Virus record (IMG/VR): IMGVR_UViG_3300030109_002521
Span: 1 to 43,734 of that record
DNA length: 43,734 nucleotides
Source: a virus
Reading direction: 5' to 3' (one strand)
A program made the position numbers and the translations under genes. The notes under the pieces were generated by a model. The model ran no database searches. It was not told the origin of the DNA and saw nothing but the letters and a program-made list of their open reading frames with translations. Shown in pieces: positions 1 through 43,734 of the stretch (positions are counted from its first letter, which is position 1; every line of letters starts with the position of its first letter).

Positions 1-271
1 CTATATTAGTGTCACCTGCCAAAGCAGTGCTACCCGTAGTGCCAAGAGCCATACTAGTTTTATCTTTATTAGTACTGATTTCTGTTCTAAGGTAGGTTAA
101 TTCATCTTGCATCTTTTGTATTTGATATACTAACGCTGCTAAATGAGGTGCGTCGTCAGCCATATCTGTTAATATAAGATGATGTCCTTCGTTAAACTTA
201 GTTTCTAGTTTAGTTAAATCACTGCTACTTTTATCGTGTACTGCTGAGTACGCTGCGCTTGATAATGCCAT
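1..271 (-). CDS. Partial CDS, tail-fibre-associated unknown (N-terminal 90 residues)
   Basis: An open frame starts at 271 with MALSSAAYSAVHDK and runs off the left edge of the window without a stop, so only about 90 residues are visible. The start lies one base after the stop of the tail-fibre gene and is preceded by an A/T-rich stretch, as for the other genes here. The segment is predicted mostly helical (for example LAALVYQIQKMQDELTYLR, with heptad-like spacing), followed by a Ser/Thr/Gly-rich stretch. Its place straight after the fibre suggests a fibre accessory, assembly or trimerisation protein, but that is inferred from position only. Confidence 0.7.
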   Translation of the reverse strand, partial: MALSSAAYSAVHDKSSSDLTKLETKFNEGHHLILTDMADDAPHLAALVYQIQKMQDELTYLRTEISTNKDKTSMALGTTGSTALAGDTNI

Positions 272-272
272 A

Positions 273-2909
273 TTAACTTAATTCTGCTTCTAATGTTACT
301 GTTCCGTATACTAGTACTCTTTGGCTTGAGCTACCGTCTGTAGTTCTCATATGCATAGCTATTGCGTCGCCAGCAGCTAGCGTTGCATTACCACCTGAAA
401 ACGTAAATGTTTTTTGATAGCCTACAACTTCTGAGTAGTCATCGTTGCAGTCTGTAGCTGCTATACTATTCATTGTTATAGTAGCTGCGGACCCGTTTGT
501 TATAGGTGTAAATTTACTAAAAGCAAATTCAAAAGCTTTAGGTCCATTTATAGCAGACGATGACCAGTACCAGTTAAACGTTAATTTATTGACAGTACAA
601 GCTGCTGTGGCTGTATATAAAGCTATTCTAGCTCCATATTCGCTGTTGCCTGATGATATATCACCAGGAGCGCTACTGCTTCCTAAAATAGCTAATGTTG
701 TAGTTCCTAAACTATACCAATTATCATCATTAAACAAATAAAATATATAAGAGCTAGGATTCATTATCTGCATATGAATCTTACTACTACCACCTCCACC
801 ACCACCTGCAGCGTTAATGCGATCATCAATAGCAGCTGATGTCATTAAGCTAGTATCGTTATCTGCAAACGATTCAGCAGATGTTTGTAACGTTGTTAAA
901 GCAACACCGTCAAAAGTAATACCGCTTAAAGCAGATAAAACACCTGGTACAGTCACTACTGAAGCAGCTCCATTACCAATGGTTGCATCTACTTCGCCGT
1001 CAACGTTACCTTCTTGTAATATTAAACCGTTTTCTAAACCGCCATCATGAGAGGCTATTTGAAGACTTAACTTGCCACCTGCTTGACCGGTAGAAGCTTC
1101 AGCTATTTCACCTAATATTTGACCAAAAGTATGTGGTCCACCACCACCGTCGTCTTCAGCATTCCATTTTATTTTACCGATATCGTCATTATCAGATCCA
1201 GCTACACTTGTTTTATCAAATATTAGCTCAGGACCATTAGCATCAGTATTGGTATTTACCAGATTAAGTGATGGTTTAGCACTATCAGAAGAAGTAAAAT
1301 AATGATTTGTACCATTAACATTTAAATTACCAGCTACAGTAGTTGTTGAAGCTGTACCATATCCAAGATCAATGTCTACTTTGTCTACCGTAGTATGACC
1401 AGTACCTGTTATTACGTTTCTATTGTTATTAGTTATGACACCGTCTGAAGTCACCTTCATCTCAATCTTGCCAGCTTCGTTTCCAGAGCTTGTTGTGACG
1501 GCTGTACCCTCTATTTGTGCGTACGTAGTTATGTTTGAAGCAGCGTCAACCCCTCTGAAATTAAAAAGACCTAATTGATCACCGTCTAATGTTGCAGGAG
1601 ATGATGGGCGTTGCTTAATAAACGTCCACTGCGGTCCATTTGCATCTGCAGTCTGGTTTGTGATAGACATTATAGGCGCAGTAGTTTGCGCACTTTCAAA
1701 ACCAACAATAGTAGATTTAAAAGTAGTCATACTCAACAAACCACCATCCCCCAACTCTAACATAGTGCCAAATCCAGAACTTGAGTTTGCTTTTAGCACG
1801 TTAACCAGCGAAGCTCCTTGAGCTATTAACAATTCCAACTGACCGTCTTCACTTGTATTGACAGCATCTTGTATTTCAGCTTTTATCTGAGCAAACGTTG
1901 TAGGATTGTTAGCATTATCATCTGCGATAAAGTTAATCATACCTATTTCATCAGCATTAGTACCAGTATCAGTTTTAGTAAACTGAAGTATTGGTGCTAC
2001 AGCATCAGTGTTACTGTTTTCAAGAGTCAATACGGGCTTAGCGCTAGTGCTACTTGTTAGTGTTAAATCAGTGCCGTCGTATGTAGCGTTTGCTTCTGCT
2101 GTTACAGCGCTTGTACCAGTTCCAGTAAGTAGTTTGTTATCTGTTAAAGATGACGCACCTGTACCACCGTTAGCTACAGGTAACACACCGCTAACTTCTG
2201 ACGTAAGATCTACAGACGCACCTGTAGTTGCAGCAGCGATTCTATCGTTGATAGCAGCCGAAGTCATTAAATGCTCGTCTGAATCTACAAACTCACCAGC
2301 TATATCAATATCATTAACAGTATGTCCACCTATTGATATGCCACCTGCTATTGTAGTTGTAGAGCCAGTGCCGAAAGCAAGTAACACATCTATCTGAGAA
2401 CCTCCACTTGCTATGCCTTCAATAACTCTTCCATATGAACCTTCAAGACCAGCGATAGGAGGCATCTTAGCACTACTCTTAATTCCTATTGCTAATCTTG
2501 AATATGATAAACTAACATCACTCCAAGAGGCGTTAAAAGCCGCTATTGGTGTTCCTTCAGTACTATCATCCGGTGGGCACTCAAAAACTAATGTACCTGC
2601 TCTATCTCCGTCAGATCCGTTAAAGCCCCGCCTTGATAGTGTTAATATTGGCTCTGCAATATTCGAAGCGTCTTTGTAAGTTCCCTCTATTTCTAGAAAA
2701 GGTTGAGCTCCATGACTATCAATTCTCACGTAGCCAGGACCAATTTCAGTTCTTGGCAAGCGGTCTCTACTTTTGAAAACCCCAGCTTCAGCAGCACCTC
2801 CAGGATTTGTTGCGAAGTTAGACTCTATTTTTACTTCATCATAAATAAGTTGAGGACGAAGACGAACATCTGCACCAATAAAGTAACCAACACGATTATA
2901 CTTATCCAT
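273..2909 (-). CDS. Modular tail fibre / receptor-binding protein (878 aa)
   Basis: Long beta-rich, Ser/Thr/Gly/Asp-rich protein with almost no Cys. It carries the motif LPVANGGTGA (about residue 242), found in many phage tail-fibre stalk repeats. At least three internal repeats follow, with the pattern S/T-A-x-P-x-L-x-L/I-x-N-x-T/N-x-D-A, then a D-x-I/L-G-x-I/F step and a T-F/Y-A/G-Q-I step. LMTSAAINDRI and LMTSAAIDDRI occur once before and once after this array. A Gly6 linker (bases about 782-815) precedes a C-terminal globular beta domain of about 170 residues, the likely receptor-binding head. The N-terminal 100 residues probably attach the fibre to the tail. Its ATG overlaps the stop of the upstream gene (TAATG). 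Fibre role is well supported; the receptor cannot be told. Confidence 0.82.
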   Translation of the reverse strand: MDKYNRVGYFIGADVRLRPQLIYDEVKIESNFATNPGGAAEAGVFKSRDRLPRTEIGPGYVRIDSHGAQPFLEIEGTYKDASNIAEPILTLSRRGFNGSDGDRAGTLVFECPPDDSTEGTPIAAFNASWSDVSLSYSRLAIGIKSSAKMPPIAGLEGSYGRVIEGIASGGSQIDVLLAFGTGSTTTIAGGISIGGHTVNDIDIAGEFVDSDEHLMTSAAINDRIAAATTGASVDLTSEVSGVLPVANGGTGASSLTDNKLLTGTGTSAVTAEANATYDGTDLTLTSSTSAKPVLTLENSNTDAVAPILQFTKTDTGTNADEIGMINFIADDNANNPTTFAQIKAEIQDAVNTSEDGQLELLIAQGASLVNVLKANSSSGFGTMLELGDGGLLSMTTFKSTIVGFESAQTTAPIMSITNQTADANGPQWTFIKQRPSSPATLDGDQLGLFNFRGVDAASNITTYAQIEGTAVTTSSGNEAGKIEMKVTSDGVITNNNRNVITGTGHTTVDKVDIDLGYGTASTTTVAGNLNVNGTNHYFTSSDSAKPSLNLVNTNTDANGPELIFDKTSVAGSDNDDIGKIKWNAEDDGGGGPHTFGQILGEIAEASTGQAGGKLSLQIASHDGGLENGLILQEGNVDGEVDATIGNGAASVVTVPGVLSALSGITFDGVALTTLQTSAESFADNDTSLMTSAAIDDRINAAGGGGGGSSKIHMQIMNPSSYIFYLFNDDNWYSLGTTTLAILGSSSAPGDISSGNSEYGARIALYTATAACTVNKLTFNWYWSSSAINGPKAFEFAFSKFTPITNGSAATITMNSIAATDCNDDYSEVVGYQKTFTFSGGNATLAAGDAIAMHMRTTDGSSSQRVLVYGTVTLEAELS
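793..2100 (-). repeat. Intragenic tail-fibre repeat array
   Basis: Within the fibre gene, three protein-level repeats of roughly 110-140 residues can be aligned by eye. Each opens with a phrase such as AKPVLTLENSNTDA, APIMSITNQTADA or AKPSLNLVNTNTDA, and ends with a Gly-x-L/I-x-L/M-x-V/I strand. DNA identity between copies looks low, so these are old diverged duplications or strongly selected copies rather than recent ones. Boundaries are approximate. Confidence 0.6.
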
Positions 2910-3208
2910 TACGTAAACACTATAACGTGAATGTTTTGATCTGTAGTTACTAGTAAATTATACTTACTTTTATCATACGATAATATACTAGGATTATCAA
3001 AAACAAAAACATTACCTCCTTTAATTGTTAAACCTCTAATAAAGAAAAAAGAAGTACTCGTACCCTTTTCTTGTATTGATACACTTATAGTAGCCGTGTT
3101 ACCAACTACAACAGAAGAAAAAGTAATAGCTTTAATATCTTCAAATAACTCTCCAGCAGAAAGTAAAGTATGGCTACCAGACGCAAGCGAGTTTGTTATG
3201 GTAGCCAT
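2909..3208 (-). CDS. Small beta-rich virion-type protein (99 aa)
   Basis: Predicted all-beta protein beginning MATITNSLASGSHTLLSAG, rich in Val/Ile/Ser/Thr, with no signal peptide or membrane helix. It shares the short MAT start and general style of the three paralogues just upstream (3212-4486) but lacks their GDW-PW core, so it is at most a distant relative. Its stop overlaps the ATG of the tail-fibre gene, which suggests translational coupling. A fibre-linked or virion decoration role is plausible from position; function is not recognised. Confidence 0.7.
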   Translation of the reverse strand: MATITNSLASGSHTLLSAGELFEDIKAITFSSVVVGNTATISVSIQEKGTSTSFFFIRGLTIKGGNVFVFDNPSILSYDKSKYNLLVTTDQNIHVIVFT

Positions 3209-3211
3209 AGT

Positions 3212-3619
3212 TTACGAGAATACCTGAAACTCAACAGTCATGTCTGTAGCTACACTTGGTGTAACACAGATATCATCATCTACATCCCAAGGAAACCACA
3301 TCCAGTCTCCACCATATAGTCTACCTATTTCTTCAGTATCTGTAGCTGAACCACCACCTGCATTACCAATAGTGATATTGAAATACTCAGTGTGATCTGT
3401 TGACGGGTTATTTATATATACGTATGCGTGAGTTGTTGACACGCTACCAGTAGTAATTAAATCTACTTGGTTTGTACTAGCTAGTACTTTTGTAACTGAC
3501 GTCATAGTATTGAGGCCAGTTGTAGTTCCAGCTGTGTGTAGCTCGGCAGTATTAGACACATTAATTGTGCTATCTGTAATATCGCTACTTATGCTTACTG
3601 TTGCTGTAGTTGTTGCCAT
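3212..3619 (-). CDS. Paralogue 3 of a tandem small virion protein family (135 aa)
   Basis: Third of three neighbouring related genes. Shared features are an N-terminus MAT-T-A-T-x-x-I/L-S-S, a central strand region ending in a Tyr-Ile-x-Asn/Lys phrase, the core IGRLYGGDWMWFPW, an acidic D/N-x-D stretch and a C-terminal E-F/Y-x-x-F ending. All-beta, no signal peptide and no Cys-rich motif; the size suits a decoration, collar or fibre-adaptor protein. The family is recognised only by comparison within the window. Confidence 0.75.
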   Translation of the reverse strand: MATTTATVSISSDITDSTINVSNTAELHTAGTTTGLNTMTSVTKVLASTNQVDLITTGSVSTTHAYVYINNPSTDHTEYFNITIGNAGGGSATDTEEIGRLYGGDWMWFPWDVDDDICVTPSVATDMTVEFQVFS

Positions 3620-3631
3620 ATTTTCTAATTA

Positions 3632-4066
3632 TTATGCGTTAGTTAAAAAGTCAGTATCTTCGTGGAATAAAGCATACTCAACAGGTATATCACCTGTAGA
3701 TGCTGTCCAGTTTGTTGCTGCTACTTCGATATCAGCCGACGAATCTGTCTGGCTCCATGGAATAAACATCCAGTCACCTGCGTAAAGTTTACCAATAGTC
3801 TGCGCGTTAATAGTAATAGTAAGGTAAAGAGTTGGATCAGTAGCTTTGTTTATAATATAAACTTTAGCTGATAAATCATTACCTTCTGCATTAGCCGCAA
3901 GTAATACTTTGTTTGTTGTAGATCTTAAATGAACCCTGTTTAATCCAGTAGTTTGATCTAAATCTGTTGTTGCGCCCGCTTTTGTACAAGTAGCGGTCTT
4001 AGACACGTTTACTGGATCTCCAGCAATGTCTGCACTCGTTAACGTAATTGTTGCTGTAGTTGCCAT
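3632..4066 (-). CDS. Paralogue 2 of a tandem small virion protein family (144 aa)
   Basis: Middle member of the trio. It has the same N-terminal pattern (MATTATITLTSADI), the core IGKLYAGDWMFIPWSQTDSS and the C-terminal EYALF strand, plus a short C-terminal extension (HEDTDFLTNA) absent from the other two. The start is preceded by an A/T-rich leader without a Shine-Dalgarno box. Likely a virion surface or tail accessory protein, inferred from position among M15 lysin, fibre and related genes. Confidence 0.75.
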   Translation of the reverse strand: MATTATITLTSADIAGDPVNVSKTATCTKAGATTDLDQTTGLNRVHLRSTTNKVLLAANAEGNDLSAKVYIINKATDPTLYLTITINAQTIGKLYAGDWMFIPWSQTDSSADIEVAATNWTASTGDIPVEYALFHEDTDFLTNA

Positions 4067-4084
4067 TTTAAATTTGTTTTATTA

Positions 4085-4486
4085 TTAATCTACGAATAAC
4101 ATATATTCTAGCGTCATATCGTTTGCGCTAGGATCGATTTTAATATCGTTATCTGCATCATGCGCTGACCAAGGTATTAAAGCCCAGTCACCAGCATAAA
4201 GTCTTCCTATATCTTCTGAGTTAATAGTCACAAGAAAAAACTCAGCTGCAGTTGTTGAAGTATTTTTTAAGTAAAGCTTGTGCGCTTTATCTGCAGTGTA
4301 ATCAGTGCCGTCAAATAACGTATATTGATCGTGCGCACCGCTAACAGTTTTTCTTCCTAAACCACTAGTTGCAGTAACGCCAGTTGAATTTCCAGCGCCA
4401 GTTAGTGTCGCTGTAGTTGTTAAAGCTAACTCGTCTGACAACAGGTCAGTACTCGATAGCGTAATTGTAGCTGTTGTAGTTGCCAT
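4085..4486 (-). CDS. Paralogue 1 of a tandem small virion protein family (133 aa)
   Basis: First transcribed member of the trio, one base after the stop of the M15 peptidase gene. It begins MATTTATITLSSTDLLSD and carries the core IGRLYAGDWALIPWS followed by an acidic DADNDIKID stretch and LEYMLF near the end. The three copies are clearly homologous in protein sequence but diverged at DNA level. The conserved GDW-x3-PW block is the diagnostic element. Function unknown; structural role inferred. Confidence 0.75.
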   Translation of the reverse strand: MATTTATITLSSTDLLSDELALTTTATLTGAGNSTGVTATSGLGRKTVSGAHDQYTLFDGTDYTADKAHKLYLKNTSTTAAEFFLVTINSEDIGRLYAGDWALIPWSAHDADNDIKIDPSANDMTLEYMLFVD

Positions 4487-4487
4487 G

Positions 4488-4949
4488 TTAAATTACTTTA
4501 TATTTTGTTTTACCGTTTTCTTTATATGCTTTTAAGCAACGATGTCTATTATTTTCTTCAGAAACGTAGCTTACGTGCACCCATGCTGGATTTTTATCAT
4601 CACCAAACTCCCATATAATTTGATCGAAGTCTAAATGGTTTTTAATGTAAGTAAACATAGACGCATTGGTTCTATGCCCATAAGTGTCGTCAAGATCAAT
4701 TGCTTGACCTTTACAATGCTGAGAGTTTTTACTTCCACCGATAGCTACGTTTAGTTCAGGCGATCTGTAAAAGCTGTTTATTTTAATAGGACCTTTAACA
4801 AACTCACGTAAAGGCTCAAATACTTTTTCAGCAATAAGCTTCATGTTTTCAAGCTCTTGCACATCTGGTATGTTATCAATACCTCTTCGCGTAGCAGTGT
4901 TACTCTTAACTGCTTCTCTATAACTTATATGATCACTTATTTTGTCCAT
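4488..4949 (-). CDS. M15-family peptidase endolysin (D-Ala-D-Ala / L-Ala-D-Glu carboxypeptidase type)
   Basis: A 153-residue protein with the M15A-type zinc site: SQHCKGQAIDL supplies His78 and Asp85, and WVHVSY supplies His125. Glu114 in the preceding WEFG is the likely catalytic acid. Upstream is the family's INSFYRSPELN segment. These enzymes cut peptide bonds in peptidoglycan and serve as endolysins in many phages. No signal peptide is visible, so release would need a holin; the one-helix protein at 8036-8320 is the nearest candidate. Size matches single-domain M15 lysins. A virion-borne lysin is an alternative. Confidence 0.9.
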   Translation of the reverse strand: MDKISDHISYREAVKSNTATRRGIDNIPDVQELENMKLIAEKVFEPLREFVKGPIKINSFYRSPELNVAIGGSKNSQHCKGQAIDLDDTYGHRTNASMFTYIKNHLDFDQIIWEFGDDKNPAWVHVSYVSEENNRHRCLKAYKENGKTKYKVI

Positions 4950-4952
4950 ATT

Positions 4953-7250
4953 TTATTGCTTTACAATTTTTCTTATAATAGTTCGGCTTTTGTATGCTAT
5001 ACACACTGTATACATCCCTGGAGCCCATAGAGACACCTCTATTGCATTAACATTATTTTTAGACGCTATCATACGTCCAGAGTAATCAAACACGTCTATA
5101 TCAACGTTTTGATTTATACTTAATATATCGCTAACTGGATTAGGGTATATAACTAGGTCATCGCCAGCTAATATTGCTTCAATACCAGTAGCAGCGCAAT
5201 AGTCATAAGTTTGTTGACAAGTGTTATCCCAACCCTCGTCACAGCAATACGGGTCTGCTTGTATTACCCAAGCATAACACATATCATTTAACCAATATGG
5301 TTCGCCTGGTCCTGTAATGCAGTCAGCTGCGTATAAGCAGTTACTAGCCGCTTCATTAGCATTAGGGTTATAGTTAAATGCAGCTGGGTCCATGCAGTCG
5401 ACAACCACTTCCTCGCACGACCCATTATCAGTATTAGCAGTTGGATCATAATTAAAGGCGCTACTATCAGTACAGCCATAAATGTAAGGAATACAGCTGC
5501 CATCTTCAGCGTTAGCTTCCGGATCATAATTAAACATTGTTGCGTCCGTGCAACCGTAGACAAAAGGTATACAACTGTCATCGTCAGTGTTAGCGGTCGA
5601 GTTATAGTTAAAAGCAAGTGGGTTCGTGCAGCCTAAAACTACAGGTATACAACCCTCGTTATCAACGTTTGCTTCTGGGTTATAGTTAAATGCCTCTTCG
5701 TCCATGCAGCCAAATACAGCTAACGTCTGACAGTCTCCGTTATCGTAATCAGCTTCATAGCCTTGCGTATAATATTCTAAGTAACCTGCTTGAGTACAAC
5801 CAGCTTGATAGTAGCAACTACCGTCCTCTGTGTTTACATCAGCATTATAATTCTGCGCCATCATGTCTGTGCAGCCGTATGAATAAGGCTCGCAACTGTT
5901 ACCACAATAAGGCTGAAAGTGATATACTGGCCAGCTAGGCGCTTTAAAAGGCTGCAATGCGCCTTGTCCGTTATCTAAGAACGGGTTTTGCCCTTCAGCT
6001 AATAACGTATCACCATTCTCATTTGTTACAAGTATAGAGTTATGTAACGTTTGAAAAGCTAATTCTTGTGCCGACGACTGTTGACCACCATCTTGGAAGT
6101 AGTATATATCAACCTCTTCGTCTTCGTCAAGCATAATATCCCACGACTCTGAGAATATACCAGGTCCTATAGTAAACAACCATTGTTGATCTCCTTGCTT
6201 CATACCTACACCTGACATACCCCATCCATCACCAGCATCATCTTCTAACGTTAGTGTTATAGAGCAAGGGCTATTGTTATCAGATATAGTAGCTAGGCTA
6301 TCGTAATTAAAAGCCTCTGGATCTAAGCAACCCCATACGTGTAGTGTTTCACATGTGTCTTGAACTGTAGCCAGTGGATTATAATCTACATAGTCGTCAT
6401 CCATACAACCAACCACGTCAGGTGCTGGTGGACAAGGCTCAGTAAATATAGGTCCAGAGTATTCTGTGTTACCAGTAAACTCGCTGAACGCTAGATCTTC
6501 TAGCTCCCATATAACGCTATCACAAGCTGTAATAACACAAGCGCCGTCTTCACCTCCTGATGCAGAGCCATTTAACCCATCACCAAACTGATCTATTAAT
6601 ACTAGCTCAAAGCCTAACGCAACGCAGAAGTCATATGTATAGGTTACTAGTTGATCACCAAAATCAAACTCACCAGGTATAACCTGTTCATATAACTGGC
6701 CATCAGATAAGTTAACGATATTGAAACCTGTTTCACTAGGCCATGTATCAAGAGTTAACTCCATAGTAACTTGAGTCTCAAGGCTATCGCACTCTATAAT
6801 CTCACAGCTACCATCATCTTGGTTAGCCCATGGATTATAGTTGTCAGCAGCCTCGTTCATACAACCAAGCAACACAGGTAGACAAGGGTCTAGTATAAAA
6901 GGTATTGTGTCTATAGCAGTATCAAACTCATAGTTGAACTCTTCAAGCCCACAGTTATTTGTTATTCCAAAAAAACCTTGACCAAACGAGCAGCATATCC
7001 CATCGCCAAACGAGTCGTACATAATAAAGCTATACTCACCAGCAGGTAAGAAAACCATTATGTTTGTTAAGCTGTTGTCTGCCAGTGGTGGGCTTACAGC
7101 GACTGTGTTGCTGTCTGCGTTGATTATTTCCCACGATGATTCACCACCGTAGTTATCTGTCTGAACAGTAACATTTAGCCAGCTAGCGTCACTTGGTTGA
7201 GCAAACAAAGCCAGCGGAGCTAGCAATAAAAATAATAAAAAATTTTTCAT
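4953..7250 (-). CDS. Secreted Cys-rich repeat protein with T9SS type A sorting domain (765 aa)
   Basis: Residues 1-18 are a signal peptide (MKNFLLFLLLAPLALFAQ). Three beta segments follow, each with a GDG phrase (FGDG near 81, FGDG near 222, AGDGWG near 339). About ten Cys-flanked units of the form GC-(T/M)-D-x-x-A-x-N-Y-(N/D)-P-x-A-N-x-D-D/N-G-S-C lie at residues 129-638, then a Cys-rich stretch. Residues about 700-765 match the Por secretion C-terminal sorting domain (TIGR04183 type): IYPNPVSD, then VFDYSGRMI, WAPGMYTV and a basic end IIRKIVKQ. Known biology: such domains direct export by the Bacteroidota-only type IX system, with removal and surface anchoring. A phage gene of this kind would put a viral protein on the infected cell's surface. 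Its ATG overlaps the stop of a 39-residue gene (ATGA). Confidence 0.85.
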   Translation of the reverse strand: MKNFLLFLLLAPLALFAQPSDASWLNVTVQTDNYGGESSWEIINADSNTVAVSPPLADNSLTNIMVFLPAGEYSFIMYDSFGDGICCSFGQGFFGITNNCGLEEFNYEFDTAIDTIPFILDPCLPVLLGCMNEAADNYNPWANQDDGSCEIIECDSLETQVTMELTLDTWPSETGFNIVNLSDGQLYEQVIPGEFDFGDQLVTYTYDFCVALGFELVLIDQFGDGLNGSASGGEDGACVITACDSVIWELEDLAFSEFTGNTEYSGPIFTEPCPPAPDVVGCMDDDYVDYNPLATVQDTCETLHVWGCLDPEAFNYDSLATISDNNSPCSITLTLEDDAGDGWGMSGVGMKQGDQQWLFTIGPGIFSESWDIMLDEDEEVDIYYFQDGGQQSSAQELAFQTLHNSILVTNENGDTLLAEGQNPFLDNGQGALQPFKAPSWPVYHFQPYCGNSCEPYSYGCTDMMAQNYNADVNTEDGSCYYQAGCTQAGYLEYYTQGYEADYDNGDCQTLAVFGCMDEEAFNYNPEANVDNEGCIPVVLGCTNPLAFNYNSTANTDDDSCIPFVYGCTDATMFNYDPEANAEDGSCIPYIYGCTDSSAFNYDPTANTDNGSCEEVVVDCMDPAAFNYNPNANEAASNCLYAADCITGPGEPYWLNDMCYAWVIQADPYCCDEGWDNTCQQTYDYCAATGIEAILAGDDLVIYPNPVSDILSINQNVDIDVFDYSGRMIASKNNVNAIEVSLWAPGMYTVCIAYKSRTIIRKIVKQ
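5337..6866 (-). repeat. Ten Cys-bounded Asn/Asp-rich repeats inside the T9SS protein
   Basis: Protein repeats of about 21 residues start near residues 129, 280, 307, 459, 485, 514, 540, 566, 592 and 619. The last five or six are in tandem with about 26-residue spacing; the earlier ones are separated by beta domains. Example cores are AFNYNPEANVD and AFNYNSTANTD. The 5' and 3' Cys of each unit probably form a disulfide, and the acidic D-x-D-G-S loop resembles a calcium site. Such repeats are common in secreted proteins of marine Bacteroidota. Confidence 0.8.
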
Positions 7251-7366
7251 ATTCTACTTAATATTTCTTGAGCCACGTTTTGTGCTGTCCTTGCTCCAGC
7301 TGAGATATCTTCTAGCATCTTTGGAAAATCTGCTTTTACATCTTCAGGTAAATCTTCATACTTCAT
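7247..7366 (-). CDS. Small acidic protein, 39 aa, in the gap between two exported proteins
   Basis: Reading the 116-base gap between the thioredoxin-like and T9SS genes on the minus strand gives an ORF starting MKYEDLPEDVKADFPKMLED and ending ILSRI with a TGA stop. Its ATG (7364-7366) directly abuts the upstream TAA (7367-7369), giving TAAATG. Its TGA overlaps the next ATG as ATGA (7247-7250). This double coupling, and the filling of an otherwise empty gap in a gap-free operon, supports a real gene. The product looks like a helical, soluble protein with no signal peptide. Function unknown. Confidence 0.68.
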   Translation of the reverse strand: MKYEDLPEDVKADFPKMLEDISAGARTAQNVAQEILSRI

Positions 7367-7735
7367 TTAAAAATCGCTATATATTATTTCATCAACTGCG
7401 TTTTGCACTTCTTTACGCGTAGCTTCTATTTGCATCATGATGTTAGCTTGAAACCTTTCAACTTCTTTTCCGTTAAACACAATAATAGTAGGTACTACTA
7501 CGATCTCATAGTCAGACTGATAAGTACCCTCGTCAATGTTCACATTCATAACCTCACAGTCAGTAAGTTTGTCTAGATAATCTACACTGTTACTTGCGTT
7601 CCAGCTAGCGTTAAACTGTACAACGCAGATATCACTGTTACACATGTTCTGGCTAAACGCAGTACCGGCTACAAACATACATAACATTAAAAGCACGTAT
7701 GCTATTACTGTTCTAAAGTTCATCGTATCTTCCAT
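7367..7735 (-). CDS. Exported thioredoxin-fold protein lacking the CXXC active site
   Basis: Signal peptide at residues 5-29 (FRTVIAYVLLMLCMFVAG then TAFSQ). The remainder has thioredoxin-fold order: strand VVQFNASW, helix, strand VMNVNID, the cis-Pro strand VVVPTIIVF (Pro82), strand KEVERF and a C-terminal helix. Where thioredoxins have W-C-G-P-C, this protein has W-N-A-S-N-S, so disulfide exchange is not expected. The remaining cysteines (32, 37, 60) lie elsewhere. Start at 7735 gives MEDTMNF; a start at 7723 (MNFRTV) is as likely, because GGAAG within the first codons sits just ahead of it. Probably periplasmic; binding or scaffolding role inferred. Confidence 0.75.
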   Translation of the reverse strand: MEDTMNFRTVIAYVLLMLCMFVAGTAFSQNMCNSDICVVQFNASWNASNSVDYLDKLTDCEVMNVNIDEGTYQSDYEIVVVPTIIVFNGKEVERFQANIMMQIEATRKEVQNAVDEIIYSDF

Positions 7736-7742
7736 GATTATT

Positions 7743-8033
7743 TTATTTTGGTTGATTAGATCCTATACCTTTAGATTTATGTTTAGCATCTTGAGATTTA
7801 CGTTTAACTTTTGATTCGCTTCCACCCCTCATCTCGCCACGAGTCAAACCATGGCTATGGTATTCAATAGGGAATGTTAAACCATTTCTATTTTCCCATG
7901 TTTTAGGTTTAGATGACTTATGATCTTCGTTTACTCGCACCCAGCCTGAGGGTGACGCACCTGTTTTTACGTAATCCTTAAATGCCGACGGGAAGTTCCT
8001 ACGCATCGGGTTGCTTCTCATTTTAAATGCCAT
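7743..8033 (-). CDS. Small basic protein, unknown (96 aa)
   Basis: A hydrophilic protein rich in Lys, Arg, Ser and Gly, starting MAFKMRSNPMRRNFPSAFKD and ending in a very basic segment (KVKRKSQDAKHKSKGIG). The opening MAFKM is also used by the 94-residue protein at 8873-9157. No known fold is recognised. It belongs to a run of short co-directional genes between the outer-membrane protein and the lysis region. Binding to nucleic acid or to an acidic partner is suggested only by charge. Confidence 0.65.
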   Translation of the reverse strand: MAFKMRSNPMRRNFPSAFKDYVKTGASPSGWVRVNEDHKSSKPKTWENRNGLTFPIEYHSHGLTRGEMRGGSESKVKRKSQDAKHKSKGIGSNQPK

Positions 8034-8035
8034 GA

Positions 8036-8320
8036 TTACTTTAGTTTATCAATTTTTTCTTCAATACGATCCATGTCCTCTTTCAGTTCTTTAACATCTT
8101 CACCAGTAGTCTTAATTGTCTGTCGAATCAATTGATCTTTCATATCAAACTCCATGCGAGTCACCTCTGGTGGAGGTGGTTCAGGTAGCTCTTTCGCTAA
8201 AGCTATATCAGCTTGCAGCGTAAAATATAAACCAATTAAGGCTGCTAGTCCAGCGCCTGCCATGCCAATTGTTTTGAGGTCTAGTGTTACTTTAGTATCC
8301 TCTCCTATTTGTTTAGCCAT
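8036..8320 (-). CDS. One-helix membrane protein with coiled coil; holin or spanin candidate (94 aa)
   Basis: A short N-terminal tail (MAKQIGEDTKVTLDL) precedes one hydrophobic helix at about residues 17-38 (IGMAGAGLAALIGLYFTL). A Pro-rich turn (PEPPPPE) and a charged heptad-patterned helix (residues 58-94) follow. One membrane pass plus an outward or inward coiled coil, in the neighbourhood of an M15 endolysin without a signal, suggests a lysis role: pinholin/holin or inner-membrane spanin. No lipobox partner was found. The start overlaps the upstream stop by one base (TAATG). A virion membrane-associated protein is an alternative. Confidence 0.6.
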   Translation of the reverse strand: MAKQIGEDTKVTLDLKTIGMAGAGLAALIGLYFTLQADIALAKELPEPPPPEVTRMEFDMKDQLIRQTIKTTGEDVKELKEDMDRIEEKIDKLK

Positions 8321-8595
8321 TATTTTTCTTTTTTACCTAGTCTCTTTCTTACAATGTTCATTGTTGTTTTCATTTTCTTTGCGTAAGAAGGTCTTTTCTT
8401 TCTATTGAAAACATACTGTTGGTTTAAGCTACTAATAATTTTAGATAAATTACCTTTTCTAGTTTTGATTAACCATGAAGCTAAAGCTGAAGCAGATAAA
8501 CTATTAAACTTGCCTTTAGCATCTGGCGCGTCTGAGTGCTTAAACTCACCCATTTTCTTTTTTAAAACAGTTTTTGTATACTTATAAACACCCAT
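8320..8595 (-). CDS. Small basic helical protein, unknown (91 aa)
   Basis: A Lys-rich protein starting MGVYKYTKTVLKKKMGEFKH, with a conserved-looking middle (LSASALASWLIKTRKGN, then QQYVFNRKKRPSYAKKM) and mostly helical prediction. No Cys, signal peptide or membrane segment. The gene is linked by one-base overlaps on both sides, so it is surely co-translated with its neighbours. Composition is histone-like, but no known DNA-binding motif can be named. Confidence 0.65.
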   Translation of the reverse strand: MGVYKYTKTVLKKKMGEFKHSDAPDAKGKFNSLSASALASWLIKTRKGNLSKIISSLNQQYVFNRKKRPSYAKKMKTTMNIVRKRLGKKEK

Positions 8596-8873
8596 TATTT
8601 CTCACCACATTTTTTACTTGGATCACCAACTTGTACCCAGTTTTCTTTTTTAAACCAGTCGCGCAGTGTAGCTCCTTTTCTACGGGCACCTTTAACGTTA
8701 GAGCTGCTAGATCTTTTATACTTACCACCTTTAGCAGCTTTACGTTTAGCACTAGTGACTTTGTCTCTTTCGCTTTGACTCATGCTACGAACTTTAGCGG
8801 CAGGTAAACAAACTTTTTTTGTGCCTCCGCCTTTTATTTTAGTAAATGGGTTACCTGCTTGATTGTAAACCAT
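8595..8873 (-). CDS. Small basic Cys-containing protein, unknown (92 aa)
   Basis: Starts MVYNQAGNPFTKIKGGGTKK. Contains KVCLPAAKVRSMS, a basic Ser-rich middle (KRSSSSNVKGARRKGATLR) and ends DPSKKCGEK. The two cysteines at opposite ends and the K/R-rich core resemble short proteins often carried in marine phage structural regions, but no function is established for them to my knowledge. Possible roles are DNA compaction inside the head or modulation of host nucleic acid; both are guesses from charge. Confidence 0.65.
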   Translation of the reverse strand: MVYNQAGNPFTKIKGGGTKKVCLPAAKVRSMSQSERDKVTSAKRKAAKGGKYKRSSSSNVKGARRKGATLRDWFKKENWVQVGDPSKKCGEK

Positions 8874-9157
8874 TATTTCTTTTTGCTTTTACCCATTTTA
8901 CCAGGTCCACCAGCTCTAGTACATCGCACACCCCAGCCAGAAGCATAAGCGCTAGGCCATACTTTAAACTTCTTTTTAGCGGCTGCTTTACATGGTCCAC
9001 TAATTTTACCTTTCATAGGAGAGGCCATTTTTGTAGGCGTTTCCATTTCTTTTATATGGCCTTCAATAACTTTAGCTTGCCTGCCGTGAGCCTTAACAGC
9101 TCCTTGTAATTCTTTAACAACCTCTTTGAGGTTTTTATATTTCATCTTAAATGCCAT
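8873..9157 (-). CDS. Small basic protein with VWPSAYASG motif (94 aa)
   Basis: N-terminal half is an amphipathic helix (YKNLKEVVKELQGAVKAHGR). The C-terminal half holds the conserved phrase CKAAAKKKFKVWPSAYASG followed by a second Cys and a GGPGK-KSKKK tail. Phrases of the KxxVWPSAYA kind recur in small phage and large-virus proteins of unknown function, from memory and not checked here. Shares MAFKM with the protein at 7743-8033. Net charge is strongly positive. Confidence 0.68.
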   Translation of the reverse strand: MAFKMKYKNLKEVVKELQGAVKAHGRQAKVIEGHIKEMETPTKMASPMKGKISGPCKAAAKKKFKVWPSAYASGWGVRCTRAGGPGKMGKSKKK

Positions 9158-9168
9158 GACTATTTATT

Positions 9169-9516
9169 TTAACATTTCCATCTGCGTCTAGCAGCTTTAC
9201 CTCTTTCACCAGTCCAGCCTCTTGATCTAGCACAAAATGATTTTCTACGTTTAGCAGCTTTACTACCTGGTTTTACATCACCAGTAACTGCTGTTTTTAA
9301 TTTACTACCAGGATTTTTGCGCTTATATTCAGCAACACCTTTAGTAGTCATACCCGCTCCTTCTTCTACAGTGCGAAAGTTTCTTCCTTTGCCTTTAGTT
9401 GTTTTTCTAGGCTCTGCTTTTTTAAGTGGTGAATTAAACCCACGACCTATACCTCCAGCTCTGCGTCTACCGCAAGATGTTACTGGAAAAGGATTATTTT
9501 TTTGAACATACGCCAT
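9169..9516 (-). CDS. Small Arg/Lys-rich protein with KPGSKAAKRRKSFCAR motif (115 aa)
   Basis: Very basic protein starting MAYVQKNNPFPVTSCGRRRA. The middle GMTTKGVAEYKRKNPGSKLK and the block KPGSKAAKRRKSFCARSRG form the recognisable core, and it ends RRRWKC. I recall the core as widespread in marine phage genomes without a settled function. No signal peptide or membrane segment. First of the six-gene small-protein run after the outer-membrane protein; a nucleic-acid-binding virion or early role is possible. Confidence 0.68.
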   Translation of the reverse strand: MAYVQKNNPFPVTSCGRRRAGGIGRGFNSPLKKAEPRKTTKGKGRNFRTVEEGAGMTTKGVAEYKRKNPGSKLKTAVTGDVKPGSKAAKRRKSFCARSRGWTGERGKAARRRWKC

Positions 9517-9519
9517 ATC

Positions 9520-10557
9520 TTAGAAGATTACATAGTTTGCTCCACACTTAAAGTTATACCACTCTCTATTCCAGTACTTATAGTATCTGCCTTCAAGAAA
9601 TACACCTACGTGTTTATTAAATCTGTGTCCATATATTAAACCAACTGAGTAGTCAAGCCATTGACCACCTACTGTATTGTGATACATATACTCGCCTCCA
9701 GTGTCGTAATGGTAGGGTAAAACGTTTCCCCATGTGTGGAACCAGAAGTCGTCTGTAAAGTGATAGAAGTCGAAGCCGGCAACCACCGAGTAATTCCATT
9801 GACGAGAGAGTTCACTTCTTTTTCTAGCAGTGTATTCAGATAAGATGTTAGGGATAGTGACTGCTTCCCAGACTTCAGTGTTTGTTGCAACGACTGTTCC
9901 GTCAGGAGCGAGGTACTCGCCCGTAGTAAGGTTGTGTGAATATCCTTCTTCAATTGCGAGGTAAGTATAGTGTATGTCTCCTGTCTCCAACTTCCACTCC
10001 TCAAGTGGATCATACCCGTAAGGTTCTGAGATACGTTGTGCGACACCTGCGTGCAAAGAAAACTTGTTACCAAGCTTGAGTCGAAACCGCTGCGATCCTT
10101 CAAAGTATTCAATGTCTGCAAACCCGTCTTCAAGGTATTCAACTTTTGCCATAAACTTATTTCCGATGTAACGAAAAAAGTGGTGTTGATTAAAAAACTG
10201 TTTACCTTGCTGTCTTTCGTATGTAACTTCTCCAAGAAACTCTATACCGTTACGCTTGCCTATATTAGCGTCAGCAGACCAAGATGTTTCTGATCCGTCG
10301 TAAAAAGCATTAGCCCTATTTTCGTAACCAAACCTAGCGATCTTACGTACACCCATAGACAAGCTATAGTCAAACGGTGTTGCTACAGTCTCTTGAGTTA
10401 ATCCACTAGTAACAGAATATATAGTTTGATCCGATACAGAGTTACCTCCATTTACAGCCGCATAGAATGTAGAAAACTTAAAAGCTTTCTTTATTTCTTG
10501 AGCTGTAGTAGTCATTGAAACCAATGCTACAAATATTAGTAATAATACTTTTTTCAT
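9520..10557 (-). CDS. Outer-membrane beta-barrel-like protein with signal peptide (345 aa)
   Basis: Signal peptide MKKVLLLIFVALVSMTTTAQ with a Bacteroidota-style Ala-Gln cleavage region. The mature part is Tyr/Phe/Trp-rich with alternating strands (for example FRYIGNKFMAKVEYLEDGF, SVGLIYGHRFNKHVGVFLEGRYYKYW) and ends in the aromatic GANYVIF, as outer-membrane barrels usually do. It would sit in the infected cell's outer membrane. Possible roles are superinfection exclusion, receptor masking, envelope weakening or virion association; none is proved. The central part uses CGG/CGA Arg and CTC/TTG Leu codons more than its neighbours. A 188-residue same-strand frame inside it is most likely chance. 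Confidence 0.72.
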   Translation of the reverse strand: MKKVLLLIFVALVSMTTTAQEIKKAFKFSTFYAAVNGGNSVSDQTIYSVTSGLTQETVATPFDYSLSMGVRKIARFGYENRANAFYDGSETSWSADANIGKRNGIEFLGEVTYERQQGKQFFNQHHFFRYIGNKFMAKVEYLEDGFADIEYFEGSQRFRLKLGNKFSLHAGVAQRISEPYGYDPLEEWKLETGDIHYTYLAIEEGYSHNLTTGEYLAPDGTVVATNTEVWEAVTIPNILSEYTARKRSELSRQWNYSVVAGFDFYHFTDDFWFHTWGNVLPYHYDTGGEYMYHNTVGGQWLDYSVGLIYGHRFNKHVGVFLEGRYYKYWNREWYNFKCGANYVIF

Positions 10558-13500
10558 TTATCTTTTTATTGTACGTCTTTTAACAGTGCGTCCAGAATCG
10601 CTAGACTCTCCATGCTTTTTCTTTTTCTTACTCTTTGAATCTTCTTCTACAACATCATCTGCACCTATGTTATACTTGCTCCAACCTAGTGACATTAATA
10701 TACGTTGCCATGTTTCATACCTTTCATCTAAAGCGCCTCTTGCATTTTGTACGTTTCTGTATATTTGAGATGTAGGTATATTTGTTGTAGCAGAGATATA
10801 ATTAGCTACTGCAGACCACATAGGATTATCAATATCAAATGTTTCCATTTCTTCAATAGCGTCTTTCTCGTAATTCAATGTTTTCTCAGCATTAACTATT
10901 TGTCTAGCTTTAATACCAAGCGGAGGAGATACGTTAAGCATTTCTAATAACACAGCGCTTTCATCTTTGTTGTAACCAGCGTCTCTTTGTTCCATGTGTT
11001 TAATAGCCATGTTTTTTATAGTAGCAGCTATAGCTCCATATACACCAGCTCCTCGTAGCACAGAATCTATACTACCATTGATCACACGACCTTTTTTCTT
11101 TAACATCTTCTCATCATCCTCATCTTCATCAAACATCATTGCAAATAGAGCTTGTTGTAATCCGTAGAATACTAAGTTTTGAACAGCTAGATAGTAAACT
11201 ATTCTCGAAGCATTTGACATATCACTCTGTAATTGAGTGGAATTAGGTGATGTTATTCTTCTGTTTTTAATATCTAAAAACGCTTTTTTAGCTAATCTAT
11301 TAAACTGAGAAGTTACGTTTTGGAAAGCTAGTATAAACTTACCAAGTGGTGAAGCTTGCTGCTGTGAAACCATATCAGGCCTAGCTGACTGCTGAGTAGC
11401 TTGGGCTGTCTCTTGGAAATCTAACCACGCTCGAGCTTCTGCTTGAGCTTTAGACATGCCTTGCTTCATGTATGTTTTAACTCTATTCCTATAGAAAGGA
11501 GCTCCACCGATAGCAATAGCAAAGCTATCAGCTATTTGAGTAGGAGTGAATCCCATACGTAACAATTCAGCAAGAGCTTTTTTAAGTGGGTTTCTAGAGT
11601 TTTTAATATTCGCAGCGAGTTCAGCTCCGTTAACGTCAGTACCTATGCCACCTCGTCTTTGCTTCATTTCAGGTGAATTAAATATCATAGCGAAATCAGC
11701 CCAAAATTGTTTTTGATTAGCAAAAGCTTTAGCAGCTGCAAATATATTATTGTCAGCAAAATTCAAGAAGTTAACTATAGACATTTGCTGTAGAACCGCA
11801 GATCTTATATTGAAGAACATGACGTTTGAAACAGCAGCGTTAATAAAGTTAACAAACGCATTTACTAACTTATTACTTCCGCTCGGTCTGTTTCTCCCAG
11901 TCTCGATTCTATAAAGCATATCCTCTATAGCTTCTCTAAGACCTCTTCCATATTCAGCTTCAATTTTATTTAAGTTTTCTTCAGAAAATATTATCTTTGC
12001 GTTCTCTAAAAACTCTGCTAGATACTTCTTTCTACCAATACGACCAGTAGCGTCATCAAGATCTGTTCTTAAATCTCCAGCTGTCCAAGAATCAGTTGGC
12101 TTAACAAAGCCATCTTGTCTTGAGATAGCCTCAATAGCATCAGCATAAGCTTTTAACCTAGGATCTGATTTTACTTTATTAGCAAGCTCAGTAACCTCAG
12201 TTTCAGTTAAACCTGGAACGCTGTGGCCATTTTTATTGAATAAATATACTCTAATAGCATCTTCAAAAGTAAAGTCGCTACCTGGAATTTTTCTTTTTAA
12301 CTTTTTCTTTACGTCTTTAAACTTTTTATTTAATTCCTTAAAATCATTAGCTATGCTTTGTTTAGCTACGTCTAACTCTCTAAAAGCTCTACTTAATGGT
12401 TTAATCAGGGCTTTTTCAAAAAACGCTCTATGAGCATCACCTCTTCTACCTGTACCCATAAAGTTATAAAGTAAACCAAGTAAGTCTTCGTGAGATGGAG
12501 GTATAAAGAATCTAAATCTACCTCTTTTTAAACCTCTTTTTCTAGCTCTTGCAGCTCCGATAATTTCATTAGCATCTACACCAGTAAGCTCTTCTAGCAT
12601 GTTATTAAATTGCTCGTTCATGCTTCGACTGAACTGAACTCTACCCTTCTGAACTGGTGATTTAACATCAAACTGATTTAGCATGTTTCGGACAGCAGGG
12701 ATGCTCGCTACCGATTGCGTTGCTTTTGCTTTACGCTTAGGAACCTTCGGCTTTGCTAATTCAAAATCAATTTGAGAACCGCTACTGTACTCGTATATAT
12801 TGTTTTTCCAGCCTAATTGCTTACTTAGTTTATCCATTAAAACAGTATAAACTCTAACTCGACTTTTATCTTTAGTTAAAGCGCTAAAACCAATTGTTTC
12901 TATACCAGGTTTTTGTTTTACTACATCTAACAGACCGTTGTAAACAGTGCTTAAAACTTTAAATTGACTACCAGTACCAGTCATTTCTTGAGTTACACCT
13001 GCTTCTGTAACTAAATCAAATTCTAGCTCAAAGTTAGCGTCATCTAGATCTGTAGGATAAAATGTTACGTTATAATTATTACCGTCTACGTTAAAGCTGG
13101 TAGTCATATAACCAATACTATCGGTTTTCCAGTTTAAATTCTGCTCAGTTGATAGGCTAAACTTTACTTTAGCTTGCTGAACTTTGGCCTTTACGTTAGA
13201 TCTGCTAAGCATGTTTTCAACTGCTCTAACATTTTGTATTGCGTCATCTGCAAAATAAAAATCGTTAAAACCTTCACCTATTTTACCAGCTATCCACTCA
13301 GCTTTAGCGCTAGCTTCAGACCTTCCAAGTCCAACTATGTTTTCTGCAGGTATATTCAAACCATTAGCATCTAAAAACTGCTTAATAGCAACTTGAGCTT
13401 CTGGCGCTCTAGCTGTAAGTATGTACATGTTATCTGTGCCAAACTTCTTAGCGAGCTTTAAAGCCTTATTAAACAAAGGAGCTATTTCGCCTTCAACAAC

Positions 13501-16500
13501 TTGGTTAAATTCAGAGAAATCAAACTTATGGCCTTCTTCAAGTAAAGTAGAACCTTGAGCGGCAAACTCTTCAGCGTTTAACTTAAACTGGTCTCCATCA
13601 GGCTTAGTTACTATAACCTTAGATTTAGTAGTAGCTAATGTGTCATCAAAGTCAAGAACTGATATACCTTGAGTTTCGTTATTCGCAGATCTAGAGAATA
13701 AAATGGCATCACTAAAAACTTGTTCGCTTTTAGATTTCTTTACTAGTTCCATTGCAGCAACCTCATCGCTCTGCATTAAAGCATCGAGTGCAGCAACATT
13801 ACCTATACTTTTATCTGAAGTTAAAGTTTCTAACGTAGACTTAGGTATTCCAGGTATAGCTCTAAATGAAAGTTTTTTGTTACCTGATTTTACTCTTCGT
13901 TTTGTTTTTCTTTCACCCTTCTTTTTAGTGTTAGTACCGTCAGTGTATATACTGTCTACAGTCCCGTTGTTAACATCAGCCATAGTAGCCGCTCGTTTCT
14001 CAGAGTTAGACCCTATACGTAAGGTCATAGTTCCTTTACCTTTTAGCACAGGTAAGTTTAACGGATTAGGTCCTGTACCCATGTGAAATAGGCCTCTACC
14101 CATTAACTGTATCGTATCAACAGGATAATTTGATTTTTTGTTATAGATCTCACTTATCACATCTAAACTTATTTCCATGGATGCAGACATAGCATTAATA
14201 TAACTAGAATATTCAACGCCATCAATTGTAACTGGAGTCTTTTTCAAATCATTGTAATACTCTGTTGGTAGAGTAGTTATATCTTTCCAATCGTAATTAT
14301 ATTTTTTCTTTAAATACGATTTAGCTTCTTTAATACCTTTTTGTACTTGATCTCCTAACGGTTTAATTTGATCGTTAAAGGTGTAGTCTTTTTTAACAAT
14401 AAAATTACCGTCTTCGCTGACTGCAAACGTAACGCTGCTATACTGAGCATTTGTCATTTTAGCTTCAATATTAAACGTTTTACCGTGTATTTTTATCTGC
14501 ACGTCAGGCAAACCACCCACTTCGCTAGGTTTACGTAGAGTAACTTCCATAGCATCTTTGCCGTACTTCTTTTCTATAGCTATAGCTTGATCAATCAAAA
14601 ACGCTTCATAAGCAATACCTCTTGTCCCTGCTTTTACTAACTTTCTAAAACCTTTACCAATAAATTCTATGTCGCTTTTGTCTTGTAATAATCCAGCTGA
14701 ATACAACTCGTTGTAAACAAAGTCTCTAACTTTTTTACTATACTTTAATCTATACTTAAGTAAAGCTTTACCACTGTTGTCAAACACGGTTTCTCCAGAT
14801 TCAATCAAGCTTTTTAAATCTAACGCAGCTTGAACTTGAGATCTTGAAAACTTAATTTGATCGTTGTAATTACCTTGAGTTTCTAGCTTCTGCCTATCAA
14901 GACTATTAGCAAACTCACGTAATTTAGCCTTAACTACCGCGTCTATATTAGTCGATGTTTCTGCAATCTCTGTGTCGATAGCTTGTTTAACTATAGCTTC
15001 CCCTATTATTCCAGCTAATCCTTTTTGTCTAGCTTTTAGTTTATTATAGTGTGATTGAGCTTTAACGTCGCTTGTGGTGTCTGTAAAGTACTTTGTAAAT
15101 TTAGCTTTATTAGTTTCTATCTTAAATACTGCTTTTCTAAAATTACTATCCTTTTTAAGACTAGGCTTATCGGCTTTCTTAGTCTTCTTGTCTTCTACGC
15201 CAATTTTAGTTAAATCAAATAAGTTTTTATAGTTGTTCTTTATAGTGGTAACATCAAGACCCGAGATTATATCTTCATAAGCTAAAGCTAAAAAAGCTTT
15301 ATACTCATCACTAACTATTATCTTTTCATTCTTAGAATCAAACGAAATACTACCCATCTCTTTTTGAACAGCTTTAGTAACGTCTTTTTCTATAAGCTTT
15401 GTTAGTTGTTGCTCTAGATTTGCTGGGTTTTGCTCAATAAGCTCAGCAATTTTTAGCTGAGTCCTAAGACTTATAATCTTTTTGTTTTCTAAATTTACTT
15501 TAGCTAAACTAGTAAGTATTCTTTGCTTCTGTTGTTTTTTAGTTTCAGTTTTCTTAGTCTCTGTAGTATCAGGTATTGTTTCAGATATTGTTCTACCAAG
15601 ATTATCTTGAGCATCTAAACTTTTTGTTCTAGATCGCTCTTGACTTTCTATAGCTAACTCTTTCTTTGCAACTAATCTAGCGAAGTTTTTATTAGCCATT
15701 AAAAACTCACCAACAGTAACTGGTCCAACAGCGTCACCCTTTCTTTCAGCTTGTGGATCGTAGTTTATTAAACGCTCGCTTAGCTCTCTAATAACTTTAT
15801 CTCTTTCTTGCTTACTTGGCACAATTGATTTAACGTAGCTATTAATAGCTCCACCGTCATTTAATATAGAATTAAGTATTTGCTCAAACGCATCGCTCTC
15901 TTGGAAAGTTTGCTTGTTATACTCTCTTCCTGCTTCAACTATTTCGTTTTGTGCTGCTTGCTCAATGCTGTTCACAGCGTCTACAGCTCTTGATCTAGAA
16001 AACTTAACACCCTGATCTACTTGAGGAGACCCTATTTCTACTGTACTTAACTTAACGCCACGAGGTGCATTTCTACGACCAAGTCTTCCTTCAACACCTA
16101 GCGCTGCTAAAGTACCAACATTATCTCTACCTCTAAAATCTTTATTTGTGTCATCAATCCATTTGCTTAACAAGTCAAATGTGGCTTGATTCATATCAGG
16201 ACTTCTAACAAGTTTAAATTGATTTCTATCTGTTACTTGAACATTAAAATCAACAGACTGCTCTTTCGTTAAACCGGTAGAATCAACTCCAAAATCACTA
16301 ATACCAGTGGCTGTTCCACTCCAATATCCACCAGGTTGAATCTGTAGACCAGCTCTGTACGCACTATCCGCCCAATTGCTAACTACTGACGGACTTGATA
16401 AACTACCTGTCAGAGTTGTGTCTCCTACTCTAGCAGATCTAGAAAACTGAGTGTCAGTAGCAGTTGTACCGCCTTCGGCTGCAGCTATAGCTCGCTTGCT

Positions 16501-18705
16501 TAACTTACCTTCTTTTACGTTCTTGCTGTACTCTTTCATAAAGTTGTAAACGGCTCTACCGTTTGCAAACTCTTTTTTATAACCAAACTTTCGTAATATT
16601 TCTTGTATTGTATTAGCTAGCTTGCTAAATACGCCTTCGTTAAAAGTAATTTCACCTTTTTCTATAGCATCGGAAAAAGCTGTAAATATTTCTTCTGAGG
16701 CGAATATAGCGTCACCTTCAAGTCCATAGCTATCTTTTAGTCTTTTTCTAACTGCCTTAACTTGTTTTTTTGTTAAAACACCTATAAAGCTTTTTCCAAG
16801 TTTAATTCTGCCAGCGGGATCAAGACTCTTCATGTGCTTGCCTAAAATACCATGAAGTACCTCGTGTGATCCTACGGTGATGGCGCCTGTTTTACCAGCT
16901 ACATCTTTATTAATAAAAATAGTATCACCAGCTATAAAACCATCAGAACCTGATACATCTTGCTCAGCGATTAAATCTATTTGATTATCAGCATTTTCAG
17001 GTTTAGCGTTATGCTCTTCAGCCATCTTATTATGCTCTTCTCGCATCGCGTCAAATGCTGACTGAGCATCAGTATCATTATCAACGACTTTTACGTCTTT
17101 ACCTATTTGCTTTCCCGCAGTCTCAGCAAAAGCTATAGTTTCAGACAACACTGCTTCACGTCTAGCTTTTCTAACTTCAGCAGCTTGTTCAGTGGCTGCT
17201 ACGTCTGTAGCTCCCTCATACTTGCCTATAATATCGCTAATTTCTTTTTCAACAGCATCAAGAGTTTCTTGAGCTCCTGGCACGGCTTCTATACCTGTTT
17301 TTTCAACATCAGCTTTTGCTTGTCTACGCTTAGCGTCTAACTCAATAAGTTTATCTCTATCAGCTTGATCAGTTATTTTGCTGTCTATTTGAGAGTCTAT
17401 AATCGCTTTCTTCTGTTTTTTAGCAGCTAATTTACCTATGCCAGTAAAATCATTTTCGATTTTTATATCAGCCATAGCGACGTCAATATCGTCAGCGGTG
17501 TCGATAAAATCTTTCATCGTCGCGTAATCTACCTCTACTCCAGCTAGTTTATACGTTGGTGTTTTAGTGCTTAATAGAGCTGCACCTACGCTAATAGGTC
17601 CTACAGCTCCACCGGTCACAGCTTCAAAGCCAATCTCAGCAGCGTCCATTTCTTGATCAGCAGCTAATCTACCAGCAACCTCACCTACACCGCCACCAAT
17701 ACCTTCTACACCTAAACCAGCTCCAGCGCCAGCTGTTCTTCCTAGTTTTACACCTCGCTTTGTAGCGGTAGCTGCTGTTTTACCACCTATTCTGGTTCCA
17801 GCTTTAACAGTTTTCATGACACCTTTTGCTACTCCCGTAGTAACTTTACCGGCAATACCTCCACTTAACGCTTCTATAGAACCAATAGAAAGCCCTCTTG
17901 CAACAGCTCTATTTCTTATCTTTGTACCCTGCGCACTTTCTAATAACTCTTTAATATTTTCATCAGTGAATTCTTTGCCTTGCTCATGAAGTTCTGTTTC
18001 TATAAGTTCGCCAAAAGTCAATGCTGATTCCATAGAATAGCCAAGCCCACCAAGCGCGCCTGGAAGAGTGCCTGCTACTGCGCCTACAGGAACTGTAACT
18101 TCAGCAAAAGGCCCACCAGCTAAACCAGCGCCAGCACCTGCTGCAGCTCCAATACCTGCTCCAGCAGCCATAGAAGCAAACGCATCGTCAGGATTATCAA
18201 AAAGAGTACCAACCTGAGTTGCAAGTGATTGAACAAAAAGCTCAGTCAAAAGCATTGGATCGTCTTTTACACCCCTGAAAAAAGCCGCCCAAGTTGATCC
18301 CTCAGCTTGATATTTTTTAGAAAACTCTTTCATACCCTCTGACTCAGTATATCTAGACGCCTCGTCAGCTTTAGCCTGTATAAACTCTTCAATAACCTCT
18401 TTAGTAGGCGCACCACGCTGCTTAAGTAAGTTGGTAGCTTCTCCCGTAGAACTAGCGGCAACAAAGCCTCTACCTACCCAAGTTTGATCAAACCAATTAA
18501 CTTTAGGAGCGTCTTCTTTTTCAACGCCAATAAGCGTAGAAAAATCTTCTATACTACCCTCGTAACCTGTATCTTTGAAATATGTAAAACTATCGTTTAA
18601 CGCGTTGTCGTTAGTAGCTATCAAGGCTCTATAATCTTGTAAAGTGCCTTTATAACCAGTCTTAACAAAGTGATCGTACGCGTCTTTTAATGCCTGTTCA
18701 TTCAT
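10558..18705 (-). CDS. Giant polyvalent virion/ejection protein: zincin, PD-(D/E)XK nuclease, HAD and GNAT-like regions (2715 aa)
   Basis: Order seen: two 25-residue N-terminal repeats (5-29 and 35-59; TGYKGTLQDY / TGYEGSIEDF); a Gly/Ala-rich hydrophobic segment (179-224); a zincin site HEVLHGILGKH (His614, Glu615, His618, His624); coiled-coil-rich stretches; a PD-(D/E)XK nuclease core (Glu1367, Asp1401, E1414-A-K1416); a HAD core (D1685-F-D-D-T, ILTAR, FADD 1818-1821); a GNAT-like region (about 1855-2005); and a long helical C-terminus with a membrane-like segment (IVYYLAVQNLVFYGL) and basic tail. FSRS motifs lie at 754, 902, 1286, 1670 and 2025, with FSLS at 1849. Multi-enzyme architectures of this kind are known as polyvalent proteins of phages and mobile elements. 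Following 225- and 620-residue partners, it sits where T7 gp16 would. Probably packaged and ejected with DNA. Gene directly abuts the next one. Confidence 0.85.
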   Translation of the reverse strand: MNEQALKDAYDHFVKTGYKGTLQDYRALIATNDNALNDSFTYFKDTGYEGSIEDFSTLIGVEKEDAPKVNWFDQTWVGRGFVAASSTGEATNLLKQRGAPTKEVIEEFIQAKADEASRYTESEGMKEFSKKYQAEGSTWAAFFRGVKDDPMLLTELFVQSLATQVGTLFDNPDDAFASMAAGAGIGAAAGAGAGLAGGPFAEVTVPVGAVAGTLPGALGGLGYSMESALTFGELIETELHEQGKEFTDENIKELLESAQGTKIRNRAVARGLSIGSIEALSGGIAGKVTTGVAKGVMKTVKAGTRIGGKTAATATKRGVKLGRTAGAGAGLGVEGIGGGVGEVAGRLAADQEMDAAEIGFEAVTGGAVGPISVGAALLSTKTPTYKLAGVEVDYATMKDFIDTADDIDVAMADIKIENDFTGIGKLAAKKQKKAIIDSQIDSKITDQADRDKLIELDAKRRQAKADVEKTGIEAVPGAQETLDAVEKEISDIIGKYEGATDVAATEQAAEVRKARREAVLSETIAFAETAGKQIGKDVKVVDNDTDAQSAFDAMREEHNKMAEEHNAKPENADNQIDLIAEQDVSGSDGFIAGDTIFINKDVAGKTGAITVGSHEVLHGILGKHMKSLDPAGRIKLGKSFIGVLTKKQVKAVRKRLKDSYGLEGDAIFASEEIFTAFSDAIEKGEITFNEGVFSKLANTIQEILRKFGYKKEFANGRAVYNFMKEYSKNVKEGKLSKRAIAAAEGGTTATDTQFSRSARVGDTTLTGSLSSPSVVSNWADSAYRAGLQIQPGGYWSGTATGISDFGVDSTGLTKEQSVDFNVQVTDRNQFKLVRSPDMNQATFDLLSKWIDDTNKDFRGRDNVGTLAALGVEGRLGRRNAPRGVKLSTVEIGSPQVDQGVKFSRSRAVDAVNSIEQAAQNEIVEAGREYNKQTFQESDAFEQILNSILNDGGAINSYVKSIVPSKQERDKVIRELSERLINYDPQAERKGDAVGPVTVGEFLMANKNFARLVAKKELAIESQERSRTKSLDAQDNLGRTISETIPDTTETKKTETKKQQKQRILTSLAKVNLENKKIISLRTQLKIAELIEQNPANLEQQLTKLIEKDVTKAVQKEMGSISFDSKNEKIIVSDEYKAFLALAYEDIISGLDVTTIKNNYKNLFDLTKIGVEDKKTKKADKPSLKKDSNFRKAVFKIETNKAKFTKYFTDTTSDVKAQSHYNKLKARQKGLAGIIGEAIVKQAIDTEIAETSTNIDAVVKAKLREFANSLDRQKLETQGNYNDQIKFSRSQVQAALDLKSLIESGETVFDNSGKALLKYRLKYSKKVRDFVYNELYSAGLLQDKSDIEFIGKGFRKLVKAGTRGIAYEAFLIDQAIAIEKKYGKDAMEVTLRKPSEVGGLPDVQIKIHGKTFNIEAKMTNAQYSSVTFAVSEDGNFIVKKDYTFNDQIKPLGDQVQKGIKEAKSYLKKKYNYDWKDITTLPTEYYNDLKKTPVTIDGVEYSSYINAMSASMEISLDVISEIYNKKSNYPVDTIQLMGRGLFHMGTGPNPLNLPVLKGKGTMTLRIGSNSEKRAATMADVNNGTVDSIYTDGTNTKKKGERKTKRRVKSGNKKLSFRAIPGIPKSTLETLTSDKSIGNVAALDALMQSDEVAAMELVKKSKSEQVFSDAILFSRSANNETQGISVLDFDDTLATTKSKVIVTKPDGDQFKLNAEEFAAQGSTLLEEGHKFDFSEFNQVVEGEIAPLFNKALKLAKKFGTDNMYILTARAPEAQVAIKQFLDANGLNIPAENIVGLGRSEASAKAEWIAGKIGEGFNDFYFADDAIQNVRAVENMLSRSNVKAKVQQAKVKFSLSTEQNLNWKTDSIGYMTTSFNVDGNNYNVTFYPTDLDDANFELEFDLVTEAGVTQEMTGTGSQFKVLSTVYNGLLDVVKQKPGIETIGFSALTKDKSRVRVYTVLMDKLSKQLGWKNNIYEYSSGSQIDFELAKPKVPKRKAKATQSVASIPAVRNMLNQFDVKSPVQKGRVQFSRSMNEQFNNMLEELTGVDANEIIGAARARKRGLKRGRFRFFIPPSHEDLLGLLYNFMGTGRRGDAHRAFFEKALIKPLSRAFRELDVAKQSIANDFKELNKKFKDVKKKLKRKIPGSDFTFEDAIRVYLFNKNGHSVPGLTETEVTELANKVKSDPRLKAYADAIEAISRQDGFVKPTDSWTAGDLRTDLDDATGRIGRKKYLAEFLENAKIIFSEENLNKIEAEYGRGLREAIEDMLYRIETGRNRPSGSNKLVNAFVNFINAAVSNVMFFNIRSAVLQQMSIVNFLNFADNNIFAAAKAFANQKQFWADFAMIFNSPEMKQRRGGIGTDVNGAELAANIKNSRNPLKKALAELLRMGFTPTQIADSFAIAIGGAPFYRNRVKTYMKQGMSKAQAEARAWLDFQETAQATQQSARPDMVSQQQASPLGKFILAFQNVTSQFNRLAKKAFLDIKNRRITSPNSTQLQSDMSNASRIVYYLAVQNLVFYGLQQALFAMMFDEDEDDEKMLKKKGRVINGSIDSVLRGAGVYGAIAATIKNMAIKHMEQRDAGYNKDESAVLLEMLNVSPPLGIKARQIVNAEKTLNYEKDAIEEMETFDIDNPMWSAVANYISATTNIPTSQIYRNVQNARGALDERYETWQRILMSLGWSKYNIGADDVVEEDSKSKKKKKHGESSDSGRTVKRRTIKR

Positions 18706-18706
18706 A

Positions 18707-20569
18707 TTATTGAGGATTATACTGCGCTCCGCTTCCCTGCGTTACTCCAGAATCTATATCAGCCTGCGTTCTATTCTTAAGCTCTTCTTTAGCTTCGTTG
18801 AACGGCGGGAGCGACATTAACTGGTTAAACATAGCTATGTTCCAATCTTGATCTCTATTAGTTTGGAAACTAAATCTAATAGCATTACCAACTCCAGCAT
18901 TAGTATCCATGTATTCACCCATACCATCTATCAACTCTTGAGTCCACTTCATCTTATCTCCATTGGCATCCATCATAAACATAACGTCGGATTGATTAGC
19001 CCACCAACTGCCTTCATCTAAATAGTAACCCCTTCCATCTTGAGGGCGCATATTGTACTTTTTATTTAATTGATCTGCAGCATTTCCAGCGCTTTGAGAA
19101 CCATCAGGCGCAAGCCAATCTCCTGATTCAAGTGTTGCTTCACCTTTTAAGTTAGCGTCTTCAATAGTGTTTGTTCGAGCGCTTGTAGATGTCCAAACAA
19201 ACTGGTTAGGTGGATCTCCTTTATCTGCACCTTCTTTATCAGCTACTTCATAACGACTAAGTTCATTACCGTCACCATCTGTATACATACCCGTATCAGG
19301 ATCAAATTTATATGACCCGTAGTTACCAGTAAAGTCTTCACCTCGATCAATATGAGCTCTCATCTGCTCAAACTTCTCAGCATGAACCCAACCAATACCA
19401 GGCATGTTAGCTCCTACGTGACCGCTTTTTTCATCACCACCTTCACCACCTCCTGTAGGTCTATCTCTAACACCAAAGTCAAATGCTTTTCTAGCTTCTG
19501 TGTCAGCATAAAATTTAGCGGCTGCTTTATGCGCAACTCTACGTTGACTGGCATCAGGATCAGTAAGAGCCTTAATCATAGCGTTAACGTTTTCTTCGTT
19601 AACAAAGTCTGCGTCGTCAATATCACCGTCACCATCGTAGTCAAACTGGCTAGCATCCATGTCGTTTAAAACTTGTATTACTTCTTTAAACTCAGGGCTA
19701 CTAGTATCTTTCAGCGTGTCAACATAACTTTTTTCACTCCAACCCATTGGGTGGTTTATCATGCTTTTAAACTTATCTGGTGACTGATTAAACGTCGTTT
19801 CCATATCAGAAGATATCCTGTTATATACTTCATCAAAATTAGCTTTAGGATGCTTAGTAGCCCAATCTTGCCATCCAAAAATTACGTCATTTTGCTTTGT
19901 AATAAAATCGTAATCTTTTTTAGTACCGTTTATTTTCTTTTGTATATCGAATATAGTACCTTCTATTGTTTGTTCTTCACCAGCTTCATTAGTAAACTTA
20001 TAAGAGTATACTGTTTCACCTTTTTCGTTTTTAGTTTTACTAAAGCCAGGATCTGTTTCTTCTTCAGCAGCATTTTTAGCCACTTGGTTTAGAAAATTAG
20101 TGTAGTCAGCACCTAATTGATTTGGATCGTGAAGATTATTTTGTAAAGTACTTAACACGTCTGTTTTAGCAGCGTCTACATTAGCAGCAGTTTTTATTTC
20201 TTTATTTATTTCGTACATTAAATCTTCTCTCTGCTTCTTTCCCTTTCTACCAAATGGTATCTCTTTCATGCGAGCTCTATAGTCTTCCATTTTGGCTTGC
20301 ATCTCTTGGCGCTCAGTTTGACTTAGCTCCCCGTTATTGAGCTTAACTCCAAAAGCATCAATAGTATCTCGTAGCTCACTACCAGCTATATCTGCTGCTA
20401 AAGCTGCTTTTTTAAAATTAGATTCCATACTATCCAACAGATCACCACGCGCTTCTAGCATACTGTCTAGTGACTTCGTCATATCAGCTGGGCCCATAGA
20501 CCTAGCAAGACTACCTGCCGATGCTACTAACGTAGAATCTGCTCCTATATTCATTCCTGTTGTTGCCAT
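18707..20569 (-). CDS. Internal virion / ejection protein B candidate with EF-hand-like loop (620 aa)
   Basis: Largely helical N-terminus (1-165), a small beta insert (about 183-215), then a perfect 12-residue EF-hand-type loop at Asp310-Asp321 (DYDGDGDIDDAD) preceded and followed by helices. The C-terminal half is Asp/Gly-rich with mixed structure. No signal peptide. It lies between the 225- and 2715-residue genes with 1- and 13-base gaps, matching the size order of T7 gp14, gp15 and gp16. A virion-internal partner of the giant protein is therefore inferred; sequence homology to gp15 is not visible. Confidence 0.65.
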   Translation of the reverse strand: MATTGMNIGADSTLVASAGSLARSMGPADMTKSLDSMLEARGDLLDSMESNFKKAALAADIAGSELRDTIDAFGVKLNNGELSQTERQEMQAKMEDYRARMKEIPFGRKGKKQREDLMYEINKEIKTAANVDAAKTDVLSTLQNNLHDPNQLGADYTNFLNQVAKNAAEEETDPGFSKTKNEKGETVYSYKFTNEAGEEQTIEGTIFDIQKKINGTKKDYDFITKQNDVIFGWQDWATKHPKANFDEVYNRISSDMETTFNQSPDKFKSMINHPMGWSEKSYVDTLKDTSSPEFKEVIQVLNDMDASQFDYDGDGDIDDADFVNEENVNAMIKALTDPDASQRRVAHKAAAKFYADTEARKAFDFGVRDRPTGGGEGGDEKSGHVGANMPGIGWVHAEKFEQMRAHIDRGEDFTGNYGSYKFDPDTGMYTDGDGNELSRYEVADKEGADKGDPPNQFVWTSTSARTNTIEDANLKGEATLESGDWLAPDGSQSAGNAADQLNKKYNMRPQDGRGYYLDEGSWWANQSDVMFMMDANGDKMKWTQELIDGMGEYMDTNAGVGNAIRFSFQTNRDQDWNIAMFNQLMSLPPFNEAKEELKNRTQADIDSGVTQGSGAQYNPQ

Positions 20570-20582
20570 GTTGTTTTTATCA

Positions 20583-21260
20583 TTAAGGTATTAATCCAGC
20601 CGCAGTAGTAGCCATATTCCCAAAAGCCTGTGCGTTTTGCATCTGCATCTGTATACCTGCTTGCTGCATAGCCATTTGATTTTGCATAGCTTGTTGTCTA
20701 CTTGCTTGAGCGCCTGCTGCGCCTTGAAACTGCATGCCAAGTAGAGTAGCTTGCCTTTGCATTTCTGCTTCTTGTACCATTTGTTCACCTTGTCTTTGCG
20801 CTAGATCTACTCCTTGCGCACCTTTAGCTGCTGCTAATTGGTTTGCTTGCTCTTGACGAGCTATATCCGTAGATATCTGCCTAGCTTGCATAGCCCCTTG
20901 TCCAGCCATTGCTTGAGCTAAACTAGCTATACCAGTAGCGCCGGCAGCTCCTTGCATAGTCTGCATTATATTAGCTCTTTGCTGCGCTCCACGCTCTGCT
21001 TGAAATCTAGCGGCTTCCTGATTTACAGTAAGATCTTCAAACACATTCTGCATACCTGCATATGGATTTACAAACTCAAAATCTCTATAACGCTGTTTCT
21101 GTTGTTCTAGCAAGCCCATTTGCTCTTTCTGAAACTCTAGCTGATCAGCAGACTGCTGCGCTGCTAAAGCGCTAGCTTCTCTCTGAGCTCTACGCCCTTT
21201 GCCCGCGGCGTTTGCTTGCAGAAGCATGCCTCCTGCTGCTATTGCTGTTGTCCAACCCAT
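20583..21260 (-). CDS. Ala/Gln-rich internal virion (ejection) protein A candidate (225 aa)
   Basis: N-terminal hydrophobic Gly/Ala segment (GWTTAIAAGGMLLQANAAG), then a long helical, Gln/Ala/Met-rich protein (MQMQNAQAFGNMATTAAG at the end). This composition and length match small DNA-ejection proteins such as T7 gp14 and P22 gp7/gp20, which line the ejection conduit through the envelope. It shares one base (TAATG) with the upstream GNAT-like gene. Function is assigned from composition and order, not from a specific motif. Confidence 0.68.
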   Translation of the reverse strand: MGWTTAIAAGGMLLQANAAGKGRRAQREASALAAQQSADQLEFQKEQMGLLEQQKQRYRDFEFVNPYAGMQNVFEDLTVNQEAARFQAERGAQQRANIMQTMQGAAGATGIASLAQAMAGQGAMQARQISTDIARQEQANQLAAAKGAQGVDLAQRQGEQMVQEAEMQRQATLLGMQFQGAAGAQASRQQAMQNQMAMQQAGIQMQMQNAQAFGNMATTAAGLIP

Positions 21261-21673
21261 TATTGTATTCTTTTTATTACCTCGTAAGACGGCTTTTTAT
21301 CAACATGCCACCCGAGTTTATTAAACTTATTCATTAGTCCTTTATTTTTGCCTATATGTAGTATACTTTTAATACCTAAATCTATACAAAATTTTTCAGC
21401 ACCAGATATTAAAAGCTCTACCGCATTGTCTCTATCATTTTCTCTATAGTCAGGATCAGATACTATAAAATCAAACCAAGCGCCTTTTGAGTTTGTTAAG
21501 TACACAAACCCTGCTACTATCGGTTTTTTATTTTTCTCTACCATAAAACCGCCTACGCCATCTTGTGGTAAAAGTTCTTTAGGTAATACTGGCCACTTCC
21601 ACTTAGTCCACCAATCACATATTATCTCGTAGTCTTCTTCTGTTAAAGACCTTAATACTAATTCGTCACTCAT
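21260..21673 (-). CDS. GNAT-like acetyltransferase, noncanonical acetyl-CoA loop (137 aa)
   Basis: Layout resembles a short GNAT domain: an N-terminal strand (LVLRSLTEEDYEIICDWW), central strands GGFMVEKNK and AGFVYLTN, strand WFDFIVSDPDYR before a long helix, and a closing LMNKFNKLGWHV. The usual Q/R-x-x-G-x-G/A pyrophosphate loop is replaced by RENDRDNA, so acetyl-CoA binding may be altered or lost. It sits alone among tail and ejection genes and follows a 9-base inverted repeat. Modification of virion or host proteins is possible; the substrate is unknown. Confidence 0.62.
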   Translation of the reverse strand: MSDELVLRSLTEEDYEIICDWWTKWKWPVLPKELLPQDGVGGFMVEKNKKPIVAGFVYLTNSKGAWFDFIVSDPDYRENDRDNAVELLISGAEKFCIDLGIKSILHIGKNKGLMNKFNKLGWHVDKKPSYEVIKRIQ

Positions 21674-21684
21674 TATATTTAATT

Positions 21685-21711
21685 TAACTATATTATACTA
21701 ATATATAGTTA
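21685..21711. promoter_or_regulatory. Inverted repeat, 9-bp arms and 9-base spacer
   Basis: In the 51-base gap upstream of the GNAT-like gene lies taactatat, nine bases, then atatagtta: a perfect 9-bp inverted repeat made only of A/T apart from one G-C pair per arm. It lies 12 bases upstream of the ATG on the minus strand. It could be an operator, part of a phage promoter or a weak RNA hairpin. In an A/T-rich genome a chance origin is also possible. Confidence 0.35.
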
Positions 21712-21724
21712 CATTTTCTAGTAA

Positions 21725-22030
21725 TTATTTACTACTTTCTGCTACACCCGTGCTAACAGCAAACAACTCTACGTAATCTGAGCTAGAGTTTTCCATTTTT
21801 AATTCAGCAAAATAACCTTTTAAACCTCCAGTATTACATTGGCTATTCTTAGCAAAAAGTAAGAAAGCATTATTTGGAATAAAAGGATTACCGCTAATAC
21901 GCACAGAGCTAGCATTAATTTCTGTTATAGCGCTTAGCTGTACAGGTGACCCGCTGCCTACGACGTAGTACGCAATATCTCCAACTTGCAAAGATGCGTT
22001 AGTAACTGGGGCGTTTAAATGTATTATCAT
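21725..22030 (-). CDS. Small virion accessory protein (101 aa)
   Basis: Beta-rich protein starting MIIHLNAPVTNASLQVGDIAY, with no signal peptide. The phrase NAPVTNASLQVGD and a later FAKNSQCNTGGLKGYFAEL are its most distinctive parts; short proteins of this style are often found by phage tail genes, but I cannot name a family. Its ATG overlaps the stop of the 415-residue gene (ATGA, 22027-22030), tying their expression. Probably a tail or decoration component. Confidence 0.62.
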   Translation of the reverse strand: MIIHLNAPVTNASLQVGDIAYYVVGSGSPVQLSAITEINASSVRISGNPFIPNNAFLLFAKNSQCNTGGLKGYFAELKMENSSSDYVELFAVSTGVAESSK

Positions 22031-23274
22031 GATGCTGCTCCTGGTGTTATAAAGTTATCTAAAAGTAGACTTATAGTTCTGCTAACGCTTCCAGCGTTTG
22101 TTATTTCAAAACCTATGGTTAATTCTATTTCTTGTTGAAACGTATCAAATGTAGCAGAAAGTCCTACACCTGCGTTGTCTTCACTGCTTAAGTCTTGAGC
22201 TGAAGACATTTCAATAGTTCCAGCGCTTGCAGCACCACCGGCATTAGCAGAAACAGATGAAACTGTTATTCCACTAGCTATACCAGCAAGCGATATGTTT
22301 GCAGTTTTTCCAATACCATAAGTTCCGGTTAGATGTAATGTAGCGTCACTACCAGTAGTAGCTCCACCGGCTGTAACCGCGTGTGTTACAAGACCTGTCT
22401 TTACATCAGCTTTTTTTGCTGTCGCTGTTACTAAAATTCCATTAATACCAAGCCCTATAGCATCATATATGCTTTTAGCACCTATAGCATGGAACGTTAA
22501 CGTAGCGCCATCGCTATTTAAAGTTTGCGCAGCGCTAAGTGTTATCCTTTTCTTTTCAACACCACTAATTAAAACGTTAGGCTCTACTTTTGTAATAAAC
22601 GGTATGCCAGATAAATTAGGACCGCTTACTAAAACCATGCCAGCCGCTATATCAGTTGTAGAGTCTACAAGAAGTGTAGTACTTGAGCTAGTAGTTCCGT
22701 CTAGCGTTGTAGTCTTTATAAACACAAGATCAGTTGCTAAGTCTGGCGCTCTTTCTACTTTTAAACCATTGCTTCCAGTTTGTGTTGTAGCATTTACTAA
22801 GGTAGCTGTACTTTTAACAGTAGTATTGCTAGCTTTAGTAGGAGAAATAGTTGTTGCTACGTTTGCCGAAGGAGGTGATGTAGTATAATTACTAGTGTTA
22901 GCAGTGTTGTACTCTAGTGTTACCACTACATCAACTACTTGAGTAAGACTTTTATTTATAGCTTTTCTATTTCCAGATATAACTGTATTTGTTGATGCGT
23001 CAGCAATTAATATAACGTTATATGTAGTGCTACTTACAACTGAAGGAAATGTAATTCTTTTTTGAAATACACTTCCACCAATAGTACCTTTTAAATTACA
23101 TCTTGGAATATGACCGTTAACAAACGTGTTATTTACAAAATCGTAAAACTTACCAGCGCTGTCTACTATTTGCAATACAAAAGAGGCCCCAGACTCTCCT
23201 TCAATAGATACAGTTCTACTTTGCCCTGACTCCGGTAAATTTGATATTGGTATATTTAAATTTCGTAACTGCAT
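22027..23274 (-). CDS. Beta-rich virion/tail accessory protein (415 aa)
   Basis: Thr/Ser/Ala/Gly-rich, nearly Cys-free protein beginning MQLRNLNIPISNLPESGQSR. An N-terminal beta domain (about 1-120) is followed by a low-complexity Thr/Ser stretch (about 125-170) and then by domains with Ig-like or fibre-like strand patterns. No signal peptide. It follows the giant tail protein with a one-base gap. A fibre, collar or decoration protein is the most likely reading, based on composition and neighbours. Confidence 0.68.
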   Translation of the reverse strand: MQLRNLNIPISNLPESGQSRTVSIEGESGASFVLQIVDSAGKFYDFVNNTFVNGHIPRCNLKGTIGGSVFQKRITFPSVVSSTTYNVILIADASTNTVISGNRKAINKSLTQVVDVVVTLEYNTANTSNYTTSPPSANVATTISPTKASNTTVKSTATLVNATTQTGSNGLKVERAPDLATDLVFIKTTTLDGTTSSSTTLLVDSTTDIAAGMVLVSGPNLSGIPFITKVEPNVLISGVEKKRITLSAAQTLNSDGATLTFHAIGAKSIYDAIGLGINGILVTATAKKADVKTGLVTHAVTAGGATTGSDATLHLTGTYGIGKTANISLAGIASGITVSSVSANAGGAASAGTIEMSSAQDLSSEDNAGVGLSATFDTFQQEIELTIGFEITNAGSVSRTISLLLDNFITPGAAS

Positions 23275-23275
23275 A

Positions 23276-26200
23276 TTAATCTTCTGTAGTATGTGATATA
23301 AAACCTAATCCTTGAACATTCAATCTAGACGTGTCAAAGCTACCAGGTGTTCCTTTTATATAATTAAACCACTTGTTTTCTTTTTTCACAAACTCGTTAA
23401 CCGCACCTTGATCTAAATCCGTATTAATATAAGATAATACCCAGTCTTCAGAACCTTCGTAATTAACCGTATCAAAGCTTTTAATTATAGAAGGTGATTG
23501 ATTGATAATAGTTGTTATGCTAGAATCATAATGTATTCCATAGAAGTTGTTTCTAACATCATTAGTATCATGCTGCCAAAGTTGTCCATGCTGGAAAGTA
23601 AAGTATTGACTTGATAAACTTAAACCATTTTCTGGTACAAAAGATTTAAAGCTTACCCAACCTTTAACACTTTCTTTATAGCTAACAGTAGTTACCGCAG
23701 CGCCAAATTCTTCGTCAGTTATAACACGTCTAAGTTTAAGGTTATCTATAGTAGCTATCAAGGGGTTACTTCCTGAGGCTTCTATTATAAAAGTATTAGA
23801 ATAACCTAATGGCGTACCCGATCCTTCACTTACGTAAAATAAATGGTTAACATCTCCCTGATCTAGGAAACTAAATACATTTTCAAATGCTACTAAACCT
23901 GCTTCATTAATATACGAAACTTTTACCGTACCACTATTAGCAAGCGATATGGTAGTATACGCAAGATCAAAAGATAGTTCAAAACTTTGCCCTACTGGCA
24001 ACTCACCTATCTGTTGGTATATTCTATGACCTGTAGACGCGGCATTAAAACTTATTTGCCCTTGATACCAAGAAATAAAGTTTTCAACCTCTTGATCAAA
24101 ACCTTCTATAATCCAAGATCCTACACTTCCAGCGCTGAAGTAGTTGGTCATGTCTTTTAAAGATACACTTTTTACGCTACCTATAAACTGATTATCAGCT
24201 GTGAATTTAATTTCTGCAGGTCCACCATCAAAGTTTATAGGACTGTGAAAATGGAAATTGGTTCCTGAATCAGGCATTACAACTGGATTGTAGAATTCAT
24301 GATCACCAATATTGATTTTTATCTTCGCGTTTTCGTTAGAATTAAAACTACCAGATATAGCGTCATTGCCGTATTCTACAACTAATTCGTAATGATCATT
24401 TACTTCAGGTAAATCTGGTAGGTGCTGCGTAAAACTTCTTTCGTTTGCGAACGTCGAAGCAATCACGTTTTGAAAACTAGAATTGAAGTTCATCTGTCCG
24501 TTTTGGTAATAAACGCTAGGGTGTGATTGAGGTATAGTCGTTGTCCCAGGAATAGCAGCTCGTTGTATTTGATACAAGTTTGGGTTTATATCCCAGTTGT
24601 CTGCAAAACCACCTGTAGACTCAACGCTCACATCAGTAAATCTTATACTTTCCATCAATGAAGGTGATGCTCCTACTCCTGGTATAAATATGCCTGGATA
24701 GCTAAACGTGCTTAAGCTTATTTTTTCTACTAAACCGTATTGATTCTGTGCGTATATTTTAAATAAAGCCGTCAACTTATTATCTATAAGTTCTAGTGTT
24801 AATTTATCACCGTCAACACTTCCTATTTGAAGACCATCAGTATTAGCAGTAAAAAGTTCCTGAGGTTGATTACTTGAATCAAGAAGCTGTATAAAAGGTA
24901 GTTCAAAATCTCCAATAGTGCTAAAATCTATCTCATCTGGAAGCTCTATTTCTAATAAATACCACGTTTGATTTGCTAAAGGTAATTTAGTTTCATCTAA
25001 ATTTATTATTAACGGTACAAGTCCTGTAGCGAAAGTTGTTAGTCTAGCAGACAACGCGTGGGTGTGTTGAGTATAATTTTCGTTTGCAACCTCAACGCCA
25101 GTGTACTCGTTATAAGACGTAACTCCATTACTTTGCCCACTCAGGTATGTTTGCTCGTTACCATCTCCATCAAGATAAGATATTTCTTCAGCTAAGTTCT
25201 GAAACCCGAAAGTTGAAAATATACTACTATAATCAATACCATGTATTTGCTGATAACCTTCTACAGTAGTTGGAAATATAACCTCAGCCCAAGCAGGTAT
25301 TGGTTCTAGCGGTATAGGATCTGTTTGACCAATCACTACATCTTGTGTAGTACTAGAGTCTTGATTTATAAGCCTTCTTAGCTTTTCAAATTTAAATCCT
25401 GTAATAACAGTTTCTCCTAGATCTTCTAATTCGTCTGCACTAGCACTTGCTTTATTATTCCAAACTTCTATTCTAAACTTTAAGTTTTGAACGGCTACCT
25501 CACCAACATTAGTGCCTTCAACGTTATCAGGATAACCACCCTCTGCTGACGGATCATAATCAGTGGCAAACTTCCAGCAAAAAACCATTTCTCCGTCTAC
25601 ATCATGAACGCCTTCTTCGCCGTTCGTGTTTGTTGTGTATTCGCTTATAGAGTGCGGGTATGTAAGACTACCGGAAGTTGTTGTTTGTGGGTTTGGATCT
25701 TCATTTGAAGGACCAGACGCAGCTGGCGATATAAGGTATTCGTTTTCCTCGTCTATATAGTGGCCATCTCCGGAGTTCACCTCATCAGGAAGTTCAAACA
25801 AGGCACTATCAACTGGAGTGCTGTCACTTCCATCTAAAAGTATAAGTTTTATAAAATTAGTTCTCGACTCGAAGCTTCCGTAGTTATTAGCTCTGTAGTT
25901 TACCGTTACTCTTATCTGCTCACCCTTAAAACACGTATTTACCTCTGTACCGGCCGGCAAGTCTTCTGATACGTAAAGGTCGCTTCCTTGAGTAAACCCT
26001 GCTTCAGGAAATACAATAGCTCCAAACAAAGCTGCCATGCTTGGATTAGGAGTTCCATCAATTAAACTAGGACCACCCCACGGCGAGCCTCTAAAAGTCA
26101 TACCCGGGTTTATTGCTTCGTAATTATTAGTTTCACTAGCGTTAAAAAAGTTTCCAACTTCACCACTACCAGTTCCAAAATTACCGGCATAAGGCACCTC

Positions 26201-29200
26201 GCCTGTAGATACAAATACTACAGAAGGAGCCATCCACTCACCGTAGTCGTCACTACCGTTAATACCAGTGTCTGTACCGTCGCCAATAGGTAAATCAAAA
26301 TTTTCGCCATTATAACCGTTGTATTCTTGGATATTTCCCTCTAATGGTTGATCCTGGTGCCAAGTAGTATTGTTAAATCTTTTTATAGTATATTTAGCGA
26401 AGTCTCCAACACCGTTATCTCCAAAAGGATTCTGTGAAGTTAAATGATTTGTGTCAAATAACATTAACTCTAGTCCATTTGGATGAACTATGAATTGATC
26501 AGGATTAAAGGTTGTCTGTGGCTCCGTAATGTCTACCGATGGAACTAAAACATCTATAGCCGGATGATTCCTTATAGTAACATCTACGAATAAATCTGGG
26601 TTTATTGTTTTATTTCTTTCAACTAAATCTAAGTCTTCAAGTTGTACAACTCCAGAAAAATCTACTCCCTGAGTAAAAGTACCATCGTCTATATATTCTG
26701 TATTGTTAAGAGATTCAACTGCAGCAACTCCCTCGGAGAAATCATCGTTTAAAACATTCTCAATGATTGGTTCTTTTTTAATTGTAAGATTATACTGTTG
26801 GTTAAATCTATCGTAACTACCTATAAAATTAGCTTCGTCAACTAGATTATCTCTAAAATAATCTCGCATACCAGACTCTGATATAGGTGTTAAGCCGTCC
26901 ATAGATAGTCTTAATACAGCTCCTCGCTGCTTGTCTGTAAAGTACGCTCTAAACGTGTCGCTAGCAAAAGATTCTGGATGTGTAGATATACCGTAGTCTC
27001 CAACAAAAGGTATTGATTGACCCAATACGTTTGGAGTTGCAACTAACTGAGGATTACCGTCAGCATTAAATACAGCGTCTTTATTTGCTAGTATTTTTAT
27101 AATTCTATCTTCACACAGAGCTACTAAGTCTGTATTTCTAGTAAATAACTTTTGAATACTACCATACGTTGGGTTTATATCTTTAGTTATTTTTTCAGCT
27201 GCAATGAATTGATTTAAATTGTTTACGTTAGAATTAGAGTTATATATACCAGAATATATCAAACCGTTTGTTCTATGCTCTTCTATAAACGGCTCTTCAA
27301 GAACTGCTGATACTCTAGCTCCACTAGATAAACGCATTTTATTGTAACCATCTCTTATTCTGTCTGACTCAATACCATCACCAAAGCTAAAGCAATTAAA
27401 CCAGCTTAAACCAACAGGAAAATCCGGACGCACATCTTCTTCTATTTCAAAAACGTCTTGACCTTCTTGACCAATAATTACAGCTTCTACATAGCTATCA
27501 TCTTGTCTGCAAAACTGAAAAGTAGATCCTATATAGTTATCGCCTTCTGGCACTTCGATATTAGTTTTAAACTTAGTAGCTGATGTCCACTCAGAAATAT
27601 ATACTGAGTCGTCGCTATTTATGCCTTTAATTTGAGATCCAACAGGTGCAAAAAGCTCGTTAGTGGCTGAAGTTATTTTTGTAGGTATATTATTACTAGC
27701 TTCGTAGTATACGTTTAAGTCAGTTAACTGTTGTGGCTCAGTTTCCCATATAGTAGGAGAGCTAAATATGCTATCTATTGAACTAGGTGCTAATGTTGTT
27801 ATGAATTCTATATCAGTAGAGTCAGTAGCATCTATGTCGTTTGTGCCAAAACGAGGATCGTAGTGAAGCTGAAAATCTTTATCTACTTCAACTATAAATG
27901 TTGTTCTTCTATTACTTGCGCTACCAAAGTCAGTTATTCTATCGGCTAGTGCTGTAGCAGCGGTTGAATAACCCTCATCACCGCTGTTATTAGACGGTGT
28001 TAAATTAGCGTCCGTAAAATCAGCCCAAGCACTAGCAGCTTCCTCTACGCTATTACCCGCGAGTTCATACGCACTCCCGTCTGCATTAGGTAGCCATATA
28101 GCACGCCAAGACGTATGGTTATATACATGCAGCTCAGAGCATTTGACTATAGTGTAAACTGTGTTATCAGTGTCTCCTTTAAACTTAAACTTCTGACCAG
28201 GAGTTTTGAGTCTATTAACAAACTCTTCTATTTCAGCGGGGTTGCTACTACCATACGCTGGATTCCACTGTTGTTGGTGTTTAGTTTGATAATCCAAGTC
28301 ATACCCTTGACCAACGCCGGGGCCAGCAGCTGCGTTCAAACTAGCCGTAGGTGGAAGACCTCCAAACGAACTAGAATTAGGTGCGTAATTTCCTTCAAAT
28401 TCCACCACGTTACCCTCATGATCAGGTAGTTCTCCAAATGAATCAAAGTCATATTCAACCGAGCTAGATTGAGCAGGAATCTTATGGAACGCACCTCCAC
28501 CCCATATACCTTGAAGCTTAGAAGCTATACTATCTCTACCTCTAATTGTTACACCAACTAAATCATCACTTGTTAGAGGGTCAATAAGATCTTCTCCTGG
28601 CGCTAAAAACGATATATGTATAAATTGACGCCCTGGCGTATCTCCGTAGAAAGAACTAGGATATCCGTAACTGGTAAGGCTATCAGCGTATATACTACCA
28701 ACTCTAAATTCTCGTGAAGCTGTATCTACTGTTGTAAGTGTTCCTGGTGTGAAGACGTGATCGCTCGTAGACGTAACTATTCCCTCAAAACTATTGTATA
28801 TTCTTGAAGCGTAAACACCTGTATCGAAGTTAGTGCTACCAACACCAACCTTAGCTAGAGGAGCCCAGGATTTAAAAGATAATTCTCGATTAGTAAACTG
28901 CTCAAAGCTATATAAAAACCCATTCCACTTCCATCCATATAAATCATCACCATCTTCAAAGCCTGGATTAAGTTCTTCAAATGTAGTGCCAGGTAGTTCT
29001 CCGAATACATCTTCGTATTCAGAAGCCGACATAAATAATGGACCCCACTCAAAAGGTTGATGAACTAGTTTTGAGTTATAAGACGCTTTTCCAGCTTCTT
29101 TAGCATAAGACTCACTGCGAACGTTAGTCGCCACAAAATTCATATCGTCTATAAAAAACGCATCTCCAATATGACTTTTTATACTACTCCACTCAAGTGC

Positions 29201-31663
29201 AGTATTAGCAAAACCATCAACGTTCATGTTAGGCGAATTAGCTACAGTAACAGCTCCTTCTAATGTGTTTGATATAGAGCTACTCGCGGAGTTTATTATT
29301 CCCTCAGATGGATTACCAGTTGTTGTATGTTGGCCAAACAACCAATATGATTCAGCACTAGAAACTGGGTATACATCGTCACTTTGATCATTACCAGTTA
29401 AATAATCATTATGTTTTATTTTAACAAAAAACTTGCCACTAAAATCTTCTTCTCCTCTAGTCTCTCTTCTTTCGCATCTAAATATTAATCCAGGATCTAA
29501 TTTAAACTCTGAAGCAGATATAGTATCGTTAAAAGCTGCCAGCTTAGCGTCTTTTTCAGATATTTTAGTACTTAGTTTTAAAACGTAATCATTGTTATTA
29601 GAGCTTACATCGATACTAGTTACTTTGTATCTATTAGAGAAAATGTTACCAACATTCCAAGATATATATACGTCTTTATCATATTTATTATCTGGATCAG
29701 TAAGTCTTGATCCATCAACATTACTGCTAACCCAACCATTCGCGCTCATGTGAATAGTGTCAACTTGCTGATCTATTCTTTTACCACCTTTACCCGCAAC
29801 ATCCGGCCCAGGAAATAAACTATTCGAGCCAAAATCACCGGAACCACTACATAGTATATTTGAAGCTGATGAGTTTTCAACCGAACCTAAACTAAAGAAA
29901 ACATACTTTACGGCATCTGGAGCTTCATTGCTTATATCTAATATTTTATATTTATTTTCAAATGGAATTTGAGCATTATTACTATCGTATATTTTTTTAG
30001 CAATAATATAATCATCTTCTACAATCTTATTTCTGTCTGACGAAGGAAAAGAAATGTAAATGTGATCGTCTTTGTTTACAAACTCGTTATGCGTAAATGG
30101 AAAGTATGATCTATCCATCAATAAGTTATAGTACTCGTCAGACGAAGACTTTACGTAAAACTTATAATAATCTACCCACTCAGGAAAACTTCCATAAAGA
30201 CGAGTCTTTAACATAGTAGATGCACTAGCATTGTAAGACTCATTGCTATACCAAGGAACATCGACGCCACCTTGCCTTGATGTAAATACTGGTGTTTCTC
30301 TACCGTATTTATCACCTAGTACATAACCTAATTGATACTTTCTTTGAGATTTTAAAGATTTTAAACCACCTGAAAAAAAGTCTTGAGACGTTCGGTTTAT
30401 TTTATAAGCATCAATCGTAGGTATGCTGTCTGTAAAACTATAACCTTGCTTGTAATTAGCATAAACCAATCTATTGCCTACTATCTCTTGACCTAGTGCG
30501 GATTTTGGCACAACATCAAAAGGTCTTAAAAGTTGATTTTCTGGAAGTACCGCGTGAATGTTTTCAGATGTTACCTCATATTTACCTTTATATGAAGACT
30601 CAGCGCCATCAACATTAAATTGTCCAGAGCCTGCGTGGTTTGCTTCAGCGCTATTTATCTTTATATTTTCAATAGAATATATAGCCGTAGAATCTTCTTG
30701 CTTGTAAAGAATATCTACTTGAACTACATCTGCTGGCATGTCAGGTGATATAAAGTCGTAAAGCTCCACTGACTTTATAAGATTAACCATAGACTTATTA
30801 TATGGCTCGTCTGTACTATACGCGTTAACTGAGTTTATAAGATCATTGTGCTCTGGATTAAAAACAACATCTGTAAAAGGTCCAAACGCAGAATACTGTC
30901 CATCAGCGTATTTGTACCTAGTACAAAAGCGTAAAAACACTTTTTCAAAAATAGCTGAACCAGCTTCTCCTTTAGCGGAAATCAACTTAACTGTAGGAGC
31001 TGAAGTCGGTTTCTTTTTAATGACAGTAATATGATCTTTATGTAAAATCGTATCTGTTAACTCCCCGTTTACGTGTAAGCGCGGAACAAATGCATACGTG
31101 CCACCTGGAGCACTTACGCCTTGATATAAAGCTGTGTAACCGTCATGATAAGATCTAGATATATTTATTTTTTTAGGCTCATCATCTCCATCAGACCAAA
31201 ATAAAAAGTCATCAACAATATTTATACCAGTTATTTGCTTTCCTGTAAAATTCAATATTCTACTATAATCGTAGTTTTCACCATAAAAAGGCGTATAGAG
31301 TGGACTATTTTCAGCAATAAACTCGGCACTACTATAGGCGTCAGCTAAAATTATTTGAGATATATCCTGTACTTTATCATATTCTAATATAGCGTCAATT
31401 TTAACTACAGGGTTATGAACAAACCAATATAACTTATTGGTTCTTTCGTTAGCAATGCTACCAACACACGTGTAACTTTGGCCTCCTAAAAGCGCGTCTA
31501 CTCTAGTATTACCTAGTAAGTTACGCGCAGTCCCAGCACCACCTTCGTCAGATGTAGTAACATTTACATTAACAGCATCTCTATAATTTCCACTCGGTAT
31601 TAACCTTTCATCAAGGTCTTTATTCATAGTACCTCGAGTAAAAGCGCTTTTAATTTCAGGCAT
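23276..31663 (-). CDS. Giant tail protein, P22 gp10 / T7 gp12 / crAss muzzle-like position (2795 aa)
   Basis: Starts MPEIKSAFTRGTMNKDLDER, a phrase I associate with tail-nozzle-type proteins of marine and crAss-like podoviruses. The first 1000 residues have repeated strand patterns such as KLYWFVHNPV and DDFLFWSDGDDEP, suggesting beta-propeller blades as in tail nozzle proteins. The second half has several jelly-roll-like segments (YIDDGTFTQGVDFSG; NGQMNFNSSFQN; QGQISFNAASTGHR) resembling carbohydrate-binding modules. Its length far exceeds T7 gp12 (794) and P22 gp10 (472), so it is probably a nozzle core fused to many peripheral binding domains. It follows two adaptor genes, as expected for a tail nozzle. 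The exact counterpart is uncertain. Confidence 0.75.
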   Translation of the reverse strand: MPEIKSAFTRGTMNKDLDERLIPSGNYRDAVNVNVTTSDEGGAGTARNLLGNTRVDALLGGQSYTCVGSIANERTNKLYWFVHNPVVKIDAILEYDKVQDISQIILADAYSSAEFIAENSPLYTPFYGENYDYSRILNFTGKQITGINIVDDFLFWSDGDDEPKKINISRSYHDGYTALYQGVSAPGGTYAFVPRLHVNGELTDTILHKDHITVIKKKPTSAPTVKLISAKGEAGSAIFEKVFLRFCTRYKYADGQYSAFGPFTDVVFNPEHNDLINSVNAYSTDEPYNKSMVNLIKSVELYDFISPDMPADVVQVDILYKQEDSTAIYSIENIKINSAEANHAGSGQFNVDGAESSYKGKYEVTSENIHAVLPENQLLRPFDVVPKSALGQEIVGNRLVYANYKQGYSFTDSIPTIDAYKINRTSQDFFSGGLKSLKSQRKYQLGYVLGDKYGRETPVFTSRQGGVDVPWYSNESYNASASTMLKTRLYGSFPEWVDYYKFYVKSSSDEYYNLLMDRSYFPFTHNEFVNKDDHIYISFPSSDRNKIVEDDYIIAKKIYDSNNAQIPFENKYKILDISNEAPDAVKYVFFSLGSVENSSASNILCSGSGDFGSNSLFPGPDVAGKGGKRIDQQVDTIHMSANGWVSSNVDGSRLTDPDNKYDKDVYISWNVGNIFSNRYKVTSIDVSSNNNDYVLKLSTKISEKDAKLAAFNDTISASEFKLDPGLIFRCERRETRGEEDFSGKFFVKIKHNDYLTGNDQSDDVYPVSSAESYWLFGQHTTTGNPSEGIINSASSSISNTLEGAVTVANSPNMNVDGFANTALEWSSIKSHIGDAFFIDDMNFVATNVRSESYAKEAGKASYNSKLVHQPFEWGPLFMSASEYEDVFGELPGTTFEELNPGFEDGDDLYGWKWNGFLYSFEQFTNRELSFKSWAPLAKVGVGSTNFDTGVYASRIYNSFEGIVTSTSDHVFTPGTLTTVDTASREFRVGSIYADSLTSYGYPSSFYGDTPGRQFIHISFLAPGEDLIDPLTSDDLVGVTIRGRDSIASKLQGIWGGGAFHKIPAQSSSVEYDFDSFGELPDHEGNVVEFEGNYAPNSSSFGGLPPTASLNAAAGPGVGQGYDLDYQTKHQQQWNPAYGSSNPAEIEEFVNRLKTPGQKFKFKGDTDNTVYTIVKCSELHVYNHTSWRAIWLPNADGSAYELAGNSVEEAASAWADFTDANLTPSNNSGDEGYSTAATALADRITDFGSASNRRTTFIVEVDKDFQLHYDPRFGTNDIDATDSTDIEFITTLAPSSIDSIFSSPTIWETEPQQLTDLNVYYEASNNIPTKITSATNELFAPVGSQIKGINSDDSVYISEWTSATKFKTNIEVPEGDNYIGSTFQFCRQDDSYVEAVIIGQEGQDVFEIEEDVRPDFPVGLSWFNCFSFGDGIESDRIRDGYNKMRLSSGARVSAVLEEPFIEEHRTNGLIYSGIYNSNSNVNNLNQFIAAEKITKDINPTYGSIQKLFTRNTDLVALCEDRIIKILANKDAVFNADGNPQLVATPNVLGQSIPFVGDYGISTHPESFASDTFRAYFTDKQRGAVLRLSMDGLTPISESGMRDYFRDNLVDEANFIGSYDRFNQQYNLTIKKEPIIENVLNDDFSEGVAAVESLNNTEYIDDGTFTQGVDFSGVVQLEDLDLVERNKTINPDLFVDVTIRNHPAIDVLVPSVDITEPQTTFNPDQFIVHPNGLELMLFDTNHLTSQNPFGDNGVGDFAKYTIKRFNNTTWHQDQPLEGNIQEYNGYNGENFDLPIGDGTDTGINGSDDYGEWMAPSVVFVSTGEVPYAGNFGTGSGEVGNFFNASETNNYEAINPGMTFRGSPWGGPSLIDGTPNPSMAALFGAIVFPEAGFTQGSDLYVSEDLPAGTEVNTCFKGEQIRVTVNYRANNYGSFESRTNFIKLILLDGSDSTPVDSALFELPDEVNSGDGHYIDEENEYLISPAASGPSNEDPNPQTTTSGSLTYPHSISEYTTNTNGEEGVHDVDGEMVFCWKFATDYDPSAEGGYPDNVEGTNVGEVAVQNLKFRIEVWNNKASASADELEDLGETVITGFKFEKLRRLINQDSSTTQDVVIGQTDPIPLEPIPAWAEVIFPTTVEGYQQIHGIDYSSIFSTFGFQNLAEEISYLDGDGNEQTYLSGQSNGVTSYNEYTGVEVANENYTQHTHALSARLTTFATGLVPLIINLDETKLPLANQTWYLLEIELPDEIDFSTIGDFELPFIQLLDSSNQPQELFTANTDGLQIGSVDGDKLTLELIDNKLTALFKIYAQNQYGLVEKISLSTFSYPGIFIPGVGASPSLMESIRFTDVSVESTGGFADNWDINPNLYQIQRAAIPGTTTIPQSHPSVYYQNGQMNFNSSFQNVIASTFANERSFTQHLPDLPEVNDHYELVVEYGNDAISGSFNSNENAKIKINIGDHEFYNPVVMPDSGTNFHFHSPINFDGGPAEIKFTADNQFIGSVKSVSLKDMTNYFSAGSVGSWIIEGFDQEVENFISWYQGQISFNAASTGHRIYQQIGELPVGQSFELSFDLAYTTISLANSGTVKVSYINEAGLVAFENVFSFLDQGDVNHLFYVSEGSGTPLGYSNTFIIEASGSNPLIATIDNLKLRRVITDEEFGAAVTTVSYKESVKGWVSFKSFVPENGLSLSSQYFTFQHGQLWQHDTNDVRNNFYGIHYDSSITTIINQSPSIIKSFDTVNYEGSEDWVLSYINTDLDQGAVNEFVKKENKWFNYIKGTPGSFDTSRLNVQGLGFISHTTED

Positions 31664-31666
31664 GAA

Positions 31667-33091
31667 TTAGTGTTTTATTTGTTTAGATTGACCTCTAAGA
31701 ACTTGAGTTAATTCTTCTAGCTTGATATTTGATAATCTTAACTTGGCTTTTCTAACAGCTGCAAACTTTTCTCTTTTGTGAAATGCTAGTCTACTTCCAC
31801 CAATATTTGATCGCGTAGATATAACGTCGTACAATATATGCTTGTACATTGCATCTTCAGCAAACTTATGCACGTGCATTTCATCGTCGGTGCCAAGGCT
31901 ATCGCTTATATAATCTAGTATTACATTTAATCCGCTAACATTAGAAGAAAAATGTATTTTACCTAATCTATCATCTATATAAAAAGAACCATTTATCTGA
32001 GCATGAGATGGTTCAATACCGTATCTTTCGTTTGGATTTAACCAGTGGTGCTCATATCTGTAGTCATCGATAGCAACTTCAGCAGGCTCGTTTGCTTTAA
32101 AATTATTCCACGTTGAAGAGCTCATACCATCAGCTGAGGCGTGCTGCAATGAACTTCCTGTTTGCGCATTAACTACTGATAAGTTGTCTATAGTATTTGT
32201 TAAAATGCTTTGACTAGTGCTTGTAAATGGAGCGTTAGATGTAATTAACACATATATAGACTGATAGGCTGATACGTTTATATTTAAAGCCTCTTGCGTG
32301 CTAGATACTCCTTCCCAAGTAAGTAAAGCACCGGGTATATTAAATATATCAGCTGACGCATTAAGTGACGCTGGTATATCGTTGCCTAAACTATCGCTAA
32401 GATTGTTTGGGTGCGTGTATGTATCGCCTTGGTTTGTGCTTAAACCAAATCTAAGTACTCCACCAGGAGCAGTTGATGCAGCTACTCCATCTGCTGAAAT
32501 ATTTACATAATCTACTTGAGATACATCTATCTCTTGCCAAACAGCTAAAGCACTACCAAAAGGAATACCACCAGGAGAATTTTGAGGTTTATGGCTGAAA
32601 TTTAAAACGCCACCACTAGCTTTGATTTGGCCTGGAGACTGTTGATAATTCTGTATACCTTGAGAAAAATCTGCATTTTGAACTACAGTATCACCTTCTG
32701 GAAAGTCATACTCACCAGTTTCTTTTTGCTTAATCTCAAACGGATTTGATGTTAGCTTTGTAGGATATAAAACTCTTTTAATACCTGTGCTATCAACTCT
32801 TGATATTTTCGTATAGTTTACGTAGTCGTGAGGCAAAACCATTGTTAAGCTAGGCGGCACAAGAATTTGTTGAGACTTAATCGATTTAAACGTGTCAAAA
32901 GATAACTCAGCCAAAGCTCGCTTAGCATGAAAAGCTATGTCAGCTCTTTTAGCTTTAGGTATAAGCTTATCTTCGCCAACATACATAATCTGAAATTGAT
33001 TGATAATATCGTTTAAAGATACAAACTGATAGTTACCAAAATCATTACCTTGATAATACTGTTTCTGTGTAGTTCCGTCTAATAAACCCAT
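31667..33091 (-). CDS. Second head-tail adaptor / ring protein with inserted binding module (474 aa)
   Basis: The N-terminal 120 residues (YQFVSLNDIINQFQIMYVGE, AFHAKRALAELSFDTFKS, LPHDYVNYTKI) and C-terminal 130 residues (YGIEPSHAQINGSFYIDDR, HKFAEDAMYKHILYDVIS) form a coherent helical-beta adaptor of a kind common in marine podovirus tail cassettes. Between them, residues about 133-310 are a separate beta domain opening NADFSQGIQNY, resembling the N-x-DF-x-x-G signature of CBM_4_9-type jelly rolls. Without it the protein would be about 300 residues. It lies between the gp4/gp11-like adaptor and the giant tail protein, three bases from each. Confidence 0.72.
   Translation of the reverse strand: MGLLDGTTQKQYYQGNDFGNYQFVSLNDIINQFQIMYVGEDKLIPKAKRADIAFHAKRALAELSFDTFKSIKSQQILVPPSLTMVLPHDYVNYTKISRVDSTGIKRVLYPTKLTSNPFEIKQKETGEYDFPEGDTVVQNADFSQGIQNYQQSPGQIKASGGVLNFSHKPQNSPGGIPFGSALAVWQEIDVSQVDYVNISADGVAASTAPGGVLRFGLSTNQGDTYTHPNNLSDSLGNDIPASLNASADIFNIPGALLTWEGVSSTQEALNINVSAYQSIYVLITSNAPFTSTSQSILTNTIDNLSVVNAQTGSSLQHASADGMSSSTWNNFKANEPAEVAIDDYRYEHHWLNPNERYGIEPSHAQINGSFYIDDRLGKIHFSSNVSGLNVILDYISDSLGTDDEMHVHKFAEDAMYKHILYDVISTRSNIGGSRLAFHKREKFAAVRKAKLRLSNIKLEELTQVLRGQSKQIKH
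32162..32695 (-). other. CBM-like jelly-roll insertion within the 474-aa adaptor
   Basis: This segment codes for residues about 133-310: NADFSQGIQNY, strands such as GGVLNFSHKP and SALAVWQEIDVS, and a closing NTIDNLSVVNA. The pattern (N-x-DF-x-x-G start, W/Q-E/Q-I-D-V strand, I-D-N-L/V-x-V end) follows carbohydrate-binding modules of family 4/9/16. Boundaries are estimated from where the adaptor-type sequence stops and resumes. Confidence 0.55.
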
Positions 33092-33094
33092 TTG

Positions 33095-33799
33095 TTATGA
33101 TTTTTCTTGTTGTGTATAAGCAACCTCTTTACCGCTAGCCGCCTGAACTAACATTTGATCTTTCATAGATACACCTGCAAATTGTAATATTTTAACTACT
33201 AAGTTTTTTTCTTCAGAAGGGTGTAATTCAAAGTCTCGCCATCCAGCGCTCGTATCTGGGTTAAATAACGCATCACCATTTACAACTACATATGTCCAAT
33301 TAGGTGAATTTGGTCTTTTTATGTAATCTATATGCGTGCTAGTGTAGCCACCCACTGGAGAGCGATAAATAGTATTACCTGATCTATAAAATATAGGTCT
33401 ATTTATTCCAGGCGCCATAAGAGATGACATATGATACGCATCATATTCTCTTTTACTAACTTCTTCAGCAGCATAAAAAATACCTGTAGCGGCTTCTTTG
33501 TATCTTACCGCTTCTAGCTTATAAACATTATCACTAAGTCCACCTGAGCTTGAGTATCCTTGATTAGCTACTCTAAAAATAGATATCTTTTCCTCAATCA
33601 TCTCTCGAGGATCTGAAGTTACGGTTTTATTACCAGGAATTCTTAGGAATAATTTGAGGTCATGAAAGTATTGCTCAAATATTTCGTTTTGAGCCTGGTT
33701 GGCAAATAAGTTAAACTCCTGTGGAGTTATATAACCTCTTTGTTCTTTGTTAGCTATTGCTAATACTGTTTGATATACTCTATCTACACTTATTGCCAT
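33095..33799 (-). CDS. Head-tail adaptor, P22 gp4 / T7 gp11 / crAss ring-protein type (234 aa)
   Basis: A helical N-terminus (ISVDRVYQTVLAIANKEQRG, YITPQEFNLFANQAQNEIFE) is followed by a beta middle (VYKLEAVRYKEA, GNTIYRSPVGGYTSTHIDYI) and a C-terminal helix (HPSEEKNLVVKILQFAGVSM). The YITPQEFNxFANQAQ segment is typical of the tubular adaptor that docks below the portal in podoviruses. Size agrees with T7 gp11 (196) and the crAss ring proteins. The gene lies in the expected place, after the capsid and before other tail genes. A UUCG hairpin stands 16 bases upstream of its start. Confidence 0.72.
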   Translation of the reverse strand: MAISVDRVYQTVLAIANKEQRGYITPQEFNLFANQAQNEIFEQYFHDLKLFLRIPGNKTVTSDPREMIEEKISIFRVANQGYSSSGGLSDNVYKLEAVRYKEAATGIFYAAEEVSKREYDAYHMSSLMAPGINRPIFYRSGNTIYRSPVGGYTSTHIDYIKRPNSPNWTYVVVNGDALFNPDTSAGWRDFELHPSEEKNLVVKILQFAGVSMKDQMLVQAASGKEVAYTQQEKS

Positions 33800-33815
33800 A
33801 ATTCGTTATTTATAG

Positions 33816-33850
33816 TTAGTGACCACCCCGAAGGGTGGCCGCCCAACTAA
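33816..33850 (-). terminator. UUCG-loop hairpin between the 279-aa gene and the adaptor gene
   Basis: On the minus-strand RNA, GGCCACCC and GGGUGGUC pair over 8 bp (one G-U) around a UUCG loop (bases 33829-33832). Five outer pairs (UUAGU/ACUAA) are joined across a 5-base bulge. No U-run follows, so it may be an attenuator, an RNA-processing or stability element, or a weak terminator rather than a full intrinsic terminator. It lies in the 58-base gap just upstream of the adaptor start. Confidence 0.6.
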
Positions 33851-33857
33851 GTGATTA

Positions 33858-34697
33858 TTAGTTTAATCGTTTTTCAACGTTAGCATATATTTCCATACCT
33901 TCATCAGTTTTAAACCAATGAGCTAACGCGGTATATGGATGCTCTTCAAATGGTACAGTGAAAAGCTTTCTATCTGTAGAAGCCCAAGAGAAATGTCTTT
34001 GATCTCCTGATAGTTTCAATATTCCAGCTTCTGTAGCTTTAATACCAAAGTTTCTAAGCATAACATTATCATCGTCTACAAGCTCTAAAAACAAACCAGG
34101 GTTTCTTTTAGCGAATAATAGAAGATCTCTTTTAAGTTCTTTAGAACTCATGCTGTTTACTTCAGAACCTATTTCTACACGCATAACAGCTTCAGCAACT
34201 TCTATGTCAAGATCTCTTGCCGCCATTAACGCATCAACTTGTAGCTCTAAAATATCCACTTCATTTGCAGCTACTACTTCTGGCTTGTGCTCTATAAATA
34301 AAGGCCCGTTTAACGGGTGATATAAAGACAAAAGCTTCTGTAATACTGTTTTATTTTTAGGCACAAATAAAGCTCCATTTTTAAATATAATATGCTCTAG
34401 TCTTTGCTCACCTTTCATTTCATCAACAAAGCAAGTTCTTTGATTAGAACAGTATTTAAGTTCTCTTTCGTAACCTTTTTCTTCGTCAAACCAATAGATA
34501 TTACTTCCTTTAATTAAGTAAGTTAATGGAGATCTATTCTTAGTAAGATAGTACATTCTATCTTTTATCTCCCAGCTATCTTCTGGTTTTGATTTTTTGT
34601 TTACAACGTTTTTTGGTTTAGGAGCCGGAGCCTCTTGCACTTCAACGTTTTCTACTTGAGGTTCTTCAATAACCTCTTCTTTTTTCTTTTTAGCCAT
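33858..34697 (-). CDS. Capsid-adjacent protein of unknown function (279 aa)
   Basis: A Lys/Glu/Pro-rich N-terminus (1-40; MAKKKKEEVIEEPQ, then APAPKPKNVVNKK) looks disordered. It is followed by a compact domain with WEIKDRMYYLTKNRSPLTYL, SNIYWFDEEKGYERELKY, NQRTCFVDEM and, near the end, FTVPFEEHPYTALAHWFKTDE. A helical middle carries LELQVDALMAARDLDIEVAE. I do not recognise the family. It is framed by two UUCG hairpins, so its dosage may be set apart from the capsid gene. Head completion, decoration or internal protein roles are possible. Confidence 0.7.
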   Translation of the reverse strand: MAKKKKEEVIEEPQVENVEVQEAPAPKPKNVVNKKSKPEDSWEIKDRMYYLTKNRSPLTYLIKGSNIYWFDEEKGYERELKYCSNQRTCFVDEMKGEQRLEHIIFKNGALFVPKNKTVLQKLLSLYHPLNGPLFIEHKPEVVAANEVDILELQVDALMAARDLDIEVAEAVMRVEIGSEVNSMSSKELKRDLLLFAKRNPGLFLELVDDDNVMLRNFGIKATEAGILKLSGDQRHFSWASTDRKLFTVPFEEHPYTALAHWFKTDEGMEIYANVEKRLN

Positions 34698-34710
34698 AAT
34701 ATAATAAAAT

Positions 34711-34755
34711 AAAAAAATTAATATAAAACTACCCCACCCGAAGGTGAGGTAGTTT
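34711..34755 (-). terminator. Strong intrinsic terminator after the capsid gene
   Basis: On the minus-strand RNA a 13-bp stem (AAACUACCUCACC with GGUGGGGUAGUUU, one U-G pair) closes a C(UUCG)G tetraloop (bases 34739-34742). The stem lies at 34726-34755. A U-rich stretch follows, with seven consecutive U at 34711-34717. It sits 16 bases after the major-capsid stop. High capsid expression with partial stop before downstream genes is the likely effect. Confidence 0.8.
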
Positions 34756-34771
34756 CAACACATATATACTC

Positions 34772-36226
34772 TTAGTTAATTAGCATGAAGTTGTTCGCAC
34801 CTTGAGTGATTAAACATCTCTCAGTTAGGTAGTGAACCTCCATTACGTCTTTACCAGAAGTAGCTGCACCTCCAACAGAACCAGTGATCCAAGTCTTCAT
34901 CTTACGAGACTCAGTAGCTGATTGTCTGTAACGTACGTGTAAGAACGGACGCTTAAGGTTACGGCCTAACATTTCGTCGTATACTGAAGATACTCCAGCA
35001 GGAACAACAACACCGCGGATATTATTAACTGTATCGTTAAGAGCCCCACGAGTACCTTTGTCATTTAGGTATTTGAAGTCTGACTTGTAGAAGTCATATG
35101 AACCACGGCGGAAACCAGAGAAACCTAGGTTTAGAGCCATGTCTTCAGAATTATCAAATACACCGTAAGAAGTACCACCAGCTCCGTATGAGTTCATGCT
35201 AGAAAGCATATCGTCAATAGCTAAGCTAGTTGAACGATCTAAGAAAAGCATATTCTCTTCAATTGCTCCTTGACCATCAAATGTTGCTAAAATAGCATCA
35301 AACTCAGCTAAGTCAGTAGCAGCATTAACACCGCTGATACCTGAAGTTTGGTGACCACGAACAGTGATAGCTTGGAATAAACCTTGCGTACCGTCGCTTG
35401 TAGAAGCATCAGTACCACCAATAGCGCCAGCGGCGTCATCTGCAGTTTCAGCTTCAAGCATAGCCATTTCTAAGTAGTCTGCGAAACGAGCACGAGTATC
35501 ACCTTCAGCCTTTAAGTACCAAAGATAACCGTTCTGTCCTTCTTCACCTGCAACTTCTACCCAACCAATTGAAGTAGTATCTGAACCAGATACTTCGTAG
35601 TAATCCTTCATGATTAAGTGCTTGTTAGAGTGGCTAACAAACTTAGGCGCGTTAGCAGAAGAACGTCCGTCTGTTCCTTTTTCAAACTCAGAACCAATAA
35701 CCAATACTCTTACTAATTCAGATGTTGTAGCTGTAGAACCTAAAGCAGTTGCCATATTAGCAGCGCCATAAGCGATTACAGTAAACTCAGCAGCATTATC
35801 TGTATCTTCGTTAATTGCAGAAACGTAACCTTTAGCTGTAGCATTTGCAACAGACATAATTACCATATCACCTACACGAAGACCATGGTTAACACCAATA
35901 GCGTTTCCGTCAACATCTTTTTCGATTTCATATGTATCGTTAGAATCCTTGTACTTTGCTGTATAAGCTAAGTGTAGACGACCCTGCTCCGACCAAATAA
36001 CACGGTCAGCAGCTGAAGGCTCTTCTGCACCAATTTGTGCTAGGAATCCTGCGATTGTTCTTTTACCATAGATCTCTGCTTCTTTTTCCATAAGATCTGG
36101 TAAGTATTGTTGCGCCCAACCTTCTGTGTCTGAAGACGTAAAGTCTACATAGTTAGACGACAACGTTTGTTTACGTGGAGACGCATCAATTGGAGAAGCG
36201 CCACCGTTAAAACTTGTAATTGCCAT
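34772..36226 (-). CDS. Major capsid protein (484 aa)
   Basis: Follows portal and scaffold genes and is closed by a strong terminator, the usual place of a capsid gene. Starts MAITSFNGGASPIDASPRKQ, with an N-terminal helical arm (YLPDLMEKEAEIYGKRTIAG). The middle is beta/alpha, and a spine-like helix (RARFADYLEMAMLEAETAD) and late beta segments (RPFLHVRYRQSATE, MEVHYLTERCLI) fit an HK97-type fold, which cannot be proved by eye. Codon use is richer in C-ending Asn/Phe/Tyr codons than in neighbours, as in highly expressed genes. Length matches crAss-like capsid proteins (about 490). Leader is A-rich without a Shine-Dalgarno box. Confidence 0.78.
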   Translation of the reverse strand: MAITSFNGGASPIDASPRKQTLSSNYVDFTSSDTEGWAQQYLPDLMEKEAEIYGKRTIAGFLAQIGAEEPSAADRVIWSEQGRLHLAYTAKYKDSNDTYEIEKDVDGNAIGVNHGLRVGDMVIMSVANATAKGYVSAINEDTDNAAEFTVIAYGAANMATALGSTATTSELVRVLVIGSEFEKGTDGRSSANAPKFVSHSNKHLIMKDYYEVSGSDTTSIGWVEVAGEEGQNGYLWYLKAEGDTRARFADYLEMAMLEAETADDAAGAIGGTDASTSDGTQGLFQAITVRGHQTSGISGVNAATDLAEFDAILATFDGQGAIEENMLFLDRSTSLAIDDMLSSMNSYGAGGTSYGVFDNSEDMALNLGFSGFRRGSYDFYKSDFKYLNDKGTRGALNDTVNNIRGVVVPAGVSSVYDEMLGRNLKRPFLHVRYRQSATESRKMKTWITGSVGGAATSGKDVMEVHYLTERCLITQGANNFMLIN

Positions 36227-36237
36227 TTTTTCTTAAA

Positions 36238-37407
36238 TTATTTGTTTTTCATTTTAAATTTAAAAGAGGCTGAATCATCACCTAATACTTTAAAAGTAGG
36301 GCCGCTAGCCTTAGCGTCTTGATGTGAACTTCTAGGGTCCATATCAATATTCTTAGACTCTTTCATGCTTTGTTTTAAAGCATCAGCCCTGCCTTGCTCA
36401 TAAAAATGTCGAGCTACAGCATCAGGGTTCATAGCTGTGTATAGAGCTTTATGGTATCCTTCAGCATCAGAAAGTTGTTGATTTTCGTCGACAAACTTTG
36501 CCGTGAAATTATTGATATTACTTTGCTTTGCTTTAATACCTTCTACGTCATTGATATTGAAACGATACTTCTTATCACCAACGTTATATTCAAAACCTTT
36601 GAACTTGTCGTTGAAAAGATTATTCGTCCTTTTTTCAAAAACATTAGTACTGCGCTCTACAGCTTTTTTAGTCTGTTCAGACTCTTTATTGTATCTGTTG
36701 AAAAAATCAATTGCTTTCTGTTGCTCATTTGTAAGCTTACTTCCAGCTTTAATTTCTTCATAATATTTAGACTTTTGCCCGTCTAAGTAGGCTTTAGCCT
36801 CGGCAACTTGCTCTTTATAGGCTAATTTTTTTCTTTTAATATCTCGTTCCTCATCCATATCCTCGTCGTATGAAAAATTATCTTCAATAAGAAAATCTAT
36901 TTCATCAGAAGCTAGATGCGGTTTGCTTGTTTCGTAATATTCTCTAAGTGCTTGTTGATCACTTAGCTTGCTTGTGTCTCTATTTAACTTCACGTAATCT
37001 TCAAGATCACCGCCAGTTTCATCCATAAAATCAACTAGCTTTTGAATATTCTCTGGTAGAGGTTGCCCAGTTTCTTCAGACTCATCAAGAGCCTCCATAA
37101 CCTCTTCTTTGGTTACGACTTGCTCTTCTGTATTTTCCTCATTGGTAACTTCCTCAAGGGTTGGTACCTCTTCATTAATGTTCTCTTCTTGTGCAACTTC
37201 TTCAGTAGCTTCTTCGGTATTATTTTCAGAGTCATTTACTTGTTCCGTTGGCTGACTTAAATCTAGTTTAAAAACGTTGGGATCGTCCTTGCTTTCAAAC
37301 TTATCTAAGTCAAGCTCTGGAGCCTGTTCTTCAACAGTCTCTTCTTGAGATTTTTCGTTTTCGACCTCGTTGATTACCTCTTCAAGATCTGTTTGATTGT
37401 TTTCCAT
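36238..37407 (-). CDS. Scaffold protein candidate (389 aa)
   Basis: The N-terminal 110 residues are extremely acidic and low-complexity (Glu, Asn, Thr, Val; for example EEATEEVAQEENINEEVP). The remainder is helical and charged, with coiled-coil stretches (KKLAYKEQVAEAKAYLDG; KAVERSTNVFEKRTNN) and a basic C-terminus (SFKFKMKNK). This acidic-to-basic arrangement, placed between portal and capsid, is typical of phage scaffolds, which guide shell assembly and leave or are cut. No protease signature is seen. Assigned by position and composition. Confidence 0.72.
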   Translation of the reverse strand: MENNQTDLEEVINEVENEKSQEETVEEQAPELDLDKFESKDDPNVFKLDLSQPTEQVNDSENNTEEATEEVAQEENINEEVPTLEEVTNEENTEEQVVTKEEVMEALDESEETGQPLPENIQKLVDFMDETGGDLEDYVKLNRDTSKLSDQQALREYYETSKPHLASDEIDFLIEDNFSYDEDMDEERDIKRKKLAYKEQVAEAKAYLDGQKSKYYEEIKAGSKLTNEQQKAIDFFNRYNKESEQTKKAVERSTNVFEKRTNNLFNDKFKGFEYNVGDKKYRFNINDVEGIKAKQSNINNFTAKFVDENQQLSDAEGYHKALYTAMNPDAVARHFYEQGRADALKQSMKESKNIDMDPRSSHQDAKASGPTFKVLGDDSASFKFKMKNK

Positions 37408-37433
37408 AATATAAAATATAAAATTGTTTTAAT

Positions 37434-39851
37434 TTATCGCGGTGTAAAAGACTCTAAATCAAAGTTACCTCCAATAGTATCATTACCTGCAGACTCAAAG
37501 TTTTTAGGTGGTTTACCCGTTTTTCTTTGCTCTATCATTTCACTTTGTTGAGAAGCCTGTATTTTGGTTCTTTTATCTTTACGATCTTCTTTTTCTTTTT
37601 CTCTATCTCGTAGTCCTTGAACTTCAGCGCCTTTAAGCTGCATGTTGAATTGGAACTCTAACATCATAAGTTCTTTTTTAGCCGCTATTTCAGCTTGCAT
37701 TTTTTGAGCGTCTAATTGAGATTCTGCTTGAAGCAGTTGTATCTTACTCTGTGTAATAGCTTGCTGCTTTTGCATTTCTGTTTGAGCTGCAGCTTGAGCA
37801 GCTTGCGCGTTAGACTGACTTTGAGCTTGTATATTCTGCTGTTGTAGCTGTTGATCTTTTTCTTGCTTTTTCTTGCGTCTAAGCTTGAGAAGTTGATTAG
37901 CTAGCTTAAGATTTTTTATATCTCTAATATCTATAGCATCTTCTAAGTCTATACTTTTTTGTTGTATAGACATTTGTATATTATTCTCTAGCATTTGTTT
38001 TTCTTCTTCATCAGGAGCCAGATCAATAAATATACCAAAGTCATGAAGATGTAGCTTTGATACTTTTTCTAGCTTAGCTACGTTTCTATGACCTATAGCT
38101 TGTATAAATGCTTTTTTAGCTGGAGAGTACTCAATAACATCTGATATACGAAGTGATAATTTTTCGGCTGTTTCAGCTGTTAATAATAAACCAGCTTGCA
38201 ATATATGTCTAGTTGCAGTGTTAGAGTTTGCTGCTGCTATCTTTTGTATACCAACTAATGCGTTTTTATCTGGAGTACTACCATCTCTAGCCTCGTTCAA
38301 ACCTGTTACATCACGTATCATTTGAAGATAGTAATTATAAGTTTGTATTAAAGACTGTAGCTTAGCACCTTTACCGCTAGAGTTTATTTCTTGAATAGGT
38401 ACTTTACCAGGATTCATATCACCTTCAGAAGTAAAACTTCTACCAATAATACTACCAGTTTGGAAGAACATATTTAATGCCTCTTGAGGGCTATAGTTAG
38501 TTCCATTACCTAGATCTATTTCAGCAAGTCCGTCTGCGTCAAGATAAACACCATCTGGCACCATCTTTGACATTACTTGCTGAAGCTTTAAATGCGTAAG
38601 CTGAATCATATCAGCAAATCCGGTAATCCTGCTAACTAAAGATTCAATGCGTCCTTCATACATACGTGGCGCTACAATACTGTAGTTCATTTTTACTTTG
38701 TTAAAGTCGCTCTTAGGCCTTAACATATTCTTAGCTAAATCCCAGTGCAATAACATATTAGAGCCAAGAACCATGACGCCTTCGTATAGTACTTCTATTT
38801 TCTTAGACTCTCTAATAAAATCACCAGCCATATCTGCAGGTGGGTTAAATCTGTCTGTTTTGCGAATAGCTCTTTGACCTCCAGTGCCTGTAGTCTTAAT
38901 CTTGTAAACCTCGTTGTTATAAGTTTTGTAGTTGAAGTATAAAACCTCGACAATATTTCTATCTCTGCTTGCTGCTCTGTTTCTTCCGTGCCTGTAGTTA
39001 TTTGCCTTACTATTTTTCTCTAATATTTGGTTAATATCAGATTGCTCTAAATCAGGAAACTCTTTTACAAGCTCATTGATAGGTATTGCTTTAACTTCAC
39101 CTACATAATATATATCGTCAAAATATGGCGAGTTAGACCTAGAGTATATTAAATTAGCTGGATCTACATAATCAACTACAACACCTTCAGACTTATTAAA
39201 ACAAGTTTTAACAGCACCAATACCTAATACAGTTAAATCATAGAAAAATCTTTTCTTAATAAGCTCGTAATTACTACCTTCTAAAAGCATTTTAATAGCT
39301 TGCTCTTCAGCGATCTCAATAGCTTGCTTGTATTGTAACTGCATATGAAGTTGCAGCTCTTCATCTGTTTCAGGCAATGGATCCATATTACTTTCCTTAG
39401 TATCCATATTTAACTGCTGCTGCATAACAGCGTCGAAACCTTGCATTTTCATATCACCTTCAACCGCTTCAATAAACTCAGTTCTTTCTTTAGCTCCTTG
39501 TGCGTCTATAGAAAAAGCTTTTATATCATATGTTCTTTCGGCTATACCATTTACTACAATATCAACAAATTTAGGAATAATAGGGACAGGTGTCCAATCT
39601 AAATTAAGATAGGATAAATCGCCATTAATAGACAACTCATCCTTATATTTTTGTATAGACTGCTCTCCTCTTGCGTATAGTCTTAGCTTATGATAGTTAT
39701 TTATAGAGTTAGTATATCTATTAGCGTTGTTTTCTTGAGTAAACCACTCTGTATAGATAGCCTCTGCAACTTTAGCGCCGTATTCAAAAGAGCTTTTCTC
39801 TTCGTCGCTAACGTTTTGTTTTGGAAAATTTACATATACTGACTCAGCCAT
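37434..39851 (-). CDS. Portal protein (805 aa)
   Basis: Lies right after the large terminase. N-terminal clip and wing region (KLRLYARGEQSIQKYKDEL, NLDWTPVPIIPKFVDIVVNG), a beta region (VKTCFNKSEGVVVDYVDPAN), the conserved helical stem (YLQMIRDVTGLNEARDGSTP) typical of podovirus/crAss-type portals, and a C-terminal domain. Residues about 665-770 form a long Gln/Ala-rich coiled coil, as in portal barrel extensions. Length resembles crAss-like portals (about 800). The portal forms the dodecameric DNA gate and docks terminase and adaptor. Confidence 0.85.
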   Translation of the reverse strand: MAESVYVNFPKQNVSDEEKSSFEYGAKVAEAIYTEWFTQENNANRYTNSINNYHKLRLYARGEQSIQKYKDELSINGDLSYLNLDWTPVPIIPKFVDIVVNGIAERTYDIKAFSIDAQGAKERTEFIEAVEGDMKMQGFDAVMQQQLNMDTKESNMDPLPETDEELQLHMQLQYKQAIEIAEEQAIKMLLEGSNYELIKKRFFYDLTVLGIGAVKTCFNKSEGVVVDYVDPANLIYSRSNSPYFDDIYYVGEVKAIPINELVKEFPDLEQSDINQILEKNSKANNYRHGRNRAASRDRNIVEVLYFNYKTYNNEVYKIKTTGTGGQRAIRKTDRFNPPADMAGDFIRESKKIEVLYEGVMVLGSNMLLHWDLAKNMLRPKSDFNKVKMNYSIVAPRMYEGRIESLVSRITGFADMIQLTHLKLQQVMSKMVPDGVYLDADGLAEIDLGNGTNYSPQEALNMFFQTGSIIGRSFTSEGDMNPGKVPIQEINSSGKGAKLQSLIQTYNYYLQMIRDVTGLNEARDGSTPDKNALVGIQKIAAANSNTATRHILQAGLLLTAETAEKLSLRISDVIEYSPAKKAFIQAIGHRNVAKLEKVSKLHLHDFGIFIDLAPDEEEKQMLENNIQMSIQQKSIDLEDAIDIRDIKNLKLANQLLKLRRKKKQEKDQQLQQQNIQAQSQSNAQAAQAAAQTEMQKQQAITQSKIQLLQAESQLDAQKMQAEIAAKKELMMLEFQFNMQLKGAEVQGLRDREKEKEDRKDKRTKIQASQQSEMIEQRKTGKPPKNFESAGNDTIGGNFDLESFTPR

Positions 39852-39853
39852 GC

Positions 39854-42070
39854 CTATTTAATTATTTGAGAGTTAACTCCCGTATTGTTGTATCGAGATA
39901 TATTAAGGTTTAAAGATTGTCGTTCAACTTTAGCGTTTGGTGCGTATAGATGTCTATTGCAAGCCATAATAGCTAAACCAGAGCTTATTGACGCATCGAA
40001 CTTTGTTCTTTTGTTAATATCAAATTTAGCCCAATCGTTTAGTAAGTCATTAAAATATACAGTGCCGTAGTTACCATTACCTAAATGTCCAACGTGATCA
40101 TTAATATACATTTCAATAGCTGCAGCGTGGGCCTGCTTAATATCTTCACTAGAGTTTGGTATGCCACCAACCTCTTTTTCTGCGGTTGATAGTTTGTTCC
40201 ATGACTTGTCTGGTCTGTTCATGCTATAACCTCTGTATCCTCTACGTCGTAAATAATACAATAGACGAGGTTTATTGTTCTCTGCAAGCAAAGGCATTCC
40301 GTAAAATACTAACGCCATTAGAACGTCCTCAAAGAACATCTCTGCGGTTTGTGGTCTTGCTATATACTCTAAGAAAAACGAACTCGGTGGCGCGTCTTCC
40401 ATAGAAAATTTTGTTAGTCCGTGTAAAGCGCCTTTCGAACCGCGGCCATCAACAGTACCACTAATGTCATAGCTGTCGCAACCAAAGGCCCCAACATGCT
40501 CGTTAGCGGGGTATTTGATTCCATTCTTTACAATTTGTTTATTTTGCAAGTGAACTGGCGGTACCCAGCTTACTTTAAACCTACCTGTTGGATCAGGATT
40601 AAAAACAACCTTAGTATCTTTAACTCCTTTAACCCAGCCAAAACTACCTATTGTAAAAGGAGCATTATGTCTGCTACCTTCGTTAAAGTCTATTTGCTCG
40701 TATATCTTAACTAGGTTAAATATACTGTTTTTAGTTTCATCTCTGAACGCGTGTTCTTCAGTACGTGGAAACTGTCTGTAAAATTCGTTTAACGCGTCTT
40801 GATCGTCTTTTAAACCTTCTGCTTCATTTTCCCAATGATCAATAACACCTATATCTATTAATTCACCGTCTGGTCCATGTCGCACATCATCACCTCTACA
40901 ATTAAAGACTGGAAGTCCGTACTCGTCAATAAATCCTTCATAGTTCCATTCCATTGGGATAAAGAGAGAATAAAGCCCAGACTTTGTTTGTCCATTACGA
41001 TTTCGTCGTGTGACGTCAGAATCATTGTATAGTTTTTTAAAGTTATCTCCACCTTTGTCAAGCGCGTTACTGGTACTACCCATTAAGCACTTACCAACGA
41101 TTCTACTACCTAACCTTAAACAGGTTTTAGTAACTCGCCAGTTGTTTAATATGTTATCAGGTCTCTCCCACTTACCACTCTCATCATGTACTAGCAAGCT
41201 CAGCTTTTCACCGTCATAACTGTTATCACCAGTGTTTTTCCAATCAATTGTAGTGTCAAGACCTACTATTTCTTCAAGCTGTTCGTTACTCTGTATTTTC
41301 TTACGAGTAAATTTACTAGCCGGAACTCTATATGCAAGCTCTGACTTTGGACGATCCATACCGTCTTGAATAGGCTTGAAAAAGAAAGGGTAGTTTATTG
41401 ATATAGGTACAACCTTATCAGTAAACATTTTCTTCGCATCGGCACCAGACTTAGAGAGTATCCCATATCTACTATCACTCGATATAGTGGCTAAGTTAAC
41501 TGTTTCGGAAGAACTCATAAAAGAGAAACCTGAACGGCGATTCTTAAGGTAGCACATTCCATAGCATCTTTTATCAGCTTTACAGGCTTCCCAAAATATA
41601 AAGAATAGTCTGTTCGCCTCTCTAAAGTCTGGAGCTCCAACGTCAATCTTACTCCATTGCAAGTACATATAGTGTGTACCCGTAATCCAAGTTGGTGTAC
41701 CTTTATTAACAAACCAAAAGCCCTCGTCTCTACGCTTGAACTCTTCGTCAATATAGTCGTACCACTTTTCTTTCTGTTCGTCTGGATAATCTCTCCAGTC
41801 GAATATATTTTTTATACGCTTAAGTTCTTTAGGATACTCAGCTTTTACCCATTTGTCTTTTTTGTGTTTAAACACACTTCCTGGCACTCTTGGCAACGCA
41901 ACGCGCAAACCTTGGATTTCAAGTATATCACCAATTTGACCAGTTTTTGATATAACGATAACGTCATGTTCTTTATCATACCCATATTTCCATTTTTTGC
42001 CACGATTAAGTCTCGTGATAGTTGTTTTTTTAACAGGTGTTATAACCTTAACCAAGCTCTGTTCGTACAT
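39854..42070 (-). CDS. Terminase large subunit, packaging ATPase-nuclease (738 aa)
   Basis: N-terminal ATPase: a Walker-A-position loop KNRRSGFS (176-183), Walker B SLLVHDE with Asp296-Glu297, and coupling motif MGSTSN (330-335). A linking phrase YRQFPRTEEHAFRDE (431-445) is typical of large terminases. The C-terminal RNase-H-like nuclease has candidate acids Asp532 (FGCDSYD), Glu597 (LAENN) and Asp692 (KFDAS). The protein powers DNA translocation into the prohead and cuts concatemers. The loop lacks the usual G-K-S/T, an unusual but not unknown deviation. Its ATG shares one base with the upstream stop. Confidence 0.9.
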   Translation of the reverse strand: MYEQSLVKVITPVKKTTITRLNRGKKWKYGYDKEHDVIVISKTGQIGDILEIQGLRVALPRVPGSVFKHKKDKWVKAEYPKELKRIKNIFDWRDYPDEQKEKWYDYIDEEFKRRDEGFWFVNKGTPTWITGTHYMYLQWSKIDVGAPDFREANRLFFIFWEACKADKRCYGMCYLKNRRSGFSFMSSSETVNLATISSDSRYGILSKSGADAKKMFTDKVVPISINYPFFFKPIQDGMDRPKSELAYRVPASKFTRKKIQSNEQLEEIVGLDTTIDWKNTGDNSYDGEKLSLLVHDESGKWERPDNILNNWRVTKTCLRLGSRIVGKCLMGSTSNALDKGGDNFKKLYNDSDVTRRNRNGQTKSGLYSLFIPMEWNYEGFIDEYGLPVFNCRGDDVRHGPDGELIDIGVIDHWENEAEGLKDDQDALNEFYRQFPRTEEHAFRDETKNSIFNLVKIYEQIDFNEGSRHNAPFTIGSFGWVKGVKDTKVVFNPDPTGRFKVSWVPPVHLQNKQIVKNGIKYPANEHVGAFGCDSYDISGTVDGRGSKGALHGLTKFSMEDAPPSSFFLEYIARPQTAEMFFEDVLMALVFYGMPLLAENNKPRLLYYLRRRGYRGYSMNRPDKSWNKLSTAEKEVGGIPNSSEDIKQAHAAAIEMYINDHVGHLGNGNYGTVYFNDLLNDWAKFDINKRTKFDASISSGLAIMACNRHLYAPNAKVERQSLNLNISRYNNTGVNSQIIK

Positions 42071-42345
42071 TACTTTGATCTACCTTCAGCAAAACCCTTG
42101 AACACACGCTCTTTCTTTTCTTCCGGAGACTTACCATCTAGTAAGTTTTGTTCTTCTTGGATTCTGTTTAATATCTCGAAGGCGTCGAAGATTGCAAGCT
42201 TTTTTGTAGCAGCGGCATTTTTGAGTCTATCAGCTGATATATCATCATCTGAATCAACAATAGCTTCTTTAGCTACTTTGATTAATTCCTCAACCGCTCT
42301 GTGCCCAGCTTGGATTATATTCTTCTTCGTCTCCTTGATATTCAT
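42070..42345 (-). CDS. Terminase small subunit candidate (91 aa)
   Basis: Short helical protein immediately before the large terminase: MNIKETKKNIIQAGHRAVEE, then acidic DSDDDISADRLKNAAATKK, then LAIFDAFEILNRIQEEQNLL. I chose the start at 42345. An ATG at 42393 would add 16 residues of atypical sequence (MASACTVCHLNLLQLN) and lengthen the overlap with the upstream gene from 56 to 104 bases. A two-helix oligomerising core would suit DNA recognition by a small terminase; assigned by position only. Confidence 0.62.
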   Translation of the reverse strand: MNIKETKKNIIQAGHRAVEELIKVAKEAIVDSDDDISADRLKNAAATKKLAIFDAFEILNRIQEEQNLLDGKSPEEKKERVFKGFAEGRSK

Positions 42346-42880
42346 ATTTAATTGTAATAAATTGAGATGGCACACGGTACAAGCGCTTGCCATCTACCAC
42401 GAACTCACACTCCATGCCTGGCCTAAAACCGACAAGAGAGTTTAGCTCTGCTCTGCCATCAGTATGTTTAACAATACCAACTAAAGGTTTTTCAGTTTCA
42501 ACACTTAGTTTGCTATTGTCCTTAATAGGTTGTATAAAGCAATAACCTTTAGGACACAGCCATTCGTTGTTACGTTTATACAAAAATATCTGATCATTAT
42601 TTACAAAGTATTTATTTTCTTTGTAGTATGATCTGCTATTGCGCTCTCTACCCTTTACATCATGCCAACGCCTAAACACATTAAAGTGCACTATAATAAT
42701 GTCATCAACTTGTATTTCTGTATTACCTAACTTTGGTGTAGATATAATTCTAGCAAGTCTATTAACGTGATAGTGATTAAATACCTCAGTGTTGACTATT
42801 AATTCTTTATCACCAACTTGTTTGGTATTGTTGTATCTTGCACCTACAGGCTCTACAACAAAGTTGTAAAGCGCTTGCAT
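42290..42880 (-). CDS. Possible tandem GroES-fold co-chaperonin-like protein (196 aa)
   Basis: Two similar beta units are visible. Residues 5-103: YNFVVEPVG, then RLARIISTP, VDDIIIVHF and NDQIFLYK. Residues 111-178: GYCFIQPIK, LVGIVKHTD, RPGMECEFV and PSQFITIKY. Each follows the GroES order (start strand with V-x-P/I-K, a G-x-V strand, a G/D-D-x-V-x-F strand, closing I-x-I strand), with a basic insertion in unit one instead of a mobile loop. Phage co-chaperonins such as T4 gp31 help the host chaperonin fold the capsid protein, which would fit this packaging cluster. Its 3' end overlaps the next gene by 56 bases. Other small beta folds are possible. Confidence 0.5.
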   Translation of the reverse strand: MQALYNFVVEPVGARYNNTKQVGDKELIVNTEVFNHYHVNRLARIISTPKLGNTEIQVDDIIIVHFNVFRRWHDVKGRERNSRSYYKENKYFVNNDQIFLYKRNNEWLCPKGYCFIQPIKDNSKLSVETEKPLVGIVKHTDGRAELNSLVGFRPGMECEFVVDGKRLYRVPSQFITIKYEYQGDEEEYNPSWAQSG

Positions 42881-43101
42881 TAGTATTCTAGGTTATATTC
42901 TACAGATATAGCCATATTTTTGTTAAAGTCTTTCCAAGGAATAACGGCTTTGTCTTTTGTAATATATATAGAGTACTTTTCAGTTTCTTCTAAAATGTCA
43001 CAAATGGTATGACCGCCATACACTTCCTGTCCAACAGAATAGTGCATAGCGTCATTTTTGTAATCTTTACCAATAGTGATCTTACGAATTAGATGGTTCA
43101 T
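42880..43101 (-). CDS. Small conserved unknown protein (73 aa)
   Basis: Compact beta-rich protein starting MNHLIRKITIGKDYKNDAMH, containing YSVGQEVYGGHTICDI and IYITKDKAVIPWKDF. Soluble, no signal peptide. Overlaps the upstream gene by 20 bases and the downstream gene by one base, so it is tightly coupled to both. Similar short proteins occur next to terminase genes of marine phages from memory; role unknown. Confidence 0.68.
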   Translation of the reverse strand: MNHLIRKITIGKDYKNDAMHYSVGQEVYGGHTICDILEETEKYSIYITKDKAVIPWKDFNKNMAISVEYNLEY

Positions 43102-43360
43102 CTTTTGCGTAATTAATAGTACCGTCGTTTACATTTATATCGAAAGTACCGTATTGATCTTCAAACTCTTTTTGCAAAGAATTAAGTTGATCTTGGAAGC
43201 CGGCCATTTCGTGAAGCATCCTATGCTTACGAACCTCGGCTACACCAAGTTCCATTTGAGCTTTGTTTAAAATACTAACGATCTCTTGAACTTTTTTAAG
43301 CTGCTCGTCAGTAATCTTTTCTGGTTTTAGGTCTACGACCTTTTCTTTCTTTTTTCCCAT
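43082..43360 (-). CDS. Small coiled-coil protein, unknown (92 aa)
   Basis: Basic start (MGKKKEKVVDLKPEKI), then two amphipathic helices (EQLKKVQEIVSILNKAQMEL; HEMAGFQDQLNSLQKEFED) and a beta tail YGTFDINVNDGTINY. No signal peptide. Predicted helical hairpin or coiled-coil dimer. Its position upstream of the terminase genes suggests a late-operon accessory; no function is recognised. Confidence 0.68.
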   Translation of the reverse strand: MGKKKEKVVDLKPEKITDEQLKKVQEIVSILNKAQMELGVAEVRKHRMLHEMAGFQDQLNSLQKEFEDQYGTFDINVNDGTINYAKDEPSNS

Positions 43361-43390
43361 AATTAAATTAAATTAAAATTGTTTGTTTGT

Positions 43391-43720
43391 TTATTCTTCG
43401 CTGAAGTATGCGAATATAGCTCCATCAGCTAAAGTTATAGCTGTGAATCTACCGTAAATCCACATATCTGCTGGAAAGTTATCTGCTTCTGCTATAGCTT
43501 CCGCGTTTGCTCCATTACCAGCCGCAGTAGCTACAACAGAGGTACCTGGATAATGTAATCCGTCTTTATTATCAGGCGTGAGTAAGGCAAAGCTAGTGTT
43601 AGCAGTTACAATATAAATAGCTGTAACTACTTTTCCAGTAGGAGGCGTAAATGCACCCGTGTCATCTAAGTACGCTCCACCTCCTTGACCTATGTCTATT
43701 TGATTTTGATTTAGTGCCAT
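43391..43720 (-). CDS. Small beta-rich virion-type protein (109 aa)
   Basis: Starts MALNQNQIDIGQGGGAYLDD and ends FAYFSEE. Val/Ala/Thr/Gly-rich with a beta pattern and the phrase FPADMWIYGRFTAITLADG, which I associate with small virion or decoration proteins in marine phages. No signal peptide. The 14 bases upstream up to the window edge are A-rich on the coding strand, with no Shine-Dalgarno box. Probably a structural or head decoration protein; not related by clear motif to the trio at 3212-4486. Confidence 0.68.
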   Translation of the reverse strand: MALNQNQIDIGQGGGAYLDDTGAFTPPTGKVVTAIYIVTANTSFALLTPDNKDGLHYPGTSVVATAAGNGANAEAIAEADNFPADMWIYGRFTAITLADGAIFAYFSEE

Positions 43721-43734
43721 TTTATTTTTTTACT

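Follow-up and report, generated by a model that had tools for sequence, protein, structure and literature searches.

The window, that is, the whole analysed stretch of 43,734 nucleotides (positions 1 to 43,734 of IMG/VR virus record IMGVR_UViG_3300030109_002521), contains an uninterrupted ORF of 2715 codons at positions 10,558–18,705 of the minus strand. This giant gene ends a virion cassette located entirely on one strand, in which it is preceded by the genes for terminase, portal protein (37,434–39,851), major capsid protein (MCP), a 2795-aa muzzle-like tail protein (23,276–31,663), a 137-aa protein, and two ejection-type proteins of 225 aa (20,583–21,260) and 620 aa (18,707–20,569). The 137-aa product looks GNAT-like by eye and had no match in Pfam. 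The portal protein ties the phage to Cellulophaga and Flavobacterium podoviruses, with Elemovirus and Callevirus being the nearest among cultured phages, and the C-terminus of the 2795-aa protein matches crAss_MUZ_C (E-value, 7.4e-11).

Several genes for exported or small proteins lie downstream of the giant gene, also on the minus strand. A 345-aa exported, barrel-like protein with no family match is encoded immediately after it (9520–10,557), and is found directly downstream in 65 of the relatives' loci (median gap, 7 nt). It is followed by a row of small, mostly Lys/Arg-rich proteins (7743–9516), one of them with DUF6321, which are perhaps DNA-associated virion proteins, and by a 122-aa exported thioredoxin-like protein (7367–7735; sub-threshold Pfam match) that is kept in 46 relatives. 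A 765-aa protein (4953–7250), with homologues in 34 of the relatives' loci, begins with a signal-like sequence and has, at its C-terminus, a sorting domain for type IX secretion (T9SS) (Por_Secre_tail; E-value, 3.4e-11), and judging from these signals is apparently meant for export via the T9SS of the host.

An earlier note on this DNA, made from the letters alone, had described a 2715-residue ORF behind 225- and 620-residue genes in a Bacteroidota-type podovirus. The ORF stands as described, with the minus strand, which the note did not give, now added; both neighbours are real, and the proposed kind of virus is borne out by the portal matches, the crassvirus muzzle domain and the T9SS tail in the neighbouring protein. 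Based on these sequence features, the source, a marine phage, is a crassvirus-like Bacteroidota podovirus with a muzzle domain.

Viral contigs were scanned with the whole giant protein and with alignments of its parts, which yielded hundreds of matches. Among them, 94 ORFs of 1905–3310 aa contain the N-terminal/zincin, HAD and C-terminal parts, and 90 remained after removal of redundancy; the latter count takes in the window's own protein and leaves 89 other relatives. The ORF list, the motif positions and these at least 90 non-redundant full-length members together support the ORF as a single gene. Synteny is strong, with a homologue of the 225-aa protein upstream in 87 loci and a muzzle-type gene upstream in 46. 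In bacterial genomes, there were just 11 matches, all in MAG contigs, several of which are labelled Bacteroidota; most likely, these are phage contigs binned with bacteria. A collection of 50,697 phage records contained no match to the giant protein, a Pfam search with the whole protein gave no domain above the cut-off, and a PDB search with the whole protein gave nothing useful. A weak Nuf2 match lay below the cut-off and was treated as chance.

The N-terminal region (aa 1–480; 17,266–18,705) is Gly/Ala-rich, contains a hydrophobic stretch at aa 203–221 according to hydropathy analysis, and is kept in the relatives. It is homologous to the N-terminus of the 3859-aa syntenic giant of ctfjg026 (E-value, 2.6e-13) and, by analogy with N4 gp50, represents a putative membrane/ejection part. 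The following region (aa 480–753; 16,447–17,268) includes HEVLH at aa 614–618 and E672; the HExxH and the downstream Glu are invariant in 32 aligned zincin regions. It is related to the zincin region in the giant of Flavobacterium phage elemo (E-value, 5.5e-6). The AlphaFold model of the region is confident (pLDDT ~90), and the assignment rests on the motif, because no solved zincin was found among the best 50 Foldseek matches listed; a sequence comparison with solved structures found none either. On this motif, the giant protein is assigned a zincin metallopeptidase site.

Two modules of the chain, both behind the zincin, were given no enzymatic assignment. The first (aa 758–901; 16,003–16,434) has a 40% identical relative in locus L284, directly before the HAD domain, and no counterpart in the segment alignment with the 89 full-length relatives. 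The second (aa 906–1285; 14,851–15,990) is mostly helical in its model. A sigma-70-like reading of it was attractive by eye and was rejected, since hhalign to sigma region 2 gave an E-value of 0.28, equal to that of unrelated controls. Separately, a module located after the zincin in L003, L028, L035 and L110 shows weak likeness to sigma-70 region 2 (hhalign E-value, 4e-4; probability, 35%); if true, a sigma-like domain borne in the virion would be notable.

The next module (aa 1290–1669; 13,699–14,838) is predicted from sequence conservation and modelling to be a PD-(D/E)xK nuclease of the restriction-endonuclease fold, with the core PD1400–1401...E1414-x-K1416. The PD...ExK residues are invariant in 13 nuclease relatives sharing 20–60% identity, and the model best matches HhaI in Foldseek (probability, 1.00), followed by the homing endonuclease I-Ssp6803I, Hjc, RecU and VRR_NUC. 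Similar to HhaI, Hjc and RecU in fold and in the catalytic D...E-x-K, the module differs from them in having no sequence similarity, and in being either a swappable module or a stand-alone phage protein of ~270 aa. Such stand-alone homologues are encoded by unrelated marine phages (L262–L283), and distant ones are found in cyanophages such as P-SSM2, and in P-TIM40.

The HAD region (aa 1674–1848; 13,162–13,686) contains the three catalytic motifs (DxDxT, S/T and DD), matches phrog_415 polynucleotide kinase (E-value, 6e-5), and on this basis is a predicted PNK-like phosphatase. Of 53 relatives scanned, nine carry a Zeta-toxin/PNK-type P-loop kinase in the HAD region, which by association supports a role in nucleic-acid end repair. 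In the two cases inspected, L019 and L149, the kinase interrupts the HAD domain behind DFDDT, a nested arrangement unlike that of T4 Pnk. The window protein shares the PNK-type HAD with T4 polynucleotide kinase-phosphatase, but lacks the kinase.

The GNAT module (aa 1853–2024; 12,634–13,149) was identified in the AlphaFold model of residues 1848–2715, which matches AAC(6')-Ib, SpeG and other GNATs in Foldseek (probability, ~1.0). Its predicted topology, b-b-b-a-b-a-b-b, is that of GNAT structures, so that the model points to a GNAT fold and a predicted acetyltransferase. The end of the module repeats the linker of the HAD tail (NML....VK..VQ.....FS.S), and the two copies bracket the module, the arrangement that an insertion at a junction of this kind would leave. 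The chain ends in an all-helical module with a basic tail (aa 2029–2715; 10,561–12,621). Comparison with BFVD matched it to the C-terminal parts of many proteins annotated as polyvalent (E-values, 4e-12 to 4e-4; 11–16% identity), and it had no match among PDB structures in Foldseek; LeuT-like matches (probability, 0.1) were discarded as noise.

The motifs quoted in the earlier note (HEVLHGILGKH at residue 614, D1401...EAK1416, DFDDT at 1685, ILTAR at 1762 and FADD at 1818) all sit at the residues given there. They are not chance occurrences: HExxH, DFD[DE]T and TAR are kept in all 90 members and [AV]DDA in 89, and the nuclease core is invariant in its 13 relatives. The note's reading of the chain as a virion-cassette protein of the polyvalent kind, with mixed enzyme domains, was likewise borne out, with zincin motif, PD-(D/E)xK, HAD and GNAT all found, the last of these through the Foldseek matches; the opposite picture of one non-enzymatic rod is contradicted by structure prediction of slices, which returned nuclease and GNAT folds. 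What the note had missed is that its enzymes differ in status. When the segments between motifs were aligned end to end with those of the relatives, the core segments were found in 84–89 of the 89, the helical module in 27, the nuclease in four and the GNAT in three. Thus, the N-terminus/zincin, HAD and C-terminal parts form a core common to at least 90 members, nuclease and GNAT are optional modules, and the modules between the core parts are swapped; 156 accessory segments from the 90 proteins fall into about 50 clusters.

The note's domain list also left out the recurrent F-S-[RK]-[ST] junctions that lie between modules, almost only after the zincin. Six copies occur in the giant chain: five are FSRS, at aa 754–757 (16,435–16,446), 902–905 (15,991–16,002), 1286–1289 (14,839–14,850), 1670–1673 (13,687–13,698) and 2025–2028 (12,622–12,633), and one is the variant FSLS at aa 1849–1852 (13,150–13,161), all encoded on the minus strand. 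The number of FSRS expected from composition is 0.025. Across the 90 proteins, FS[RK][ST] was counted 165 times, against about 10.5 expected. Only one copy precedes the zincin (in 60,755 aa) and 164 follow it (in 168,216 aa), and the C-terminal module has one copy inside (in 59,509 aa). Homology breakpoints fall within 10 aa of the motif in 13.7% of cases, compared with 2.0% ± 0.7% when the motif positions are shifted (highest value in 200 shifts, 3.8%). The literature searches found no name for this junction motif.

The clustering of breakpoints at the motif, together with the duplicated HAD-tail linker on both sides of the GNAT module, would fit junctions that are only recombination scars, i.e., a DNA linker that promotes module exchange and has no function at the protein level. 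However, the motif is written in 50 different 12-nt spellings in which AGY and TCN serine codons are mixed, which indicates that it is conserved as protein, and in most relatives it is kept at the HAD/C-terminal junction, where no exchange occurs. The scar reading is therefore highly improbable, and as the sole explanation it is ruled out by the codon diversity.

Another possibility is that the motif is an uncleaved linker or domain cap marking safe insertion points, with the zincin acting as an effector against host proteins and the product remaining one beads-on-a-string chain. The junctions coincide with linkers in the models, where they fall within or next to linker-like segments of low confidence, and the fidelity of the motif is imperfect: 19 of the 90 proteins have no FS[RK][STAN], and junctions vary (NSRS, ASRT, FSLS). 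According to the available text of PMC5512222, N4 gp50 has an HExxH domain and yet is packaged unprocessed, which counts against processing; it stays intact and works as flexibly linked beads. On the other hand, a generic linker needs no specific tetrapeptide, while here F and S are kept as the neighbouring residues vary, and hardly any copies precede the zincin, even in proteins with a long N-terminal part.

Further evidence came from an independent set of different polyvalent proteins, those with LPD38, collected from bacterial genomes and IMG/VR. Their zincins show only remote likeness to those of the giant-protein family (hhalign over 40 columns), and an initial alignment of LPD38 proteins proved too divergent to scan with. 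Enrichment of [FY]S[RK][STNAD] over expectation was 3.0-fold in the 22 zincin-bearing proteins and 1.2-fold in the 18 without HExxH, some of which may be "zincin-free" through being cut by the 10-kb flank. For [FY]S[RKL], 65 copies were found after the zincin against 23.5 expected, and 27 before it against 24.4 expected. In 10 of 18 LPD38 zincin clusters, [FY]S[RK] is located at +135 to +205 from HExxH, where 0.6 would be expected; the binomial p of 6e-11 overstates independence, because many of these clusters share related linkers, and the truly independent cases are fewer than 10. LPD38 proteins with [FY]-S-[RK] directly after the zincin are seen in L338–L426, e.g., KETDKGVMLFSKS. The difference between zincin-bearing and zincin-free proteins again argues against the uncleaved linker, which we consider unlikely, albeit worth keeping in view.

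The gene position, after portal, MCP, muzzle and ejection-type genes, is that of late virion genes. Among cultured phages, Cellulophaga phage phi18:3 has a syntenic giant that follows 227- and 499-aa genes and is annotated as structural from MS/MS of virions, and elemo has a 3667-aa "structural protein" with the related zincin region after the cassette. The syntenic giants phi18:3 gp123 and phi38:1 gp101 showed no detectable homology to the giant protein, no zincin and no motif. The three-gene cassette resembles that of N4, in which the small pore protein gp52, the 644-aa tunnel gp51 and the giant gp50, whose N-terminus is a membrane part and whose domains are loosely linked, are encoded (PMC12633501). 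The sizes are 150/644/3500 aa in N4 and 225/620/2715 aa here; the 225- and 620-aa proteins have no PHROG or Pfam match, so that the agreement with gp52 and gp51 is one of size and order only. Similar to N4 gp50, the virion RNA polymerase, the giant protein has a membrane N-terminus, an HExxH domain and a large helical C-terminus with no known homologues; unlike gp50, it has no RNA polymerase and carries exchangeable nuclease, HAD and GNAT modules, and the likeness is without demonstrated sequence homology. A comparable arrangement, with large cargo proteins after the muzzle gene, is described for the Bacteroidota podovirus PhicrAss001 (gp45–gp50; PMC10172136), but the cargo there includes RNA-polymerase-related proteins, and no zincin/nuclease/HAD/GNAT chain is reported in the available text of that paper.

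Judged by analogy with these systems, the giant protein is probably the last of three ejection proteins and the largest of them, and its packaging and ejection are quite likely. That it is instead a structural or assembly protein, which remains inside the virion or works solely in the cell that produces it and whose enzymes are relics, would be in line with the annotation of cultured syntenic phages, where only "structural protein" is given. Since none of the modules tested shows any variation in its catalytic residues, and since the gene sits where ejection proteins are encoded and its product shares their domain plan, this alternative is very unlikely.

Taken together, the data lead us to propose, with a probability of roughly 0.5, that the giant protein is an ejected polyvalent protein whose cargo modules are cut apart at F-S-[RK]-[ST], most likely by its own zincin. 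The N-terminal region would help the protein to cross or sit in the inner membrane, and the modules behind the zincin would be cargo enzymes that fold independently, lined up one after another and closed by the conserved helical module with its basic tail. The F-S-[RK]-[ST] sequences between them would serve as processing sites, at which the resident zincin may cut, be it during head maturation or once the protein has been delivered, and the freed cargo could then target nucleic acids and proteins of host or phage at an early stage of infection. The enzyme activities and targets of the modules are inferred. For the individual steps, the motif distribution makes cleavage at F-S-[RK]-[ST] the leading reading, at about even odds, and cleavage by the protein's own zincin plausible at somewhat less than that.

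The cutting enzyme might also be another protease, of the host or of head maturation, as in the giant phages SPN3US and phiKZ, which trim ejected head proteins at the short motif A/S-x-E. However, none of the window's proteins that were searched could be recognised as a maturation protease, the motif hardly occurs outside the giant protein (the 620-aa neighbour has one FSKT), and it tracks the presence of a zincin in the unrelated LPD38 set; a different protease is thus improbable. A broader suggestion, still tentative, is that [FY]-S-[RK], located at the end of the zincin and repeated between the cargo modules, is the zincin's own recognition site and that polyvalent proteins with a zincin are, in several phage lineages, injected polyproteins that cleave themselves by a shared processing code.

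Phage polyvalent proteins were described as chains of 2–15 mixed enzymatic domains with a zincin MPTase as hub (Iyer et al. 2017, PMC5512222, available text). The giant protein agrees with that account in its mixed enzymes in one chain, its zincin, its late virion gene neighbourhood and its C-terminal helical fold. It differs from many polyvalent proteins in having no Pfam LPD match, its likeness being by fold only; LPD is treated there as a marker and not as a requirement. The fixed zincin/HAD/C-terminal core is the family's own, as are the recurrent F-S-[RK]-[ST] junctions, of which no mention was found in the same text. Thus, the giant protein represents a new family within an already known class, and the new element, as far as sequence comparison goes, is a repeated junction motif that is tied to the zincin and turns up again in the unrelated LPD38 proteins.

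The prediction, made in 2017 (PMC5512222), that zincin domains process polyvalent proteins has since been left open as to mode and timing, and a named four-residue junction at the borders of the cargo makes it directly testable. The motif also offers a simple rule by which giant proteins with poor annotation can be divided into enzyme modules fit for testing. For the phages themselves, the finding means that a widespread marine group infecting Bacteroidota carries exchangeable cargo enzymes.
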